64,000 bases of DNA from Nocardioides sp. Iso805N (GTDB lineage: Bacteria > Actinomycetota > Actinomycetes > Propionibacteriales > Nocardioidaceae): positions 372,001 to 436,000 of the forward strand of contig NZ_KB822577.1 of assembly GCF_000364605.1 (NCBI RefSeq). Direction: 5' to 3'. A model generated the notes under the pieces. The model worked only from the letters and a program-made list of their open reading frames with translations. It was not told where the DNA came from and searched no databases. The position numbers and the translations under genes are program-made. Positions 1-64,000 of the stretch are shown in pieces. Numbering within the stretch: position 1 is the first letter of the stretch; the number at the start of each line of letters is the position of its first letter.

Positions 1-925
1 CGGTGAACGCGGGTAGGCCGAAGAGCTCCTGACGCTGTGACCAGGTCGCCATCCGATCGGCGCGCGAACCGGTCTCGCCGTGCTCGCGCAGGTGGGCCAG
101 CGCCTCCCGCCCGGCGAGATGCATGGAGCGCATCAGGTAGTTGGCGAAGAGCACGACCCCGAAGCCGAGGTCGACGTACTCCTTCAGTTCCAGCTGCGGT
201 GTCCTGCCTCCCTCGACCACGTTGACCACGAGCGGCACGCCGGCCAGCTCGCGTCCGACGAGCTCCAGTTCCTCGACGGTGCGTGGCGCTTCGACGAAGA
301 TCACGTCGGCGCCGGCCTCGACGTACGCCGTGGCTCGCGCGATGGCCTCGTCGATGCCATGCACGGATCGGGCGTCGGTGCGTGCGATGATCACCAGGTC
401 TGCGTCGGTCCGGGCCTCGCAGGCCGCGGCGATCTTGGTCTGCATGTGGCCCGCGGGGATGAGCGCGTGGTCGTCGAAGTGACCGCATCGCTTGGGCATC
501 TCCTGGTCCTCGAGCTGGATCGCTGCGGCGCCAGCGCGTTCGAGCAGGCGTACGGTCCGCATCGCCGCCAGCGGGCCGCCGTAACCGGTGTCGGCGTCGA
601 CGACCAGCGGCAGCCGGGTCGCCTCGTTGAGCCGACCAGCGTGGTCGACGACCTCGCCGAGCGAGACAAGACCGAGGTCCGGGATGCCGTAGCCGGCGTT
701 GGCCAGGCCGGCGCCGGTGGCGTACGCGGCGGCGAAGCCGGCCTCCTCGACGAGTCGGGCACCCAGAGCGTCGGTGACGCCGGGGAGTACGAGCGGCGAG
801 CCGGTCGTCGATGCGGACAGGGCTGTGCGGAGGTCGGCGCGACGCTCCTGCGCGGACGGCATCGGGCCGACGCCGGTGAGCGCGGAGAGGTCGCCGAGGG
901 CGTTGGGGGAGGCGGAGGTGGACAC
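1..925 (-). CDS. PEP mutase / isocitrate lyase family enzyme (3' end outside window)
   Basis: The frame stays open for 308 codons from a GTG start at 925 and runs off the left edge, so the C-terminus is missing. Residues 110-117 read DADTGYGG, followed by QLEDQ near 137-141 and KRCGH near 145-149. This is the metal-binding and catalytic-cysteine pattern of the isocitrate lyase / PEP mutase superfamily (methylisocitrate lyase, oxaloacetate decarboxylase and similar C-C lyases of 2-hydroxy or 2-oxo acids). GTG 925 was preferred to the in-frame GTG at 937 because a GTGAGG stretch lies 6 bases before it. A TetR-type operator sits 14 bases upstream, so the gene probably belongs to the same regulon as the divergent monooxygenase operon. 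The exact substrate cannot be told. Confidence 0.85.
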   Translation of the reverse strand, partial: MSTSASPNALGDLSALTGVGPMPSAQERRADLRTALSASTTGSPLVLPGVTDALGARLVEEAGFAAAYATGAGLANAGYGIPDLGLVSLGEVVDHAGRLNEATRLPLVVDADTGYGGPLAAMRTVRLLERAGAAAIQLEDQEMPKRCGHFDDHALIPAGHMQTKIAAACEARTDADLVIIARTDARSVHGIDEAIARATAYVEAGADVIFVEAPRTVEELELVGRELAGVPLVVNVVEGGRTPQLELKEYVDLGFGVVLFANYLMRSMHLAGREALAHLREHGETGSRADRMATWSQRQELFGLPAFT

Positions 926-938
926 GCCGATCCTCACT

Positions 939-960
939 CTCTGTAGTGGTCGTTACAGAG
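939..960. promoter_or_regulatory. TetR-type operator, copy 1
   Basis: Perfect 7-base inverted repeat CTCTGTA ... TACAGAG around the 8-base centre GTGGTCGT. It lies in the leader of the leftward lyase gene. The same arms and nearly the same centre recur at 13540-13561, and variants occur at 1037-1084 and 11953-11993. The likely binders are the two TetR proteins at 12138-13486 (inference). Confidence 0.75.
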
Positions 961-998
961 ACTGTGACACTCGGCTCACGTTTGACGCAAGGGGATCT

Positions 999-1014
999 CG
1001 TGATTGCGGTCACT
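999..1014. promoter_or_regulatory. CRP/GlxR-like site
   Basis: CGTGATTGCGGTCACT resembles the TGTGA-N6-TCACA consensus of actinobacterial CRP/GlxR proteins, with one mismatch in each outer arm position. It lies between the divergent lyase gene and the monooxygenase operon. Eight similar sites occur elsewhere in the window. Confidence 0.4.
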
Positions 1015-1036
1015 AAATTGTGCCGCGAGGCCTTGC

Positions 1037-1084
1037 TAGAGCGATCACTACGGGGATAACGTCCCCGTAACGACCACTACAGAG
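1037..1084. promoter_or_regulatory. Tandem TetR-type operators before the monooxygenase operon
   Basis: Two copies of the GATCACTAC / GACCACTAC core lie at 1043-1051 and 1072-1080, 29 bases apart. The second is embedded in GTAACGACCACTACAGAG, which keeps one full arm of the 939-960 palindrome. They end about 50 bases before the first gene of the operon, so they probably overlap its promoter. No clear -10/-35 pair could be assigned. Confidence 0.6.
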
Positions 1085-1135
1085 ACGTGGGTCACTTCGC
1101 ATTGGCCGCGTCCGACCCTGATGGAGGGCTCACGG

Positions 1136-2311
1136 ATGTCCGTCCTCGACGAGATCCGCCGGCTGGAACCCGAGTTCCGTGCCGAAGAGGACCTGTCGGC
1201 CGAGCAGCGTTCGCTGACCGACCGGACCTACAAGTACATGCTGGAGTCCGGGCTCATGCGCGGGCTGCAGCCGAAGCGCTGGGGCGGTGGCGAGCTCTCC
1301 CTGCGCGAGCACCTCGCGGCCGTCTACGAGCTCGGCCGCATCGCCCCCTCTGCGGGCTGGGTCGCCGGCGTCGTCGGGTCGCACCCGTGGCAGCTGGCGC
1401 TGTTCCCCGAGGAGGTGCAGCAGGAGATCTGGGGCACAGACCCGAACTGGAACGCCTCCTCCTCCTACGCCCCGACCGGGAAGATCGAGCCCGTCGAGGG
1501 CGGCTACCGGGTCAGCGGACGCTGGTCCTTCTCCTCCGGCTCCGATCACGCGCAGGGGGTGATCCTGGGCGGCTTCGCCGGCAAGGTCGAGGTCGCTCCC
1601 GGCGTCGAGGTGCCCAACTACGGCTCGGCGCTGCTCTACCGCGACCAGTACGTCATCGAGGACACCTGGCACGTTCAGGGCTCCCGGGGCACCGGCTCGA
1701 AGGATATCGTCGTCGACGACGCCTTCATCCCCGTGAGCCGGTTCCTCTCCAGCCCGCTCTACGAGTACAACCCCGAGCGCCCGGCGCCCGGTTTGGCGGT
1801 CAACACCGGCGCCCTCTACCAAGTGCCGTGGGCGGTGATGTTCAACCTCGTGCTGGTCGCGCCGATGCTCGGCCTGGGTCGGCGATACCTCGACGAGTGG
1901 CGCGCCGAGACTGAGGGCCGTAAGGCCAACTGGGGCGGTTCGCTCAAGGATGACCCGCTCATGCAGATGCACCTCGCCGAGGCCGAGTGGGTGCACGAGG
2001 CCGCCGTCCTGAAGATGTACGACGCCATCGACACGATCACCGCCGCCGCAGAGGCCGTCGTCTTCCTCGACCGCGGCGAGCGCGCCCGGATGCGGTGGAA
2101 CATCACTCGCGGCTGCCAGCAGGTCGGCCTGGCGATCAACCAGCTGCACCGCGTCGCCTCGGGCCGCACGGTGTTCGTCGACCACCCGCTCCACCGGATC
2201 TACCAGGACGTGACCGCCGAGCTCGGCCACGCCTTCCTCGTCTCCGACGCCGTGGGTCAGTACTACGGCGCTCATCTCCTCAACTCCACCGCACCGGAGG
2301 TCATGCTGTGA
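1136..2311 (+). CDS. ACAD-fold flavin-dependent aromatic monooxygenase (HsaA-like)
   Basis: This 391-residue protein has the acyl-CoA-dehydrogenase fold used by two-component phenol hydroxylases such as HsaA and the C2 component of 4-hydroxyphenylacetate hydroxylase. These enzymes ortho-hydroxylate phenols with reduced flavin supplied by a separate reductase. Visible family blocks are GWVAG followed by HPW near residue 80, WSFSSG near 130 and GTGSKD near 190. ATG 1136 was chosen over the in-frame ATG 1121 because GGAGGG at 1123-1128 then sits 7 bases ahead. It overlaps the dioxygenase gene by 4 bases and has a close paralogue three genes downstream. The reductase partner is probably the gene at 13574, which has the same operator. 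Substrate unknown. Confidence 0.85.
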   Translation: MSVLDEIRRLEPEFRAEEDLSAEQRSLTDRTYKYMLESGLMRGLQPKRWGGGELSLREHLAAVYELGRIAPSAGWVAGVVGSHPWQLALFPEEVQQEIWGTDPNWNASSSYAPTGKIEPVEGGYRVSGRWSFSSGSDHAQGVILGGFAGKVEVAPGVEVPNYGSALLYRDQYVIEDTWHVQGSRGTGSKDIVVDDAFIPVSRFLSSPLYEYNPERPAPGLAVNTGALYQVPWAVMFNLVLVAPMLGLGRRYLDEWRAETEGRKANWGGSLKDDPLMQMHLAEAEWVHEAAVLKMYDAIDTITAAAEAVVFLDRGERARMRWNITRGCQQVGLAINQLHRVASGRTVFVDHPLHRIYQDVTAELGHAFLVSDAVGQYYGAHLLNSTAPEVML

Positions 2312-3240
2312 TCACCCAACTCGCCTACCTGGGCATCGCGTCCCCCAAATCCGAGGAGTGGCGCGACTACGCGACCCGCCTGCTCGGTGCTGTCATCGCC
2401 GAGGACGGTCCCGACGGCGCCGTTCGGGTCAAGGTCGACGACGCCGGCTACCGCATCGCCATCCACCCGGCCGAGCAGGACGAGCTCCGCTACGCCGGCT
2501 GGGCCTGCCACAACGAGGTGGAGCTGCGCTCCTACGTCGCCGAGCTGCGCGGCAAGGGCCTGGAGATCCACGACGGCACCGAGGAGGAGCTCAAGGAGCG
2601 CCGGGTCGCGGAGCTCTACTGGTTCACCGACCCGTTCGGCAACCGGCACGAGCTGATCTGGGGCCAGTACTCCGACCCGAACTCCTTCTTCCCCGCTCGC
2701 CCGATGCGCGGCCGCTTCGTCACCGGCGACCTCGGTCTGGGCCACATCGTGCTGATCGTGCCGAACCTCGAGCAGGCCGACGACTTCTTCGCCAAGACGC
2801 TCGGATTCCGGCTCTCGGACAAGGTCAAGAGCGACATCTTCAACCTGCGCTTCTACCACTGCAACGGCCGCCACCACTCGCTCGCGGTCGCGGAGATCCC
2901 GGGCATGACCGGCATCAACCACCTGATGCTCGAGGTGGAGAACTTCGACGATCTCGGCACGGCGGTGGATCTGTTCAGCGAGGACCCGGAGCGGGAGATC
3001 CTGCTCTCCCTGGGGCGGCACACCAACGACCTGATGACGTCGATCTACGTCCAGACCCCGAGCTCGCTGCAGATCGAGTACGGCCACGGCGGCATCAGCG
3101 TCGACGACCTCGCCTGGGTCGCCGGCTACCACGACGTGCCCTCGATCTGGGGGCACCACCGCTCGCAGGCGTACCTCGACGGCCCGCCGGGAATCTTCCG
3201 CATGCTGGAGCCGGCCGATGGTGCGGAGGCGGGCCGGTGA
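2308..3240 (+). CDS. Type I extradiol ring-cleavage dioxygenase (BphC/HsaC family)
   Basis: The 310-residue two-domain vicinal-oxygen-chelate protein should cleave a catechol next to its hydroxyls (meta cleavage) using Fe(II). The C-terminal domain shows the metal triad: His146 (GLGH), His205 (INH) and Glu257 (QIEYG). His189-His190 in a RHHS motif is at the usual second-sphere position. The N-terminal domain is the degenerate structural copy. The GTG start overlaps the monooxygenase stop as GTGA, and the next hydrolase gene overlaps in the same way, so the three should be translated in step. It is the natural follow-on to hydroxylation by the upstream monooxygenase. Confidence 0.9.
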   Translation: MITQLAYLGIASPKSEEWRDYATRLLGAVIAEDGPDGAVRVKVDDAGYRIAIHPAEQDELRYAGWACHNEVELRSYVAELRGKGLEIHDGTEEELKERRVAELYWFTDPFGNRHELIWGQYSDPNSFFPARPMRGRFVTGDLGLGHIVLIVPNLEQADDFFAKTLGFRLSDKVKSDIFNLRFYHCNGRHHSLAVAEIPGMTGINHLMLEVENFDDLGTAVDLFSEDPEREILLSLGRHTNDLMTSIYVQTPSSLQIEYGHGGISVDDLAWVAGYHDVPSIWGHHRSQAYLDGPPGIFRMLEPADGAEAGR

Positions 3241-4106
3241 CGAGCACCACGATCGAGACCGCCAGCCGGATCCGCGAGGACGACATCGCGATCAGCGACG
3301 GCCGTCACCTGCGCGTCCTGCAAACCGGGGAGTACGGGCAGCCGGCCCTGCTCTTCCTGCACGGCTCCGGCCCCGGCGTCACCGCCGGCAGCAACTGGCG
3401 CGGCGTCCTGGACGCCCTTGGTGAGGGCTTCCACTGCATCGCCCCCGACATCCTCGGCTTCGGCGACTCCTCCTACCCCGACCCGCAGCCGCAGGGCTTC
3501 AAGGCCCAGGCCGAGGTCCGCATCGACGCGCTCTTCGCGCTCCTCGACACACTCCGCATCGAGAAGGTCATCCTGGTCGGCAACTCGATGGGCGGGATGT
3601 ACTCCCTGCGCATGACGCAGCTGCGCCCCGAACTCGTCGCCGGCCTGGCGCTGATGGGCTCCGGCGGCATGCCCGGCCTCGAGCCGACGCCGGGCCTGAT
3701 CAAGCTGGTCACCTACTTCGACGATCCGAGCGTCGAGGCGATGGCCGATCTTCTCATCCAGTTCGTGCACGACAAGCAGGCCTTCGGCGACAAGGTTGAG
3801 GAGGTCGCAGCCGAGCGGATGCCGATCGTGCAGCGGCCCTGGATCGAGGCCGGTCACCGCGCGATGTTCGCCCCCGAGATGCTGTCCTTCACCGCCGAGG
3901 ACCTGGCCCGGATGGACGTGCCGGCACTGGTCGTGCACGGTCGCCAGGACGCGATCGTCCCGATCGAGTCCAGCTACTACCTGGCGGAGCACCTGCCACA
4001 CGCCGACCTGTTCGTCATCAACGAGTGCGGCCACTGGACGCAGATCGAGCAGGCGGACAAGTTCGCCGCGCTGCTGCGCACGTTCGCCGAGGGAGGCCTG
4101 TCATGA
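3237..4106 (+). CDS. Meta-cleavage product C-C hydrolase (BphD/HsaD/MhpC-like)
   Basis: The 289-residue alpha/beta-hydrolase has HGSGPG (oxyanion-hole region, about 42-47), nucleophile elbow GNSMGG with Ser117, Asp238 in HGRQD and His266 in CGHW. This is the triad of hydrolases that split the vinylogous diketone made by extradiol dioxygenases into an acid and a 2-hydroxydienoate. It starts at a GTG that overlaps the dioxygenase stop by 4 bases and overlaps the second monooxygenase in the same manner. A second hydrolase two genes later suggests the operon attacks two ring-fission products or two related substrates. Confidence 0.9.
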   Translation: MTSTTIETASRIREDDIAISDGRHLRVLQTGEYGQPALLFLHGSGPGVTAGSNWRGVLDALGEGFHCIAPDILGFGDSSYPDPQPQGFKAQAEVRIDALFALLDTLRIEKVILVGNSMGGMYSLRMTQLRPELVAGLALMGSGGMPGLEPTPGLIKLVTYFDDPSVEAMADLLIQFVHDKQAFGDKVEEVAAERMPIVQRPWIEAGHRAMFAPEMLSFTAEDLARMDVPALVVHGRQDAIVPIESSYYLAEHLPHADLFVINECGHWTQIEQADKFAALLRTFAEGGLS

Positions 4107-5278
4107 GCCTGGTCGACAAGGTCAGGGCCGCCGGCCCGACGCTGGCCGCCAGCGACGCGGTCAGCTCCGCCCAGGGCCGACTCTCGCACGTGGCCCTCGC
4201 CGCCCTCACCGACTCCGGCATCCTGCGTGCCCTGCAGCCCGCCCGCTGGGGCGGGGGCGAGGTCGCCCTCGACGAGTACGCCGAGGCGATCATCGAGGTC
4301 GGCCGCCACTCGGCGTCGGCCGGCTGGGTCAGCTCCGTGGCGGGCGTCCACCCGTGGCAGATCGCGCTCTTCCCCGAGCAGACCCAGGAGGAGATCTGGG
4401 GCACGGACCCCGACCGCCGGATCGCCTCCTCGTACACGCCCACCGGAAAGATCGAGAAGGTCGCCGGCGGCTACCGGGTCTCCGGGCGATGGTCCTTCTC
4501 CTCCGGCATCGGGATCTCCAGCGGCGTCATCCTCGGCGGGATCGCCGGCACGCGCGAGATCGACGGCGTCGAGCACCCCGACTTCACCGCCGTCATCCTC
4601 GACGAGGGCGACTACCGCGTCGAGCAGACCTGGAGCGTCGCCGGCCTGCGCGGCAGCGGGTCCAACGACGTAGTCGTCGACGACGTGTTCGTGCCCGAGC
4701 ACCGCGGGCAGTCCCACCTCTTCTACACCCACGGCCTCGGCACACCGCTGCCCGGCCAGGAGAAGAACGACGGCCCCCTCTACCGCACCCCGTGGGCGGT
4801 CGTCTTCAACCTGATCATCGCGGCCGGCGCGGTCGGGGCGGTCACCGGGTTCGTCGACTCCTGGGTCGCCGAGACGCGCACGCGCCGTACGAACTACGGC
4901 GTGATGCTGCGCGAGGAGGGCCTGGTACAGAACCACCTGGCCGAGGCGCAGTGGCAGCTCGACGCGGCACGACTCAAGATCCTGCGGGCCGGGCGCGAGC
5001 TGATGGAGCACGCCGAGGCCGGGCGGATCCCGTCCCTGGAGGAGCGTGCCTGGTACCGCTGGGACGTCGCCAAGGCCGCCAACTCCGCCACCGACGCCGC
5101 TCATGCGCTGATGCGGGTGGCGTCCGGGCGCTCGGCGTTCCTCGACCACCCGCTGCAGGCCAAGTTCCAGGACGTGGTCGCCGCCAGCTCGCACGCGTTC
5201 CTCTACGACGACCCGCTCGCGCGGGCCTGGGGCGGTCGCCACCTCGGCGCCGAGAAACTCGTGGCGGTGCACCTGTGA
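4103..5278 (+). CDS. Second ACAD-fold flavin-dependent monooxygenase
   Basis: This 391-residue paralogue of the gene at 1136 keeps the same landmark blocks (HPW, WSFSSG, GSGSND in place of GTGSKD). Its ATG overlaps the preceding hydrolase stop (ATGA) and its stop overlaps the next hydrolase start (GTGA). Having two hydroxylases in one operon suggests two different phenolic intermediates, or alternative regiochemistry on one substrate (inference). The GTG-rich coupling means both are made in similar amounts. Confidence 0.85.
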   Translation: MSLVDKVRAAGPTLAASDAVSSAQGRLSHVALAALTDSGILRALQPARWGGGEVALDEYAEAIIEVGRHSASAGWVSSVAGVHPWQIALFPEQTQEEIWGTDPDRRIASSYTPTGKIEKVAGGYRVSGRWSFSSGIGISSGVILGGIAGTREIDGVEHPDFTAVILDEGDYRVEQTWSVAGLRGSGSNDVVVDDVFVPEHRGQSHLFYTHGLGTPLPGQEKNDGPLYRTPWAVVFNLIIAAGAVGAVTGFVDSWVAETRTRRTNYGVMLREEGLVQNHLAEAQWQLDAARLKILRAGRELMEHAEAGRIPSLEERAWYRWDVAKAANSATDAAHALMRVASGRSAFLDHPLQAKFQDVVAASSHAFLYDDPLARAWGGRHLGAEKLVAVHL

Positions 5279-6132
5279 GCCACATCCGGACCTCCGACGT
5301 CGCCGTCACCGTCGACGGCCTCGACCTCGATCTGCGCGTGTATGCCTCCGGCGACCCAGGCCTGGAGACCGTGTTGTTCCTGCACGGCTCCGGGCCGGGT
5401 GCCACCGGCCTGTCCAACTGGGAGCGGATCCTCGAGGACCTCGCCGGACGCTTCCATTGCATCGCCCCCGACATGGTCGGCTTCGGCGACTCCAGCCACC
5501 CGCTGGATCCGCCCCGCGGCATGGGCCCGTTCAATGAGCTGCGGGCGCGGGCCGTGCTGGCTCTGCTCGACGAGCTCGGCCTGGAGAAGGTGCACGTCGT
5601 GGGCAACTCGATGGGCGGCCAGCTCGCCCTGATCCTGGCGCTGGACCACCCCGAGCGGATCGACAAGGTGCTGCTGATGGGCAGCGGTGGCGCGCCCGAC
5701 ATGCCGGTGAGCCCGGGCCTGTCGCATCTGCGGGAGTTCTACGCCGACCCGTCGGCGGAGTCCCTGGAGGGGCTGCTCACCGAGTTCGTCCACGACCTCG
5801 AGCCGCTGCGCGGGACCATCGACCGGGTGGTCAAGGAGCGGATGGAGTACGTGACGCGCGAGGACGTGCGACGCTCGCACGAGGCCAGCTTCGACCCGCA
5901 CGGCGCGCGCCGCTTCTTCACCCGCGAGGAGCTCGCCACGCTGCCCCACCACGTTCTGTGCGTGCACGGCCGCGACGACCGCATCATCCCGGTGGCCGCG
6001 TCGAGGTATTTCGCCGAATCAATCCCGGGGGCGAACCTGTACGTGCTCGGCGGCTGCGGCCACTGGACGCAGATCGAGCACCCGCAAACCTTCGAGGCGC
6101 TGCTCGACGGCCTCATCGACGGACGTCTCTAG
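5275..6132 (+). CDS. Second C-C bond alpha/beta-hydrolase (MhpC-like)
   Basis: The 285-residue protein is closely related to the product of 3237-4106. It has HGSGPG at about 37-42, GNSMGG with Ser112, Asp235 in HGRDD and His263 in CGHW, so the full triad is present. GTG start overlaps the monooxygenase stop. A short 8-base gap separates it from the FAH gene, whose ribosome site AGGAG begins right at the stop codon. It is predicted to hydrolyse a ring-fission product. The partner dioxygenase for the second monooxygenase is not in this operon, so both hydrolases may share the one dioxygenase. Confidence 0.87.
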   Translation: MSHIRTSDVAVTVDGLDLDLRVYASGDPGLETVLFLHGSGPGATGLSNWERILEDLAGRFHCIAPDMVGFGDSSHPLDPPRGMGPFNELRARAVLALLDELGLEKVHVVGNSMGGQLALILALDHPERIDKVLLMGSGGAPDMPVSPGLSHLREFYADPSAESLEGLLTEFVHDLEPLRGTIDRVVKERMEYVTREDVRRSHEASFDPHGARRFFTREELATLPHHVLCVHGRDDRIIPVAASRYFAESIPGANLYVLGGCGHWTQIEHPQTFEALLDGLIDGRL

Positions 6133-6140
6133 GAGCCACC

Positions 6141-7010
6141 GTGCGCATCGCCAACCACGACGGGCGCGCCGTCCTCGTCCTCCACGGGACCGATCCCGAC
6201 GGTGCCAAGGGCGCCGACATCGCCACTGCCTCCGAGGGGCGCTTCGGCCCGGACCCGCAGTCGCTCTACGGGGTCTGGGACGACTTCACCGCCTGGGCGA
6301 CCTCGGCGCTGCCGACCCTGGCGGCCGACGCCGTCCTGGACCGGAGCTCCTCAGGCTCGCCGGCACCCCGCCCGCCGCAGGTCGTCGCGATCGGCCTCAA
6401 CTACGCCGATCACGCGGCGGAGGCCGGCATGGAGGTCCCGACCGACCTGCCGCCGATCTTCACCAAGTACCAGTCCGCCATCACCGGCGGCTTCGGCGAG
6501 ATCGACATCCACGGCGACACCGACTGGGAGGTCGAGGTCGTCGCGGTGATGTCCAGGACGGCCCACCGGATCTCCGAGGACGAGGCGTGGTCGTACGTCG
6601 CCGGCCTGGCGGTCGGGCAGGACCTGTCCGACCGGGCGCTGCAGTTCGCCGTGCAGCCGGCGCAGTTCTCCTTCGGCAAGTCGTGGCCCCGCTTCGCGCC
6701 GATCGGTCCGTGGCTCACCACGATCGACGAGCTGCGGGCCGACGGCTTGGACCCGGACGATCTCGCTCTCGGCTGTGCCATCGACGGTGAGTCCGTTCAG
6801 GACGGCCGTACCTCGAAGCTGATCTTCTCGATCCCCGCAACGATCGCGAAGCTCTCCGAGGTCATCACGCTCATGCCCGGCGACGTCATCTTCACCGGCA
6901 CCCCGGACGGGGTCGGCCTGGGCATGTCACCGCAGCGCTTCCTCAGGTCCGGGGAGACCCTGCGGACCTGGGTCGAGGGTCTCGGCGCACTGGAGCACAC
7001 CTTCCGCTGA
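6141..7010 (+). CDS. Fumarylacetoacetate hydrolase (FAH) family enzyme
   Basis: This 289-residue protein has an N-terminal domain of about 75 residues, then the FAH core: GLNYADH near residue 80, the acidic metal motif WEVEV near 130, VGQDLS near 160 and TGTPDGVG near 255. The family covers hydratases, isomerases and decarboxylases of 2-hydroxydienoates, as well as acylpyruvate hydrolases. In this position it most likely processes the dienoate left by the hydrolases. The GTG start has AGGAG 5 bases ahead. A paralogue with the same N-terminal domain lies at 36355-37239. It closes the operon and is followed by strong terminators. Confidence 0.82.
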   Translation: MRIANHDGRAVLVLHGTDPDGAKGADIATASEGRFGPDPQSLYGVWDDFTAWATSALPTLAADAVLDRSSSGSPAPRPPQVVAIGLNYADHAAEAGMEVPTDLPPIFTKYQSAITGGFGEIDIHGDTDWEVEVVAVMSRTAHRISEDEAWSYVAGLAVGQDLSDRALQFAVQPAQFSFGKSWPRFAPIGPWLTTIDELRADGLDPDDLALGCAIDGESVQDGRTSKLIFSIPATIAKLSEVITLMPGDVIFTGTPDGVGLGMSPQRFLRSGETLRTWVEGLGALEHTFR

Positions 7011-7027
7011 CCGACCCACTCCCACGC

Positions 7028-7064
7028 CGACCCGGCGCATCCATACCCCGGATGCGTCGGGTCG
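7028..7064. terminator. Intrinsic terminator of the monooxygenase operon
   Basis: A 15-base stem (7028-7042 with 7050-7064, one G-U pair) closes a 7-base loop 17 bases after the FAH stop codon. The following bases are only mildly T-rich, as is common in high-GC actinobacteria. Confidence 0.8.
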
Positions 7065-7085
7065 ACACGTTGTTGCCCTGGGACA

Positions 7086-7109
7086 CGGGCCCGGCCTCCG
7101 CCGGGCCCG
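7086..7109. terminator. Second hairpin after the operon
   Basis: Perfect 10-base stem CGGGCCCGGC / GCCGGGCCCG around the tetraloop CTCC. It stands 21 bases beyond the first hairpin and probably acts as a back-up terminator. Confidence 0.65.
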
Positions 7110-7152
7110 ATCGGTCCCGGCGGAGGGTCTCGACAGGTGGCGTGGACCTTGT

Positions 7153-8028
7153 GTGGGTGACGCGCTCACTTGCGGTCGCAACGATCTGAGCGCCTATCGA
7201 GCGGGCTTCCTGACCCGTCTGCACTCGGACCACGTCACCGACTTGTTCACCTTCTTCGTCCAGGGCTTCGTTGGCGGAGGCCTCGGTGTCGGTGTGCAAT
7301 TCCAGCTCTACGGACCGGGCAACCGTGGGCGGCTCCCGCACGTGTTCCCGCCGGGTCGCTCAGCCAGTGCGCCGTTCAACCCGGCTGATCCCACACCCGT
7401 AACAGTCGGCATGCTGCGCAGCCTCTTCGACGCGTTCGGAGCCGACATCAACGACCGGATGTTCGATGCCGCCGCCGGGAAGATCGGCGACGTCGTTACC
7501 GGGCACAACATCGCGCTGCCACCCGGCGTGCACCTCTGCTACGACGGGACCCCGCCACGGATGCGTCCGTTCCGGATCTACGAGGATGACCGGGTACGCG
7601 TGCTCGCGACCCTGGTCTCGCACGGCCAGGTGGTGCCCGCCTACGCGTTCCGCTTCGAGTCCGACCACGGCTCGATCGTGATCTCCGGCGACACCACGCT
7701 CACGCCCAACCTGCTGGAGCTCGCCGACGGCTGCGACCTGCTGCTCAACGAGGTGATCGACTACGACTCGGTCAACGCCAGCATCGACGCGCTACCGGTC
7801 GGTGACGAGGTCAAGGAAGCGTTCCGCAACCACATGTTCGGAGCGCACACCACCGAGGCCCAGCTGCGCCAGCTGGTCCGAGACATCCTGGTCCGCACGC
7901 TCGCCCTGCACCACGTGGTGCCCGGCGACATCGGCGATCGGGCCTGGCGTCGCGTCGCCGACCGGATCGGCCGAGGCGTGAGGACGACCGTCATCGCCGG
8001 TGTCGACGACATGGTCATCGGCGTCTGA
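7153..8028 (+). pseudogene. Metallo-beta-lactamase-fold hydrolase, 5'-truncated
   Basis: The open frame encodes 291 residues beginning at a GTG. Only about 20 residues precede the LHSDH metal motif (HxHxDH), where relatives carry 60-70 residues forming the first beta strands. Later landmarks are intact: SHGQVVPA, SGDTT near residue 180 and ALHHVVPG near 253. It resembles RNase Z-like MBL hydrolases. There is no ribosome site or operator, and the frame starts just after two terminators. I read it as the 3' part of a gene that lost its start, not a working enzyme. Sequencing error is less likely because no N-terminal match is visible in the other frames. Confidence 0.6.
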
Positions 8029-8048
8029 GAAGGCGCACACGCGACGAT

Positions 8049-8077
8049 GGCTCCGTGATCACTGGGATCACGGAGCC
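8049..8077. terminator. Bidirectional terminator between convergent genes
   Basis: Perfect 12-base stem GGCTCCGTGATC / GATCACGGAGCC with loop ACTGG. It lies between the truncated MBL gene and the leftward importer operon and can serve both. Confidence 0.8.
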
Positions 8078-8100
8078 GTCGCTGGTGCGGGAGCCGACCG

Positions 8101-9174
8101 CTAGGCGCTCTTCGAGTGCTGGCGCACGATGGTGGCCAGCGCCACTGCGAAGACCAGGCCGCCGCCGTAGAACACGTCCTGGATCCAGCCGGTCAGGCCG
8201 AGCAGCTGCAGGCCGAAGATGCCGGTCTCGAGGAAGTAGATCCCGATGACGGCGCCGATGGCGTTGAACTGACCGGGCTGCACGACCGCGGTGGAGAGGA
8301 AGACCGCGGCCAGGGTGGGCAGGAGGTACGTCGCCGCCGAGGTCGGGTCGAAGCCGCCGACCGAGGAGACCACGACGATCGCGGCCAGGCCGGCCAGGAA
8401 GCCGGCGGTGACGTAGGACCCGGAGCGGATCCGGTTGACCCGGATCCCGGCCAGCCGGGCGACCTCGCGATTGGCGCCGACGAACATCAGGTGGCGGCCC
8501 AGCGGGGTGCAGGCGCAGACGTATGCGAAGGCGCCGCAGAGGACCAGGCCGTACCAGAACGAGATCGGCATGCCGAGCACCACGAGCTGGGTGAGGTCGC
8601 GGAACGCGTTGTTAGGGATTATCGAGACGGCGCCAGCGCCGGCGAGCAGCTTGGCGATCCCGATGAAGAGGGTGCCGCTGCCGAGAGTCACGACGAGCGA
8701 GGGCACGTTCAGCTTCACGATGAAGAAGGCGTTGACGACACCGCACAGCGTGCACGCCGCGAGCGCGACCAGGCAGGCGAGCCAGATTTTGACGCCGTGC
8801 GTGCCGTCGAGCACGGGGATGATGGTCGCGCCGAGGCCCATCACGGAGGCGACCGACAGGTCGAACTCGCCGACGATGAGCGTGGACAGCGCCGCCATCG
8901 CGAGGAAGACGAGCAGCTGCTGCGAGCCGAAGATCGCCTGGACCGAGGTCATGTGCCCGAACTTGTCCGGCATGATCACGAGATAGGCGATCGCCATGAC
9001 CGCCCACACGAGTACGAGGGCGTAGCGGCTGCTCAGTGCGCGGGCCCAGGCCCAGCGATCGGCGGACTTGCGGGCCTCGGTGAGCAGTGCCGTCGTGGCG
9101 CCCGCGGCGTCGGCGGCGGGTGTCGCGTACTGCGTCTCCTCGATGCCCTGCGGGCTCGGGGTCTCGATCTTCAT
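8101..9174 (-). CDS. ABC importer permease, RbsC-like
   Basis: The 357-residue membrane protein has a long charged N-terminus of about 50 residues, then 8-10 hydrophobic segments. Family landmarks are GEFDLSVAS after the third segment, NAFFIVKLNVPS and VGANREVARLAGI, as in ribose/autoinducer-type (RbsC) permeases. ATG 9174 has AGGAG 7 bases ahead. It is the last gene of a leftward binding protein-ATPase-permease operon. A close paralogue is at 26117-27223. In this catabolic setting it may import an aromatic or lignin/terpenoid-like compound, not a sugar (inference). Confidence 0.88.
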   Translation of the reverse strand: MKIETPSPQGIEETQYATPAADAAGATTALLTEARKSADRWAWARALSSRYALVLVWAVMAIAYLVIMPDKFGHMTSVQAIFGSQQLLVFLAMAALSTLIVGEFDLSVASVMGLGATIIPVLDGTHGVKIWLACLVALAACTLCGVVNAFFIVKLNVPSLVVTLGSGTLFIGIAKLLAGAGAVSIIPNNAFRDLTQLVVLGMPISFWYGLVLCGAFAYVCACTPLGRHLMFVGANREVARLAGIRVNRIRSGSYVTAGFLAGLAAIVVVSSVGGFDPTSAATYLLPTLAAVFLSTAVVQPGQFNAIGAVIGIYFLETGIFGLQLLGLTGWIQDVFYGGGLVFAVALATIVRQHSKSA

Positions 9175-9182
9175 CAGGTCTC

Positions 9183-10712
9183 CTAGGAAGCGGCGGCGGC
9201 CGTGGCGTAGACGGCGTCGAGGATCGTGTCGGGATCGGTGGAGCGGATCTCCGTGAGGTGATCGGGGCCGTCGTAGACCAGGACCCGGTCGCAGGCGGCG
9301 GCGAGGTCGGAGGCCTCGACGCTGACGAGGAGGACCGCGACGCCGGAGGCGGCAGCACGCTGGACCGCGTTGAGGATGTCGGAGCGGGCGCCGACGTCGA
9401 CGGCCTGGGTCGGCTCGTGCAGGATCATGAAGCGGGGCCCGACAGACATCCACTTGGCGAGCAGCACCTTCTGCTGGTTGCCGCCGGAGAGCTCCTGGAT
9501 CAGGCGCATCGGAGCGTTCGGGCGGATGCCGAGGGTCGCGATCGCATCGTCGGTCTGCGTCGCCTGCCAGCCCCGTCCCGCCCACCACGGTCGCCCGTGC
9601 CGCGTCAGCGTCGGCAGGCTGATGTTGTCGCGGATGCTCAGGCTCATGGCCAACCCGTCGCGGTCGCGCCGCTCGGGGACGAGTACGACGCCGGCGCGGA
9701 TGCAGGCGGCGACGCTCGCGCGAGCGAGGGACAGCGCGGTGGAGTCGATGGTCAGCTCGCCGGACGCAGGTGTGGCGCCGGAGAGCAGGTAGGGCAGCTG
9801 TTCGAAGCCGCTGCCGGGCAGCCCGGTGAGGCCGACGATCTCGCCCGCCCCGATGGCGATGTCGAGGCTGGCCGCGCCCGGGCCGGACAGGCCCGTGATC
9901 GTCACGCCGGGTGCGTAGTGGGACTCGCCGGCCGGGCGGGTGTCGACGTCGTCGACGTCGCGACCGAGCATCAGCTTCGCGACGGACTGCTCGCTCTGCT
10001 CCGCCGTCGCGAGGCCGGCACCCACCACGCGGCCATCGCGCAGGACCGTGACGCGGTCGGTCTGGGTGAGGACCTCGTCGAGGCTGTGGCTCACCAGCAG
10101 CATCGACGTACCGGTGGAGCGGATCCGGCGGAGCATCTCGTGGAACTGCGAGAGCTCCTGCCGGCCCAAGGAGCGCGTCGACTCGTCGAGGATGACGAGG
10201 CCGCCGCCGGGGACGAGGTCGCGCATCGCTCGCGCGATGGCGACTCCCGCCCGGTGTGAGGCGGAGAGGTTACCGACCAGTGCCGTCGGCTCGATGTCGA
10301 GCTGGAGCTCGCCGAGGACGCGAGCGGCGACCTCACGCTGGCGCCGCCAGTCGACGCGTCGCAGGAAGCGGGTGCGTTCGTACCCGCCGACCCCGATGTT
10401 CTCGGCCACGCTCAGGTGGTCGAGGAGGCCGAAGTCCTGGTGGACGACGGCGATGCCGGCGCGGTGGGCGGCTGCCCACTCGACCGGCAGGCTCAGGTGC
10501 TCCCCGTCCACGGCGACCGAGCCGCCGCTGCCGGGGGTGTGGTAGCCGGTGAGGACCTTGACGAGGGTGGACTTGCCCGAACCGTTCTGCCCCACGAGCG
10601 CGTGAAGCTCTCCCGGCTGCACCACGAGCTCCGCCTGGTGCAGGACACAGGTGGGACCGAAGGTCTTGGAGATGTTCGAGACCGCGAGTCGCGGTGCAGC
10701 CGGGTTCGTCAC
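9183..10712 (-). CDS. ABC importer ATPase with two nucleotide domains, RbsA-like
   Basis: The 509-residue protein has two fused ATPase domains. Domain 1 has Walker A GQNGSGKST (41-49), a weak signature LSASHRAGVAIARA and Walker B ending LDESTRSL. Domain 2 lacks a true Walker A (GLTGLPGSGFEQL), has a classic signature LSGGNQQKV and a Walker B reading LHEPTQAVDVGAR, where His replaces the usual Asp. A non-canonical second site is normal in the RbsA family, but the His is notable and is shared with the second importer here. GTG start overlaps the binding-protein stop by 4 bases. Confidence 0.88.
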   Translation of the reverse strand: MTNPAAPRLAVSNISKTFGPTCVLHQAELVVQPGELHALVGQNGSGKSTLVKVLTGYHTPGSGGSVAVDGEHLSLPVEWAAAHRAGIAVVHQDFGLLDHLSVAENIGVGGYERTRFLRRVDWRRQREVAARVLGELQLDIEPTALVGNLSASHRAGVAIARAMRDLVPGGGLVILDESTRSLGRQELSQFHEMLRRIRSTGTSMLLVSHSLDEVLTQTDRVTVLRDGRVVGAGLATAEQSEQSVAKLMLGRDVDDVDTRPAGESHYAPGVTITGLSGPGAASLDIAIGAGEIVGLTGLPGSGFEQLPYLLSGATPASGELTIDSTALSLARASVAACIRAGVVLVPERRDRDGLAMSLSIRDNISLPTLTRHGRPWWAGRGWQATQTDDAIATLGIRPNAPMRLIQELSGGNQQKVLLAKWMSVGPRFMILHEPTQAVDVGARSDILNAVQRAAASGVAVLLVSVEASDLAAACDRVLVYDGPDHLTEIRSTDPDTILDAVYATAAAAS

Positions 10713-11890
10713 TTCTGGGCTCCCCAAGCGGTCAGGTAGTCCTGCTTCCAGGCGTCGCTGCCGTACCAGGCGGAGCTGGCGTAGTTGGCGTCCGTCAGGT
10801 CGAGGCTCGCGGCGTTGTCCTTGGTGAACACCCGGATCGGGCCCTGGGTCTCGGGCTGGACCTCGGCGCCGGCGAGGAGACGGACCGCGCCGTCGGCCAT
10901 CGACCAGCCCTGGTTCCAGACGCCCTGGCCCATGTCGTACGCGATCTGGCCGGCTTTGACCGACTGCATGCCGGCGGTGGAGCCGCCCGCGGTGATGATC
11001 TTGACCTTGTTGGCGAAGCCGGCGCTCTGTAGACCTGGGAGGGCGGCCTGGTAGAAGGCGTCCTGCGGGATGATGACGTATTTGATGTTCGGGTTCGCCG
11101 ACAGCTTGGCGGCCAGCGCGGAGCCGAGCTGCGCGATCGCGGCCGTGGTGGTCTCGGTGGTGGTGACCTCGCACGCGGGGCAGTACTGCTTGAACTCCGC
11201 GTCGGTGGCCTCGGTGTTGGCCTTGGTCGTGCTCGAGTCGGTGAGGGAGACCTCGAGGACCTGGGCGTTGCCGTTGCTGTCCGCGATCGCAGCGTCGGCC
11301 ATCAGCTTGTACGCCTGCTGGGTGAGCGGCGAGGCGTCGAAGAAGCCGAGGGTCTTGCTGGCCGAGACGCCCGACGGGGCGGCCTGGCCCCCGACGAGGG
11401 TCGGGATGCCCTTGGACGCCAGGTCCTGGAAGGCGGCGGGGACCATGTTGTAGTCGACGAATCCTGTGATGACGGCGGCCGCCTTCTGCGTGGCGGCGGT
11501 CGACATGCACTCCGAGATGGTGGTGGGAGTGAACTTGCCGTCGCAGGTGTGGACCTTCGCGCCGAGGTTGCCGAGCGCCTCGGAGATGGCGTCGCCCATG
11601 CTCGCGAGCACCGGCACGCTGGTGCCGATCGGGATGTACCAGACGGCCTTGCCGTTGAGGTCGGGCACGTTCGGCACGGCGGCGATGTCGCCGTAGTGGT
11701 CCTGGGTGGCGGAGTACTTCTCGAGCTGCGCCTTGGCGTACGCAACGCCAGAGGCGTCGCCCGAGTTGGAACCGCCGGAGCTGTCGGCGTCGTTGGACGA
11801 CTCGGCAGTGGCGGAGCAGGCCGCGAGCGAGACCGTGGCTAGCACGGCGGCGACCGCTGCAGCGGCCTGGGAGCGCACCGACTTCTTCAC
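10709..11890 (-). CDS. Lipoprotein substrate-binding protein of the first importer (RbsB-like)
   Basis: 393 residues. A signal peptide ends in the lipobox LAAC with Cys25, so the protein should be anchored to the outer face of the membrane. A Ser/Gly/Asp linker is followed by a periplasmic-binding type 1 fold. Four further cysteines are arranged as CDGK-N8-C and CPAC; both pairs recur in the two other binding proteins of the window. GTG 11890 has AAAGGA 7 bases ahead. It is first in the operon, with two TetR-type operators 63-104 bases upstream, so import should be induced together with the monooxygenase operon. Confidence 0.87.
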   Translation of the reverse strand: MKKSVRSQAAAAVAAVLATVSLAACSATAESSNDADSSGGSNSGDASGVAYAKAQLEKYSATQDHYGDIAAVPNVPDLNGKAVWYIPIGTSVPVLASMGDAISEALGNLGAKVHTCDGKFTPTTISECMSTAATQKAAAVITGFVDYNMVPAAFQDLASKGIPTLVGGQAAPSGVSASKTLGFFDASPLTQQAYKLMADAAIADSNGNAQVLEVSLTDSSTTKANTEATDAEFKQYCPACEVTTTETTTAAIAQLGSALAAKLSANPNIKYVIIPQDAFYQAALPGLQSAGFANKVKIITAGGSTAGMQSVKAGQIAYDMGQGVWNQGWSMADGAVRLLAGAEVQPETQGPIRVFTKDNAASLDLTDANYASSAWYGSDAWKQDYLTAWGAQK

Positions 11891-11952
11891 GGGGGAGTCC
11901 TTTCGTAGGGGCCGCCGGCGTGTGAACGCTGCACGGAGGGAGGTTTCACGTT

Positions 11953-11993
11953 CCGTAACGATCACTACGGTCCATAGAGCGATCACTACAGGG
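11953..11993. promoter_or_regulatory. Tandem TetR-type operators before the importer operon
   Basis: The first copy is CCGTA-N8-TACGG at 11953-11970 with centre ACGATCAC. The second is AGAGCGATCACTACAGGG at 11976-11993. Cores are 21 bases apart, two helical turns. They lie between the leftward importer and the rightward TetR genes and could control both. Confidence 0.65.
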
Positions 11994-12015
11994 AGCATGC
12001 GAGACGCTACTAAGA

Positions 12016-12031
12016 TGTGACTGGGACCACA
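12016..12031. promoter_or_regulatory. CRP/GlxR-like site
   Basis: TGTGACTGGGACCACA matches TGTGA-N6-TCACA except for one base in the right arm. It lies between the importer operon and the TetR genes. Confidence 0.45.
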
Positions 12032-12137
12032 AGCGGTCTTGGCAAAGTTTTCTGATTCGACCCCGCACCAGAGTCGGCGGCGCGTGCCGCAGACTGTGCG
12101 TAGCAGTTGCCGCAGCGGTTCAACGGAAGGGACCTTC

Positions 12138-12836
12138 GTGCCACGTAAGACAGCGCGTCGCCACCAGCAGGGCGACGAGTCGCGCCAGCGCATCCTCGAA
12201 GCCACCCTGGTTATCGCTGCCGAGCGTGGATACGAGGGCACCTCGATCGGCTTGGTCACCGAGGCGACCGGTCTCCCGGCGAGCTCGATCTACTGGCACT
12301 TCCACAACAAGAACGAGCTGCTCGCCGAGACGTTGGAGTACAGCTACCGGCGGTGGCGTGCCGCCACTCCGACCTGGGATGAGCGGCCCGACACGCTGGA
12401 GCGCACAGCCGGATCCGATGTATCCGACTGCTCCAGCGGCGGCCCGGATCTGGACGCGACGAATGCGGAAATCAAGGACCGAATCCGGCGCGCCGCCAAG
12501 GCGATCGTCGACTCACCCGAATTCTGGCGGCTCGGTCTGATGCTCGCACTGGAGAACAGACCCGTGGAGCCGCTCGCACGGACGCGGTACCTGCAGCTTC
12601 GGGAGGAGACCCGCGTGGCGATCCGCACCTGGTGGGCGAGCGTGCTCGCGCCGGCCGGCCTGGCCGCGGAATCGACCGTCCCGGATCGGCTGGCGCGCTT
12701 CCACCTGGCGTTCATGGACGGGCTGTTCCTCGGGGTCCGCAGTGGCAACGGATGGGAGCGGGACCGGATCGCGAATCTGGCGGCTTCGGGCATGCGTCGA
12801 CAAGCGCTGGTCTGGCTCGCGCAGGAGGCGGCATGA
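12138..12836 (+). CDS. TetR-family regulator, tandem copy 1
   Basis: The 232-residue protein has a TetR helix-turn-helix at about 15-62 (RQRILEATLVIAAERGYEGTS ... recognition segment LPASSIYWHF). A variable ligand-binding half follows, with an unusual Ser/Asp-rich insert at about 95-110. GTG 12138 with AAGGGA just upstream was preferred to the longer open frame starting at 12039, whose extra residues look non-coding. It overlaps the next TetR gene by 4 bases. It is a likely repressor at the CTCTGTA-N8-TACAGAG operators, released by a pathway intermediate. Confidence 0.85.
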   Translation: MPRKTARRHQQGDESRQRILEATLVIAAERGYEGTSIGLVTEATGLPASSIYWHFHNKNELLAETLEYSYRRWRAATPTWDERPDTLERTAGSDVSDCSSGGPDLDATNAEIKDRIRRAAKAIVDSPEFWRLGLMLALENRPVEPLARTRYLQLREETRVAIRTWWASVLAPAGLAAESTVPDRLARFHLAFMDGLFLGVRSGNGWERDRIANLAASGMRRQALVWLAQEAA

Positions 12837-13486
12837 CGACCCAGGCGAGCGACCGCGCGGACCAGGCAGGCAAGGGGGTGCTTGGCGAGCAGAGCGAGGC
12901 GTCCCGCACCCGCATCCTGCGCGCCGCCGCCCAGATCGCCGCCGAGTGCGGCTATGAGGGCACCACGATCTCCAAGGTGACGAAGCGCTCCGGCTTGCCG
13001 GTCAGCTCGGTCTATTGGTTCTTCCGCGACAAGGATCACCTGCTCGCCGAGGTCGTGCGGCACTCCTTCGATGAGTGGATCGCGGTGCAGCCGACCTGGG
13101 ACCGCCCCCGACCCGGCGCGCGCTCGATTGGGGAGGCGCTGCGCACGATCCTGTCCCGCTCCACCGCCAGCTTGGCGTCGGCGCCCGACTTCCTGCGGAT
13201 CGGCCACATGCTGCTGCTCGAGAAGCGGGCCGAGGAGCCGGCGGGCCGAGGGATCTTCATGCAGGCCCGGCGTGACGTCGAGAAGGCCCTTACTGCTTGG
13301 TTCGGGGTGTTCCTCGCCGGTGATGCGCGGGCGGAGCGGTCCGACCTCCCGCGCGACCTCGCCCGCATCGTGATCGCTGCGACCGACGGCCTGTTCCTGG
13401 CGCACCAGATCGACCAGGCCGGAGATCCGCGGGATTTCGTGGACATGGTGGTCACGATCGTGGAGGCGGCGGTCGAGGTCGTCTGA
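12833..13486 (+). CDS. TetR-family regulator, tandem copy 2
   Basis: The 217-residue TetR protein has its helix-turn-helix at about 25-72 (recognition segment LPVSSVYWFF) and is clearly homologous to the preceding gene through both the DNA-binding half and the start of the ligand domain (YW.F...LLAE.......W...QPTW). The two arose by tandem duplication and are translationally coupled (ATGA). They may form heterodimers or bind the same operator with different inducers. It lies just upstream of the reductase gene and its operator. Confidence 0.85.
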   Translation: MTTQASDRADQAGKGVLGEQSEASRTRILRAAAQIAAECGYEGTTISKVTKRSGLPVSSVYWFFRDKDHLLAEVVRHSFDEWIAVQPTWDRPRPGARSIGEALRTILSRSTASLASAPDFLRIGHMLLLEKRAEEPAGRGIFMQARRDVEKALTAWFGVFLAGDARAERSDLPRDLARIVIAATDGLFLAHQIDQAGDPRDFVDMVVTIVEAAVEVV

Positions 13487-13507
13487 GCCGGCTGGCGGCG
13501 AAGTGGT

Positions 13508-13520
13508 GGTTGTCACAACC
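13508..13520. promoter_or_regulatory. Perfect short palindrome GGTTGT-C-ACAACC
   Basis: 13-base palindrome 20 bases before the operator at 13540. It may overlap the -35 region of the reductase promoter. No other copy was noticed in the window. Confidence 0.35.
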
Positions 13521-13537
13521 CGGGAGGCCGTGCCATG

Positions 13538-13563
13538 CTCTCTGTAGTGATCGTTACAGAGAG
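13538..13563. promoter_or_regulatory. TetR-type operator before the flavin reductase
   Basis: Inverted repeat CTCTCTGTA ... TACAGAGAG (9-base arms) around GTGATCGT; the longest and most symmetric copy of this operator. It ends 10 bases before the reductase ATG, so a bound repressor would block transcription. Confidence 0.75.
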
Positions 13564-13573
13564 TGAGTTTCCC

Positions 13574-14755
13574 ATGTCCTTCGATCCGACCCATTTCCGG
13601 CAGGTGCTGGGGCAGTACCCGACCGGCGTCGTCGTCGTCACCGCCCTGGATGCTGAGGGCGCTGCGCTCGGCATGACCGTCGGCTCGTTCACCTCCGTCT
13701 CGCTCGACCCGCCTCTCGTGGCCTTCCTCCCCGACCAGGGCTCGCGTTCCTGGCGGGCACTGCGTGAGTCCGGTCACCGGTTCTGCATCAACGTGCTCGA
13801 CGCCAGCCAGGAGGACGTCTGTCGAGCGGTCGCGGTCCGCAAGCAGGACAAGTTCGCCGACATCGCGTGGCGTCCAGCGCCGTCGGGGCTGCCGGTCATC
13901 GAAGGCGCCGTCGCGTGGATGGACTGCGTCACCGAGCAGGTGCACGAGGCGGGCGACCACCACATCGTCGTTGGGCGGGTAAACGACCTCCAGCTCGGCG
14001 AGGGCACCCAGCCGTTGCTCTTCTTCCGTGGTGGCTACGGCTCGTTCACCCCGCTCTCGCTGGCGGCAGGGGGCTCCGATCTGCTCGACCACCTGCGCCG
14101 CATCGACCTTGTGCGCGACCAGATCGAGTCGCTGGCGGCTCGATTCGACACCGAGGTCACCGCGATCGTCAGGGTGCGCGACGAGCTGGTGCTGGCCGCG
14201 GCCGTCGGGCGTACCGAATTGGCTGTCGCTCCCACCCGGGTCGGTCAACGACTGCCGTTCCTGCCTCCGCTCGGCAGCTGCTTCGCCGCCTGGGGCGACG
14301 CCGCCCTGCAGCGTGCCTGGACCGACGCCGTCGCTGGTCAGGTCGGGGAGGAGTTCGCCGAGTCCGTGCGTTGTACGCCTGAGCTTGTGCGCCGCCGCGG
14401 GTTCGCCATCGCGGTCGGCCATCAACTCGGTGAGCACCTCGAGGCGATCACCATCCGGGTCAACGAGGGTGATCCACAGCTGCCGGGCTCCGCCCTGCGG
14501 GAGGCGATGTGGCACGCCGCGGACGGCTACAACCCGGACGAGATCACCGGACCGGCCGAGCTGCGCCTGCTGACCGCACCGGTCTTCGACGCCGCGGGCG
14601 GCGTTGCCTTCACGTTGACGCTGTGGGGCGCACCCGGGCTCCTCGAGCCCGAGGAGATCGCCGAGCGCGTCGAGGCGCTCCGGGCGACCACCAGCCAGGC
14701 GAGTGCCTCGCTCGCGCGCAGCACGGCCGGCTGTCCGCAGTCCGCTGCCGGCTGA
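13574..14755 (+). CDS. Flavin reductase fused to an IclR-type effector-binding-like domain (copy 1)
   Basis: 393 residues. Residues 5-160 are a flavin reductase of the HpaC/HsaB type (YPTGVVVVTA, GMTVGSFTSVSLDPPL, CINVLDASQ, GDHHIVVGRV), which supplies reduced flavin to the ACAD-fold monooxygenases. Residues about 173-385 resemble the ligand-binding part of IclR regulators: RLPFLPPLGSCFAAW near 226-240 and LLTAPVFDAAGG near the end. No winged helix is present, so DNA binding is unlikely. I infer that the added domain senses the aromatic substrate and gates flavin reduction, as the MarR-like tail of the Acinetobacter 4-hydroxyphenylacetate hydroxylase reductase does. Two homologous fusions lie at 24855 and 32860. 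Confidence 0.83.
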   Translation: MSFDPTHFRQVLGQYPTGVVVVTALDAEGAALGMTVGSFTSVSLDPPLVAFLPDQGSRSWRALRESGHRFCINVLDASQEDVCRAVAVRKQDKFADIAWRPAPSGLPVIEGAVAWMDCVTEQVHEAGDHHIVVGRVNDLQLGEGTQPLLFFRGGYGSFTPLSLAAGGSDLLDHLRRIDLVRDQIESLAARFDTEVTAIVRVRDELVLAAAVGRTELAVAPTRVGQRLPFLPPLGSCFAAWGDAALQRAWTDAVAGQVGEEFAESVRCTPELVRRRGFAIAVGHQLGEHLEAITIRVNEGDPQLPGSALREAMWHAADGYNPDEITGPAELRLLTAPVFDAAGGVAFTLTLWGAPGLLEPEEIAERVEALRATTSQASASLARSTAGCPQSAAG

Positions 14756-14767
14756 CCTAGCGTTTCG

Positions 14768-15397
14768 TCACGTCGAGGTACGCCGACGCGCGACGAGGCT
14801 GCTCATCCCGGTTGCGGCGGCACGGACGGCGTCGACGTGGAGCTCCCGGCGGAAGCGTGCGGCCGGGCCTGTGACGCTGATGGCTGCGACCGCAGCACTC
14901 CCGGTGGCATCGAGCACCGGCGCGGCCACGCAGAGCAGGCCGGGTGTCGACTCCTGGCGCTCGAAGGCGACGCCCTTCTCGAGGACCGCCTCGAGCTGAC
15001 GCCGCAGCAGGCCGGGGGCGATGACGGTGTGGGGCGTACGGCGTTCGAGTGGTCCGGTGAGGATCTGCTGCTGGAGCTCCGCACCGCCGTGCGCGAGCAG
15101 GACCTTGCCGATGGCGGTGCAGTGCAGCGGCATCCGTCCGCCCGGGCGAGAAGGGCTCGAGGCCTGTCGACGGCCGCCGATCTTGGCGACGTAGACCACC
15201 TCGCCGCCCTCGGCGACGCCCAGGTGCACCGTCTCGTGCGAGCGCTCGTGCAGGTCCCGGAGGAAGGGCATCGCCAGCTCGAGCAGGGTGCGCCGATGCG
15301 CAGCTGCAGCTCGAGCAGCGGCCTGGTGGCTCGTTGCGGGCTCCGCATCGATATCGCCCTGATGGCACAGCAGGACGGAGAAGCGACGCCGCGCCAT
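14768..15397 (-). pseudogene. IclR-type regulator lacking its DNA-binding domain
   Basis: The 209-residue frame matches only the effector half of IclR proteins: LAMPFLRDLHERSHETVHL near residue 42, MPLHCTAIGKVLL near 88-100 and VAAPVLDATGSAAVAAISV near 160. The winged helix-turn-helix of about 80 residues that should precede it is absent in all frames; upstream sequence is unrelated and leads into a recombinase remnant. It is most simply a gene truncated by an insertion or deletion event. It could still make a stand-alone effector domain, but no ribosome site is evident. Confidence 0.65.
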
Positions 15398-15674
15398 GCG
15401 TGTGCCCGTTTAACGAGAGCACATCGGAGGCGCGCCAGCCTGTGTCATCTTGGCTAGACACGGCAACACGACGCCCGCGAACTGCCGTCACCGACCGCCG
15501 ACGACGGTTCTATCGTGCCGTGTCGGACCGGGGAATTCATCAATTATCAACGGTCACCATGACCTCCCCGTGCCAGTTCCGGACTATCACGGCGGTAGCA
15601 GCCGAGTCGCGCGCGAGGCGCCCCGTTGCGGCGTATCCGCTGGTAGTGGCCGACATCGCACGGAGCCGCAGCGT
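15398..15674. other. Non-coding stretch between two broken genes
   Basis: No convincing gene is seen on either strand. An imperfect palindrome GTGTC-N10-GACAC lies at 15442-15461. The base composition is less extreme here than in the flanking genes, consistent with foreign or decayed DNA. Confidence 0.5.
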
Positions 15675-16600
15675 TCACCAGTGCCCGCGCGCGGCGAGTT
15701 GAGAGAGCTTGTCAGTGAGGACGTCCATCCTCGACCCGGCAGCGCAGACGTACCGCAGCGCCGCGGCCGGGGTGGAGTCGCCGAGGAAGGCCTGGACCTC
15801 GGCGATGTTGGCACCGCTCTGCGCGAGGAGCGTTGCGCCGGTCGCGCGGAGGTCGTGGAAGTGGAGGTCGTCTCGGCCGGCGACCTGCCGGGCGGCGTAT
15901 CAGGTGCCGGGGCGCGCCCTGCGGATCAACTTCCCGCTGTTGTCGGTCTGCTGGGCTGCTCCGTTGAAGACGCTTGAATAGAGGAAGCCGCCCTGCGGCC
16001 CGGGGAAGAGCAGTCCGTCGCGTCCGGTGAAGTAGGTCCGCAGGTGACTTCTGGCCGCCGGCGCGACGGCGTCCGGGATGCGTTGGTGCCGGATACCGGC
16101 GGCCGACTTCGGTGCCTTCTCGTAGCGGGCACCACCCTGACCTGCGACGCCGACCGCGCGGCGCACTCGGATCACCTTCCGGTCGAGGTCGATGTCGGAG
16201 CGGCGCAGGGCGGTCAGCTCGCCGAAGCGCAGGCCGCACCGCAGCGCCATCAGGATCATTGCTTCCCATTCCGGGCGGATCGCGGCGCGGATGACCTCGA
16301 GCTCGGTGGCGGTGATGAGCTCGGTGCGCTGCCGGCTCGAGCCGCTGCCGGCGCCGCGGATCGCGAACGGATTGATCCGGCCGACGAGCGGTCCGTGGGC
16401 ACCCGTCGCCTCGGTCATGATCGAGTGCGCCAGCGAGTAGCACTCCCGCTGGTCTTCCCCTTGTTCAGAAGATCGTCGTGCCAGTTGTTCACCATGCCTG
16501 GGGTGATCTCGTCGAGGCGCAGCTCGCCGAACGTCGGGAGGATGTGCAGCCGCAGGTAGGAGCGGTACATGCGTAGCGTCGACTGCGCGAGCGCCCGCGA
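15675..16600 (-). pseudogene. Tyrosine recombinase (phage/ICE-type integrase), decayed
   Basis: Reading right to left: a SAM-like core-binding segment starts near 16600 (MYRSYLRLHILPTFGELRLD at about 16570-16511) and reaches LLNKGK. The frame then shifts by one base near 16470-16490 to YSLAHSIM, and the catalytic domain follows (ITATELEVI, CGLRFGELTALRRSDID). An in-frame TGA at 15900-15902 interrupts it, after which HFHDLRATGATLLAQ, LGDSTPAAALRY and a final RGHW complete the domain. Catalytic Arg, HxxR and Tyr are all still recognisable. With one frameshift, one nonsense codon and no N-terminal arm it cannot make the full enzyme. It marks an old integration event. Confidence 0.8.
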
Positions 16601-16845
16601 TCCTCCAGCTGCTCGAGCACCGGCTGAGCCAGCTGGAGAACGGCGCCGAGCCGGGCACCGGCGACCCTACGGTCGGCGGGGCCGACGCGGGCAGCGCCCC
16701 CGCCCCGGAAGCGGCGTCGCCGCAGACCGAGGGCCCGCCGCAGAACCCGCCGTCGCAGGGCGTCCCCCCAATCCGGCTCAGCCGCGGAAGTGAGCCGGCA
16801 GGCAGCACTGCTGCAGGTGCTCGCCCCGACCGGCGCCCGGTCCGC
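16601..16845. other. Stretch without a convincing gene
   Basis: Both strands have open frames, but they are Pro/Gly/Arg-rich and lack recognisable motifs or ribosome sites. It may be the remainder of the integrated element or of the recombinase N-terminus. Confidence 0.4.
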
Positions 16846-17673
16846 TCAGGGCAGGAAGTCGCCGATTAGCGCCTCGAAACGGGCAGCGCGTTCGTACGGC
16901 ACCCACAAGCCGGTCCTGCCGAAGATGTGCACCTCGACATCCGGGATGCGCTGGAGCAGGAAGAGCGCGTTGTCGTAGCCCTGGACGCGGTTGTCACGGC
17001 CCCAGACCACCAGGGTCGGCGCGGTGATCTGGTGAAGCCGGGTCCACAGCTGCTCCGGGCTGCCGACGTCCTGCGGGCGCGCGAGGAGGCTGGCCTGGTA
17101 ACGGTCCTCGACCAGCTCGTCGGTGACGAGCTCCTGGTCGTGCAGCATGAGCTCGAGGTAGCTGACCATCTTCTCGCGGGAGGGCCCGCGGCCGCCGTAG
17201 TAGGAGCGGATCGCCTTCTGGCCCTCACTCGGCGTCGGCGTGAACAGCGGCAGCCCGCCCGCCGAGCTCACCAGCACCAGCCGGTCCACGACCTCGGGAT
17301 GGTCGAGTGCCATCGCCATGGCTGCGGCGCCGCCCGTCGCCAGGCCGACGACATGCGCCGAGCTCGCCCCGAGCTCCCGGATGAGTGCGGCGAAGACGCG
17401 GGCGTAGAACGCGTAGCGACCGCCCTCGGGCCCGTCGAGCTCCTGGCTCGGCAGCTCGGACTGGCCGTACCCCGGCAGGTCGACGATGACGGTGCGGAAC
17501 CGCTTGGCGAAGGCGGCCATGTTCTGGCCGAAGTTCCCCCAGCCGTAGGCGCCGGGCGCGCCGCCGTGGATCAACAGCAGCAGCGGTCCTGCGCCGGCCT
17601 CGTGCAGGTGGAGGCGTACGCCGTCAGCCACGACGTGCCGGGACGTTGATTCAGGAGTGAGCGGCTCGGTCAT
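16846..17673 (-). CDS. Alpha/beta-hydrolase of the C-C hydrolase family with all triad residues replaced
   Basis: The 275-residue protein aligns over its whole length with the meta-cleavage hydrolases of this window: HGGAPGAYGWGNF at 36-48, the strand before the elbow, WGRDN at 224-228 and GRTGLW at 252-257. The nucleophile position in GLATGG is Ala112 instead of Ser, the acid position is Asn228 where relatives have Asp, and the base position is Leu256 where relatives have His. The frame is otherwise intact and tightly coupled (ATGA) to the CMD gene upstream, so it is probably expressed. It may be a non-hydrolytic enzyme, a binding protein, or an early pseudogene. Confidence 0.75.
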   Translation of the reverse strand: MTEPLTPESTSRHVVADGVRLHLHEAGAGPLLLLIHGGAPGAYGWGNFGQNMAAFAKRFRTVIVDLPGYGQSELPSQELDGPEGGRYAFYARVFAALIRELGASSAHVVGLATGGAAAMAMALDHPEVVDRLVLVSSAGGLPLFTPTPSEGQKAIRSYYGGRGPSREKMVSYLELMLHDQELVTDELVEDRYQASLLARPQDVGSPEQLWTRLHQITAPTLVVWGRDNRVQGYDNALFLLQRIPDVEVHIFGRTGLWVPYERAARFEALIGDFLP

Positions 17674-18233
17674 GACAGGGGCCTCACGTCGAAGAGCGTC
17701 AGCTGGGTGGCCAGCGTGGAGTAGTAGCCGACGAGCGTGCTGAGCTCGAAGATCGCGGCGTCGCCGAGGCCCTCCTGGAGCTGCTCGAACTCGTCGTCGT
17801 CGGGCAGGGTGCCGGCCAGGATGGCGCGGGCGAGCTCGAGCGCGCCGGCCGCCTCCGGGTACGCCGCGGGCGTCTCGCCGGCCTCGATCGCCACGAACGC
17901 CTCCTCGTCGACCCCGAGCCGGGCGGCGACCCTCTGGTGCGCCGCCCGCTCGTAGACGGAGTCGTGGTGGGCGGCGACCGCCAGGATCACCAGCTCGCGG
18001 GTGACGTCGGGCAACAGCGAGGAGTAGCGCAGCGCGGCGCCGAGCCGCTGCAGGGGAGCGCCGACCGCCGGGCTGTAGAGCATCGCGTTGAACGGTCCGG
18101 TGAGCGCACCGGAGGCGTCCACCGGCCCCGCGGGACGCTCGGCGGAGGCGCGCGGACCGCCGCAGATCTCGTCGTACAGCGCTCGCTGCTCGGCGGTGAG
18201 GGCGGCGGGCGCCAGGAGCGGTCCCCTAGCCAA
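17670..18233 (-). CDS. Carboxymuconolactone decarboxylase (CMD)-like protein
   Basis: The 187-residue all-helical protein has the CMD core: TRELVILAVAAHHDSVYERAAHQRVA near residues 78-103, with the family's Glu and His but no CxxC, so it is not an AhpD peroxidase. Relatives in catabolic clusters are often of unknown activity. A TTG at 18233 is the only plausible start that spans the conserved N-terminal segment; it overlaps the end of the FAH gene by 8 bases. A second family member is at 37259-37822, also next to an FAH gene. Confidence 0.75.
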   Translation of the reverse strand: MARGPLLAPAALTAEQRALYDEICGGPRASAERPAGPVDASGALTGPFNAMLYSPAVGAPLQRLGAALRYSSLLPDVTRELVILAVAAHHDSVYERAAHQRVAARLGVDEEAFVAIEAGETPAAYPEAAGALELARAILAGTLPDDDEFEQLQEGLGDAAIFELSTLVGYYSTLATQLTLFDVRPLS

Positions 18234-19047
18234 CGACCGTGTTCCTCAGCTCGCCCACCCCGTCCACCCGGGTGACGACCGTCTGGCCGGGGCGCAGGAA
18301 GACCTTCGGGTCGCGGGCGTTCCCGACGCCTGAGGGGGTGCCGGTGAGGATCACGTCGCCGGGCTCGAGCCGGGTGAACGTCGAGATGTCGGTGATCATG
18401 GTGGGCACGTCGAAGATGAACTGCGCCGTGTTGCCCTTCTGCATCACCACCCCGTCGACCTCGCAGGTCACGTCCAGCCCGGTTGCGCCGGGCGGCAGCT
18501 CGTCGTCGGTGACCAGGACGGGCCCGAGGGGGGTGAGCCCGTCCCACGCCTTGCCGGCGTGCCACTGCTTGGTGCGGTTCTGCCAGTCGCGGACGCTGAA
18601 GTCGTTGCTGACGGTGTAGCCCGCGACGTGGTCGAGCGCGTCCTCACGGGGGACGGCGCGGCCGGCCTTGCCGATGACGAAGGCCAGCTCCACCTCCCAG
18701 TCGAGCTGCTCGCTCACGGTGGGCATCGGGATATCCGCGTACGGCGCGCACAGGGAGGCGCTGTGCTTGGCGAAGAGCACCGGGGCCTCGGGCAGCTCGT
18801 GGCCACCCTCGGCGACGTGCTCGGCGTAGTTGCGCCCCATGCAGATGATCTTCGGGGGGTCGGGCACGACCGGACGCAACTCGGCGGCGTCCACCGGCAC
18901 CACATCCCCGTCGGCCGCGGCGAGGCTGCGCCAGTCGTCCTGTTCCAGCAGCTCGCGCACGTCGGACTGGGGGAGGAGGACGAGCCGGTCGCCCTCGAGG
19001 CGGGCGGCGTGCGGGACCCCGTCGACGTGCACCGAGGCCAGACGCAT
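18226..19047 (-). CDS. FAH-family enzyme (2-hydroxydienoate or acylpyruvate hydrolase type)
   Basis: 273 residues. Landmarks are GRNYAEH near 77, DWEVELAFVIGK near 125, VSNDFSVRDWQ near 155 and TGTPSGVGNARD near 238, typical of FAHD1/YcgM-like members. The WEVE acidic residues bind the metal. ATG overlaps the upstream VOC gene stop (ATGA). In this operon it follows an extradiol dioxygenase and monooxygenase and should act on the cleaved chain. It belongs to a different FAH branch from 6141 and 36355 (no extra N-terminal ANHDGR domain). Confidence 0.83.
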   Translation of the reverse strand: MRLASVHVDGVPHAARLEGDRLVLLPQSDVRELLEQDDWRSLAAADGDVVPVDAAELRPVVPDPPKIICMGRNYAEHVAEGGHELPEAPVLFAKHSASLCAPYADIPMPTVSEQLDWEVELAFVIGKAGRAVPREDALDHVAGYTVSNDFSVRDWQNRTKQWHAGKAWDGLTPLGPVLVTDDELPPGATGLDVTCEVDGVVMQKGNTAQFIFDVPTMITDISTFTRLEPGDVILTGTPSGVGNARDPKVFLRPGQTVVTRVDGVGELRNTVVG

Positions 19048-19559
19048 CAGCCCCGCGTCCTTCCACCGGGCGTGCCCGACGTGGCCGGGCCACCGTCGGT
19101 GAGCAGACGCTCGGCCTGGGCGATGACCTCGTCGGCGCTCTGGTCGAGGTCGAGGTCCTTGCGGAACGGCTGGCGCACGTCGAGCGGCACCCGGACGTAG
19201 ACCTCGACGCGGTTGCCCTCGGGGTCCCAGAAGTAGATCCCGTAGGCGTTGCCGTGGGTGACCTCCTGCTGGACCGGTACGCCGGCGGCCTTGAACTTGT
19301 TGTGGAACTCCAGCAGCGTCTCGATGTCGTCGACGCGGAAGGAGATCTGCTGGATCAGCTTCACGTCGTCGGGCGCCTGACGGCCGCGGGCGATCACGAA
19401 CTCGTGGTGCTCGACCTCGGGACGGGCGCTCATGAAGACGATGCCGTGGTCGAGGTCCTCGTCGGTGATGGTCAGGCCGAGCATGGTGGAGTAGAACTTC
19501 CGCATGTTCTCCAGGTCGTTGACCCAGACGCCGGTGTGACCGAGCTCTGCGATGGGCAT
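19047..19559 (-). CDS. Single-domain VOC-family protein (glyoxalase/dioxygenase superfamily)
   Basis: The 170-residue protein has one vicinal-oxygen-chelate module: GHTGVWVNDLENMRKFY at the start, HHEFV, QISFRV and DPEGNRVEVY near 130. Beyond it lies a conserved tail of about 40 residues (VRQPFRKDLDLDQSADEVIAQAERL). A paralogue with the same tail is at 63258-63836. Candidate metal ligands are His8, His68 or 69, and Glu in VEVY. It could be a small ring-cleavage dioxygenase, an epimerase or an isomerase of a pathway intermediate. ATG 19559 has AAAGGAGC upstream. Confidence 0.72.
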   Translation of the reverse strand: MPIAELGHTGVWVNDLENMRKFYSTMLGLTITDEDLDHGIVFMSARPEVEHHEFVIARGRQAPDDVKLIQQISFRVDDIETLLEFHNKFKAAGVPVQQEVTHGNAYGIYFWDPEGNRVEVYVRVPLDVRQPFRKDLDLDQSADEVIAQAERLLTDGGPATSGTPGGRTRG

Positions 19560-19578
19560 GGTTGCTCCTTTGGGACGA

Positions 19579-20793
19579 TCAGAACTTGACGGTGGGCAGA
19601 CCCTCGTGGCCGAAGAACAGCAGTCCCCAGGACTGCCAGACCGGCTCGGCGAGGTTGTGGATGTGGTGCAGCGCGGCCTGGCTGTCGCGCCAGCGGCGCT
19701 CGAGCCCGGCGGAGGCGTAGACACCGGCGCCTCCGCTGATGCGGAACACGGCGTCGGCCGCGTCGGCCGCACGCTGCGCTGCCGCGGCCTGGTTGCGCCG
19801 GAGCTCCGCACGCAGCGACATCGGCACGAGCTCGCCGCGCAGGCAGTAGGCATAGGCCCGGTCCATGTCGTGCAGGATCTGCACGACCGCCGAGTCGACG
19901 TCGGCGGCGGCGCGGCCGAGGGTGGCCAGCTGGAACGGGTCCTTGGAGGCCTTGCCGTGACGGGCCTGGCGGTCGCGGGTGATCTCGATGAAAGTGTCGA
20001 CGACGCCCTTGGCGATGCCGACGGTAGCGGCGGTGACCGCACCGGCGAACGTGATGTTGCGCGGCAGGTAGAAGACCGGTGCGTCACCGCGTCCGGCCGC
20101 GGGTGCGGCGGAGCCCTCGGTCACCGCCTCGATGCGGATCACCCGATGGGCCGGCACGAAGGCGTCCCTGATGACGAGGTCCTTCGAGCCGGTGCCCTTG
20201 AGGCCGACGACGTCCCACGAGTCCGCGACGATCTCGTAGTCGGAGCGGGGCACGGCGACGTGACAGACCGTCCGGTCGCGGAGCTCGCCGTCCGCGTCGG
20301 CGATCCAGGCGCCGATGGTGACCCACTGGCACAGGTCGGTGCCGGACGAGTAACCCCAGCGGCCGTTGAAGATGTAGCCGCCCTCGGTCGGGACGAGCAC
20401 CCCGCCGGGCGCGTAAGGCGAGGCGATCCACGTCTCGGGCCCGAGCGGCGAGGCATCCCAGATCTCCTCCTGCAGCCTGCGGTCGGCCAGCGCCACCTCG
20501 TGCGGGTGGACGCCGACGACGCCGGCGACCCAGCCGACCGAGGAGTTCAGGGCGGCGAGCTCGACGCAGCCCTCCAGGAACTCGGTGGGGTGCCCCTCGA
20601 GGCCGCCGAAGTCCGCCGGATGGAGCAGCTTGACGACGCCGGTGGAACGGAGCGCATCCTCGCTGACCGGGGTGAGGTGGCCGAGCTCGTCACACGCCGG
20701 CGCGTCCTTCTTGAGGACGCCGGCGACGGCGGCGATGCGATCGAGGACGCCGGTGTGGCGCGGCGCGCCGGGCTGCATCTTCGTCATCGTCAC
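19579..20793 (-). CDS. ACAD-fold flavin-dependent monooxygenase (HsaA-like), third copy
   Basis: The 404-residue protein shares GWVAGVVGVHPHE, WGYSSGTD and GTGSKDLVIRDAFVP with the other hydroxylases here and is closest to the one at 30579. The GTG at 20793 overlaps the dioxygenase stop as GTGA; an ATG at 20787 has better spacing to AAGGG and may be used instead. The last residues GHEGLPTVKF match the C-terminus type of its relative (LFGLDVPPGV). It should hydroxylate a phenol for the coupled dioxygenase. Reduced flavin probably comes from the reductase at 24855 or 32860. Confidence 0.84.
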   Translation of the reverse strand: MTMTKMQPGAPRHTGVLDRIAAVAGVLKKDAPACDELGHLTPVSEDALRSTGVVKLLHPADFGGLEGHPTEFLEGCVELAALNSSVGWVAGVVGVHPHEVALADRRLQEEIWDASPLGPETWIASPYAPGGVLVPTEGGYIFNGRWGYSSGTDLCQWVTIGAWIADADGELRDRTVCHVAVPRSDYEIVADSWDVVGLKGTGSKDLVIRDAFVPAHRVIRIEAVTEGSAAPAAGRGDAPVFYLPRNITFAGAVTAATVGIAKGVVDTFIEITRDRQARHGKASKDPFQLATLGRAAADVDSAVVQILHDMDRAYAYCLRGELVPMSLRAELRRNQAAAAQRAADAADAVFRISGGAGVYASAGLERRWRDSQAALHHIHNLAEPVWQSWGLLFFGHEGLPTVKF

Positions 20794-21665
20794 AGCCCTT
20801 CGCGATCGTGGCCCCAGTAGTGCGCGGACGGGTACTGGGTCGGGACCCAGGTGGCGTCATCGATGAAGATGCCGCCGGTGCCGTACTCGATCTGGGTCCG
20901 TGAGGGCGTCTCGACGTAGAACGAGATCATCTTGTCGTTGGTGTGCTTGCCCAGCGTCGCCTTCTCCTTGGCGCCGTGGGCGTACATGTTGTCGATCGCG
21001 CGACCGACACCGTCGATGTCGGTGGTCTCCAACATGATGTGGCCGATGCCCTGCAGGCGCTTGCGGTCGTCGTCCATGACCGGCACGAAGGCGAAGGAGT
21101 GGTGCCGCGGGTTGCAGTGGTAGAACGTCGCCGGGCCGATGTAGTCGCTGAGCGCGAAGCCGAGCACGTCGCGGTAGAGCTCGTTGTACTTCTCCACGTC
21201 ACCGACCAGCTGGAAGACGTGGCCGAGGCCGAGCTCCCGGTTGGCGACGAAGGTGGTGCCGACCGGCGAGACGAAGGGCGTGAGCGCCTGTTCGAGGCCG
21301 TACATCAGCTCGAGGTTGATGCCCTCGGGGTCGGTGAACGTGGCGATGTCGACGACGTTGCGGGCGTTCGCCAGCGCCGAGCCCACGCCGTGGTGGGTGA
21401 CGGTGTAGCCGTACTTCTCGACGCGGGAGATGACCTCGGTGAGCTCGTCGGCGCCCTTGACGGCCCAGCCGAGGGTGTGCACGCCCTCGGGGGCGCCCTC
21501 CTCGACCTGGAAACGGTAGCCGAACTCGTCCATCCGGAACCGGAGCGAGGTCTCGGCGCGCTCGACCAGCTCCATGCCGAGCACGTGGGGGGCGAACGTG
21601 CGCCACGCGTTGAGATCGGTGCACCCGAGGATCACGTAGCCGAGGCTGCGGACGGTCGCGCTCAT
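20790..21665 (-). CDS. Type I extradiol dioxygenase (BphC/HsaC family), second copy
   Basis: The 291-residue two-domain protein has metal ligands His149 (GLGH), His209 (GIGH) and Glu260 (QIEYG), plus the RHHS pair near 188. It is homologous to 2308-3240 but clearly diverged, so a different catechol is likely. ATG 21665 has AGGAG 6 bases ahead. It is the first gene of a six-gene leftward operon (dioxygenase, monooxygenase, VOC, FAH, CMD, inactive-looking hydrolase). An IclR-type site lies 74 bases upstream. Confidence 0.9.
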   Translation of the reverse strand: MSATVRSLGYVILGCTDLNAWRTFAPHVLGMELVERAETSLRFRMDEFGYRFQVEEGAPEGVHTLGWAVKGADELTEVISRVEKYGYTVTHHGVGSALANARNVVDIATFTDPEGINLELMYGLEQALTPFVSPVGTTFVANRELGLGHVFQLVGDVEKYNELYRDVLGFALSDYIGPATFYHCNPRHHSFAFVPVMDDDRKRLQGIGHIMLETTDIDGVGRAIDNMYAHGAKEKATLGKHTNDKMISFYVETPSRTQIEYGTGGIFIDDATWVPTQYPSAHYWGHDREGL

Positions 21666-21738
21666 GTCTTCTCCTGGAGGTGTGACGGGGGTCTCGTCCG
21701 TACATTCGCCGCCGGGCGCCCGAGGCGCACGCCGGCTG

Positions 21739-21753
21739 TGCCGCGATGTGGCA
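21739..21753. promoter_or_regulatory. IclR-type site A (TGCCGCGATGTGGCA)
   Basis: Near-palindrome TGCCGC-GAT-GTGGCA, one of eight related 15-base sites between 21.7 and 61.8 kb. It stands upstream of the extradiol dioxygenase operon. Confidence 0.5.
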
Positions 21754-21761
21754 TGGGTCGC

Positions 21762-23312
21762 TCAGCGGTCGGCCAGGATCAGCTCGCTGGCCCTCTCGGC
21801 GATCGCGATCACGGTCAGATGCAGGTTGGCGCTGACCACCTTCGGGATGATCGAGGCGTCGACGACGCGCAGGCCGTCGAGTCCGAGGAGGCGGCAGCGC
21901 GGGTCGACCACGGCGGCCGGGTCGTCGGGCTGGCCCATCCGGGCGGTCGAGCAGGCGTGGACGACGTCCTTGACCTGGGCCATGATCTCGGCGCGGGTGC
22001 GCGGACCCCAGGGGTCGCCGACCATGAGCTTGCGGAACTCCGGGCGGCCCAGGAAGTCCCAGGCCCGGTCGAGGCCCTCCTTCATCCGGGCGTAGTCGGT
22101 CGGGTCGGAGAGCAGGTCGTGCTCCAGGACCGGGTCGACGCTCGGGTCGGCCGAGGGCAGGGTGAGCCGGCCCCGGGTCCAGGCCTCGTTGAGCTGGACC
22201 GCCAGTCCGGAGTTCTGGTTGCCGAACCAGTAGTTGTGGTTCGTGCCGAGGATGACCACGTCGTTGGGCTGCGTGCCGGGCAGGGCGGACGAGAACCGGA
22301 TCGTGGTGTTGGTCGCGCGCAGGTCCTCGGCATAGAAGCGGTCCTCGGTCGGGACGAAGTCGATCGCGCAGATCGCGTGGTCCTGCATGCCCTCACCCAC
22401 GGGCAGGTCGGCGACGGTGGTGACCCCGAGCCGGGCGAGTTCGGCGCTCGGGCCGATGCCGCTGCGCAGCAGGATCGGCGGGGTGTGCACCGCACCGGCC
22501 GAGAGGATGACCTCCCCGCCGGGAGCGGCGTCCACGGTCGTGCCGTCGACCAGGCGTACGCCGACGGCTCGCCCGTCCCTGATCACCACCAAGTCGACCT
22601 GGCTGTTGCCCCGGATGGTGAGGTTGGCACGGCCGCGAGCGGGGTCCAGGTAGCCGATGTTCGTCGAGACCCGCAAGCCGTCGGCGGTGTTGTTGCTCGG
22701 ATAGCGCGACAGGCCGGTGCTACCCGGCTCGTTGTAGTCGTCGTGCTCCGCGCAGCCGTCCTGCTTGCCGCACTCGTACAGCGCGCGGTCGACGTCGCCC
22801 CAGCCCTGCTCCGGCTCGCGCCAGATCGGGATGGGCCCGTCACCCCCGTGCCACGGCTTGTCGCCGTACGTGAGGTCCGACTCGAGCTTGCACAGCGACG
22901 GCAGGAAGTCGTCCCAGCCCCACCCGGTGGCGCCCATCGCGGCCCAGCCGTCGATGTCGGCCGGCTCCGGGCGGACGGCGACCATGCCGTTGACCGTCGA
23001 GCTGCCACCGGCACCCTTGCCGCGGATGTAGGGCAGGGCCTGACGGTCGGGCGTACGACGAGCGGTCACGCCCGTCCAGTAGTACTCCGGCAGGCGCATC
23101 GCGCCCATGGTCTGCTCGAGCCCGGTCTCCAGGACCCGGCGCCGGAAGAACTCGGGCGTCTGGGAGCCGGGGTACTCCAGGCCCGCCTCGAGCAGCAGCA
23201 CCCGCACGGCCGGGTCGGCGCTGAGCCGGTTGGCCAGGACGGAGCCGCCGGCACCGGCGCCGACGATGATGTAGTCGAAGTCGTGCAGCGCGTCGAAGTC
23301 CTGCGTGCTCAT
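21762..23312 (-). CDS. GMC-family FAD-dependent alcohol oxidase/dehydrogenase
   Basis: 516 residues. The N-terminus has the FAD-binding IIVGAGAGGSVLA (about 14-26), then the GMC signature GKGAGGSSTVNGM near 103-115. The C-terminal active-site region reads VVHACSTARMG, where the His is retained, and ends with VVDASIIP ... ANLHLT in place of the usual GNTNAPT. It should oxidise a primary or benzylic alcohol, feeding the aldehyde dehydrogenase whose stop overlaps its ATG by one base. The pair suggests side-chain alcohol to acid conversion. Confidence 0.85.
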   Translation of the reverse strand: MSTQDFDALHDFDYIIVGAGAGGSVLANRLSADPAVRVLLLEAGLEYPGSQTPEFFRRRVLETGLEQTMGAMRLPEYYWTGVTARRTPDRQALPYIRGKGAGGSSTVNGMVAVRPEPADIDGWAAMGATGWGWDDFLPSLCKLESDLTYGDKPWHGGDGPIPIWREPEQGWGDVDRALYECGKQDGCAEHDDYNEPGSTGLSRYPSNNTADGLRVSTNIGYLDPARGRANLTIRGNSQVDLVVIRDGRAVGVRLVDGTTVDAAPGGEVILSAGAVHTPPILLRSGIGPSAELARLGVTTVADLPVGEGMQDHAICAIDFVPTEDRFYAEDLRATNTTIRFSSALPGTQPNDVVILGTNHNYWFGNQNSGLAVQLNEAWTRGRLTLPSADPSVDPVLEHDLLSDPTDYARMKEGLDRAWDFLGRPEFRKLMVGDPWGPRTRAEIMAQVKDVVHACSTARMGQPDDPAAVVDPRCRLLGLDGLRVVDASIIPKVVSANLHLTVIAIAERASELILADR

Positions 23313-24757
23313 CAGGCCACCGACTCGGTCGTCGACTCGGCGGCGGGGACGGTGACGGTGCGCAGCTCGGTGAACCCGAGCAGGCCCGCCAGGCCGCTCT
23401 CGCGACCGATGCCGCTCTGCCGCATGCCGCCGAACGGTATTCCGGGATCGACGCCGGCATGCTTGTTGATCCACACCGAGCCGCCGACAAGGCGACGGCC
23501 CACCTCCTCGCCGCGCGCCGGATCGCTGGTCCACACCGATGCCGACAGGCCGTACGGCGTGCCGTTGGCGCGGGTGATCGCGTCCTCGAGGTCGTCGTAC
23601 ACCAGGACGGGGAGCGCCGGACCGAACTGCTCCTCGGCGACGAGCCGGTCGGAGTCGGAAAGGCCGGTGACGATGGTGGGGGCGTAGAAGCAGCCCGGCC
23701 GGTCGAGGCGGTGGCCGCCGGCCCGGATCTGGCCGCCGTGGGCGCGGGCGTCCTCGACGAGCTCCTCGACCCGATCGCGCTGGGCCGCGGTGGTGAGCGG
23801 GCCGACGGCGACGTCGGGCTCGAAGGGCGCTCCGACCACGACGGCCGAGGCGATCGCCGCGAGTCGCTCGACCACGGCGTCGTACTTGCTCCGGTGGACG
23901 TAGAGGCGCTTGATCGCCTGACACACCTGGCCGCTGAGCATGAACGCCGAGCGGAACAGCGGTTCGGCCACGACGTCGGGATCCGCGTCGTCGAGCACGA
24001 TCGCCGCGTCATTGCCACCGAGCTCGAGGGTGACCCGCTTCAGGGTGGGTGCGGCCGCGGCCATGATCGCCTTGCCGGTCTCCACCGAGCCGGTGAACGA
24101 GATCAGGTCGATGCCGGGGTGGCTGGTGATCGCGCGACCGAGCTCGTCACCGCCGGGCAGGATGTTGACCACACCGGCCGGCAGCGCCTCGGCGACGAGC
24201 TCGCCGAGGCGCAGCGTCGCCAGCGGGGTGAACGGGCTGGGCTTGAGCACGATGGTGTTGCCGACCCGGACCGCCGCTGCGAGCTTGTGCGCGGCCATCA
24301 CGAGCGGGGCGTTCCACGGCACGATGGCGGCGGCGACACCGACCGGCACGTGCTCGGCGACGGTGCGCGCTCCGCTCGCGTCGGGCAGCTCGTAGGTCGG
24401 CACCTCGGCGTCGGCCACCCAGCGCACGTGGTGTGCGGCACCTCTGGCCTCGAAGCCCCCGGCCATCGCAGGGTGGCCCGTCTCGACGGCGACGATCTCG
24501 GCGAGCTCCTTCTCGTGGGCCTCGATCAGGTCGGCGAGGCGGCGCAGCGCCGTACGCCTCGCCTCCTCGTCGCCCGCCCAGACCGGCTGTGCTCGGCGGG
24601 CTGCCTCGACAGCGCGGTCGAGCTCGGCCGGGCCGCAGTCGGGGAGGGAGGCGATCACCTCGCCGGTGGCCGGGGCAACGACGTCGAACGTCGCCGCCGC
24701 ACCGACCATCTGGCCGTCGATGAGGGCACGCGCGGGAATCGTGGAACGGTCTGCCAT
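23312..24757 (-). CDS. NAD(P)-dependent aldehyde dehydrogenase
   Basis: The 481-residue protein has the ALDH landmarks VPWNAPL near 150, FTGSVETGK near 227, Glu in LELGGN near 250 and the catalytic Cys in SGQVCQ near 284. ATG 24757 was chosen because AAGGAG then lies 7 bases ahead; the in-frame ATG at 24763 sits too close to it. It is first in a two-gene operon with the GMC oxidase. Its promoter carries a CRP-like and an IclR-type site. Confidence 0.88.
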   Translation of the reverse strand: MADRSTIPARALIDGQMVGAAATFDVVAPATGEVIASLPDCGPAELDRAVEAARRAQPVWAGDEEARRTALRRLADLIEAHEKELAEIVAVETGHPAMAGGFEARGAAHHVRWVADAEVPTYELPDASGARTVAEHVPVGVAAAIVPWNAPLVMAAHKLAAAVRVGNTIVLKPSPFTPLATLRLGELVAEALPAGVVNILPGGDELGRAITSHPGIDLISFTGSVETGKAIMAAAAPTLKRVTLELGGNDAAIVLDDADPDVVAEPLFRSAFMLSGQVCQAIKRLYVHRSKYDAVVERLAAIASAVVVGAPFEPDVAVGPLTTAAQRDRVEELVEDARAHGGQIRAGGHRLDRPGCFYAPTIVTGLSDSDRLVAEEQFGPALPVLVYDDLEDAITRANGTPYGLSASVWTSDPARGEEVGRRLVGGSVWINKHAGVDPGIPFGGMRQSGIGRESGLAGLLGFTELRTVTVPAAESTTESVA

Positions 24758-24781
24758 GGCCATGCTCCTTGCAGGTGGGAG

Positions 24782-24797
24782 TGTGATCGCGACCACA
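24782..24797. promoter_or_regulatory. CRP/GlxR-like site
   Basis: TGTGATCGCGACCACA is close to a perfect palindrome (TGTG-ATCGCGAC-CACA) and fits TGTGA-N6-TCACA. It is 25 bases upstream of the aldehyde dehydrogenase start. Confidence 0.5.
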
Positions 24798-24831
24798 GTC
24801 GAAGTGAGCCGGCGGCTTGACCAGTCATTCG

Positions 24832-24846
24832 TGCCGCGGAGCGGCA
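24832..24846. promoter_or_regulatory. IclR-type site B (TGCCGCGGAGCGGCA)
   Basis: Perfect 6-base arms around GGA; the most symmetric member of the eight-site family. It lies 75 bases upstream of the aldehyde dehydrogenase-GMC operon. Confidence 0.55.
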
Positions 24847-24854
24847 TGCGAGGT

Positions 24855-26066
24855 TCAGGCGTCGGCGAGGAGCGCAGTGGGCTGCGGTACGGAGAGCCGC
24901 TCGGCTACGACCCGGGCGGCTTCCTGGAGACGCTCGATCCACTGCAGCACGTCGTGGCCGCTGGCCTGCCGGGGCGTGTTGGCCAAGCGCAGCGCGATCT
25001 GGACGATGCCCATCGGTCCCTGGACGGGCACGACGACGGAGTGCAGGTCGTAGGTGCCGTCGGGGTTGATGTCGGGCTCGTAGAGATGTGCCTGCTCCCG
25101 GATGAGGGTGCGGAACCGGCGCTCATGCTCGGGCAGCCGATCCGGCGATGAGTAGTCGCGCGCGGCGGTGAACATCTCCCAGTCGGAGTGCGGGCCGCGC
25201 AGGGAGAGCGAGTACCCGCGCTCCCGGACCCGCTCGAGCTGGGCGACATACGTCGCTTGGGTCTCCTCGTCGGCCTGCGGGATCCGCGAGAGCCAGGCGT
25301 TGATCGCCACTGAGCCGAGATTGGAGATGAACACGGAGCCCAGCGGCGGGACGAGGGGGACGTGGAAGCCGAGCGAGACATTGCTGGGCACGGCGGCCCG
25401 GCTCGCCAACGCGACGAAGACGGAGTCCTCCCCGACCGGCGCCATGACGCTGCACTCGGCACCGAGCTCGTCGGCGACCGCCTCGATCTGGTCGCGGGCG
25501 AATTCGGCCAGCCGGATGCTGTGGATGAGGTCGGGATCCGCCCCGGCGACCAGCGAGGGAAGCGAGAACCGGCCGTAGCCGCCCTGGAAGAAGAGCAGCG
25601 GCAGAGCGGGCTTGACCACGTCGACGGCGCCGACGCGGCCGAGCACGATGTAGTGGTCCCCGGCCTCCACGATCGACTCGTAGGTGCAGTCGATCCAGGC
25701 GACGACGTCATCGAGCACGGGCGCGCCGCTGGGCGCCGCCTGCCAGCCGATACCGGCGAACTTGTCGACGCCCCCGGCGGCGAAGCGGCGGCACAGCTGC
25801 TCCTGGTCGGCGGAGAGCACGTTGACGCAGAACGAGTCGGCCGCGCGCAGCAGCTCGAAGGTCCCGGACGTCTTCTGCGGCATGAACGCCACCAGCGGCG
25901 GGTTCAGGGAGACCGAGGTGAACGAGCCGACGATCATGCCGATCGGCCCGTGCTCCTCGGTGACCGCCGTGATGGCGGCGACCCCGGTGGGATAGTGCCC
26001 GAGGGTCTCGCGGAAGTGACGCGGCTCGATCACCGGACCCGAGGTCTCCGGAGTTGTCTCAGTCAT
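24855..26066 (-). CDS. Flavin reductase fused to an IclR-type effector-binding-like domain (copy 2)
   Basis: 403 residues. Residues about 15-170 form the flavin reductase (YPTGVAAITA, GMIVGSFTSVSLNPPL, CVNVLSADQ, GDHYIVLGRV). Residues about 185-395 form the IclR-effector-like domain, with FHVPLVPPLGSVF near 255 and VVVPVQGPMG near 355. The layout matches the genes at 13574 and 32860. ATG 26066 has AAGGAAG upstream. The region before it lacks a good member of either operator family. It likely serves the monooxygenases at 19579 and 30579. Confidence 0.83.
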   Translation of the reverse strand: MTETTPETSGPVIEPRHFRETLGHYPTGVAAITAVTEEHGPIGMIVGSFTSVSLNPPLVAFMPQKTSGTFELLRAADSFCVNVLSADQEQLCRRFAAGGVDKFAGIGWQAAPSGAPVLDDVVAWIDCTYESIVEAGDHYIVLGRVGAVDVVKPALPLLFFQGGYGRFSLPSLVAGADPDLIHSIRLAEFARDQIEAVADELGAECSVMAPVGEDSVFVALASRAAVPSNVSLGFHVPLVPPLGSVFISNLGSVAINAWLSRIPQADEETQATYVAQLERVRERGYSLSLRGPHSDWEMFTAARDYSSPDRLPEHERRFRTLIREQAHLYEPDINPDGTYDLHSVVVPVQGPMGIVQIALRLANTPRQASGHDVLQWIERLQEAARVVAERLSVPQPTALLADA

Positions 26067-26116
26067 CGCGCTTCCTTCGCTTGGAGGGTCCATTCGTACC
26101 GGAGAGATGTTCCCGG

Positions 26117-27223
26117 TCAAGCGACCTTCGTGGAACGGTCCCGGATCACCTTCGCGAGGGCGACCGCGACGACCAGACCTGCGCCGTAGAACACATTCTG
26201 TATCCAGCCCGAGTATCCGAGCAGCTGGAGGCCGAAGATGCCCGTCTCCAGGAAGTAGATCGCGACCATGGTGCCAATGGCGTTGAAGGAGCCGGGCTGG
26301 ATGACAGCGGTGCCGAGGAAGACCGCGGCCAGCGCGGGCAGCAGGAACGTCATCGAGGTGGAGCTGTCGAACCCGCCGACGGTCGCGACCAGGATCAGGC
26401 CGGCGAGGCCGGCCAACAGCGAGCCGACGACGTACGACGCGAAGCGGATCCGGTTGACTCGGATGCCTGCCAGCCGGGCGACCTCGCGGTTCGCGCCGAC
26501 GAAGACGATGGCGCGCCCGATCGGGGTCCAGGCGATGACGTAGGCGATGAGCAGCGCCAGGACGATGCCGTAGTAGAACGAGATCGGCATGCCGAAGATC
26601 GGCTGGATCGACAGCTTGGCCAGCCCGGTGCTCTGCACCGAGACGACCTGCGTGTGCGAGATCGCCTGCGCCACGCCGATGAGGAGCGTCCCCATGCCGA
26701 GGGTCACCACGAAGGACGACACGTTCATGATCACCACGAAGAACGCGTTCACCAGGCCGGCCACGGCGGCGATGGCGACACCGATGATGCAAGCCAAAGG
26801 CAGCGGAACGCCGTGCTGGGTGGCAAGCACCGGGATCGCCGTGGCCGTGATGCCCATGACGGAGGCGACCGAGAGGTCGATCTCACCGGCGACGGAGGTG
26901 ACGAGCACCGACATCGCGAGGAAGACCTGGACCTGCTGGGAGCCGAAGATCGACGAGAACGTCGCGTGGCTGGCGAACAGGCTCGGCTCGCGTATCCAGT
27001 AGTAGCCGGCCATGAGCACCCAGACGAGGACGAGCGCGTAGCGAGCCATCCCGACCCGGAGCCACGCGGGGGTCGCGCGCTTCATCTTCTCGGAGGTGGC
27101 GCCGCCGCCCGCGCCCTGCCGGTCGGCCGGTACGTCCTCGACGAGGTGGCTCGAGGTCTGCTCGTCGGAGACGAGCCCCTGAAAGCCGTCGTTTCCGGTG
27201 TGGACGGTGGACTGGTCAGACAT
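26117..27223 (-). CDS. ABC importer permease, RbsC-like (second importer)
   Basis: The 368-residue membrane protein has a hydrophilic N-terminus of about 60 residues, then 8-10 transmembrane segments with GEIDLSVASVMG, NAFFVVIMNVSS and VGANREVARLAGI. It is strongly similar along its length to 8101-9174, including the ending GIFGLQLLG. It is the last gene of a leftward binding protein-ATPase-permease operon, 15 bases after the ATPase gene. Confidence 0.88.
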   Translation of the reverse strand: MSDQSTVHTGNDGFQGLVSDEQTSSHLVEDVPADRQGAGGGATSEKMKRATPAWLRVGMARYALVLVWVLMAGYYWIREPSLFASHATFSSIFGSQQVQVFLAMSVLVTSVAGEIDLSVASVMGITATAIPVLATQHGVPLPLACIIGVAIAAVAGLVNAFFVVIMNVSSFVVTLGMGTLLIGVAQAISHTQVVSVQSTGLAKLSIQPIFGMPISFYYGIVLALLIAYVIAWTPIGRAIVFVGANREVARLAGIRVNRIRFASYVVGSLLAGLAGLILVATVGGFDSSTSMTFLLPALAAVFLGTAVIQPGSFNAIGTMVAIYFLETGIFGLQLLGYSGWIQNVFYGAGLVVAVALAKVIRDRSTKVA

Positions 27224-27238
27224 GGGGTGCTCCGTTGC

Positions 27239-28780
27239 CTAGGACGCGGTGGCCGGGATGGGGGCGGACTCGGCGACGGAGTAGACCGCGTCGAGTACGT
27301 CGTCGGGGTTGTCGGTCCGCAGCTCGACGGGCTTGCGGCCCGGGTGGATCACGAGGATGCGGTCGCAGGTCTCCACCAGGTCGGTGGGCTCGGTGCTGAT
27401 CAGCAGTACGCCCCTGCCGGTGGCGGCGGTCGTGCAGATCGCGCCGAGCAGGTCGGCGCGGGCACCGACGTCGACGGCCTGGGTGGGCTCGTGAAGGATC
27501 AGGAGGGACGGCTCGGTCGAGAGCCACTTGGCGAACAGCACCTTCTGCTGGTTGCCGCCGCTGAGCTCGCGGACCAGGTCCTCGCCGCCACGGGCCTTGA
27601 TGTCGAAGCGCTTGATCGAGTCCTCGGTCAGCGAGTCCTGCCAGCCCTTGGCCACGAACCACGGCTTGCCCAGTCGGTTGATGCTGGGCAGAGCGAGGTT
27701 GTCGCGGATGCTCAGGTCGACCGCCAGGCCCTCGTCGATGCGGCGCTCGGGCACGACGGCGACGCCGATGCCCATGCACTGCTCGACGCTGGTCCTCCTG
27801 AGGTCGACGCGACCTGCGTCGGTCACCAGCGTGCCCGAGCAGCGCCGGCTGCCGCCGAGGAAGTACGGCAGCTGCTCGAAGCCCGTGCCCGGCAGGCCGG
27901 TGATGCCCACGATCTCGCCCTCACGGATGACGATGTCGAGCGGCTCGTGGCCGCCCATGAGCTGGAGCTGGTTGATTTGGGCGACGACCTTGGCCTTGGT
28001 CTCGCACTCGCGGTCGCGTGAGACCGCGTTGACGGTCTTGCCGAGCATCAGCCGGGCCAGGTCGGCCTCGGTGAGCGACGTCGTCGGCACACCGGCGCCT
28101 GCGACCTTGCCGTCGCGCAGGACCGTCACCTTGTCGCTGACGCCGAGCACCTCCTCGAGGCTGTGGCTCACCATCAGGATGGAGGTGCCGCTCGCGGCGA
28201 CGCGCTTCATCAGGTCGTGCACGTGCGCGAGCTCGCTGCGGGGCAGTGAACGGGTGGCCTCGTCCAGCAGGAGCAGGCCCTCGCCGGGTACGACGCCGCG
28301 CAGCGCACGGGCGATGGCGACCGCCGCCCGGTGGGATGCGGGCAGCGTGTCCACCAGGGCGAGCGGGTCGATGTCCAGCTGCAGCCGCTCGAGGGTCTCC
28401 CGAGCGGCCTGCGCCTGGCGCTTCCAGTTGATCCTGCCGGTCCACCGGTTGCAGACGAAGTTGCCCACCCCGATGTTCTCGCTCACGGTCAGGTGCCCGA
28501 TCAGCCCCATGTCCTGGTGGACGACCGCGAGGCCGGCTGCCTGGGCAGCCCGCCACTGGACGGGAAGCGAGAGCGGCTTCCCGTCCACGGCGAGCTCCAT
28601 GCCGCGGTCCGGGGCGTGATAGCCGGTCAGGATCTTCACCAGCGTGGACTTCCCGGAGCCGTTCTGTCCGACGAGAGCGTGGATCTCACCCGGCTCCACC
28701 ACGAGGTGAGCGTCGTCCAGCACCGTGGCGGCGCCGTACGTCTTGCTCGCGTGGCGTGCCTCGAGCCGCGGCGAGGTCAC
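27239..28780 (-). CDS. ABC importer ATPase with two nucleotide domains, RbsA-like (second importer)
   Basis: 513 residues. Domain 1 has Walker A GQNGSGKST, atypical signature LPASHRAAVAIARA and Walker B LLLLDEATRSL. Domain 2 has signature LSGGNQQKV and LHEPTQAVDVGAR with His in place of Asp, the same variant as in the first importer. GTG start at 28780 overlaps the binding-protein stop. The two importers are clear paralogues and probably take up related compounds. Confidence 0.88.
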   Translation of the reverse strand: MTSPRLEARHASKTYGAATVLDDAHLVVEPGEIHALVGQNGSGKSTLVKILTGYHAPDRGMELAVDGKPLSLPVQWRAAQAAGLAVVHQDMGLIGHLTVSENIGVGNFVCNRWTGRINWKRQAQAARETLERLQLDIDPLALVDTLPASHRAAVAIARALRGVVPGEGLLLLDEATRSLPRSELAHVHDLMKRVAASGTSILMVSHSLEEVLGVSDKVTVLRDGKVAGAGVPTTSLTEADLARLMLGKTVNAVSRDRECETKAKVVAQINQLQLMGGHEPLDIVIREGEIVGITGLPGTGFEQLPYFLGGSRRCSGTLVTDAGRVDLRRTSVEQCMGIGVAVVPERRIDEGLAVDLSIRDNLALPSINRLGKPWFVAKGWQDSLTEDSIKRFDIKARGGEDLVRELSGGNQQKVLFAKWLSTEPSLLILHEPTQAVDVGARADLLGAICTTAATGRGVLLISTEPTDLVETCDRILVIHPGRKPVELRTDNPDDVLDAVYSVAESAPIPATAS

Positions 28781-29961
28781 TTCGAGCCCCAGGCCGTGTA
28801 GAACGCCTGCTCGAAGGAGTCGTCGCCGAACCAGTGGTTGGTGAAGTACTCGTCCTCGCTGAGCTTGATGTTCTTGACGTTGTTCTTGGAGATGTCGCGG
28901 GTCACGTTGACCAGCGGGTCGACCTTCTGGCCGCCGGCGAGCTGCATGAGACCGTTGACCATCGCATAGCCGTTGTAGAGGACCGGGGCGGCGAAGTCGT
29001 GCGACTGTCCGGTGCCCGAGGCGATCCGCTGCAGACCCGAGAGGTCACCACCGGTGGAGATGATCGTGACCTTCTGGGCGTAGCCGGCGCTCTGGATCCC
29101 CTGGAGCGCCTGGGGGGCGAGCGTGTCGACCGGGAGGACGACGACGTTGGTCTTCGGGTTGCGGACCAGGAGCGAGCTCAGCGTGGACGGCACCTTGTCG
29201 GAGTTGGCGGTGCTGTAGCGGGCCAGCTGGAAGCCGCAGCTCGGGCAGACCTCCTTGAAGCGCTTCTCGCCGGCGTCCGCCTGGGCGATCGTGTCGGCGC
29301 TGTCGGTCTGGCCGAGCCAGATGACGTTGGTGTCCTTGCCCTTCTCGGCGATGGCCGCGTCCGCCTCGTGCTGCGAGAGCGTCTGCAGGCTCGTGCCGAA
29401 CGAGAAGAAGTCGATACCCGCGGGGTAGGTCTTGCCCTTCTCCGGGGTGTCGCCCGCGATCAGGACCTTCACGCCGGCCTTGGCCGCGGCGTCGAAGCCG
29501 GTGCCGTCCATCGGGTAGGCGACGAACATGCTGATGACGGCGAAGTCCTTCTGCGAGGCCGCCTGCTGGAGGCAGGAGGCGACCTGCGTCGGGTTGATCT
29601 TGCCGTCGCACATCGTGACCGTGGCGCCCTGGTGCTCGAGGGCCTGCTTGGCGCCGAGGGCCATGCCGTGCATGACCGGAATGGTGTCGCCGAGCGGGAT
29701 GACCATCACCGTCTTGCCGGTGAAGTCGACCGGCTTGGTGACCGGTGCGACGGCGGGCCAGTTGGTGATCGGCTTCTCGAGCTGCGCGATCGTGTCCTTC
29801 GCCTGCTGGATCGCGGAGTCGGAGACGCCGGCGCCGCCACCGCCGGTGGCGCTGTCGCTGGAGCCGCTTCCGCACGCCGCGAGGGCGATGGCGGCGACGG
29901 ATACAACGGCGGCGGTCCCGAGCAGCCGTGCGCGGCGTGCGCGCTGAACTGGCTTCGACAT
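28777..29961 (-). CDS. Lipoprotein substrate-binding protein of the second importer
   Basis: The 394-residue protein has lipobox LAAC with Cys30 and a Gly/Ser linker, followed by a type 1 binding fold. The CDGK-N8-C pair and CPSCG pair are conserved with the other two binding proteins. It is more similar to the orphan at 38010 than to 10709 (shared LEKPI..WP, KNN...K.S.DEY, HWFG/NWFG). Two CRP-like sites and an IclR-type site lie within 150 bases upstream, so expression should respond to both carbon status and the pathway regulator. Confidence 0.88.
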   Translation of the reverse strand: MSKPVQRARRARLLGTAAVVSVAAIALAACGSGSSDSATGGGGAGVSDSAIQQAKDTIAQLEKPITNWPAVAPVTKPVDFTGKTVMVIPLGDTIPVMHGMALGAKQALEHQGATVTMCDGKINPTQVASCLQQAASQKDFAVISMFVAYPMDGTGFDAAAKAGVKVLIAGDTPEKGKTYPAGIDFFSFGTSLQTLSQHEADAAIAEKGKDTNVIWLGQTDSADTIAQADAGEKRFKEVCPSCGFQLARYSTANSDKVPSTLSSLLVRNPKTNVVVLPVDTLAPQALQGIQSAGYAQKVTIISTGGDLSGLQRIASGTGQSHDFAAPVLYNGYAMVNGLMQLAGGQKVDPLVNVTRDISKNNVKNIKLSEDEYFTNHWFGDDSFEQAFYTAWGSK

Positions 29962-30019
29962 TCTTCTGTCCTCTGTTTCGTGGCCGCCTTGCTTGCGGCC
30001 GTCACCTGACGCTGGACGA

Positions 30020-30059
30020 TATGACTCAGGTCACATCGGTATATGTGGTGCAGGTCACG
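30020..30059. promoter_or_regulatory. Two CRP/GlxR-like sites before the second importer
   Basis: TATGACTCAGGTCACA at 30020-30035 and TGTGGTGCAGGTCACG at 30044-30059; both contain CAGGTCAC and their centres are 24 bases apart. Each departs from TGTGA-N6-TCACA by one or two bases. Confidence 0.45.
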
Positions 30060-30093
30060 CTAGGAAGGATGGTGGCTCCCTTCCACCAGGGCG

Positions 30094-30108
30094 TCCCATA
30101 GAACGGCA
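30094..30108. promoter_or_regulatory. IclR-type site C (TCCCATAGAACGGCA)
   Basis: On the reverse strand it reads TGCCGTTCTATGGGA. It is 133 bases upstream of the importer operon and just past the end of the GlcG-like gene. Confidence 0.45.
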
Positions 30109-30141
30109 CACCCGGTTCGGGAGCAGGTGCGAGGTGGAGCC

Positions 30142-30579
30142 TCACGTGCTGCCCCGCGCACGAGTTTCTCCGTCCGCGCGCCGCTCGCAGGATGCGATCG
30201 CCGCGCGTGCTGCCGCCACGTCCTCCTCCGGGGTCGCGCCGCTGACGCCGAGCGCGCCGAGCAGCCCGCCCTCGTCGTAGAGGGGGAGGCCGCCGGGGAG
30301 GTCGGTCGGCGGCTCCGGGAGCTGGGCGCCGGCCAGGCGCAGGACCTCCGGGTGGGCGGCACGCATCGCGGCGAGGTCGCCGGAGGGCCGGCCGAACCAT
30401 GCGGCCGTCCTCGCCTTGACGTGGGCGACGCCGATCGTGAGCCAGGTGGCGCCGTCCATCCGCGCCGCGGCCACCTCGTGACCACGCGCGTCGACGACGG
30501 CCGCCGAGAGCCGCAGCGCATGCTCGTCGCCGTACGCCTGCACGGCGGCCAGGAGGGACTCGGCCTGTGCCAGGCGCAT
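30142..30579 (-). CDS. GlcG/HbpS-family protein
   Basis: The 145-residue protein has the Roadblock-like GlcG/HbpS (DUF336) fold: LSAAVVDARGHEVAAARMDGA near 24-44, AHVKARTAAWF near 52 and a closing GALGVSGATPEEDVAAARAAI near 108. Family members bind haem or cobalamin-type cofactors, or are of unknown role next to oxidoreductases. Its ATG shares one base with the monooxygenase stop (TAATG), so it is co-translated with that gene and may help it. Confidence 0.78.
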   Translation of the reverse strand: MRLAQAESLLAAVQAYGDEHALRLSAAVVDARGHEVAAARMDGATWLTIGVAHVKARTAAWFGRPSGDLAAMRAAHPEVLRLAGAQLPEPPTDLPGGLPLYDEGGLLGALGVSGATPEEDVAAARAAIASCERRADGETRARGST

Positions 30580-31745
30580 TAGTAGCGGACGCCGGGAGGG
30601 ACGTCGAGGCCGAACAGGTTGCGCCCGTAGCCCTCGTACGTCAGCTCGGCGGCGTTGTTGGCGTGGTTCTGGGCGGCGTGCATGTCGCGGAAGAACCGCT
30701 GGAACGGCTGGTCGCGCCGCAGGGCGGCGCCGCCGGCGTGGAGGAAGAGCTGGTCGACGGCGTTCGTCGCGCGTCGTACCGAGCGGACCTGGTCACGCCG
30801 GGTCTGGAGCCGGGCCGAGGCGGGGATGTCGAGGCCCTTCTCGGCGAGCTTGTAGATCTCGTTGATGCCGTTGAGGAACTGCACCCGGCTGGCAGCGATG
30901 TCGGCGCTCGCCTCGCCCAGGGTGACCAGCTGGTGGGGGTTGCTGGACGCGGCCGATCCCTTGGAGTCGACGCGACTGCCGGCATAGTCGACGAAGGTCC
31001 GCAGTGCGCCGTGCGCGATCGCGAGGCTGCCACAGGCGATGATGCCGGAGAACATGATCGCGAACGGCATCCGGTAGAGGGCGGTGTCGCGGCCGCGCTC
31101 GGCCAGGTTGAGCGGGAGCTCCTCAGGCGAGATCACTCGCTCGGCGGGGATGAACATGTCGGTGATGACCACGTCCTTGCTGCCGGTGCCCTCGAGGCCG
31201 ATGACCTGCCAGGAGTCCTCGACGATCTCGTAGTCGCTGCGCGGCAGGATGATGTGGCGACCGGCCGTCGGGCCGGCGACCCTGCCGTCGGCGTCGGTGA
31301 TCAGGGCGCCGAGGATGATCCACGAGCAGTGGTCGGTGCCCGACGAGAAGGACCAGCGGCCGTTGCAGACGTAGCCGCCGTCGACCGGCTTGAGCCGGCC
31401 CATCGGCGCGTACGGTGAAGCGATCCAGGTGTCGGGGTCCTCGCCCCACACCTGCTCCTGCACCGACGGGGCGACCTGCGCCATCTCCCAGGGGTGTACG
31501 CCGACCACGCCGGCGACCCAGCCGATCGAGCCGGCGCGCGTGCCGATGTCGAGGACGGCCTCGAAGAACTCGACCGGGTGGGCCTCGTCGCCGCCGTACT
31601 CGCGGGGCTGGAGCATCTTGACGACGCCGGACCAGCGGAGCTTCTCCGCGGCCTCGTCGGTGAGCCGGCCGAGAGATTCGCACGCGGGGCCGTTGTCGTC
31701 CAGGAAGTCGCTGATCTTGGCGATGCGCTCGCGAACCTCGGTCAC
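30579..31745 (-). CDS. ACAD-fold flavin-dependent monooxygenase (HsaA-like), fourth copy
   Basis: The 388-residue protein has GWVAGVVGVHPWE, CNGRWSFSSGTDH and GTGSKDVVITDMFIP. It is closest to 19579-20793 and ends NLFGLDVPPGVRY. GTG 31745 has GGGAG 6 bases ahead; longer upstream reading is not supported. It heads a two-gene leftward unit with the GlcG-like protein. A CRP-like site and an IclR-type site lie 63-111 bases upstream. Confidence 0.85.
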   Translation of the reverse strand: MTEVRERIAKISDFLDDNGPACESLGRLTDEAAEKLRWSGVVKMLQPREYGGDEAHPVEFFEAVLDIGTRAGSIGWVAGVVGVHPWEMAQVAPSVQEQVWGEDPDTWIASPYAPMGRLKPVDGGYVCNGRWSFSSGTDHCSWIILGALITDADGRVAGPTAGRHIILPRSDYEIVEDSWQVIGLEGTGSKDVVITDMFIPAERVISPEELPLNLAERGRDTALYRMPFAIMFSGIIACGSLAIAHGALRTFVDYAGSRVDSKGSAASSNPHQLVTLGEASADIAASRVQFLNGINEIYKLAEKGLDIPASARLQTRRDQVRSVRRATNAVDQLFLHAGGAALRRDQPFQRFFRDMHAAQNHANNAAELTYEGYGRNLFGLDVPPGVRY

Positions 31746-31807
31746 GTTGTACTCCCGTTCATCCACGGCCCGTACGGGGCCGGGCCGACGCTCGGCCACC
31801 CTGATGG

Positions 31808-31823
31808 TGCGACGTGCGTCACA
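31808..31823. promoter_or_regulatory. CRP/GlxR-like site
   Basis: TGCGACGTGCGTCACA fits TGTGA-N6-TCACA with one mismatch. It is upstream of the monooxygenase at 30579-31745. Confidence 0.45.
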
Positions 31824-31841
31824 TCGGCGGCGATGGAGTCG

Positions 31842-31856
31842 TGCCGGGGAGTGAAA
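31842..31856. promoter_or_regulatory. IclR-type site H (TGCCGGGGAGTGAAA)
   Basis: Differs at one base from the TGCCGG-N3-GTGGAA form seen before the hydrolase at 34085. It is 97 bases upstream of the monooxygenase start and just beyond the 3' end of the IclR gene. Confidence 0.45.
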
Positions 31857-31911
31857 CGCCCTCCGGAATCGGGGTGCGTGGGTCCGGGCGCGGATGTGGA
31901 GGAGTGACGAC

Positions 31912-32748
31912 TCAACGGTCGGCGGTGCGCGCGGTGTCGAGGTCCCGGACGTGCGCGGCGTAGAGGGCCGAGATCTCGTTGGCGGCCCCGTGGACCCTCG
32001 CCGCGAGGACGGCCGGGTCGAACCGGCCGGTGGAGCCCGACGTGGAGATCGCCGCGATCGCCCGGCCACGCCAGATGATCGGCGCCGCGACGCACGTCAG
32101 CCCGAGCGCGGACTCCTCGCGGTCGAAGGCCACGCCGTGCTGGCGCACCTGAGCGAGCTCCTGGACGAAGAGTCCCGGGGCGGCGATGGAGTGCCGTGTG
32201 CGCCGTTGGAGGCCCTGCTGCAGGATCTTCTCGATCACCGCCTTGTGCCCGAACGGCAGCATCGCCTTACCGAGCGCCGAGCAGGATGCCGGGATCCGGC
32301 CGCCGACGACGGTCGGGACCCGCACCGCGGTGTTGCCCTGGATCTTGTCGACGTACATGACGTCCGTGTCGTCGAGCACGGCCAGGTGCACCACGGTCCG
32401 GCTGCTCGCGAAGAGGTCGGAGAGGAACGGCGCAGCGATGCTGCGCAGGTCACCTGGCGTGCACATCGACACGCAGTTGCCGAGCTCGAACACGTGTTGA
32501 TCGAGGCGGTAGTCGGTGCCGCGCCGGTTAAGGAAGCCGCTGGCGGCGAGCTGGTTGAGCAGTCGGAACGCGGTCGACTTCGGCAACCCGGTCGCGCGCG
32601 CCAGATCGCTCACGCCAGCTACCGGGCCGATGCGGCGGAACGCGTCGAGAAGGGTGAGCGCCTTCGTCACCGAGGTGGCCGCGCTGTCGCGACCCTCCCG
32701 CGGCATAGACACCTCGTGCTGATCCATCGACATCTCGACTGCCGTCAC
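31912..32748 (-). CDS. IclR-family transcriptional regulator
   Basis: The 278-residue protein has an N-terminal winged helix-turn-helix (SVTKALTLLDAF, then LARATGLPKSTAFRLLNQL near 55-73) and a C-terminal effector domain (IPASCSALGKAML, LTCVAAPIIWRGRAIAAIS). GTG 32748 has AAGGAG 6 bases ahead, so the open frame that continues upstream is not used. Its own promoter carries site D and a CRP-like site. It is the best candidate for the protein that binds the eight TGCCG-N5-TGGAA-like sites, probably with an aromatic inducer. Confidence 0.88.
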   Translation of the reverse strand: MTAVEMSMDQHEVSMPREGRDSAATSVTKALTLLDAFRRIGPVAGVSDLARATGLPKSTAFRLLNQLAASGFLNRRGTDYRLDQHVFELGNCVSMCTPGDLRSIAAPFLSDLFASSRTVVHLAVLDDTDVMYVDKIQGNTAVRVPTVVGGRIPASCSALGKAMLPFGHKAVIEKILQQGLQRRTRHSIAAPGLFVQELAQVRQHGVAFDREESALGLTCVAAPIIWRGRAIAAISTSGSTGRFDPAVLAARVHGAANEISALYAAHVRDLDTARTADR

Positions 32749-32789
32749 GCCGTGCTCCTTCGTGGACGCCGTCCAACTTTCCACGTCAG

Positions 32790-32805
32790 TGTGACCACCA
32801 TCACC
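32790..32805. promoter_or_regulatory. CRP/GlxR-like site
   Basis: TGTGACCACCATCACC, one mismatch from TGTGA-N6-TCACA, 42 bases upstream of the IclR start. Confidence 0.5.
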
Positions 32806-32834
32806 TGATCCGGGAAGGGGATCGGCCAAGGTTG

Positions 32835-32849
32835 TGCCGGTATGTGGCA
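32835..32849. promoter_or_regulatory. IclR-type site D (TGCCGGTATGTGGCA)
   Basis: Flanked by G and C that extend the symmetry. It lies 87 bases upstream of the IclR gene, which fits autoregulation. Confidence 0.5.
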
Positions 32850-32859
32850 CGGGTGCCGC

Positions 32860-34065
32860 TCAGCCGGCCTGCTCCAGGCCGGTGTCGATCGCCCGGAAGA
32901 TGCGACTGACGCCCTCGGCCGCAGACACCCGGCGGGCGGCGGCGGTCAGCTCCTCGATCCAGCCGAGCACCTCGGTCGCCTCGGCCTGCTGCGGCAGCTG
33001 GCAGACGCGCAGCACGAGCTGGACGTCGCCCTCGGGTCCGAAGACCGGCGCCACGATGGACTGGACGTCGTACCGCTGTCCCGGCACGAGGTCGACGGGC
33101 TCGTACTGCTGGGCGGCCTCGGTGATCCGCGCCTCGATCCGGCGGGCGCGCTCCGGGGTGAGGTCGGCGGAGGCGTAGGCGCGCAGATCGGCGTAGAAGT
33201 CGCCCTCGGGGCGACTGCCGGTCATCGCCATCGCCCAGCCGCGCGCGCGCGCGACCTCGAGCCGACGCCGGTAGGCCGCCTTGAGGTCCTCGTCGGCGGG
33301 CCGGATCTGGTCGAGCCAGGCATGGACCGCCTCCTGGCTCTGCCATGCGACATGGAGCTCGCCCAGCGGCGGCCGGAGCGGCACCCGGGCGCCCGGCGGG
33401 GGATCGACCGGTCGACCGGGTGCGCCGGTGGCACCGACGACCACGAGGTCGCCGCCGGCCGCCGCCAGCGCCGATGCCTGGGCGTCGAGACGGTGGGCGA
33501 GCTGCTCGAGCTCGCCGCGTGCCGCCTCCGCGAGGCGTACGCCGGTGATCAGGTCGCGCTCGGGCAGCGCCACCAGGGACTTCGGCGTGAACCGGCCGTA
33601 GCCGCCCTGGAAGAACAGCAGCGGCTGGACGGGCCGGTCCACCGCCAGGTCGGTGATGCGGCCGAGGACGAGGTAGTGGTCACCAGCCTCGCTGATGTCG
33701 TACGTCGTGCACTCGATCCAGCCGACCGTGCCCTCGAGGAGCGGTGCGCCGCCGGGGGAGCGGGACCAGGCCACGCCATGGAAGTCACGGGGCCCGGAAG
33801 CGAACCGTCGGCACAGGTCCTCCTGGTCGCCGGCCAGGATGTTGACGCAGAACGACTCCGCGGTGCGGATCCGCTCGAAGGTGCGCGAGGAGCGCATCGG
33901 GAGGTAGGCGATGAGCGGCGGGTCGAGCGAGACCGAGCTGAAGGAGCCGATCGTCATGCCGATCGGCTGCCCGGCGGCATCGGCCGCGGTGATCACCACG
34001 ACGCCGGTGGGGTAGTGCCCGAGCACTTCTCGGAACCGGCCGTCGTCGAGCAGCAGCTGACTCAT
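32860..34065 (-). CDS. Flavin reductase fused to an IclR-type effector-binding-like domain (copy 3)
   Basis: 401 residues. Residues about 5-160 are the reductase (YPTGVVVITAADAAG, GMTIGSFSSVSLDPPL, CVNILAGDQ, GDHYLVLGRI). Residues about 170-395 are the effector-like domain with RVPLRPPLGELHVAW near 235 and IVAPVFGPEG near 335. ATG 34065 has GGAGG 7 bases ahead. It lies 19 bases after the hydrolase gene and probably shares its promoter with site E. This copy has a Gly/Pro-rich loop (GAPGRPVDPPPG) absent from the other two. Confidence 0.83.
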   Translation of the reverse strand: MSQLLLDDGRFREVLGHYPTGVVVITAADAAGQPIGMTIGSFSSVSLDPPLIAYLPMRSSRTFERIRTAESFCVNILAGDQEDLCRRFASGPRDFHGVAWSRSPGGAPLLEGTVGWIECTTYDISEAGDHYLVLGRITDLAVDRPVQPLLFFQGGYGRFTPKSLVALPERDLITGVRLAEAARGELEQLAHRLDAQASALAAAGGDLVVVGATGAPGRPVDPPPGARVPLRPPLGELHVAWQSQEAVHAWLDQIRPADEDLKAAYRRRLEVARARGWAMAMTGSRPEGDFYADLRAYASADLTPERARRIEARITEAAQQYEPVDLVPGQRYDVQSIVAPVFGPEGDVQLVLRVCQLPQQAEATEVLGWIEELTAAARRVSAAEGVSRIFRAIDTGLEQAG

Positions 34066-34084
34066 CGCCGTACCTCCGTCCGCG

Positions 34085-34918
34085 TCAGTTGTTGATGAAG
34101 TCAGCGACGACGCGGTTGAACTCAGCCGCGTGCTCGACCTGCGCCCAGTGACCACACCTGTTGATCACGTACAGCCGGCTGTCGGGGATCAGCGCGTTCA
34201 GCTTGAGCCCGTTCTCCAGATGCACCACCCGGTCGTCGCGACCGTGGATCAGCAGTGCTGGGACGGGGATCCCCGCAAGCAGGTCCTCGGTCGGGAAGTC
34301 GCGGGCGGGGCGCGGTCCGGCCAGGAAGTTGGTGGCGTGCTCCGGGTGGCGCAGGACGGCGTCCAGCCGTGCCTGAGCGCGAGCGTCGCGCTGGTCGCCG
34401 GAGTCGTAGCTCATCACGTCGACGAGCTCACGCATGGTCTCCATGCTTGGTTCGCGGTAGCCCTTGAGCAGGATCTTGATCCCCTCGGTCGGGCCGTCGC
34501 CGGCCCCGAAGAGCTTCACGCCGCTGGCGCCGGCGCCCATGGTGATCAGGTGCGACTGGCGCTCCGGGTGCTCCACCGCGAAGCGGATCGTGGTGGCGCC
34601 GCCCATCGAGTTGCCGACGAACGCGGCCTTCTCCAGGCCCAGCTCGTCCATGAACTCCAGGGCGGACTGGACGTGGTTGCGATCCTCCGCCTTGACCGGG
34701 TCGGAGTCACCCCAGCCGGGCATGTCGGGGGCGTAGCAGGTGAACTGCTCCGCCAGCTCGACGATGTTGGGGCCGAAGTTGCTCCACCCCGTCGCGCCGG
34801 GGCCGCTGCCGTGCAGCAGGATGACGGGGTGGCCGGAGCCGGCGACGTTGTACTTGACCTTGCCCGAAGGCAGGCTGACGTACTCCGTCGTGCCCTCGTC
34901 GGTGAGTTCGAGCGCCAT
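34085..34918 (-). CDS. Meta-cleavage product C-C hydrolase (MhpC/BphD-like)
   Basis: The 277-residue protein has an intact triad: Ser in GNSMGG near 104, Asp in HGRDDRV near 228 and His in NRCGHW near 256, plus HGSGPGATGWSNF near 35. It is closest to the hydrolase at 58467. ATG 34918 with GAGAGGA upstream was chosen over a longer frame. It is first of a two-gene unit with the reductase-effector fusion. Confidence 0.9.
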   Translation of the reverse strand: MALELTDEGTTEYVSLPSGKVKYNVAGSGHPVILLHGSGPGATGWSNFGPNIVELAEQFTCYAPDMPGWGDSDPVKAEDRNHVQSALEFMDELGLEKAAFVGNSMGGATTIRFAVEHPERQSHLITMGAGASGVKLFGAGDGPTEGIKILLKGYREPSMETMRELVDVMSYDSGDQRDARAQARLDAVLRHPEHATNFLAGPRPARDFPTEDLLAGIPVPALLIHGRDDRVVHLENGLKLNALIPDSRLYVINRCGHWAQVEHAAEFNRVVADFINN

Positions 34919-34966
34919 GAAGACGTCCTCTCGTCGGTGCTGGAAGTGGGTGTCCTCCCACCTTGC

Positions 34967-34982
34967 TGTGGCGAGGGACACA
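34967..34982. promoter_or_regulatory. CRP/GlxR-like site
   Basis: TGTGGCGAGGGACACA, symmetric in its TGTG/CACA ends. It is 49 bases upstream of the hydrolase gene. Confidence 0.4.
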
Positions 34983-34996
34983 CGGATAGCCGCTGG

Positions 34997-35011
34997 TTCC
35001 ACGGACCGGCA
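34997..35011. promoter_or_regulatory. IclR-type site E (TTCCACGGACCGGCA)
   Basis: Reverse strand reads TGCCGGTCCGTGGAA. It is 79 bases upstream of the hydrolase-reductase unit. Confidence 0.5.
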
Positions 35012-35023
35012 CAACCGCCGGGC

Positions 35024-36358
35024 TCAGTGGGCGAGGACGTCCTGGAGCCAGCCGAGGTCGGAGTCGTACGGCGCGGCCTTCAGCCGACCGAGCAGGGTCG
35101 AGGACTCCGAGGACGCCCAGCCGGCGAAGGTGAGCGCGGCGGCGAACTTGACGTCGAGGTGGGCGTCCGACAGCGGGTCACCGGCGTCGCCGTACGTCAC
35201 CGTCGTCGTCTCGCGTCGGACGGTGCCGTCGGTGAGCGTGACCTCGACCCAGGTGTGCGGGCCGGGGCCGGCCGGCTGTCGGCGGTCGAGGGTGAAGGCG
35301 CCCATGAGACGGCGGACCTCCGGATCGTGCACGGCCTCGTCGGTGAAGTCGGCCAGCGTCGGAGCGCCGGAGACGAGCGCCCGCACGACGGTGTAGTCGA
35401 GGTTGAACTTCCCCTCGAGCCCCGTCGCCGGCGGGTGCAGCTGCAACGGGCTCGTCGACGTCCCCGGCACCGACACCGTCACCGAGGCCACCTCGGCCGG
35501 GTCTACGCCGAGCCGCAGCGCCGCGTCGATCGACCGATGCGTCGCGAAGCAGGACGGATAGCGCTTGAGGGCCCAGTCCTCGACCCACGCGTGCTCCCAG
35601 TGCGCGAGCCGCGCAGGCAGCACCGACAGGTCCGACGCTGAGCCGTAGAGCGCGAAGAAGCCCTTCGGCGCCTCGAGCTGGTGGGCGTGGGACGTGAAGC
35701 CGCGCCGCGCCAGCTTCACGGCGATCACCGCATCACGGGCGGCCTCGCCGGCGTGCAGGGGCTTGGTCATGGTGCCGAAGTTCGACAACGCGCCGGCCAC
35801 CGAGGAGGACACGATGCCCAGCGCGAAGCGGGTCTGCTGCTCGTCGAGCCGGTGCAGGTGGGCCAGCGCGGCGACCGCCGCGAGCCGGCCGCTGGTGGAG
35901 GTGTTGTGCCAGCCGCGACCGTAGTGGACGTCGATCGGGAGGACCTCGGAGACCGCGCGGAAGACGGCTGAGCCGACGTCGTAGGCGTGGACGAGGTCGT
36001 CCCCGGAGGCCGACGTGGTCGCCAGCCCGGCCAGGATCGCGGGCAGGAGTACGGCGCCCGGGTGCATCGGGATCGAGGGCACCGCGTCGTCCCAGTCGAG
36101 GGCGTGGGCGGTGGTGCCGTTGACCAGCGCCGCCTGCGAGGGGCCGACGCGCAGCGACGTGCCCCAGATCCGCGCCGGCCCGGACGTCTGCTCGGAGGCG
36201 ACCCAGTCGAGCAGGATGCGGCTGGCGTCCTCCGAGACCCCCGCGATGGCCACGGCGCAGGTGTCGAGCAGCACCCGCGCCACGGCGCCGGCTGTCGGCG
36301 AGACGCCGGTACGCCGGGCCACGATGAAGTCGGCGAGGTCCTGGGTGGCACCGCTCAT
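35024..36358 (-). CDS. MmgE/PrpD-family protein
   Basis: The 444-residue protein has the MmgE/PrpD fold of 2-methylcitrate dehydratase and cis-aconitate decarboxylase: NGTTAHALDWDD near 87-98, GWHNTSTSGRLAA near 150, FGTMTKPLHAG near 190 and RYPSCFATH near 256. Such enzymes add or remove water or CO2 on tricarboxylate-like acids without a cofactor. Its ATG overlaps the FAH stop (ATGA), so it probably handles the product of that enzyme. A diverged relative is at 61840-63231. Confidence 0.85.
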   Translation of the reverse strand: MSGATQDLADFIVARRTGVSPTAGAVARVLLDTCAVAIAGVSEDASRILLDWVASEQTSGPARIWGTSLRVGPSQAALVNGTTAHALDWDDAVPSIPMHPGAVLLPAILAGLATTSASGDDLVHAYDVGSAVFRAVSEVLPIDVHYGRGWHNTSTSGRLAAVAALAHLHRLDEQQTRFALGIVSSSVAGALSNFGTMTKPLHAGEAARDAVIAVKLARRGFTSHAHQLEAPKGFFALYGSASDLSVLPARLAHWEHAWVEDWALKRYPSCFATHRSIDAALRLGVDPAEVASVTVSVPGTSTSPLQLHPPATGLEGKFNLDYTVVRALVSGAPTLADFTDEAVHDPEVRRLMGAFTLDRRQPAGPGPHTWVEVTLTDGTVRRETTTVTYGDAGDPLSDAHLDVKFAAALTFAGWASSESSTLLGRLKAAPYDSDLGWLQDVLAH

Positions 36359-37239
36359 CGGAAGGTGTGTTCGAGCTCGCCGATGCCCTTGACCCAGGTG
36401 CGCAGCGTCTCGCCGGACCGCAGGAAGCGCGGTGGGTTCATGCCGAGGCCGACACCGTCCGGGGTGCCGGTGAAGACTACGTCGCCCGGCCTCAGGGTGA
36501 TGACCTCGGAGAGCTTGGCGATGGTGCGCGGGATGGAGAAGATCAGCTTGGAGGTACGGCCGTCCTGGACGGTGTCCCACTCCTGGCCCGAGCCGATGGC
36601 GCAGCCGAGGGCGAGGTCGTCGCGGTCGTGCCCGGCCGTCTCGAGCTCGTCCACCGTGACCAGCCATGGTCCGATCGGGGCGAACTTGGGGAACGACTTG
36701 GCCAGTCCGAACTGGGGTGCGGGGCCGGCCATCTGCGAGACGCGCTCGGAGAGGTCCTGACCGACGGCGAGGCCGGCGACGTAGTCCCAGGCGGAGTCCT
36801 CGCTGACCTGGTGGCACTCGCGGGCGATGATCGCGACGACCTCGACCTCCCAGTCGGTGTTGCCGCCCGGTGGCAGAGTCACCTCGCCGTAGGGGCCGGT
36901 GATCGCGGAGGGGAACTTGGTGAACACCGGCGGCAGGGTCGTGGGGACCTCGTAGCCGGTCTCGGCGGCGTGGTCGGCGTAGTTGAGGCCGATGGCCGCG
37001 ACCTGGGAGGGGTACGGCGAGGGCGAGCCGAGCAGGGCGCGGTCGAGGACGACGTCCGGCGAGAGACCGGTCAGGGCAGTGCGGACCCACGTCGTGAAGC
37101 CGTCCCAGTCGGCGTAGAGGCTGGCGAGGTCGGGGCCGAAGCGGCCCTGAGAAGCGGTGGCGATGTCGGCAGCCTTGCCGCCGTCGGGACCGCCGGAGAG
37201 GACGAGTACGGCGCGGCCGTCGTGGTTTGCGAGACGCAT
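36355..37239 (-). CDS. FAH-family enzyme with N-terminal ANHDGRAVLVL domain
   Basis: The 294-residue protein is a paralogue of 6141-7010: same N-terminal domain (RLANHDGRAVLVLSG), GLNYADHAAE, NTDWEVEVVAI, VGQDLS and TGTPDGVGLGMNPPRFLRSG. ATG 37239 has AAGGAAC upstream. It lies between the CMD gene and the MmgE/PrpD gene in a leftward three-gene operon. It is likely a hydratase, isomerase or hydrolase of a ring-cleavage-derived 2-oxo acid. Confidence 0.83.
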   Translation of the reverse strand: MRLANHDGRAVLVLSGGPDGGKAADIATASQGRFGPDLASLYADWDGFTTWVRTALTGLSPDVVLDRALLGSPSPYPSQVAAIGLNYADHAAETGYEVPTTLPPVFTKFPSAITGPYGEVTLPPGGNTDWEVEVVAIIARECHQVSEDSAWDYVAGLAVGQDLSERVSQMAGPAPQFGLAKSFPKFAPIGPWLVTVDELETAGHDRDDLALGCAIGSGQEWDTVQDGRTSKLIFSIPRTIAKLSEVITLRPGDVVFTGTPDGVGLGMNPPRFLRSGETLRTWVKGIGELEHTFR

Positions 37240-37258
37240 GGTCTGTTCCTTGCTGGAC

Positions 37259-37822
37259 TCAGTGGGAGGGCATGGGGATCGGCAGCACGTCGCCGCCCGG
37301 CTTGGGCTCGATCTCGAACACGTTGTTGATGGCGGCGATGTACTGGTACTGCCCGACGGTGCCCGTCAGCTCGACGACCCAGCGCTCGCCATGGCGCTCG
37401 GTCAGCGCGTCGAAACGGGCCTGCGAGACCCGGTTGGTGCGCAGCAGCTCACGGACGAACTCGATGATGTGACGCTCGTCCTCCTCGAGGTCGTCGGTTG
37501 ACAGGCCGTCGCGGATCGCGGTGATCGCCTCCTCGCGCACGCCGTGGTCGCGGGCGATCGAGGTGTGGGTGGCCCACTCGTAGGACGCGTCCTTCTCCCG
37601 CGACGTCGAGAGCAGCGCGAGCTCGCGCTCGGCCATCGTCAGCTCGGAGCCGAGCCGCACCTGGGCGCCGGCCTTGCAGACCTTCTCGGCCAGGCCGGGG
37701 CTGTGGAGCAGGACGCCGAAGGGCCCGCCGACGCGGCCGAGCACGCCCATGATGCTGTCGTACTCCTCGAAGCGGTCCGGGCTGAGCTGCTCCTTGGCGA
37801 TGATGAGCTCGATGCGGGGCAT
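37259..37822 (-). CDS. Carboxymuconolactone decarboxylase (CMD)-like protein, second copy
   Basis: The 187-residue helical protein has ERELALLSTSREKDASYEWATHTSIARDHGV near 66-96, giving the family's Glu and His positions and no CxxC. It has the same length as the protein at 17670 but low identity. It is first in the operon with the FAH and MmgE/PrpD genes. The leader and the divergent binding-protein promoter contain several palindromes. Confidence 0.75.
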   Translation of the reverse strand: MPRIELIIAKEQLSPDRFEEYDSIMGVLGRVGGPFGVLLHSPGLAEKVCKAGAQVRLGSELTMAERELALLSTSREKDASYEWATHTSIARDHGVREEAITAIRDGLSTDDLEEDERHIIEFVRELLRTNRVSQARFDALTERHGERWVVELTGTVGQYQYIAAINNVFEIEPKPGGDVLPIPMPSH

Positions 37823-37875
37823 GGGTGTCCTTTCGTCACCGCGACGCTAACCAGCGCAGCGTCGTGGCGAGGCTT

Positions 37876-37960
37876 TGCTCTCACTGGGCGAGAGCAGCCG
37901 CACGCGGGGACGCACGCATTTCTAGCGTGCGACGCAGATCACTGCTATTGCGCAGTGGCA
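37876..37960. promoter_or_regulatory. Cluster of palindromes between divergent operons
   Basis: TGCTCTC-N7-GAGAGCA at 37876-37896, CACTGC-N6-GCAGTG at 37940-37957, and a CRP-like TGCGACGCAGATCACT at 37928-37943 overlapping the latter. The segment 37946-37960 ends in GTGGCA like the IclR-type sites but lacks the other half. The region separates the CMD/FAH/PrpD operon from the orphan binding protein. Confidence 0.45.
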
Positions 37961-38009
37961 ACTCCTGGTCGCCGGTCGGATCCGGCGGCCACGTCGAAGG
38001 GACCACGTG

Positions 38010-39170
38010 ATGCACACGTTCATCCACCCCCGTCGCCTCGGCACCGGCGCCGTCGTCGTGGTCGCCGCGTTCGCCCTGGCCGCGTGCGGCAGCGGTGGCT
38101 CGAGCACCGGCAGCGCGAAGTCCGCCTCCACGGTGGACACCGCCGCGGCCGCAGCCAACATCAAGAAGCTCGAGCAGCCGATCGAGGACTGGCCCGGCAT
38201 CACGCCGATCAAGAACCCGGTCGACCTGAACGGCAAGAACGTCATGGTCGTCCCGCTGATCGCGGCGGTCCCGATCCTCAACGGCATGGCGACCGGCGCG
38301 AAGGAGGCGCTCGAGCACATGGGCGCCAAGGTGACGATCTGCGACGGCAAGGCGAGCCCCACCGGGGTCGACTCCTGCCTCAAGCAGGCCCAGGCCCAGA
38401 AGTACGCCGCCGTCATCACCAACTTCGTCGCGTTCCCGATGGACCCGAACGGGTTCACCGCTCTGGCGGACTCGGGCACCAAGATCCTGATCGCGGGCGA
38501 CTCCCAGATCGCCGGCACGACCTACCCGAAGAACATCCAGTTCTTCGACAGCAGTGCGAGCCTGAAGCAGATCGGCACCGATGAGGCCGACGCCGCGGTC
38601 GCCGACAAGGGCGCGGACGCCAACGTCATCTGGCTCAGCCAGACCGACAACACCAACACGATCGCCCAGGGTGACGCCGGCGAGGCCCACTTCAAGGAGC
38701 TCTGCCCGAGCTGCGGCTTCGACCGGATCAAGTACGCGACGGCGGACGAGGACAAGCTGCCCTCGCAGGTCAGCGCCGCGCTGGTCTCGCACCCGAAGAC
38801 CAACGAGATCGTACTGTCCGTCGACAGCATCGCCGCCCAGGTCCTGCAGGGCATCCAGAGCGCCGGCTTCAGCGGCAAGGTGAAGCTGATCGCCAACGGC
38901 TCCGACGTCGCCGGCCTCCAGCGGGTCGCCTCGGGTCAGGAGTCCGACGACTTCGGCGCATCGGCGTCGTACGACGGCTTCGCGCTCGCCAACGCCCTCG
39001 AGCAGGCGCTCGCCGGTGAGGCCGTCACCCCGGCGGTGAGCGTGACCCGCGACTTCACCAAGAACAACATCGGGAGCCTGAAGATCTCGGCCGACGAGTA
39101 CGACACCCCCAACTGGTTCGGCAGTGACTCGTTCAAGAAGGAGTACTGGCAGGCCTGGGGCGGCAAGTGA
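38010..39170 (+). CDS. Orphan lipoprotein substrate-binding protein (RbsB-like)
   Basis: 386 residues. Lipobox LAAC with Cys26, then a type 1 binding fold with the CDGK-N8-C and CPSCG cysteine pairs. It is closest to the binding protein at 28777. ATG 38010 was chosen over GTG 38007 because GAAGGGA then lies 7 bases ahead. No ATPase or permease follows; a strong terminator does. It may deliver a ligand to the second importer or have a sensing role. Confidence 0.87.
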   Translation: MHTFIHPRRLGTGAVVVVAAFALAACGSGGSSTGSAKSASTVDTAAAAANIKKLEQPIEDWPGITPIKNPVDLNGKNVMVVPLIAAVPILNGMATGAKEALEHMGAKVTICDGKASPTGVDSCLKQAQAQKYAAVITNFVAFPMDPNGFTALADSGTKILIAGDSQIAGTTYPKNIQFFDSSASLKQIGTDEADAAVADKGADANVIWLSQTDNTNTIAQGDAGEAHFKELCPSCGFDRIKYATADEDKLPSQVSAALVSHPKTNEIVLSVDSIAAQVLQGIQSAGFSGKVKLIANGSDVAGLQRVASGQESDDFGASASYDGFALANALEQALAGEAVTPAVSVTRDFTKNNIGSLKISADEYDTPNWFGSDSFKKEYWQAWGGK

Positions 39171-39197
39171 CCCGTCCCTGAGCAGAGGAGCCCTGGT

Positions 39198-39231
39198 CGG
39201 GCCGGTCGCACCTCCGGGTGTGACCGGCCCG
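39198..39231. terminator. Intrinsic terminator of the orphan binding protein
   Basis: Stem of 15 base pairs with one G-U pair around the tetraloop TCCG (39213-39216), 28 bases after the stop codon. It can also serve the convergent thioesterase gene. Confidence 0.8.
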
Positions 39232-39291
39232 GTTGCTTGCGGGCGCGAGGGAGCGACGGTTCGGGCGGTGGCTCAGGCGGTGGCGCCGCGC

Positions 39292-40206
39292 TCACGCCAT
39301 GAACGAGAAGTGGGCCGAGGCGACGGTCGCGTCGTCGCGCTCGATGACGACGTCGACGAAGGTGACGCTGCGGCCGCGGCGCAGCACGGTCGCGGTGACG
39401 CGCAGCTCACCACCCGCAATGGCGCGCAGGAACTGCAGTGAGCCGTCGGCAAGATGCTGCTCGGGGCCGTCCCCGAGGGCGGCGGCACGGGTGGCGGCGA
39501 TCGCGGCGAGGCCGTAGGTGGCACCGCCCTGCATGTTGCCGACCCGGTTGCCGAGGTGAGCCCCGGCGGTGAGGGTGCCGACGACGCGGCCAGTGCCGTC
39601 GGCGGTCCAGGTGACCTCGAGGAGCTCCTCCGCGAGCGGGAGGCCGGAGATCGCCGCGCGCTCGATGGCGGCGGTGGCGGTCGTGGTCACCTCGAGCTCG
39701 ATGTCGGTGAGGGAATCCTGGAGCACCTCGACCGGCTCGGCGGCCCCGTCACGCTCCCAGGGCATCGGTACGACGGTGGATCCCGGCGCGACGGGGAGCA
39801 CGACCATCCAGGCCCGTGCCGTGGCGACGAGCGTGCCGGCGGCGTCCTCGGCGTACGCCTCCACCAGGGCCCGCCGGCCGTGTGATCCGGTCCAGACCAG
39901 TCGGCTGCCGCAGGTGATCGCCCCGGCCGCTGGGAGGGCGACGCGCTGCAGCGAGAGCGACGACGTGGCGAGGCGGTGGCCGTTGCCGAGCGAGGCCCGA
40001 ACGGCGTAACCGAGGCAGACGTCGGCCAGCGTCGCGAGCGTGGTGACGTCGGTGCCGCCCGTGGCGCGCAGCAGCGTGGTGCCTTCGGTGACGGGCACCG
40101 TGGAGACGCCGAGCATGCGCCCCCAGAAGTGCAGCCCGTCGGCCCGGGTGCGGGCGATCGCGGCGAGGGCGTCCGGATGGAGGGTGTCGGCACGGGAGGT
40201 GGTCAC
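39292..40206 (-). CDS. PaaI-type thioesterase with two hot-dog domains
   Basis: The 304-residue protein contains two PaaI-like hot-dog modules in tandem: one around TLLRATGGTDVTTLATLADVCLGYAV near 43-68, the other around GNMQGGATYGLAAIAATRAA near 227-246. The usual paired-domain arrangement is thus in one chain. Such proteins hydrolyse acyl- or aroyl-CoA esters. GTG start at 40206. It is divergent from the IclR gene at 40350 with IclR-type site F between them. It may release CoA from dead-end intermediates of the CoA-dependent pathway downstream. Confidence 0.72.
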   Translation of the reverse strand: MTTSRADTLHPDALAAIARTRADGLHFWGRMLGVSTVPVTEGTTLLRATGGTDVTTLATLADVCLGYAVRASLGNGHRLATSSLSLQRVALPAAGAITCGSRLVWTGSHGRRALVEAYAEDAAGTLVATARAWMVVLPVAPGSTVVPMPWERDGAAEPVEVLQDSLTDIELEVTTTATAAIERAAISGLPLAEELLEVTWTADGTGRVVGTLTAGAHLGNRVGNMQGGATYGLAAIAATRAAALGDGPEQHLADGSLQFLRAIAGGELRVTATVLRRGRSVTFVDVVIERDDATVASAHFSFMA

Positions 40207-40249
40207 CGGCCGAGGCTAGAGATCCGGGGAAGGGTGCTGGGGGCGCCTG

Positions 40250-40264
40250 TGCCGCTTTATGGAA
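40250..40264. promoter_or_regulatory. IclR-type site F (TGCCGCTTTATGGAA)
   Basis: One of the eight related 15-base sites, 44 bases from the thioesterase start and 86 from the IclR start, so it may act on both. Confidence 0.5.
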
Positions 40265-40349
40265 CGAGGTTGCGGCGCTCCGGCGGCATCCGGCCCTGAA
40301 TGTCCTGTAACGGCGACCACAACGGTCGCGGACTGAACGGGAGATCGCA

Positions 40350-41120
40350 ATGACGCGAACGATGGAGGATCTCGACGCGGGGAGGCGGTCCGTGCTCGGG
40401 CGGGTCTTCGACATCCTGGACTGCTTCAGCGGCACCGAGCCCGACCAGTCGATCACCAGCCTCTGCGACCAGACCGGCCTCCCGGCCGCCACCGTCCACC
40501 GGCTCCTCGCCACGCTGGTCGAGTGGGGCGCCGTCGAGCGATCCGGCCGCGGGCAGTACCGCCTCGGCATGCGGCTGTGGCGGCTCGGCTGGGGCGTCCC
40601 CGAGGCCCGACAGGTCCGCGACGTCGCCCGCCCTCACATGGTGGATCTGTACGCCGCCACCCGTGAGGTCGTCGTCCTGGGTTCGCGCGACGGCGACGAC
40701 CTGTTGCTCGTCGACCAGATCTCCGGCTCGACCTCCGCTCCGATCCAGACCCGCTCGGCCCGTCGCCGGCCCCTGGGCAGCTGCGCGGCCGGCCTCCTCT
40801 ACCTGGCCCACATGTCGCCCGCGGAACTGAGCGTCCGGCTGGGCGAGTCCGGCCTCGGCCTGCCCGAGACGCTGCGGAGCGACGAGTTCCGGTTGCGACA
40901 GGTGCTCGGGGAGATCCGTCGCACCGGCATAGCGGCTACTCCCGACGGCAGCAGCCGCTGGCTGTCGGCGGCGGTGTTCAACGCTCAGGGTGAGCTGCGC
41001 TCGACGCTCTCCATGCTCATTCCCGAGGAGCGCGTCCAGCTCTCACGGCACTCCCAGCTCATCGGCCATGCCGCCCACGAGGTCTCCGCCGGCCTCGGTG
41101 CGCGCCGTTCTCAGCAGTGA
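40350..41120 (+). CDS. IclR-family transcriptional regulator, second copy
   Basis: The 256-residue protein has a winged helix-turn-helix at about 15-70 (RVFDILDCFSG, LPAATVHRLLATLVEWGAVERSGRGQYRLG) and an effector domain with RRPLGSCAAGLLYLAH. The effector half is shorter and more diverged than usual, especially near the end. It heads the rightward cluster with RidA and the LigB-type dioxygenase and is probably its regulator. Confidence 0.85.
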   Translation: MTRTMEDLDAGRRSVLGRVFDILDCFSGTEPDQSITSLCDQTGLPAATVHRLLATLVEWGAVERSGRGQYRLGMRLWRLGWGVPEARQVRDVARPHMVDLYAATREVVVLGSRDGDDLLLVDQISGSTSAPIQTRSARRRPLGSCAAGLLYLAHMSPAELSVRLGESGLGLPETLRSDEFRLRQVLGEIRRTGIAATPDGSSRWLSAAVFNAQGELRSTLSMLIPEERVQLSRHSQLIGHAAHEVSAGLGARRSQQ

Positions 41121-41130
41121 GGTGAACCCG

Positions 41131-41511
41131 ATGACCCGGCGCAGCATCCACGTCCCCGGCCTCGGCCACGGCGCCCAACCGATCCCGCTCGCCTCGGTGG
41201 TCGGCAACCTGATGGCCTCCGGCGGCATCTCGGGCAAGGACCCGGCTACGGGCACGTTCCCGGAGGACGCCGCCGCCGAGGTCGCCCAGGCGTTCGCCAA
41301 CATGCGGGCGATCGTCGAGGCCGCCGGGGGCAGCCTCGACCAGGTCGTGAAGGTGACGGTCTTCGTGCCCGACCGCTCGATCCGCGAGCACCTCAACCCG
41401 GTCTGGGAGGAGTGCTTCCCCGACCCGGAGAGCCGGCCGGCGCGGCACACCCTCGAGGTGCCGCTCGTGGGCATGCGCCTGCAGCTCGAGGCCCTCGCCG
41501 TGCTCGCCTGA
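41131..41511 (+). CDS. RidA (YjgF/UK114) family protein
   Basis: 126 residues. RidA core: GNLMASGGISGKDPATG near 27-43, FANMRAIVEAAGGSLDQVVKVTVF and RPARHTLEVPLVGMRLQLEALAV near the end, where the conserved Arg and Glu are kept. RidA members hydrolyse enamines/imines or act as 2-aminomuconate deaminases. ATG 41131 has GAGG 8 bases ahead, 10 bases after the IclR stop. In this cluster it may handle an enol or enamine intermediate; a nitrogen-containing substrate cannot be excluded. Confidence 0.82.
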   Translation: MTRRSIHVPGLGHGAQPIPLASVVGNLMASGGISGKDPATGTFPEDAAAEVAQAFANMRAIVEAAGGSLDQVVKVTVFVPDRSIREHLNPVWEECFPDPESRPARHTLEVPLVGMRLQLEALAVLA

Positions 41512-41599
41512 GAACCGCTCTTCCGGTGGATGCGAGGACGCGTACGCCGAGCCGGCCGGCCGCCGGATCCTGAGGTCATCGCGAACGGAAGGAAGCACC

Positions 41600-42589
41600 A
41601 TGGCAGAGATCGTGGTCGGCGTCGCGGCGTCGCACTCGCCGCAGCTGAGCTCGGGAGTCGAGTGGTGGGAGAACCACGGTGAGCGGGACCGGAACAATCC
41701 CAAGCTCCTGGGGCGCGACGGTGAGTGGCACACCTACGACGAGCTCCTCGCCACGTCGGATGCCAAGGTGCTCGACGAGCTGACACCGGAGATCTTCCAG
41801 GACAAGTACGAGCGGACCCAGAGGGCCATTGCGGTCCTCACCGAGAAGCTCGCCGAGGCCAAGCCGGACGTCGTCGTCGTCATCGGTGACGACCAGTGGG
41901 AGATGTTCAAGGACGAGGGCATCCCCGCCTTCGCGCTCTACCACGGCGACGGGCTCTTCGACGAGAACCAGCGCGACCTCTCCAACCTGCCCGCCGGCAT
42001 CCAGGCGGCGGCGTGGGCGGCCCACGTCGGCGACGAGCGCTCCTGGCACACGACCGACGGCAAGCTCGGCGCGCACATCACCAAGACGCTGTCCGAGAAC
42101 GACTTCGACGTGCACTGGTTCAAGGAGCAGCGCGAGGACCGCACCCTCGGGCACGCGTTCACGTTCCCCCGCTATCGCCTCGGTCTCGACACCTCGATCC
42201 CGATCGTGCCGTTGTTCATCAACTGCTACTTCCCGCCGAACAACCCCAACCCCGCACGCTGCTTCGCCTTCGGCCAGGCCGTCCGTGAGGCCATCGAGTC
42301 CTGGGACGCCGACGTGCGGGTCGCCGTGATCACCTCGGGCGGACTGTCGCACTTCGTCGTCAACGAAGCGTTGGACCAGCAGGTCATCGGCGGTCTGCTC
42401 GCCGGCGACTGGGACTCCTTCGGCGACATCGAGCGCAAGCACATGCGCTCCGGCAGCGCCGAGATCCTCAACTGGATCGCCGCCGCCGGGATCCTCGAGA
42501 AGCAGACCGCCACCCTCGTCGACTACGTCCCCGGCTACCGCAGCCCGGCCGGCACCGGCACGGGTATGGCCTTCGCCTACTGGAAGTGA
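41600..42589 (+). CDS. Class III (LigB-type) extradiol dioxygenase, LigZ/DesZ-like
   Basis: The 329-residue protein has the LigB-superfamily signature: His12 in ASHSP and TSGGLSHFV near 248-256. The second ligand motif, NDH in LigB itself, reads GDDQWEMF near 94-101, so a Gln stands where a metal-binding His is expected. I recall this form from LigZ/DesZ-like members, but another residue may complete the site. It should open a catechol or methoxy-catechol ring. The downstream amidohydrolase and aldolases fit that role. ATG 41600 follows GGAAGGAAG. Confidence 0.82.
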   Translation: MAEIVVGVAASHSPQLSSGVEWWENHGERDRNNPKLLGRDGEWHTYDELLATSDAKVLDELTPEIFQDKYERTQRAIAVLTEKLAEAKPDVVVVIGDDQWEMFKDEGIPAFALYHGDGLFDENQRDLSNLPAGIQAAAWAAHVGDERSWHTTDGKLGAHITKTLSENDFDVHWFKEQREDRTLGHAFTFPRYRLGLDTSIPIVPLFINCYFPPNNPNPARCFAFGQAVREAIESWDADVRVAVITSGGLSHFVVNEALDQQVIGGLLAGDWDSFGDIERKHMRSGSAEILNWIAAAGILEKQTATLVDYVPGYRSPAGTGTGMAFAYWK

Positions 42590-42595
42590 ACTGAG

Positions 42596-43624
42596 ATGAC
42601 CTATCAGGACTACCTCGTCCTCGACGTGCACGGGCACGTCTCGGTGCCGCCTGCCGCCAACAACATGGTGGTGCAGATGCTCGGCTCGAACCAGCCGATG
42701 CCGAGCAACGTCGGCCAGAGCGTCACGCCCGGAAAGGGCCCGACCGAGGCCGACTTCCGTGCCACCGCGCAGGGCCACGTCGACTACCTCGACGCCCGCA
42801 ACATCGACGTCCAGGTGATCGGCCCGCGGCCGTTCCTGCAGTTCGGCTGGATGGAGCCGCACATCACCCCCGGCTGGGCGGCGTACGTCAACGACATGAT
42901 CGCCCAGCAGGTGAGCTTCTTCCCCGACCGCTTCGTGGGGGCTGCGCAGCTGCCGATGCACGTCGAGCACGCTGACACCAAGCACGTGCTCAAGGAGCTC
43001 GATCGCTGCGTCAACGAGCTGGGCTTCGCTGCGGCGTACCTCTCGCCCGACGTCTCCGGCACGCGACTCCAGCCGGGTCTCGACGACCACTGGTTCGACG
43101 ACCTCTACGAGGCCTGCGAGGGCTACGACATCCCGCTGATCGTGCACGGCACGAACACGCTCGACCCGCGCTTCCGCGGCGTACCGATGAACTACCAGCT
43201 CGCCTTCCTCACCGAGCAGTACCTCGCCGGACAGTTCCTCTCCCACGGCGATGTCTTCGAGCGCTTCCCCAAGCTGCGCGTGATCATCTGCCACTGCGGT
43301 GGGGCACTCGACCGCTTCATCCCCACCGACAAGCACATCGCGCAGAAGGACCTGTCGGAGAACCTCTTCTACGACTCCTGCGGCTATGACCTCGACTTCC
43401 TCGAGGCCGCGCTCAAGCAGCGCGGCGTCAACCGGGTCGTCTTCGGCACCGAGGCTCCCGGCTCCGGTGGCGCCGTGCGACCGGAGACAGGGCGTACGTC
43501 GGACGATCTCGTGCCGGTGCTCGACTCGTTCGCGTGGCTCACCGACGCCGACCGCCGCGCGATCTTCCACGACAACCCGCTCAAGGTCGTTCCCGGCTTC
43601 AAGACCGCGATGAAGGAGGCCTGA
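42596..43624 (+). CDS. Amidohydrolase-family enzyme of the LigY/LigJ/ACMSD group
   Basis: The 342-residue TIM-barrel protein has metal ligands His12 and His14 in DVHGHV, His near 183 in IVHGT, a His near 238 in CHCGG and Glu in FGTEAPGSGG near 282. Glu instead of the usual Asp at that last place is, as far as I recall, typical of LigY (C-C hydrolase of biaryl cleavage products) and LigJ (oxalomesaconate hydratase), and unlike ACMSD decarboxylases. Six bases separate it from the dioxygenase gene, so it should act on the ring-fission product. Confidence 0.8.
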   Translation: MTYQDYLVLDVHGHVSVPPAANNMVVQMLGSNQPMPSNVGQSVTPGKGPTEADFRATAQGHVDYLDARNIDVQVIGPRPFLQFGWMEPHITPGWAAYVNDMIAQQVSFFPDRFVGAAQLPMHVEHADTKHVLKELDRCVNELGFAAAYLSPDVSGTRLQPGLDDHWFDDLYEACEGYDIPLIVHGTNTLDPRFRGVPMNYQLAFLTEQYLAGQFLSHGDVFERFPKLRVIICHCGGALDRFIPTDKHIAQKDLSENLFYDSCGYDLDFLEAALKQRGVNRVVFGTEAPGSGGAVRPETGRTSDDLVPVLDSFAWLTDADRRAIFHDNPLKVVPGFKTAMKEA

Positions 43625-43625
43625 C

Positions 43626-44888
43626 GTGCTTAGCGTCGAGGACAACGAACTGCTCACTCGCACCGGTCGGGGCACGCCCATGGGCGAGCTCTTCCGCCGG
43701 TTCTGGATCCCGGCCCTGCTCTCCTCGGAGCTGCCCCAAGGCGGCGCCCCCGCGGTGAAGGTGCAGCTCCTCGGCGAGAAGCTGATCGCCTTCCGCGGCG
43801 CCGGCGGGCGCATCGGGCTGCTCGAGTCGCGTTGCCCGCACCGGCACGCGAACCTCTACTGGGGGCGCAACGAGGACGACGGCCTGCGTTGCGTCTACCA
43901 CGGCTGGAAGTTCGGCTTCGACGGTGCGTGCATGGACATGCCGGCCGAGCCGAGCGACTCCGCGTACAAGGACCGGGTCAAGGCCGTCGCCTACCCGACC
44001 CACGAGGCCGGTGGCATCGTGTGGGCCTACCTGGGACCGGCCGAGCACCAGCCCGACTTCCCGGACCTGGAGTGGACCACGCTGCCCGAGGACCACCTCT
44101 ACGTGACCAAGCGCCACCAGCGCTGCAACTACTTCCAGAACGTCGAGGGCGAGCTGGACACCGCACACGTGCAGTTCCTGCACCGCGAGCTGAACAAGAA
44201 CCACACCTTTACCCCGCAGAAGGTCTTCGACGAGGCCGAGAACCCCGAGTACACGATCGCCGAGACGCCGGTCGGCATGCTCGCGATCGCCCAGCGCGCC
44301 CTGCCCGACGGCAACAACTACTGGCGGATCACGCCGTTCTGCATGCCGTCCTTCACCACCGTCCCGACCGCGCCCGGCAACCGGTTCACGTTCACCGCCG
44401 CGGTCCCGATCGACGACACGTCCATGTGGGGCTTCACCGTCACGTGGGCGCCGCGTCCGCTCACCGACACCGAGCTGGAACAGGACCGGTCCGGGATGCG
44501 CCTGCACGTCCTGACCGAGCCCGACTTCACGCCGGTGGCCAACATGGACAACGACTACCTTCGCGACTTCGAGGCGATGGCCACGGAGAACTTCACCGGG
44601 ATCATGGGCATCCGCTCCCAGGACCTGCCCGTCCAGGAGGACCAGGACGGTCCCATCTGCGAGCGCCAGGGCGAGCACCTCGGCACCACCGACCGCGCGA
44701 TCGTCGCCGCCCGCCGGCTGATGCTGCGCACGGCGAAGGCTCTCGCCAAGGGTGTCGAGCCGACCCAGCCGACCGCGGCTGCGGCGTACCGGCAACGCTC
44801 CTTCGCCGGCGAGGGCGCCGGCGACGTCGCGTGGAACGTGCTCTTCGACCAGGTCCAGTCCGAGGCCGCCCCCGTGGTGCACGCATGA
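43626..44888 (+). CDS. Rieske non-haem iron oxygenase, LigX/phthalate dioxygenase-like
   Basis: The 420-residue protein has the Rieske motif Cys70-Pro-His72 and Cys89-x2-His92, and a mononuclear iron motif with Asp178, His181 and His186 (ENVEGELDTAH-like segment). The sequence resembles single-component-oxygenase types such as phthalate 4,5-dioxygenase and aromatic O-demethylases. The GTG start is one base past the amidohydrolase stop. Its electron donor is encoded four genes downstream. It likely demethylates or hydroxylates the ring before cleavage by the LigB-type enzyme. Confidence 0.88.
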   Translation: MLSVEDNELLTRTGRGTPMGELFRRFWIPALLSSELPQGGAPAVKVQLLGEKLIAFRGAGGRIGLLESRCPHRHANLYWGRNEDDGLRCVYHGWKFGFDGACMDMPAEPSDSAYKDRVKAVAYPTHEAGGIVWAYLGPAEHQPDFPDLEWTTLPEDHLYVTKRHQRCNYFQNVEGELDTAHVQFLHRELNKNHTFTPQKVFDEAENPEYTIAETPVGMLAIAQRALPDGNNYWRITPFCMPSFTTVPTAPGNRFTFTAAVPIDDTSMWGFTVTWAPRPLTDTELEQDRSGMRLHVLTEPDFTPVANMDNDYLRDFEAMATENFTGIMGIRSQDLPVQEDQDGPICERQGEHLGTTDRAIVAARRLMLRTAKALAKGVEPTQPTAAAAYRQRSFAGEGAGDVAWNVLFDQVQSEAAPVVHA

Positions 44889-45538
44889 GTGAGCTCCTCG
44901 ACCGGCTTGCCGCGCTCGACGTCTGCTCGCTCTCGGATGCGATGGACGCGCTCGGCCTCGACGGCGCCGTCGACGGCCTCGGCCCCCTCTGGGAGGGGGC
45001 GCGGGTCGTCGGACACGCCGTCACGATGAAGCTGGCCGAGGGGCCCACTCCGGCGACCGCCACCCCGGTCCACCTCGGCGCACGCGCGGTCGGCCTGGCC
45101 GGCCCGGGCCGGGTCATCGTCGTCGACAACGGCGGGCGCGACTCCATGGGCTCCTGGGGCGGCCTGCTGTCGTCGGCAGCCGTCGCCCAGGGCGTCAGTG
45201 GCGTGGTCACCGACGGCGCGTGTCGCGACGTCGACGAGGCACGCGAGCTGCGCTTCCCCGTCTTCGCCCGCCGCGGGGCGGTGCGCACGGCCCGTGGCCG
45301 CGTCCACGAGGTCAACACGGGAGCGCCGGTCTCGCTCGCCGGCGTCACCGTGCATGCGGGCGACGTGGTCGCCGCGGACGGCAGCGGCATCGTCATCATC
45401 CCGGCCGCGGACGCCGAGCGGGTGGCCGAGAAGGCCGAGGAGCTGCTCGCCCGGGAGCGCACGATGCTCGCCGCGCTGCAGGCGGGCGTGCCCGCCGTCG
45501 AGGTGCTCGACGGCACCTATGAGAACGCACTGAAGTGA
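44885..45538 (+). CDS. RraA-like / HMG-CHA aldolase-type protein 1
   Basis: The 217-residue protein has the RraA fold used by class II pyruvate aldolases that split 4-hydroxy-4-methyl-2-oxoglutarate (HMG) or 4-carboxy-4-hydroxy-2-oxoadipate (CHA). WGGLL near 97 and the catalytic Arg-Asp in DGACRDVDEA near 116-119 are present, as is the closing DGSGIVIIP. ATG overlaps the Rieske stop. It is one of three related genes in a row; this copy is the most diverged at the substrate end (AEGPTPATATPVHLG instead of an acidic loop). Confidence 0.82.
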   Translation: MSELLDRLAALDVCSLSDAMDALGLDGAVDGLGPLWEGARVVGHAVTMKLAEGPTPATATPVHLGARAVGLAGPGRVIVVDNGGRDSMGSWGGLLSSAAVAQGVSGVVTDGACRDVDEARELRFPVFARRGAVRTARGRVHEVNTGAPVSLAGVTVHAGDVVAADGSGIVIIPAADAERVAEKAEELLARERTMLAALQAGVPAVEVLDGTYENALK

Positions 45539-45544
45539 GGACCC

Positions 45545-46192
45545 ATGACTGACCTGGCGCGGCTTGCCGAGCTCGGCACCGCCACCATCTCCGACGCACT
45601 CGATCGCCTCGGCCTGCCGGGTTCGGCGCACGGCATCGCGCCGCTGCGGACCGGCACGTCGTTCGCCGGCCCGGCGTTCACCGTCCGCTACGTGCCCGCC
45701 GGCGACCCCAAGGGCACCGTCGGTGACTTCGTCGACGAGGTACCCGAGGGTGGTGTCGTCGTCATCGACAACCAGGGTCGCACCGATGCCACGGTGTGGG
45801 GCGACATTCTGACCACGTACGCCGACAAGCAGGGCATCGCGGCGACCTGCATCTGGGGAGTGTGCCGCGACGTGCGCGTCGCGCTAAGCCTGAAGTACCC
45901 GCTCTACACGCACGGGAAGTTCATGCGCACCGGCAAGGACCGCGTCGAGGTCGCCGATCAGCAGGTGCCGGTCGCGCTCGGTGACGTACAGGTGAGGCCC
46001 GGCGACATCGTGGTCGGCGACGATGACGGCGTGGTCGTGATCCCTGCCCACCGGCTCGACGAGGTCGGCAGGATCGCCGAGGACATCGGCGTGACCGAGG
46101 ATGCGATCGCGGCGGCCGTGGTCGAGGGCATGTCGATCAGCGACGCCCGCGCCAAGTACGGGTACCACACGCTGCAGCGCAAGGAGGCGTGA
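45545..46192 (+). CDS. RraA-like / HMG-CHA aldolase-type protein 2
   Basis: The 215-residue protein has VWGDIL near 86, WGVCRDV near 106 with the Arg-Asp pair and DDDGVVVIP near 160. It ends with a longer helical tail (SISDARAKYGYHTLQRK) than its neighbours, resembling proteobacterial aldolases. ATG 45545 follows GTGAGGACCC. It probably has a different aldol substrate from copies 1 and 3, or forms mixed oligomers with them. Confidence 0.82.
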   Translation: MTDLARLAELGTATISDALDRLGLPGSAHGIAPLRTGTSFAGPAFTVRYVPAGDPKGTVGDFVDEVPEGGVVVIDNQGRTDATVWGDILTTYADKQGIAATCIWGVCRDVRVALSLKYPLYTHGKFMRTGKDRVEVADQQVPVALGDVQVRPGDIVVGDDDGVVVIPAHRLDEVGRIAEDIGVTEDAIAAAVVEGMSISDARAKYGYHTLQRKEA

Positions 46193-46830
46193 TGACCGCT
46201 CTGGTCGCCTCATCGCCGGCTGTCACGGACGACCAGCTCCGGGAGCTCGCCGCCTTCGGTACGTCGACGATCTACGAGGCCTCCGGCCTCGACTGCGCCC
46301 TCGACCCCGCGCTGCGGCCCATCTACACCGGCGCCCGCCTCGTCGGGCGGGCTCTGCCGGTGCGGACCCATCCGGCCGACAACCTCCCGCTGCACCTCGC
46401 CCTCGAGCACGTTCGGCCCGGCGACGTGCTGGTCGTCGACGGCCGCGAGGAGCTGTGCGGCTACTGGGGCGAGGTCCTGGCCGTGGCCGCGCAGGCCCGC
46501 GGCGTCGCCGGCCTGGTGATGGACGGCGGGGTGCGCGACATCCTCGAGCAGCAGCAGCTGGGCTTTCCGGTCTTCTCCCGGGGCATCTGCATGCGCCGCA
46601 CCGGCAAGAACTTCCCCGGCATCGTCGGTGAGGCCATCACCGTGGCCGGCGTGCACGTACAGCCCGGCGATGCGGTCGTGGCCGACGCCGACGGCATCGT
46701 CGTCCTCCCCGCCGAGGCGGTCGGCTCGACGCTGGTGGCCTCGCGCGCCCGCATCGAGAAGGAGGCCGCGTTCATGGAGCGGCTCCGCGGCGGTGAGCTG
46801 ACGCTCGACCTCTACGGGTTCCGGCGATGA
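46192..46830 (+). CDS. RraA-like / HMG-CHA aldolase-type protein 3
   Basis: The 212-residue protein has YWGEVL near 90, MDGGVRDI near 110 and DADGIVVLP near 166. This is the closest of the three to bona fide HMG/CHA aldolases (GVRD motif). ATG 46192 shares one base with the preceding stop and has AAGGAGG 4 bases ahead; GTG 46189 would be too close. It would convert a carboxylated aldol to pyruvate plus pyruvate or oxaloacetate. Confidence 0.83.
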   Translation: MTALVASSPAVTDDQLRELAAFGTSTIYEASGLDCALDPALRPIYTGARLVGRALPVRTHPADNLPLHLALEHVRPGDVLVVDGREELCGYWGEVLAVAAQARGVAGLVMDGGVRDILEQQQLGFPVFSRGICMRRTGKNFPGIVGEAITVAGVHVQPGDAVVADADGIVVLPAEAVGSTLVASRARIEKEAAFMERLRGGELTLDLYGFRR

Positions 46831-47873
46831 CCGCCTTCGCCGTCGCGGCAAGCGAGAACGACCGGTTCGCGCTGCGCACGATGGTCGTGCGGCAGGTGCG
46901 CTGGGAGGCCGAGGGCGTCATCTCGATGCAACTGGCCTCGCCGGACGGCTCACCGGTCCCCGTGTGGAGTCCCGGCGCCCACATCGACGTGGTGCTGCCC
47001 TCCGGCCTGGTGCGGCAGTACTCGCTGTGTGGTGATCCAGCGGACAGGACGTCGCTCACCGTGGCAGTGCTGCACGAGCGCAACGGCCGCGGCGGCTCGC
47101 GCGAGATCCACGAGACCCAGCTGGTCGGCCGCACCGTCGGCGTACGCGGCCCGCGCAACCACTTCAAGCTCCGCGCGGCCGATGAGTACCTGCTCATCGC
47201 CGGTGGCATCGGTGTCACTCCGCTGTTGGCCATGGCTCGCCACCTCGATGCGCAGGGTGAGGCCTGGCGACTCGTGTACGGCGGACGCTCGCGCGCCTCG
47301 ATGGCCTTCCTGGGCGAGCTGGCCGCGTTCGGCGGTGCGGTGCGGGTCGTGCCGCAGGACGAGGCGGGGCTGCCCGACCTCGACGCGGTCCTGGACTCCG
47401 CCTCCCCGGGCACCGAGGTCTACTGCTGCGGTCCCGAGGGACTGCTGCGGGCCGTCGAGGCAGCGGGGGCCGCCCGCGCGATCCCCGTGCACGTCGAGCG
47501 GTTCGGTACCGCCGGGCCCGCGGCCGTCGTCGCCGAGCCGGCTGCTGCGGTCGCCGAGCGGGGTGATGCGTCCGGAGAGTCGACAGGCTCGGTCGCCGCT
47601 CGGGCCGGAGCGTTCGAGGTCGAGCTGCGGCGCACGGGCATCACCGTCGATGTCGACCCTGACCGCACCATCCTCGAGGCGGTGCGCGAGCACCTGCCCG
47701 AGGTCATCTCCTCGTGCGAGGAGGGCTTCTGTGGCGCATGCGAAACGCGGGTCATCGAGGGCATCCCCGAGCACCGCGACCAGGTCCTGGACCCCGTCGA
47801 GCGGGAGAGCAACGAGACCATGATGATCTGTGTCGGCCGCTCCTGCACCCCGCGTCTGGTCCTCGACCTCTAG
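46827..47873 (+). CDS. Phthalate dioxygenase reductase-type electron donor
   Basis: The 348-residue protein has an FMN-binding RQYSLCG (63-69), NAD-binding GGIGVTPLL (126-134) and CCGPEGLL, and a C-terminal plant-type 2Fe-2S domain with Cys297, Cys302, Cys305 and Cys335. This order matches the reductases of Rieske oxygenases. An Ala/Glu/Ser-rich linker at about 228-262 makes it some 30 residues longer than usual. It overlaps the last RraA gene (ATGA) and should donate electrons to the Rieske protein at 43626. Confidence 0.9.
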   Translation: MTAFAVAASENDRFALRTMVVRQVRWEAEGVISMQLASPDGSPVPVWSPGAHIDVVLPSGLVRQYSLCGDPADRTSLTVAVLHERNGRGGSREIHETQLVGRTVGVRGPRNHFKLRAADEYLLIAGGIGVTPLLAMARHLDAQGEAWRLVYGGRSRASMAFLGELAAFGGAVRVVPQDEAGLPDLDAVLDSASPGTEVYCCGPEGLLRAVEAAGAARAIPVHVERFGTAGPAAVVAEPAAAVAERGDASGESTGSVAARAGAFEVELRRTGITVDVDPDRTILEAVREHLPEVISSCEEGFCGACETRVIEGIPEHRDQVLDPVERESNETMMICVGRSCTPRLVLDL

Positions 47874-47889
47874 GGCCCCGGTCGAGCCG

Positions 47890-47909
47890 CCTCGTCCCGT
47901 CGGGCGAGG
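47890..47909. terminator. Hairpin between convergent genes
   Basis: CCTCG-T-CCC / GGG-CGAGG stem with a bulged T and loop GTC, 17 bases after the reductase stop and just before the end of the small leftward gene. Confidence 0.55.
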
Positions 47910-47911
47910 AC

Positions 47912-48229
47912 TCAGAGCCCGGCCGCGAGCTCCCGCAGGATGGCAGCGGCCTCGGGGCAGCGGCCGTCGGGGATGAGGTCGTGGGCCTCCCAGAGCCGGG
48001 AGTGCAGGGAGCGCCAGCGCGCGAGACCGGACGGGTCACCGGCCAGCTCGGCCTGACGGACCTGGATGTCGACGAGCGTCCACAGCGCGTCGATCTCGCT
48101 CTCGCGATAGATCTGGTCCTCGAACGACGTGGCCTCATCGAGTCGCTCGGCGATCTCCAGCAGCGTCGCCGGCGCGAGCTCGGTGACCTGGTAGATCCGG
48201 TTGCGGGCGGAGCCGATCTCGGTGTCCAT
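47912..48229 (-). CDS. Small hypothetical protein
   Basis: 105 residues from ATG 48229 (MDTEIGSARNRIYQ); a longer start at 48277 is possible. The protein is soluble, helical and acidic (LAPATLLEIAERLDEATSFEDQIYRE, ALWTLVDIQVRQAEL), with no motif I recognise. It is the only leftward gene between two rightward catabolic clusters, so it is probably expressed on its own. Confidence 0.5.
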   Translation of the reverse strand: MDTEIGSARNRIYQVTELAPATLLEIAERLDEATSFEDQIYRESEIDALWTLVDIQVRQAELAGDPSGLARWRSLHSRLWEAHDLIPDGRCPEAAAILRELAAGL

Positions 48230-48319
48230 GCCAGTCAACCTAGGCGCGGCGCGCACCTGTGGCAGCGCAACTTCCACTGGGTGCGACCAGGCCCGCGGGC
48301 GGCCGCGTCAACGCCGACG

Positions 48320-49915
48320 ATGATCGACATGGCAACGGTGCGCGACGCGGTCTTCGAGGCCCTCCGGCAGCTCGAGCTGACCACCATCTTCGCCAACCCC
48401 GGCTCTACCGAGGTGGCGCTCCTCACCGACCTGCCGGAGGACATCGACTTCATCCTGGCGCTGCATGAGAGCTCCGTCGTCGCGATGGCCGCCGGTCACG
48501 CCCTGGCCACGCGCACACCGAGCCTGGTGCTCCTCCACACCACTGCCGGCTTCGGCAACGGCGTCGGCGCGATCGCCACGGCTCGCACCAACAAGGCGCC
48601 GATGGTGGTGCTCGTGGGCCAGCAGGATCGCCGCCACCTCGCCTCCGAACCGTTCCTGGCCGGTCACCTGGCGGGGCTGGCGGGCGACTACCCGGTGTCC
48701 GTCCGGACCCCCGACAACGCCCAGGCGGTCCCCGCCGCGATCATCCGCGCCTATCACGACGCCGCGCTCCACCGCGGTCCCGCGGTCGTCATCGTGCCGA
48801 TGGGCGACTGGTTCGAGCAGGCCGAGACCGAGGCGCTCCCCGCGGCGCCCGTCGAGCTGCGCCGCAGTGCCGCCGCCGATCCGGTCATCGGCCAGCGCCT
48901 CGCCGACACCCTCCTCGCAGCGAAGAGTCCGGTCCTCGTCGCGGGCCCGACGGCCGACGACGCCCAGACCTGGGCCGCACTGACCACCCTCGCCGAGAAC
49001 CTCGACGTACCCGTCTGGCAGTCGTGCTCGGCCAGCCAGGCCGGCTTCCCCGGCGATCACCCGCGCTTCCAGGGGCACCTGCCGCAGCTGCGCGACGAGC
49101 TCCGCAAGACCATGGCCGGCCACGACGTCATCCTCGTCGTCGGTGCGCCCGCGTTCCGCCAGGGCACGTTCCGCAGCGGCGCCTTCGTCGAGCACGGCAC
49201 CACGGTCCTGGTCGTCACCGACGACCCCGACGAGGCGGGCTACAGCTCGGCCGACCTGGCGGTGCTCGGTGACGTCCGCGCTGTCGCGGTCGATCTCGCC
49301 GCCCGTGTCCCCGAGCAACCACGCCGCGCCCCGGCCGTGCCGCCGCGCGCGGTACACACGACGGCTCCCGAGGTGACCAGCCCGCTGCGTGCCGCACACG
49401 TGTACGCCGAGGTGGCGGCGAGACTCCCCGCGGAGTCGACCGTGCTCGAGGAGAGCCCCTCGACGCGCGCTCAGCTGCTCGACCTCATGCCGGCCCGTGC
49501 GCCGTTCGGGTTCGTCACCATCGCCCAGGGCGGCCTCGGCTTCGCGCTGCCGGCCGCGACCGGCATCAAGATGGCGCTCCCCGAACGCCCGGTGGTGGCG
49601 ATGGTCGGCGACGGCGCCAGCCTCTACGGCATCCAGGCGCTGTGGAGCGCCGCCCAGTACCGCATCGGAGCCCTCTTCGTGATCCTGCACAACGGCGGCT
49701 ACGCCGTGATGGATCGGCTCGCCGCGGTCCAGGGCGGCACCGGCCCGTGGCCCGGCTTCCCGGAGATCGACCCGGCGATGCTCGCGCAGGGTCTCGGCTG
49801 CCCGAGCCGCACCATCACCAGCCACGAGGAGCTCCTCGCCGTACTCGACGAGGTCATCCCCACGCTGGGCACGCGCACCGAGCCCCTGCTCCTCGACGTG
49901 TACGTCGAGGCCTGA
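48320..49915 (+). CDS. Thiamine-diphosphate decarboxylase, benzoylformate decarboxylase-like
   Basis: 531 residues. An N-terminal pyrimidine-binding domain has the catalytic Glu in LHESSVVAMA near 54. A central domain and a C-terminal diphosphate domain follow, with GDGASLYGIQALW starting near 433 and HN about 28 residues later (GDG-N motif). FANPGSTE and LHTTAGFGNGVGAIATA match benzoylformate decarboxylases, which turn aryl-glyoxylates into aryl-aldehydes. No clear ribosome site marks the start, and ATG 48329 is an alternative. It heads a six-gene rightward set that includes a benzaldehyde dehydrogenase-like enzyme, the next step. Confidence 0.85.
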   Translation: MIDMATVRDAVFEALRQLELTTIFANPGSTEVALLTDLPEDIDFILALHESSVVAMAAGHALATRTPSLVLLHTTAGFGNGVGAIATARTNKAPMVVLVGQQDRRHLASEPFLAGHLAGLAGDYPVSVRTPDNAQAVPAAIIRAYHDAALHRGPAVVIVPMGDWFEQAETEALPAAPVELRRSAAADPVIGQRLADTLLAAKSPVLVAGPTADDAQTWAALTTLAENLDVPVWQSCSASQAGFPGDHPRFQGHLPQLRDELRKTMAGHDVILVVGAPAFRQGTFRSGAFVEHGTTVLVVTDDPDEAGYSSADLAVLGDVRAVAVDLAARVPEQPRRAPAVPPRAVHTTAPEVTSPLRAAHVYAEVAARLPAESTVLEESPSTRAQLLDLMPARAPFGFVTIAQGGLGFALPAATGIKMALPERPVVAMVGDGASLYGIQALWSAAQYRIGALFVILHNGGYAVMDRLAAVQGGTGPWPGFPEIDPAMLAQGLGCPSRTITSHEELLAVLDEVIPTLGTRTEPLLLDVYVEA

Positions 49916-49936
49916 CCCGACCGAAAGGACACCGAC

Positions 49937-51118
49937 ATGGCCACGGACTGGCTTGCCGACGACCAGCTGAACGAGGACCAGGATGCGATCCGCGACGCGG
50001 TCTCCGACCTCGCGCAGAAGTACGGCAACGACTACTGGAACGAGGTCGGCCGCGAGGGTCGCTATCCCGACGAGTGGGTCAAGGAGCTGTCGGACGCCGG
50101 CTGGCTGACCATGCTCATCCCCGAGGAGTACGGCGGCGGAGGCGCAAGCATCAACGAGTCGTGTGTGGTGCTGGAGACCCTCAACCGCTGGGGCAACAAC
50201 GCCAACGCGATCCACGCACAGATGTACCAGATGGGCGCAGTCCTGCGGCACGGCAGCGACGAGCAGAAGCAGAAGTGGCTCCCGCAGATCGCCGACGGGT
50301 TGCGGCTGCAGTCCTTCGGTGTGACCGAGCCGGACGCCGGCACCGACACCACCCGCATCCGCACCTTCGCCGAGCGCCAGGGCGACCACTACGTCGTCAA
50401 CGGGGGGAAGATCTTCACCTCCCGGTTCCAGCGCACCGACCTGATGCTGCTGCTGGTGCGCACCACCCGCTACGAGGACGTCGCGAAGAAGACCGACGGC
50501 ATCTCGGTCCTGCTCGTCGACACCCGCGAGGCCCGCGAGAACGGCCAGATCGACGCCAGGCCGATCCCCATCCTGGGCGGTCACCACACCAACCAGCTCA
50601 CCTTCACCAACCTCAAGGTGCCGGTGGAGAACCTGATCGGCGAGGAGGGCGAGGGCTTCAAGGTCATCCTGTCGGGGATGAACTCCGAGCGGATCAGCGC
50701 CGCTTCGGAGTACATCGGCTCGGGTCTCTATTTCATCGACCGCGCCGTGCAGTACTCCAAGGAGCGCGAGGTCTTCGGCCGGCTGATCGGCTCGAACCAG
50801 GGCATCCAGTTCCCGATCGCGCAGGCGTACACCCAGCTCAAGGCGGCCAGCGTGATGCGCTGGCAGGCCGCGAAGCTCTTCGCCGAAGGCAGTCGCGACG
50901 GCTTCTACGCCAACACGTGCAAGCTGCTCTCCGCCGATGCGCAGTGGGCCGCCGGCAACGCCGCGATGGACACCTTCGGGGGCATGGGCCTGACCGAGGA
51001 GTTCGGCATCGCGCGCAAGTTCCAAGGTGCCCGAGGCGCGCTCATCGCCCCGATCAGCCGCAACCTGATCCTGGCCGGCATCGCCCAGCGCGACCTCGGC
51101 ATGCCGCGCTCGTACTGA
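49937..51118 (+). CDS. Acyl-CoA dehydrogenase
   Basis: The 393-residue protein has TEPDAGTDTTRIRT near 132-145 (acyl and FAD contacts), TSRFQRTD and GGMGLTEEFGIARKFQGAR. The usual C-terminal EGT motif with catalytic Glu is missing (LIAPISRN). A Glu is present in SGMNSERISAA near 250, the position used by isovaleryl-CoA dehydrogenase, whose substrates are branched at carbon 3. This would suit a 3-aryl-branched acyl-CoA. AAAGGACA precedes ATG 49937. Confidence 0.85.
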   Translation: MATDWLADDQLNEDQDAIRDAVSDLAQKYGNDYWNEVGREGRYPDEWVKELSDAGWLTMLIPEEYGGGGASINESCVVLETLNRWGNNANAIHAQMYQMGAVLRHGSDEQKQKWLPQIADGLRLQSFGVTEPDAGTDTTRIRTFAERQGDHYVVNGGKIFTSRFQRTDLMLLLVRTTRYEDVAKKTDGISVLLVDTREARENGQIDARPIPILGGHHTNQLTFTNLKVPVENLIGEEGEGFKVILSGMNSERISAASEYIGSGLYFIDRAVQYSKEREVFGRLIGSNQGIQFPIAQAYTQLKAASVMRWQAAKLFAEGSRDGFYANTCKLLSADAQWAAGNAAMDTFGGMGLTEEFGIARKFQGARGALIAPISRNLILAGIAQRDLGMPRSY

Positions 51119-51119
51119 C

Positions 51120-52253
51120 ATGCGGCCCGATGTGGAGATCGTCGAGGAGGGCATGCGCGAGGGCATGCAGATCGAGAGTGCCTCGATCGCGCTCGACGAC
51201 AAGCTGCGCCTCCTCGACGCGCTGGGACGCACCGGGCTGGCGAGCATCAACGTCGGCTCCTTCGTCAGCCCGAAGTGGGTGCCGCAGATGGCGCAGATGG
51301 ACGAGCTGCTCGCGCGGTTCGAGCCTGTCCCGGGCGTGCACTACTTCGCGCTGGCGCTGAACCAGCGCGGGGTCGAGCGCCGCCAGGAGTACGTCGGGAC
51401 CAAGCTGGCCGCCGAGCCGCAGATCGGCGTCACCAGCGTCCACCTCTGCGACGTCTTCGTGCAGCGCAACACCGCCAAGACCCAGGCCGACGAGCTGGCC
51501 ACGATTCCGGCCCGGGTCGCCCGCGCGGTCCAGGACGGGGTCGGTGAGGCGTCGGTGCGGATCAACGCCGCCTGGGGCTCCAACTGGCTCGGCGGGTTCT
51601 CGCTCAACGACCGGTTGGCCATGATCCAGCGCCAGGTCGAGGCGTGGGACGAGGCCGGCATCCCGGTCACCCACACCTGGATCGGCGACCCGATGAGCTG
51701 GAACACGCCGCGGGCCGTCGAGGAGACCCTCGCGGCGATCGTCGAGCGCTGGCCCTCGATCACGACCTTCCACCTGCACCTCCACGACGGACGCGGCATG
51801 GCGCTCCTGTCGGCGTACCAGGCCTTCCGGACGCTGGACGAGCGGCACACGCTGGTCCTCGACGCGAGCATCGGCGGGATGGGCGGCTGCCCGTACTGCG
51901 GCAACGGCCGCGCCACGGAGATGATCCCGACCGAGGACCTCGTGCACCTGCTCGAGGCCGAGGGCGTGCAGACCGGTGTCGACCTGGCCGCCCTGATCGG
52001 GGCCGCACACCTGGCCGAGGAGGTCGTCGGCCACGAGCTCTACGGCCACGTCAGCAAGGCCGGCCCGCGCCCGGGACCAGAAGAGCTCTACCCGATGGAC
52101 ATGCCACTCGTGGAGACCATCGAGCAGGCGCAGCACTTCCGCCTCGGACCTTCGGTCTACGACGGCTGCCCGAGCCCGTGGCGTGCCCCGATCACCTCCG
52201 CGGCCCGCGACAAGATCCGCGACCCGATCCGCGACACGATCCAGGAGAACTGA
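51120..52253 (+). CDS. HMG-CoA lyase-like (HMGL family) enzyme
   Basis: The 377-residue TIM-barrel has an N-terminal EEGMREGMQ in place of the usual VGPRDGLQ, metal ligands in HLHLHDGRG near 220 and the glycine/cysteine loop GGMGGCPYCGNG near 252-263. The family cleaves 3-hydroxy-3-substituted acyl-CoAs to acetyl-CoA and a keto acid. The metal-binding Asp of RDG is Glu here. The length is longer than ordinary HMG-CoA lyase (about 300), with an extra C-terminal segment of about 60 residues. It follows the dehydrogenase by one base. Confidence 0.82.
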   Translation: MRPDVEIVEEGMREGMQIESASIALDDKLRLLDALGRTGLASINVGSFVSPKWVPQMAQMDELLARFEPVPGVHYFALALNQRGVERRQEYVGTKLAAEPQIGVTSVHLCDVFVQRNTAKTQADELATIPARVARAVQDGVGEASVRINAAWGSNWLGGFSLNDRLAMIQRQVEAWDEAGIPVTHTWIGDPMSWNTPRAVEETLAAIVERWPSITTFHLHLHDGRGMALLSAYQAFRTLDERHTLVLDASIGGMGGCPYCGNGRATEMIPTEDLVHLLEAEGVQTGVDLAALIGAAHLAEEVVGHELYGHVSKAGPRPGPEELYPMDMPLVETIEQAQHFRLGPSVYDGCPSPWRAPITSAARDKIRDPIRDTIQEN

Positions 52254-53498
52254 ATGGACCCCCTGATCCCCACCGGCGACCGGCCAGGCTCGCTGCACGG
52301 GCTCCGCGTCATCGAGATCAGCACCAGCGTGGCCGGTCCGATGGCCGCGATGATCCTCGGCGACCTCGGTGCGGAGGTGGTCAAGGTCGAGCGCGTCGGC
52401 GCCGGCGACGACACTCGCAGCTGGAACCCGCCGGCCTGGAACGGCGTCAGTACCGCGTTCCTCGGGCTCAACCGCAACAAGCGCAGCCTCGAGCTCGACT
52501 ACAAGACGCCGCAGGGCAAGCAGATCCTCGAGGAGCTGGTGCGCAGCGCCGACGTCCTGATCCAGAACCTGCGTCCCGGTGCGATCGAGGCGGCCGGCTT
52601 CGGCTGGGAGCGGCTGCAGGAGCTCAACTCGCGACTCGTCTACGTCGAGATGACCGGGTTCGGTCCCCTCGGCCCGATGGCGGACGAGCCGGCGTACGAC
52701 CCGGTCGTGCAGGCCTACTCCGGCATCGTCGCGATGATGCCGCAGGGCGAGGACGGCCCGACGCGGGTGCCGCTCTCCATCCTCGACAAGGGCACCGGCA
52801 TGTGGGCGGCGATCGGAGCCCTCGATGCACTGCGCCGCCGGGAGCAGACCGGCACCGGGAGCCTGGTCAACGTCTCGCTCCTCAACACCGCGCTCGACTG
52901 GGTGGGCGGCTCGATCATGAACGCCAGCGCCGGCAACAAGCGCGAGAAGCTCGGCTCCGGCTTCCCGGGGATGGTCCCGTACGGCGCGTTCCCGGCACGC
53001 GACGGCCACGTCTTCATCTCCGCCGGCAACCAGAAGCTGTGGCTGCAGCTCGTCGCGGCGGTCGGCGCGCCCGAGCTCAACGACCGCGCCGGCTTCGGCA
53101 GCAACGGCGACCGCTCGGCCAACCGCGCCGAGGTCGAGGCGGCGGTCGCTGGGGTCACCTCGCGCTTCGGCCGTGACGAGCTCAGCGAGCTGCTCACCGC
53201 AGCACGGGTCCCGAACGCTGCGATCCGTGCTGCCGCCGAGCTGCCGTCCGACCCGCAGGTCCAGGCGATCGGCGGCATCCGGGCGATGCCCCACCCCCAG
53301 ATCCCGGAGTTCGCGACGGTGGCCCTCCCGATCCAGATCGACGGGGCGCTGTTGCCCCTCCAAGGCGCACCTCCGCTCCTCGGCGCGGACAGCGCCGCGA
53401 TCCTGGCCTCCCTCGGCTACGGGGAGGACGAGGTCGACCGGCTGCTCGCCGAGGGCGTCGTGGGAGCCACTGAGGTCCCGGCGTCGGTGGCCGGCTGA
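52254..53498 (+). CDS. Class III (CaiB/BaiF) CoA-transferase
   Basis: The 414-residue protein has GLRVIEISTSVAGPMAA near 14-30, GAEVVKVER, RNKRSLELDYK and the nucleophilic Asp in EPAYDPVVQAYSG near 144-156. These enzymes move CoA from succinyl-CoA or a similar donor to a carboxylic acid; the benzylsuccinate CoA-transferase belongs to the family. It directly abuts the HMGL gene. It would activate the starting acid for the acyl-CoA dehydrogenase. Confidence 0.87.
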   Translation: MDPLIPTGDRPGSLHGLRVIEISTSVAGPMAAMILGDLGAEVVKVERVGAGDDTRSWNPPAWNGVSTAFLGLNRNKRSLELDYKTPQGKQILEELVRSADVLIQNLRPGAIEAAGFGWERLQELNSRLVYVEMTGFGPLGPMADEPAYDPVVQAYSGIVAMMPQGEDGPTRVPLSILDKGTGMWAAIGALDALRRREQTGTGSLVNVSLLNTALDWVGGSIMNASAGNKREKLGSGFPGMVPYGAFPARDGHVFISAGNQKLWLQLVAAVGAPELNDRAGFGSNGDRSANRAEVEAAVAGVTSRFGRDELSELLTAARVPNAAIRAAAELPSDPQVQAIGGIRAMPHPQIPEFATVALPIQIDGALLPLQGAPPLLGADSAAILASLGYGEDEVDRLLAEGVVGATEVPASVAG

Positions 53499-54979
53499 TG
53501 TCACTCCTGGAGCAGTCCCGCTGGGAGGGCAGGCTCTATGCCGGCGCCTGGCGCGATGCCTCGACCACCCTGGCGGTCGTCGAGCCGGCCACGGGACACA
53601 CGCTGGCCCGGGCCGGAGCCGCGACCGCCGCCGATGTCGAGACATCGGTGGCGGTCGCGGTGGAGGTGCAGCGGGCATGGGCCGCTGCGCCGTACCTCGA
53701 GCGCAGCCGGGTCCTGCGCCGCGCCGCCCAGCTCTTCGTCGAGTACGCCGACGAGATCGGCGAGTGGGTCGCCCGCGATGCCGGCCAGGTCATCACCGCG
53801 GCTCGGAATCAGGGCCCGAACGCTGCCGAGGAGTGCTTCCAGGCCGCGGAACTGGCGAGCATGCCGTACGGCGAGATCCTCCGTTCCGCGCAGCCCCGTC
53901 TCTCGCTCTCGCGCCGGCTCCCGGTGGGCGTCGTCGGCGTGATCGCGCCGTTCAACTCGCCCATCACCCTGGCGGTCCGCTCGCTCGCGCCGGCCCTCGC
54001 GCTCGGCAACGCGGTGATCCTCAAGCCCGACCCGCGCACCGCGGTGGCCGGTGGCGTGGTCTTCGCCCGGATCTTCGAGGAGGCCGGCCTGCCCGCCGGC
54101 CTGCTGCACGTCCTGCCCGGCGGCGCCGAGGTGGGGGAGGCGCTGGTCACCCACCCACGGGTGCCGGTGCTGGCGTTCACCGGCTCGACCGAGGCCGGCC
54201 GGGCCATCGGGGTCGAGGCCGCCCGCCGGCTCAAGCGGGTGCACCTCGAGCTCGGCGGTAACTCCGCCCTGATCGTCCTCGACGACGTCGACGTGTCCGC
54301 CGCGGTGGCCGCCGGTGCGGCTGCCACGTTCCGCCACCAGGGCCAGATCTGCATGGCGACGGGGCGGCACCTCGTGCACGCCTCCGTCGCCGACGAGTAC
54401 GCCGCCGGCCTCAGCGAGCTCGCCGCGGCGATGCCGGTCGGTGATCCGATGTCTGCGCGTTCGGCGCTCGGGCCGCTCATCGACGAGCGGCAGCGCGACC
54501 GGGTACACGCCCTCGTCACCGCCAGCGTCGACGCGGGCGCCAGGCTGGCGACCGGTGGCAGCTTCGAGGGCCTCTTCTACCGGCCGACCGTCCTGACCGG
54601 GGTCGATGACGCCACCCCGGCCTATGCGCAGGAGGTCTTCGGGCCGGTGGCGCCGGTACGAGCCTTCCACGACCTCGACGAGGCCGTGCGGCTCGCCGCA
54701 GACTCGCCCTACGGGCTGTCGCTGGGCATCCTGACCCGCGACGTGATGAGGGGACTGGCGCTCGCCGAGCGCGTGCCGACGGGCCTGGTGCACATCAACG
54801 ACCAGACCATCAACGACGAGCCGGTGATCCCGTTCGGCGGCCTCGGCGACTCCGGCAACGGTGCCCGGCACGGTGGCCACGCGGCCAACCTCGAGGCGTT
54901 CACCGAGCAGCAGTGGGTCACCGTCCGTGGCGACGTGCCGCTCTATCCGAATCCGACGAAGAAGAAGGCACAGGCATGA
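53498..54979 (+). CDS. Benzaldehyde/vanillin dehydrogenase-like aldehyde dehydrogenase
   Basis: 493 residues. Landmarks: IAPFNSPI near 148, FTGSTEAGRAIG near 227, Glu in LELGGN near 250 and catalytic Cys in GQICMATGR near 284. GQICM and the VHINDQTINDEPVIPFGG segment are characteristic of benzaldehyde and vanillin dehydrogenases. It shares one base with the CoA-transferase stop (TGATG) and overlaps the hydratase gene by 4 bases. It would oxidise the aldehyde made by the decarboxylase to a benzoate. Confidence 0.87.
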   Translation: MSLLEQSRWEGRLYAGAWRDASTTLAVVEPATGHTLARAGAATAADVETSVAVAVEVQRAWAAAPYLERSRVLRRAAQLFVEYADEIGEWVARDAGQVITAARNQGPNAAEECFQAAELASMPYGEILRSAQPRLSLSRRLPVGVVGVIAPFNSPITLAVRSLAPALALGNAVILKPDPRTAVAGGVVFARIFEEAGLPAGLLHVLPGGAEVGEALVTHPRVPVLAFTGSTEAGRAIGVEAARRLKRVHLELGGNSALIVLDDVDVSAAVAAGAAATFRHQGQICMATGRHLVHASVADEYAAGLSELAAAMPVGDPMSARSALGPLIDERQRDRVHALVTASVDAGARLATGGSFEGLFYRPTVLTGVDDATPAYAQEVFGPVAPVRAFHDLDEAVRLAADSPYGLSLGILTRDVMRGLALAERVPTGLVHINDQTINDEPVIPFGGLGDSGNGARHGGHAANLEAFTEQQWVTVRGDVPLYPNPTKKKAQA

Positions 54980-55752
54980 GCGAGACGCTCCAGATCGAGG
55001 ACCACGACCACATCCGCGTCCTGCGGCTCAACCGTCCCGAGGCACGCAACGCGCTGAGCGGCGAGCTCAACGATGCCCTGGTCGACGCGCTGGTGGAGGC
55101 CGACCACGACCCGTCGGTGTGGGTCGTCGCGATCACCGGGGAGGGCACCGCGTTCTGCGCCGGCGCGGACCTGAAGAGCGCCCGCGACATGGCCGATCAG
55201 GGCAAGCCGTTCTACGGCCCGCTGCACAACAACCGCCGCAGCCTGATGGAGGTGATGATCGACACCCGCAAGCCGACGGTCGGCATCATCAACGGCCCGG
55301 CGCTGGCCGGCGGCATGGAGCTCGCGCTCTCCTGCGACCTGCGACTGTGTGCGCCGACGGCGTTCTTCGGCGTACCGGAGGCCAAGCGTGCCCGTGGCGC
55401 CCACTTCGCCTCGGTGATGCTGCCGGTGACGGTGCCGCCGGGCATCGCGATGGAGTGGCTCTACACCGGCCGTCGCATCCCGCTCGACGAGGCGGAGCGC
55501 TGGGGCCTGGTCAACGCGGCGCTACCGGGTGAGGATCTGTTGGCCGAGGCGCTGACCTGGCTCGCAGACGTCGTCTCGTCGGCGCCCCTCTCGCTGCAGC
55601 GACTCAAGCTGACCTACCGCAAGACGGCCGGGATGGCGCCGCATGCCGCGATCCGGCTTGACGCCGGCCCGGACGTCTACCTGTCCGAGGACCAGAAGGA
55701 GGGCGCCCGCGCCTTCCTGGAGAAGCGCGAGCCGGTGTGGCGGGGCCGTTAG
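54976..55752 (+). CDS. Enoyl-CoA hydratase/isomerase (crotonase) family
   Basis: The 258-residue protein has LNRPEARNALSGEL near 19-32, the oxyanion-hole FCAGADLKS near 61-69, and NGPALAGGMELALSCDLRL near 103-121. Of the two catalytic Glu positions in ordinary hydratase, the first lies in AGGMELAL; the second region reads VPEAKRARG with a Glu. It should hydrate the double bond introduced by the acyl-CoA dehydrogenase. It is last in the operon, 1 base before a large terminator. Confidence 0.85.
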   Translation: MSETLQIEDHDHIRVLRLNRPEARNALSGELNDALVDALVEADHDPSVWVVAITGEGTAFCAGADLKSARDMADQGKPFYGPLHNNRRSLMEVMIDTRKPTVGIINGPALAGGMELALSCDLRLCAPTAFFGVPEAKRARGAHFASVMLPVTVPPGIAMEWLYTGRRIPLDEAERWGLVNAALPGEDLLAEALTWLADVVSSAPLSLQRLKLTYRKTAGMAPHAAIRLDAGPDVYLSEDQKEGARAFLEKREPVWRGR

Positions 55753-55794
55753 CACGGCTTCGCGGGGCCCCGGCACGGAGCCCGCGAAGCCGTG
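55753..55794. terminator. Large bidirectional terminator
   Basis: Perfect 14-base stem (55753-55766 with 55781-55794) around a 14-base loop, filling almost all of the gap between the convergent hydratase and dioxygenase genes. Confidence 0.85.
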
Positions 55795-55797
55795 ACC

Positions 55798-56745
55798 TCA
55801 GCGGACGCTGCGCGCGGTCATCACGCCGAAGCCGGCGATGTACTCGCGGATCGGGCGGTAGTACGAAGAGGTCACCTCATAGGCGCCACCCGCCGAGCTG
55901 AGCGCCGCGAACGCGGCGACCCACGTACGGACCTCGTGGGCGGAGTTGCCGGCGTCCGCGGCCATCTGGCCCGGCGTCATCGCGTCGATCGAGGTCAGGT
56001 CGCCGGACGCCAGCTTGGCCATCAGGGCCCGGTCCCACTCGGGGTTGAGGTCCTGGATAGTGGCGGTGCCGGCGGCGAACGCCTTTCCCGCGTTGATGAC
56101 GTTCTGCTGGCGGGCGTCGCGGGCCGCGGCGGTGGGATGGCGACCGTTGAGCAGCAAGGCGCGCTGCTGCTCGTTGGCGGAGGCCCACTGCGGAACCGGC
56201 GGGTCGTGGGAGAGGCCGCCCGAGCCGATCACCAGGACGCGTTCGTCCTGGAGCGTGGCGAGGAACGACCCGATCGCCTCGCCGAGCCGGCGCACCCGGC
56301 TCATCCTCACGAACGGCTTGGCGACGCTGTTGACGAAGACGGGGATGGTGGGCACGGTGTCGATGCCACCGAAGAGGATCTCCAACGGCTGGATGGCACC
56401 GTGGTCGATCTCCATCTTGCGCGAGATCGCGATGTCGAGGTCGCTGTCGGCCACCCACTCGGCGAGTCGTTCGGAGAGCTCGGTCGGCACGGTGAGGGGT
56501 CCCTCGGCGGTGCCGTAGTCGCCCACGCCGAGCGCCTCGTAGCCGATGCAGAACGGCGGCATCAGGTCGTAGAAGAAGCCGTTGTAGTGGTCGGGTGCGA
56601 ACGAGACCACCAGGGTCGGGTCGTAGTCGCGCACGAAACTCCGCGCCGTGGCGAAGGCGTCCTCGACCTCGGCCTTGACCTCCGCCGGCGGGTCGTTGAA
56701 CTCCAGCAGGGGACTGTGTGACATGGTCACGAGCGCCAGGCTCAT
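55798..56745 (-). CDS. mhpB: MhpB-like class III extradiol dioxygenase
   Basis: The 315-residue protein is of the LigB superfamily and MhpB type: His10 in MSHSPLL, APDHYNGFFYDLMPPFCIG near 50-68 with the DH metal ligand, DHGAIQPLEILFGG near 114-127 and GSGGLSHDPP near 174-183. The two extra His residues match the catalytic His pair of 2,3-dihydroxyphenylpropionate 1,2-dioxygenase. It overlaps the FAD hydroxylase gene by 4 bases. It should cleave a 2,3-dihydroxyphenyl-alkanoate or a related catechol. Confidence 0.88.
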   Translation of the reverse strand: MSLALVTMSHSPLLEFNDPPAEVKAEVEDAFATARSFVRDYDPTLVVSFAPDHYNGFFYDLMPPFCIGYEALGVGDYGTAEGPLTVPTELSERLAEWVADSDLDIAISRKMEIDHGAIQPLEILFGGIDTVPTIPVFVNSVAKPFVRMSRVRRLGEAIGSFLATLQDERVLVIGSGGLSHDPPVPQWASANEQQRALLLNGRHPTAAARDARQQNVINAGKAFAAGTATIQDLNPEWDRALMAKLASGDLTSIDAMTPGQMAADAGNSAHEVRTWVAAFAALSSAGGAYEVTSSYYRPIREYIAGFGVMTARSVR

Positions 56746-58457
56746 GCGCCGCCTCCTTCCGTCGTGGTGGTGCGGTAGGCCGCGGCGGCCAGGACGGCGC
56801 CGAGGGCCTGGGAGGTCTGTTGCGCCAGGCAGGCGGCGGCCACGAAGTGGTCGGGCCGCAGGATGACGGTGCCGCAGGCACGGGTGTCGAACCAGTCCTT
56901 CAGCCGGCCGGTGGGGTCACCGACGACGGTGACGGGCACCGGGGAGTCGGCGAACCGCTTCTCCGCCCAGGGGCGCTGTGTCTCGGGCATGAACGCGACC
57001 AGCCTGATGCCGTGTCTCTCCACCGCCGCCAGCTCCTCGGGGCCGAGGAACCGCGCCGGGTTGTTGCCCCAGGCCGCGATCGTCCACCAGTGGCCGGTGA
57101 CCTCGTCGAGGAGGGTGTCGGTCTGGGTCGAGGTGTTGACCCTCGGCTGGATGAACTGCAGCCCGACCGGCGAGAGGTCGTGGGCGGCGTCGACGAACGG
57201 CAGCAGCTTGGCGCTGCGGTACGTCGGCTGCGAGCTGCCCACGGCCAGGGTCGCCTGGTCGACCACGACACCGGCGGTATAGCGCGGCATCGGCTTGAAC
57301 CTGAGCTCGGTGAAGTAGCTCTTGATCCGCGGTACGACGTTGAGCGCCCCCATGGTGACGTCGCGCAGCTTGCCGGTGAGGGGCCCGCACTTCATCAGCG
57401 CGCCGACGTACATGTTGATGTCGATCATGTCTGCGGCGTGCGGGTGGCGCTCGGCGGTGTAGGTGTCGAGCAGCGCGTCGTCCGCATGCCCGGACAGCAC
57501 CGAGCTGAGCTTCCAGGCCAGGTTGGTGGCGTCCCGGATGCCGGAGTTCCAGCCCTGGCCCAGCCACACCGGCATCAGGTGGGCGGCGTCGCCGGCGATG
57601 AAGACGCGGCCCTTGCGGAAGGAGGTGGCGATGCGGCCGTGGTGGGTGAAGACCCGCTTGTTGATGATCGTGATGGACTCCGGCGAGGGCAGGAAGTGCC
57701 CGATCAGCCGGCCCATCCAGGTCGGGTCGTCGACCACCTCGGTCGGCTCGTGGTCGAAGAGCATGAACTCCCAGCGACGGATGCCGTGTGGCAACCCGAT
57801 GGAGACGTAGGGCCGACGCGGATCGGCGCCGAGGTAGACCGAGGGCGTGCCGATCGGGTCGTCGTCGACGTCGACGACCACCCACCGGGTCGAGGGTGAC
57901 TTGCCCTCGAACTCCACGCCCATCCACTTGCGGGTCAACGAGGATCCGCCCTCGCAGCCGACGGCGTACGTGCCGGTGATCGTGGCGGTGTCCGTGACCT
58001 GGCCCTCGGCATCGAGGCGTTCGGCGGTCACCACCACGTGGTCACCGCGGTCCTCGAGGCCGACGACGCGGTGGTTGAAGCGCAGTTCGGTGCCGGCGAA
58101 GCGGTCGAGTCCGGCGGCGAGCTCCTTGTCCACCAGTGGCTGGATGAAGCCGTGCTTGCGTGCGAAGCCGAACTCGTCGGTCCTCGGTGCGTTGGTGGCC
58201 AGCACCTGGCCCTTGCCGTTGACGAACCGCACGACGTGGTTGGGCACCGTGTAGGGCTGGATCTGCGGCCACAGCCCGGTGGCCGCGAGGGTGCGGATGG
58301 ACTCGTCGTCGAGGCCGACGCCGCGGGGGTACTCGATCAGCTCGGAGCGGGCCTCGAGCACGATGGCGCGTTGGCCGCGGCTGCCGAGCAGATTGGCCAG
58401 CGTCAGGCCGACGGGTCCTGCGCCGATGACGATGACGTCGGTGTCCAGGGTGCTCAT
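56742..58457 (-). CDS. mhpA: MhpA-like FAD-dependent aromatic hydroxylase
   Basis: The 571-residue class A flavoprotein monooxygenase has the dinucleotide motif VIGAGPVGLTLANLLG at about 10-25, the DG-type motif YAVGCEGGSSLTRKWMG near 170 and the FAD-ribityl GD motif FIAGDAAHLMP near 290. The length and C-terminal thioredoxin-like tail fit 3-(3-hydroxyphenyl)propionate hydroxylase. It uses NAD(P)H directly and needs no separate reductase. It is 9 bases from the hydrolase gene in a leftward operon that continues with the dioxygenase. Confidence 0.88.
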   Translation of the reverse strand: MSTLDTDVIVIGAGPVGLTLANLLGSRGQRAIVLEARSELIEYPRGVGLDDESIRTLAATGLWPQIQPYTVPNHVVRFVNGKGQVLATNAPRTDEFGFARKHGFIQPLVDKELAAGLDRFAGTELRFNHRVVGLEDRGDHVVVTAERLDAEGQVTDTATITGTYAVGCEGGSSLTRKWMGVEFEGKSPSTRWVVVDVDDDPIGTPSVYLGADPRRPYVSIGLPHGIRRWEFMLFDHEPTEVVDDPTWMGRLIGHFLPSPESITIINKRVFTHHGRIATSFRKGRVFIAGDAAHLMPVWLGQGWNSGIRDATNLAWKLSSVLSGHADDALLDTYTAERHPHAADMIDINMYVGALMKCGPLTGKLRDVTMGALNVVPRIKSYFTELRFKPMPRYTAGVVVDQATLAVGSSQPTYRSAKLLPFVDAAHDLSPVGLQFIQPRVNTSTQTDTLLDEVTGHWWTIAAWGNNPARFLGPEELAAVERHGIRLVAFMPETQRPWAEKRFADSPVPVTVVGDPTGRLKDWFDTRACGTVILRPDHFVAAACLAQQTSQALGAVLAAAAYRTTTTEGGGA

Positions 58458-58466
58458 CGCCGTGCC

Positions 58467-59327
58467 TCAGCTGTGCCGCAGGAAGTCGACCACGACACGG
58501 TTGAACTCGTCCGCGTGCTCGATCATCGCCCAGTGCCCGCAGTGGTTGAGCAGCAGCAGCCGGGCGTTGGGGATGTTCGCGCACAGCCACAGGCTGACCT
58601 CGTAGTGCAGCACCCGGTCGTCCTTGCCGTGGATGAGCAGTGTCGGGACGGCGATGTTCGGGATGAGGCCACGGTCGACCTTGATCGGGATCGGGGCGCC
58701 GTGGGCCAGGCCCTCCACGTAGTTTTGCAGGTGGTCGGGGCGCGCCAGGGCGGCCTCGGATCGGGCGGCGGTGAGCTCGGGGGTGGCGAAGCGCTCCTTG
58801 TCGTAGGTCATGATCTCGACCAGCGCCTTCATGTTCTCCGGGTTGGCGTCCTTGTAGGCCTTGACCAGCACCTTGAGGCCTTCGGAGGGCCCGTCGCCGG
58901 CGCTGAACAGGCTCGCCGGGCCGCGGCCGAGCGAGGCGCCCATGGTGACGAGGTGGGTGATCCGCTCCGGGTGCAGGGTGGCGAACCGGATGGCGGTGTG
59001 CGCACCCATCGAGTTGCCCACCAGGGCTGCCTTCTCGATGCCCAGGGCGTCGAGGAAGCCGACGAGATCGGCGTCGTGGTCCATGTCGGCGGTGGCCACG
59101 GCATCGGAGTCGCCCCAGCCGGGCATGTCCGGCGCGAGGACGTGGAAGCCGGCGTCGGCGATGACGCCGATGTTGCCAGAGAAGTTCGACCAGCCGGTGG
59201 CACCGGGGCCGGAACCGTGCAGCAGCACGACGGTCGCGTCGGCGGGATCGCCGGCCTCGTAGTAGCACGCCGCCGTTCCTGAAGGCAGCGTGAGGTGCCG
59301 GGTGGCGGCTTCTTTAGTGACGGTCAT
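58467..59327 (-). CDS. mhpC: MhpC-like C-C hydrolase
   Basis: The 286-residue protein has HGSGPGATGWSNF near 37-49, GNSMGAH with the nucleophilic Ser near 107, Asp in HGKDDRV near 237 and His in NHCGHW near 265. The triad is intact. ATG 59327 was preferred to the TTG two codons earlier. It completes a full MhpABC set (hydroxylate, cleave, hydrolyse); hydratase, aldolase and acetaldehyde dehydrogenase genes are not in the window. A 102-base gap separates it from the reductase gene upstream. Confidence 0.9.
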   Translation of the reverse strand: MTVTKEAATRHLTLPSGTAACYYEAGDPADATVVLLHGSGPGATGWSNFSGNIGVIADAGFHVLAPDMPGWGDSDAVATADMDHDADLVGFLDALGIEKAALVGNSMGAHTAIRFATLHPERITHLVTMGASLGRGPASLFSAGDGPSEGLKVLVKAYKDANPENMKALVEIMTYDKERFATPELTAARSEAALARPDHLQNYVEGLAHGAPIPIKVDRGLIPNIAVPTLLIHGKDDRVLHYEVSLWLCANIPNARLLLLNHCGHWAMIEHADEFNRVVVDFLRHS

Positions 59328-59429
59328 GATCAATCCGATTCCTGTCTCGACGGGCCGCTCCGTGCGCGGACTTCTACCTGAAAGGCAGGAAGGCTGCGGT
59401 CCGGACGGTGGAGTCTCAGTCGCTGTCTT

Positions 59430-60362
59430 TCAGCGTCCGCACAGCGCGGCGAGCACGCGTTCGGCGGCTGCAAGGTCGTTTGCGGGGATGTTGTCGAGCT
59501 GTCTGGCTGTGAACTCCTCCGCGCCTTTCCGGAGTGACGCGCGTCGTGCGAGGCCCTGCTCGGTGAGGCTCCATGTGCCGGTCGCTGCGCGGTTGACGAG
59601 GCCCGCCTGCATGAGTTCGGCGAGGCTATCGTCGATGGCCTGTGGCGCGATCGGTGTGGATCGCTGGAGGCCCTCCACCGTGTCGCTGCTGTGTGCGAGG
59701 TGATTGAGGATGCGCGTCGCGGTGGGAGTGAGCCCCAGCTGACGCCGATAGGAGTCGAAGAGTGTGGACATGTGCTGCTCGGCGTCGCGCAGGAGCGACA
59801 TGAAAAGCATCTCTTCGCTGGGCGCTGCCGCGAGCTGGGAAGATCCGGTGTCAGATCGCCGGCCCAGCCAGCCGTACTCGCCCTGCGCGAAGAGAAGAGG
59901 CTTGCCCTCGAAGCGTGCGAAGCGCTCGACCCGTCCGACGAGGATGTGGTGGTCGCCGCCATCGACGACCGATTCGGTGGTGCACTCGAACTGTGCGAGG
60001 CAGCCGCTCAGGAGTGGGTCGCCGTGGACACCGGCCGACCAGTCGACCTGGCTGAGCGGGTCCTCGTGGGAGCGGCCCAGGGCGTTCGAGACCGCCGTCT
60101 GGGCCTCCTCCAGCACGTTGATCGAGAAGTGGCCCGACGACGTGAACGCCGGGGCGCTCTTGGATTCCTTGCGGATCGACCACAGGACCAATGGCGGCTC
60201 CAGGGAGACGGCCGAGAACGAGTTGGCCGCCATCGCGTAGCCGCGACCCTCGTGCACGGTCCCGATTACGGTGACGCCGGTGGCGAACTGGCCGAGCGCG
60301 CGCCGGAAGGCGCGGCCGTCGGCGGGTGCCCCGTGCTCAGCGGGCGTCTGCATACCGCTCAT
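59430..60362 (-). CDS. Flavin reductase fused to a MarR-like winged-helix domain
   Basis: 310 residues. Residues about 15-165 are a flavin reductase (FATGVTVIGTV, MAANSFSAVSLEPPLVLW, INVLEEAQ, GDHHILVGRV). Residues about 183-310 resemble MarR proteins: YRRQLGLTPTATRILNHLAHSSD, then a wing-like segment TGTWSLTEQGLARRASL. This layout is that of the reductase component C1 of Acinetobacter 4-hydroxyphenylacetate hydroxylase, where the MarR-like tail restrains the reductase until substrate binds. It lies 25 bases after the flavin monooxygenase gene and is its likely partner. The start may also be ATG 60365 or 60353. Confidence 0.83.
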   Translation of the reverse strand: MSGMQTPAEHGAPADGRAFRRALGQFATGVTVIGTVHEGRGYAMAANSFSAVSLEPPLVLWSIRKESKSAPAFTSSGHFSINVLEEAQTAVSNALGRSHEDPLSQVDWSAGVHGDPLLSGCLAQFECTTESVVDGGDHHILVGRVERFARFEGKPLLFAQGEYGWLGRRSDTGSSQLAAAPSEEMLFMSLLRDAEQHMSTLFDSYRRQLGLTPTATRILNHLAHSSDTVEGLQRSTPIAPQAIDDSLAELMQAGLVNRAATGTWSLTEQGLARRASLRKGAEEFTARQLDNIPANDLAAAERVLAALCGR

Positions 60363-60387
60363 CATTTCCCCATGGTGGCGACGCGGG

Positions 60388-61644
60388 TCACTTGTAGTAG
60401 GCAAGCGTGCCGAAGTCGCTGAATGGCGCCGGCTCGATGCCGAACATCGTTTTCACCCACTGGCCGGCCGCAAGCTCCTTGCCTGCGGACCCGTGGTTGC
60501 GGGCGGCCATCAGATCGCGCATGACCTGCTGAAGAGGGTTGCTGGACGCGGACGCGGCCGCACCAGCGATCGGCCAGAGCAGCGAGAAGGCCTCGAACGA
60601 GGTGGCGATGGCGTCTGCCGAGTCGAAGCGCATCCGCATCCGCTCCAGCGGGGTGCTCTCGCCGCCGCGGCAGGCGCGGTCGAACATCTCCGACCAATTC
60701 GCGAGCTGGCGCCGCTGGACGTCGTGCACCCGGGTCAGCGCCTCGGCGACCTTGAGGTGGAGGAACGGGTTCTGCGCCGCGGGGGCGCCGGTGCCCTGGC
60801 GGGTCAGCCGGACGCGGGACTGCTCGACGAAGGTCTCGATGCCTGACAGAGCCGTGCCGATAGCGGTATTGGCGGGCGTGGCGTTGAACAGGCCGAGCCA
60901 AGACATCCAGTAGAGCGGGCGGTCGTTGACAAGCCACCCGGGATTGACGTCGTTGTAGGTGTCAGCGAGCAGGTGGGTGCGGTGGTCCGGGACGAACACG
61001 TTGACGAGCGTGAGGGACTTGCTGCCGGTGCCCTTCAGGCCCTCCACCTGCCAGCTGGAGTGGTCGACGGTGACGTCGGTCGACGGGACGACGAAGTTGC
61101 GGTCACGACCACCCAGGATCACCCACTGGGCGTGGTCCACTCCGCTGGAGAAGGTCCAGGTGCCGTTCAGGACGTAGCCGTCGGTCACCTGCTCCCAGTG
61201 GCCGATGGGGGCGTAGGAGCTCGAGGCTCGGGCGTTCGGGTCGGAGCCCCAAAACTCATCCTGCATCCGCTCATCCATCAACGCGATCTCGAACGCGTGG
61301 ATGTTGATCTGGCCCGCGATCCAAGCGGCCGCGGCGTCCGCCGTGGCAATACGCATGACGCCCTCGAAGAAGGCAGCTGGGGCCATCTCGAGGCCGCCGT
61401 AGCGCTGCGGGGTCAGGGCACGGAACAGGCCGGTGGCGATCATCGCGTCCACGGTGCGCTGCGGGACGCGGCCCTCGGCCTCGGACTCGGCCCGTCCCTC
61501 GCGGATCGTGTCGAGGGCAGCGTCGATGGAGGCGAGGAACCGTTCCCCCTCAGCCAGTGCCCGGGCGCGGTAGTCGCTCCAGTCCCGTGTACGCGCCCCG
61601 GGGTCGCTCGTGCCGTGCTTCTCGGTCATCATCTCGGCTGCCAT
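60388..61644 (-). CDS. ACAD-fold flavin-dependent monooxygenase, fifth copy
   Basis: The 418-residue protein is more diverged than the other four: AAAWIAGQINIHAFEIAL near 105, LNGTWTFSSGVDHAQWV near 160 and GLKGTGSKSLTLVNVFVP near 200. The N-terminus is about 25 residues longer. ATG 61644 has GGAGG 7 bases ahead. It heads a leftward operon with its own reductase and the MhpCAB-like genes, so it may prepare a phenolic substrate for that pathway. It is divergent from the MmgE/PrpD gene, with IclR-type site G between. Confidence 0.84.
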   Translation of the reverse strand: MAAEMMTEKHGTSDPGARTRDWSDYRARALAEGERFLASIDAALDTIREGRAESEAEGRVPQRTVDAMIATGLFRALTPQRYGGLEMAPAAFFEGVMRIATADAAAAWIAGQINIHAFEIALMDERMQDEFWGSDPNARASSSYAPIGHWEQVTDGYVLNGTWTFSSGVDHAQWVILGGRDRNFVVPSTDVTVDHSSWQVEGLKGTGSKSLTLVNVFVPDHRTHLLADTYNDVNPGWLVNDRPLYWMSWLGLFNATPANTAIGTALSGIETFVEQSRVRLTRQGTGAPAAQNPFLHLKVAEALTRVHDVQRRQLANWSEMFDRACRGGESTPLERMRMRFDSADAIATSFEAFSLLWPIAGAAASASSNPLQQVMRDLMAARNHGSAGKELAAGQWVKTMFGIEPAPFSDFGTLAYYK

Positions 61645-61734
61645 GGGGCGGCCTCCTCCTCTAGTCACGATGCCACGTCTCCGGGTCTGTCGGACGGAGC
61701 CTACGTTTGGAGAAGTGCGGCTCCCAGAGGGCCT

Positions 61735-61749
61735 TTCCGGACTGCGGAA
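61735..61749. promoter_or_regulatory. IclR-type site G (TTCCGGACTGCGGAA)
   Basis: Perfect 5-base arms TTCCG/CGGAA around GACTG, 91 bases from both divergent start codons. It fits the same loose consensus as sites A-F and H. Confidence 0.5.
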
Positions 61750-61839
61750 TGCTCTGGTTCTCAGCCGCGCGGCGCCGCCCTAACGTGCAGTCCGAGCGGC
61801 CCGCTGGACCGCGATCGTGACTGCCGGAGGAGACGACCT

Positions 61840-63231
61840 GTGACCGAACCGCTCGTGGACCGCTTGGCGCGGCATGTGGTCGAGACGCCGTTCAGTGCGT
61901 TCGACGAGACCCACCTCCTGGCGGCCAAGAAGCGCCTGATCGACGCCGTCAGTTGCGGTGTCTCCGGCGTGCGCGGGGAGGGCAATGAGCCGTTCCTGGA
62001 ACTGCTGCGCAGTTGGGGCGGAACGCCGGAATCCTCGGTCCTTGCTGGCATCGACCGCCTTCCGATGGCCCACGCTGCGGCCATCAACTCGCTGCAGACA
62101 CGGTCCTTCGACTTCGAGGTGTGCGGGCCCGAGCCAGAGGGTGTCAACGAGGGGAAGATGGTGGGCCACGTCGCTAGCAGCATCGACCCGGTGGCGCTCG
62201 CTGTCGGCGAGCACCTCGGCTCGTCCGGCGAGGAGTTGCTCGCCGCACTGATCCTGGGAGGTGACGTCGCAGCCCGCATCTCGGTGTCGAACCGCTTTGA
62301 CTTCGATAAGAACTTCGAGGTGTGTGGCACGTCGAACGCGTTCGGGGCGACCGCCGTCGCGGCACGGCTGATGCGGCTGGACGCTGCCACGTTGAAGAAC
62401 GCTTTCGGGATCCTGCTCAACTTGATGGCCGGCTCGTTCCAGGGGATCTGGGATGGCGTCCATTCGTTCAAGCTGCCCGGCGCCATGGCCGCGTTCAACG
62501 GGATCATGGCCTGCCAGCTCGCTCAGCGAGGGTTCGGGGGTGTCCACGACGCGATCGAGAGCCGGCTCGGGTACTTCACGCTCTACACGCAGGAGCGTTC
62601 CCCCGAAAGCATGGTCGCTGGCCTCGGCGAGGTCTTCTACGTCCACGGCCAGCACAAGCTGCACCCGTCGTGCTACGGCAACCACAACCCGATCGACTGC
62701 GTCCTGCAGCTCCGCGACGAGCACGAGTTCGCACCCGGAGACGTCACGCTGATCGAGCTGGACGTACCGCCGAACCGGATCGACCACTTCCTCAACCAGG
62801 TCCCCACGGCGACCGACCAGCAGCCGAAGTCGCTGTTCACGATCCCGTACGGCGTCGCGAACGCCGTGTATCGCGGTCGGCCCGAGCTTGAGCACTACAT
62901 CGCGCCCGCCATCTACGACCCGGCCGTCCTCAACCTTGCCGGCCGGGTGAAGCTGGTGCCCAACCTGCCGCTCGGCAACAACCAGGCCAGCCGGATGCGA
63001 ATCTATCTCGCCGACGGACGGGTGCTCGAGGCCGAGCGCGAGGTGCCCAACGGCTGGTTGCGCAACCCGATCTCGCTGGAGGCGGTCGAGGACAAGTACT
63101 GGCGCAACATGACCTTCGCCGGCTGCATCCCCGACGACAAGGCGACCGCAGCGCTCGAGGCGCTGCGCGACCTCGAGAACATCGACTCCGTCACCCCGGT
63201 CGTGCGACTGCTCGTCGCGTCCGACGCCTGA
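61840..63231 (+). CDS. MmgE/PrpD-family protein, second copy
   Basis: 463 residues. N-terminal helical domain with AINSLQTRSFDFE near 81-93, then NAFGATAVAARLMRL, GSFQGIWDGVHSFKLPGAMAA near 202-222 and KLHPSCYGNHNPID near 270. The His/Lys-rich loop corresponds to the active site of 2-methylcitrate dehydratase-like enzymes. It is longer than, and only distantly similar to, the copy at 35024. GTG 61840 has GGAGGAGA 6 bases ahead. It is first in a rightward set with a VOC protein and an alpha/beta-hydrolase. Confidence 0.84.
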   Translation: MTEPLVDRLARHVVETPFSAFDETHLLAAKKRLIDAVSCGVSGVRGEGNEPFLELLRSWGGTPESSVLAGIDRLPMAHAAAINSLQTRSFDFEVCGPEPEGVNEGKMVGHVASSIDPVALAVGEHLGSSGEELLAALILGGDVAARISVSNRFDFDKNFEVCGTSNAFGATAVAARLMRLDAATLKNAFGILLNLMAGSFQGIWDGVHSFKLPGAMAAFNGIMACQLAQRGFGGVHDAIESRLGYFTLYTQERSPESMVAGLGEVFYVHGQHKLHPSCYGNHNPIDCVLQLRDEHEFAPGDVTLIELDVPPNRIDHFLNQVPTATDQQPKSLFTIPYGVANAVYRGRPELEHYIAPAIYDPAVLNLAGRVKLVPNLPLGNNQASRMRIYLADGRVLEAEREVPNGWLRNPISLEAVEDKYWRNMTFAGCIPDDKATAALEALRDLENIDSVTPVVRLLVASDA

Positions 63232-63257
63232 CCCCCAATCTCCCGGAGGAGAACCAC

Positions 63258-63836
63258 ATGTCTGCATTCCACCCCCAGCTCGCCCACCTCGGCATCTTCT
63301 GCATCGACCTCGACGCGATGATCGACTTCTACTGCCGCGAGTTCGGCATGGTCGTCTCGGACTCCGGGCTCGGCAAGTCCGGAAAGGCTGGCACGAAGCG
63401 TCCGGGTGCCTTCCTCACGGCCGACCCCACCGAGCACCACCAGCTCGCGCTGATCTCGGGCCGCGAGCCCGGGACACCCCCGACCACTGCCCAGATCTCC
63501 TTCCGGGTTCCGAGCCTGGCGGAGTTGCGCGCATTCTGGCGCCACGTCGAGGAGACCGGTATCCCGGTCGAGGTCGTCAAGAACCACGGCAACGCCTGGA
63601 GTGTCTACATCGACGACCCCGACGGCAACATGATCGAGGTCTACGCCCACTCGCCGTGGTACGTGCAGCAGCCGCTGGGCGAGCCGCTCGACCTCACCCT
63701 CGACGAGGACCAGATCATGCGGCAGACCGAGGAGTTGGCCAAGACCGACCCGGCCGCCCGTCCGCGGGAGCAGTGGATTAAGGAGATGGAGGAGAAGCTG
63801 GCAGCCGCCCAGGTCTCCTTCCGGTTCGATGTCTGA
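63258..63836 (+). CDS. Single-domain VOC-family protein, second copy
   Basis: The 192-residue paralogue of 19047-19559 has HLGIFCIDLDAMIDFYCREFGM near 10-31, HHQLALISG near 60, QISFRV and DPDGNMIEVYAH near 126, then the conserved tail (QQPLGEPLDLTLDEDQI). Candidate metal ligands are His10, His60 or 61, and Glu in IEVY. ATG 63258 has GGAGGAG upstream. It overlaps the next hydrolase gene by 8 bases. Confidence 0.75.
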   Translation: MSAFHPQLAHLGIFCIDLDAMIDFYCREFGMVVSDSGLGKSGKAGTKRPGAFLTADPTEHHQLALISGREPGTPPTTAQISFRVPSLAELRAFWRHVEETGIPVEVVKNHGNAWSVYIDDPDGNMIEVYAHSPWYVQQPLGEPLDLTLDEDQIMRQTEELAKTDPAARPREQWIKEMEEKLAAAQVSFRFDV

Positions 63837-64000
63837 GCGCAGCGAGGCGCAGCCGTTCCGGAGCATCTGGGGTTACCTCGACACGGTTCCGCACAAGGTC
63901 GGCTGGGTCGATGCCGGCGGTGTCTCCACCCGCTACTTGGAGTCCGGCCGGCCCGACGGCCCAGTCGTGGTCCTGCTGCACGGCACCGCCGGGAGCTTGG
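63829..64000 (+). CDS. Alpha/beta-hydrolase, 5' part only
   Basis: The frame is open from ATG 63829 to the window edge (57 residues). It shows a leader of about 45 residues ending in the first core strand and VVLLHGTAGS, the oxyanion-hole region of alpha/beta-hydrolases. The nucleophile lies beyond the window. Context suggests another ring-fission or ester hydrolase. Confidence 0.75.
   Translation, partial: MSERSEAQPFRSIWGYLDTVPHKVGWVDAGGVSTRYLESGRPDGPVVVLLHGTAGSL

Follow-up and report, generated by a model that had tools for sequence, protein, structure and literature searches.

Is an alpha/beta-hydrolase-fold protein that has exchanged all three residues of its catalytic triad a gene in decay, or is it retained with a new role, and if so which? 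The question is raised by psHyd, our name for the protein in the first row of Table 1, encoded in a window of 64,000 nucleotides (the whole stretch of DNA analysed here) in an operon of aromatic-catabolism genes, next to a remnant of a phage-type integrase gene.

The first-pass annotation had described a clean frame, coupled to its neighbour by a 4-base overlap and adjoining a decayed element, whose product keeps the fold and the oxyanion-hole loop but carries Ala112, Asn228 and Leu256 at the triad positions conserved in four complete hydrolases of the window. All of this holds up. The frame is open throughout, from an ATG start to a TGA stop, and its translation contains the motifs GLATGG, GRDN and TGLW. 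The gene for a carboxymuconolactone-decarboxylase-family (CMD) protein ends at 17670 and the psHyd ATG starts at 17673, giving an ATGA junction. The decayed element is a weak integrase match (15900-16808, minus strand; Pfam E 2.4e-5, below the gathering score) that lies between psHyd and a truncated gene for an IclR-type regulator (14768-15397, minus strand, about 209 aa). Only the effector domain of this regulator is matched, the DNA-binding part being missing on the side of the integrase remnant; a full-length IclR paralogue is found at 31912-32784.

Pfam places psHyd in Abhydrolase_1, and its closest curated relatives in NCBIfam are HsaD and BphD, with scores far below the equivalog cut-offs of both (237.8 against 400 bits for HsaD and 164.2 against 462.15 bits for BphD). 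The nearest PDB entries, by sequence and by fold, are likewise HsaD and BphD, with MhpC next. The AlphaFold2 model (pLDDT 92, pTM 0.92) matches BphD in structure comparison with a Z score of 39.4 and 1.4 A over 265 residues. As modelled, psHyd has the alpha/beta-hydrolase core with lid of the meta-cleavage-product (MCP) hydrolases, closest to BphD/HsaD.

Table 1. Position and conservation of psHyd, its triad and pocket residues and its neighbouring genes; fractions refer to the 16 full-length members of the triad-less clade.
Feature	Position	Strand	Conservation or evidence
psHyd, triad-less HsaD/BphD-type alpha/beta-hydrolase-fold protein, 275 aa	16846..17673	-	Frame, profile, PDB and model evidence
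Ala112, codon GCG, nucleophile-Ser position (BphD S112)	17338..17340	-	Ala 15/16, Gly 1/16
Asn228, codon AAC, catalytic-Asp position (BphD D237)	16990..16992	-	Asn 16/16
Leu256, codon TTG, catalytic-His position (BphD H265)	16906..16908	-	Leu 16/16
Thr113, nucleophile elbow, after Ala112	17335..17337	-	Thr 15/16, Ser in 1; hydrophobic (F/M/L/Y/W) in canonical relatives
Arg191, equivalent of BphD Arg190 (substrate carboxylate ligand)	17101..17103	-	16/16; also kept by canonical relatives
Trp257, equivalent of BphD Trp266	16903..16905	-	14/16
Glu207, BphD Trp216 position (pocket)	17053..17055	-	Glu 15/16, Asp in 1; pLDDT about 69
Tyr172, BphD Met171 position (pocket)	17158..17160	-	Tyr 15/16
Carboxymuconolactone-decarboxylase-family protein (CMD, PF02627)	17670..18233	-	Pfam; upstream of psHyd, 4-base overlap
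Fumarylacetoacetate-hydrolase-family protein (FAH, PF01557)	18226..19047	-	Pfam; counterpart at the matching place in G448, 68% identity
VOC1, one-domain VOC protein	19047..19559	-	Pfam; counterpart at the matching place in G448, 73% identity
HsaA-type flavin-dependent phenol monooxygenase	19579..20793	-	NCBIfam; most frequent neighbour of clade members
Two-domain extradiol ring-cleavage dioxygenase (BphC/HsaC type), 2-His-1-Glu motifs present	20790..21665	-	NCBIfam
HsaB-type flavin reductase with C-terminal extension, divergent, beyond the integrase remnant	13535..14755	+	NCBIfam, Pfam

Positions in psHyd were assigned by residue-for-residue alignment to annotated BphD. The three replacements fall exactly at S112, D237 and H265 of that enzyme, and the four other full-length hydrolases of the window (3237-4106, 5275-6132, 34085-34981 and 58467-59327) all carry Ser, Asp and His. 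The nucleophilic Ser that canonical MCP hydrolases hold in GNSxGG, their catalytic Asp and the catalytic His of their CGHW motif are each absent from psHyd and from its closest homologues, as is the active-site residue N111 of BphD, which is Leu111 in psHyd and Leu or Met in the clade described below. Judged from its residues, psHyd has lost the hydrolytic apparatus, and C-C hydrolysis by the mechanism of the family should be impossible for it. The Arg that binds the dienoate carboxylate (BphD R190) is found as Arg191 and is present in every alignment row read; Asn51 and Gly42 of BphD are also retained, as Asn47 and Gly38.

Searches covering about 1,600 whole genomes, one scan of genome contigs and a plasmid collection gave us 16 full-length members of the triad-less clade, the window's included, and one partial member (L003). 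Within the window's genus, two close genomes encode copies at 74-76% identity, others lie near 65% and one at 58%. Further members come from other families of the same order, from Terrabacter, an uncultured actinobacterium and a Caballeronia plasmid, and from Phenylobacterium, where the copies belong to metagenome-assembled genomes. The clade is rare, since a phylum-wide sample of 396 genomes yielded no further members at E <= 1e-60, and 395 genomes of the class gave, besides the window, triad-bearing relatives only, among all matches but the weakest, in G536. We note a second, divergent psHyd copy in one genome (L046, from G196, 9642-10478), which reads GLGSGG, with Gly at the nucleophile position and Ser next to it, and in which Ser replaces Trp257.

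The first-pass annotation had taken the loss of three residues on a preserved scaffold as a sign of a new role and as an argument against random decay. It had proposed to align close homologues and to estimate dN/dS, with retention of Ser-Asp-His in the homologues marking psHyd as an early pseudogene. The alignment gave the opposite result: nucleophile, acid and base are missing from all 16 sequences, that is from the window's protein and 15 others. Since these sequences average 60% pairwise identity (minimum 45%) and share only 65 invariant columns out of 260, the common replacements are not due to chance. A maximum-likelihood tree built from 50 sequences sets all triad-less rows apart on one side of a single branch (support 100/100, 200/200 bootstrap trees); one other row, L047_adj, the hydrolase adjoining the Caballeronia member, is highly divergent and of unsure placement. 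The boundary of the clade is sharp, the triad being absent at 54% identity or more to the window protein and present in all relatives at 46% or less. All three residues have therefore been lost in one old clade.

Selection on the clade is purifying. For the window's gene, dN/dS (Nei-Gojobori) is about 0.2-0.5, or 0.22-0.46 in five pairs with homologues (0.22 and 0.31 to the two nearest, 0.46 to Phenylobacterium), and other pairs within the clade give 0.12-0.38, all of these being rough values owing to the bias at synonymous sites in genes this rich in GC. psHyd is maintained and not decaying, a conclusion that rests on the intact frames and on the replacements shared across phyla and not on dN/dS alone. 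The proposal of a retained protein with a new role is thus supported by the single clade, by purifying selection and by a pocket more conserved than the rest, whereas the type of role, be it binding, scaffolding or non-hydrolytic chemistry, is a matter of inference.

The pocket set consists of residues that we take to line the BphD active site, placed in psHyd by alignment, their geometry judged from the alignment only. In this set at most one sequence deviates in 13 of 19 columns, compared with 82 of 241 elsewhere (p = 0.0035); three of the 19 are clade-defining positions, and without them the count is 10 of 16, a weaker contrast in the same direction. The oxyanion loop (residues 36-49) is conserved in 13 of 14 columns and reads HGGA in the clade where relatives have HGGG. 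The clade is set apart from its relatives by Ala39 (Gly in canonical sequences), Gly46, Thr113, Ser136, Tyr172, Ser195, Asn228, Leu256 and Pro259, all typical of its members. Were psHyd a scaffold only, its pocket would be expected to drift freely; instead the pocket is among the best-kept parts, which indicates that it is itself under selection.

We inspected the surroundings of the clade members, calling genes with a codon-usage script, naming them by BLAST to window or locus proteins and identifying most of them with Pfam or NCBIfam. An HsaA-type gene lies directly upstream of psHyd in 9 of the 16 loci (in G128 only a C-terminal fragment was called) and elsewhere in the operon in the window and in G448. 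BphC/HsaC-type dioxygenases with 2-His-1-Glu motifs and HsaB-type flavin reductases are the usual further neighbours. In G264, G196 and G370 an SsuABC-type importer leads the operon, and after it come flavin reductase, dioxygenase, HsaA, psHyd and intact hydrolase, to which G196 adds MhpD-MhpF-MhpE; the Caballeronia cluster likewise has psHyd and an alpha/beta hydrolase, then MhpDFE. In these operons ordinary C-C hydrolysis and the steps after it are already covered, so that psHyd is an extra component. The candidate for C-C cleavage varies between loci: it is either a directly downstream hydrolase, from one of three unrelated lineages, or an FAH-family enzyme, as in the window and G448. This variability makes psHyd look like a shared step before cleavage and fits that better than a fixed heteromer. 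In the Caballeronia plasmid cluster we also find an IS3 transposase gene (L047, 6733-8309) inserted between VOC genes.

The window as a whole (1-64000) is a dense aromatic-catabolism island with at least five HsaA-like monooxygenases, the four triad-bearing MCP hydrolases, MhpA/MhpB-like genes (55798-58457), two FAH+CMD gene pairs and genes for a sugar-type ABC importer. In VOC1 the position of the second metal-ligand His appears to be Gln, and the protein may not be an extradiol dioxygenase. The HsaB-like reductase is 406 aa long; Pfam matches its reductase domain only, and the extension of about 230 aa, which by eye resembles an IclR effector-type domain, may serve to sense a ligand, like that of the p-hydroxyphenylacetate hydroxylase reductase. 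A GMC oxidoreductase (21762-23312, minus strand) adjoins an aldehyde dehydrogenase and is closest to MftG of the mycofactocin system (331.9 against 387.45 bits, below the cut-off).

Taken from these sequence features, the reading that we tentatively favour is that psHyd is a neofunctionalised HsaD/BphD paralogue whose ligand is a ring-fission intermediate on its way to C-C hydrolysis; beyond binding it, psHyd would probably isomerise or rearrange it. The HsaA-type hydroxylase and the extradiol dioxygenase of the operon would make this intermediate, most likely the ligand of psHyd, and the dienoate would be held by the retained Arg191, Trp257, Asn47 and oxyanion loop. A non-hydrolytic step, probably a tautomerisation, an E/Z isomerisation or a cyclisation, would replace the Ser/His/Asp chemistry and would be carried by the new polar pocket residues Thr113, Tyr172, Glu207 and Asn228, after which a separate enzyme, either an intact hydrolase or an FAH-family protein, would cleave the C-C bond. 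Glu207 is a candidate for a new acid/base; its loop is where the model is least reliable, and a few canonical relatives have Glu or Asp in that column. The chemistry of canonical MCP hydrolases, ketonisation included, is generally assigned to the triad His, and the loss of this residue counts against an enzymatic role, as do the loss of Asn111, the low confidence of the Glu207 loop and the acidic residues of canonical relatives in the Glu207 column. Against the reading also stand three members that are not beside an HsaA gene (G153, G199 and Phenylobacterium). It is possible, and put forward with still more reserve, that psHyd is specifically an enzyme that converts ring-fission products, be it as tautomerase, isomerase or cyclase, and that it evolved once from an HsaD/BphD-like hydrolase by replacement of the whole triad and spread between actinobacteria and proteobacteria.

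A somewhat unlikely alternative is that psHyd, as a true pseudoenzyme, does no more than bind, acting as a carrier or buffer that captures an unstable and reactive ring-fission product (or catechol) and passes it to the next enzyme. Retention of the carboxylate-binding Arg and of the oxyanion loop, and the overlap of the gene with those of pathway partners, are in keeping with this, and psHyd would be nature's equivalent of the BphD variants S112A and S112A/H265A and of HsaD S114A, for some of which there are structures with bound substrate (PDB entry titles). A mere binder, however, has no need of strictly conserved new polar residues such as Tyr172, Glu207, Thr113 and Asn228.

It is distinctly less probable that psHyd is a non-catalytic subunit that tunes an intact MCP hydrolase within a heteromer. 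Prozyme, a dead paralogue that tunes trypanosome AdoMetDC in a heteromer, offers a precedent in which, as here, a catalytically dead paralogue shares the cell with active family members (PMC5201418). MCP hydrolases are oligomers (the MhpC homotetramer is among the PDB matches), and an intact hydrolase lies directly downstream, with a 4-base overlap by gene calls, in 5 of the 16 loci (G362, G264, G196, G370 and Caballeronia). Unlike prozyme, psHyd has no constant active partner: the downstream hydrolases fall in unrelated branches, which weakens the case for an obligate partner of any one of them, and in the window operon, G448, G254, Terrabacter and Phenylobacterium the immediate neighbours of psHyd include no hydrolase. 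The conserved part of the protein, moreover, is its pocket.

That psHyd senses a pathway metabolite, in the manner of GID1, a receptor-type alpha/beta-hydrolase fold (PMC10873640), is improbable: a pocket retained without catalytic residues and the IclR genes common nearby would suit a receptor, but the gene sits between enzyme genes and has no regulator as a constant partner. A cofactor-free oxygenase in the manner of HOD/QDO is very improbable. The catalytic dyad of these enzymes is His-Asp. HOD and QDO resemble the psHyd clade in fold, in their place in aromatic catabolism and in their non-hydrolytic chemistry (proposed for psHyd), and they act on aromatic rings without cofactor, using the oxyanion hole, but their dyad keeps the triad His as general base (PMC9040561), whereas psHyd has neither dyad residue, with Leu256 and Asn228 in their places. 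An early pseudogene is barely credible and we reject it: the adjoining integrase fragment and the IclR gene without its DNA-binding part would be in line with decay, but the intact frame, dN/dS well below 1, the conserved pocket, the tree and replacements at the three identical positions in 15 other members from other surroundings all speak against it.

How, then, should psHyd be classified? It shares with HsaD, BphD and MhpC (EC 3.7.1.-) the fold, the lid, the oxyanion loop HGG-x-PGA, the equivalents of Arg190 and Trp266 and a place in operons that also encode HsaA-like and extradiol enzymes; it differs from them in the replaced triad, in Leu/Met for Asn111, in its clade-specific pocket residues and in its profile scores. 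Since it descends from MCP hydrolases and lacks the catalytic features that define them, psHyd should not be filed as one. A documented parallel to our favoured reading, a neofunctionalised paralogue, is that of the plant carboxylesterase-fold cyclases (catharanthine, tabersonine and coronaridine synthases), in which the triad His was lost, the oxyanion HGGG became HGAG and cyclase activity was gained, some sequences also being without Ser (PMC10873640). Loss of the triad His and a Gly-to-Ala change in the oxyanion loop are common to both, non-hydrolytic chemistry being demonstrated in the plants and inferred for psHyd. The plant enzymes belong to the class I CXE family, with Asp kept and Ser mostly kept, and may serve as an analogy only, the nearest solved structures to psHyd being bacterial MCP hydrolases. 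Triad-less alpha/beta-hydrolase folds are a known kind. In the open-licence literature searched, no description turned up of any MCP hydrolase or HsaD homologue without the triad, or of a conserved clade of this sort inside the MCP-hydrolase family and in catabolic operons, an absence that is weak evidence.

If our reading is correct, meta-cleavage pathways would hold an unrecognised step or accessory protein, hidden by the annotation 'alpha/beta hydrolase', the automatic label that the Caballeronia copy carries. The clade would then be a bacterial case in which a complete triad has been swapped out while the pocket remains under selection, and its clean boundary, between 54% and 46% identity, would open the triad switch to mutagenesis.
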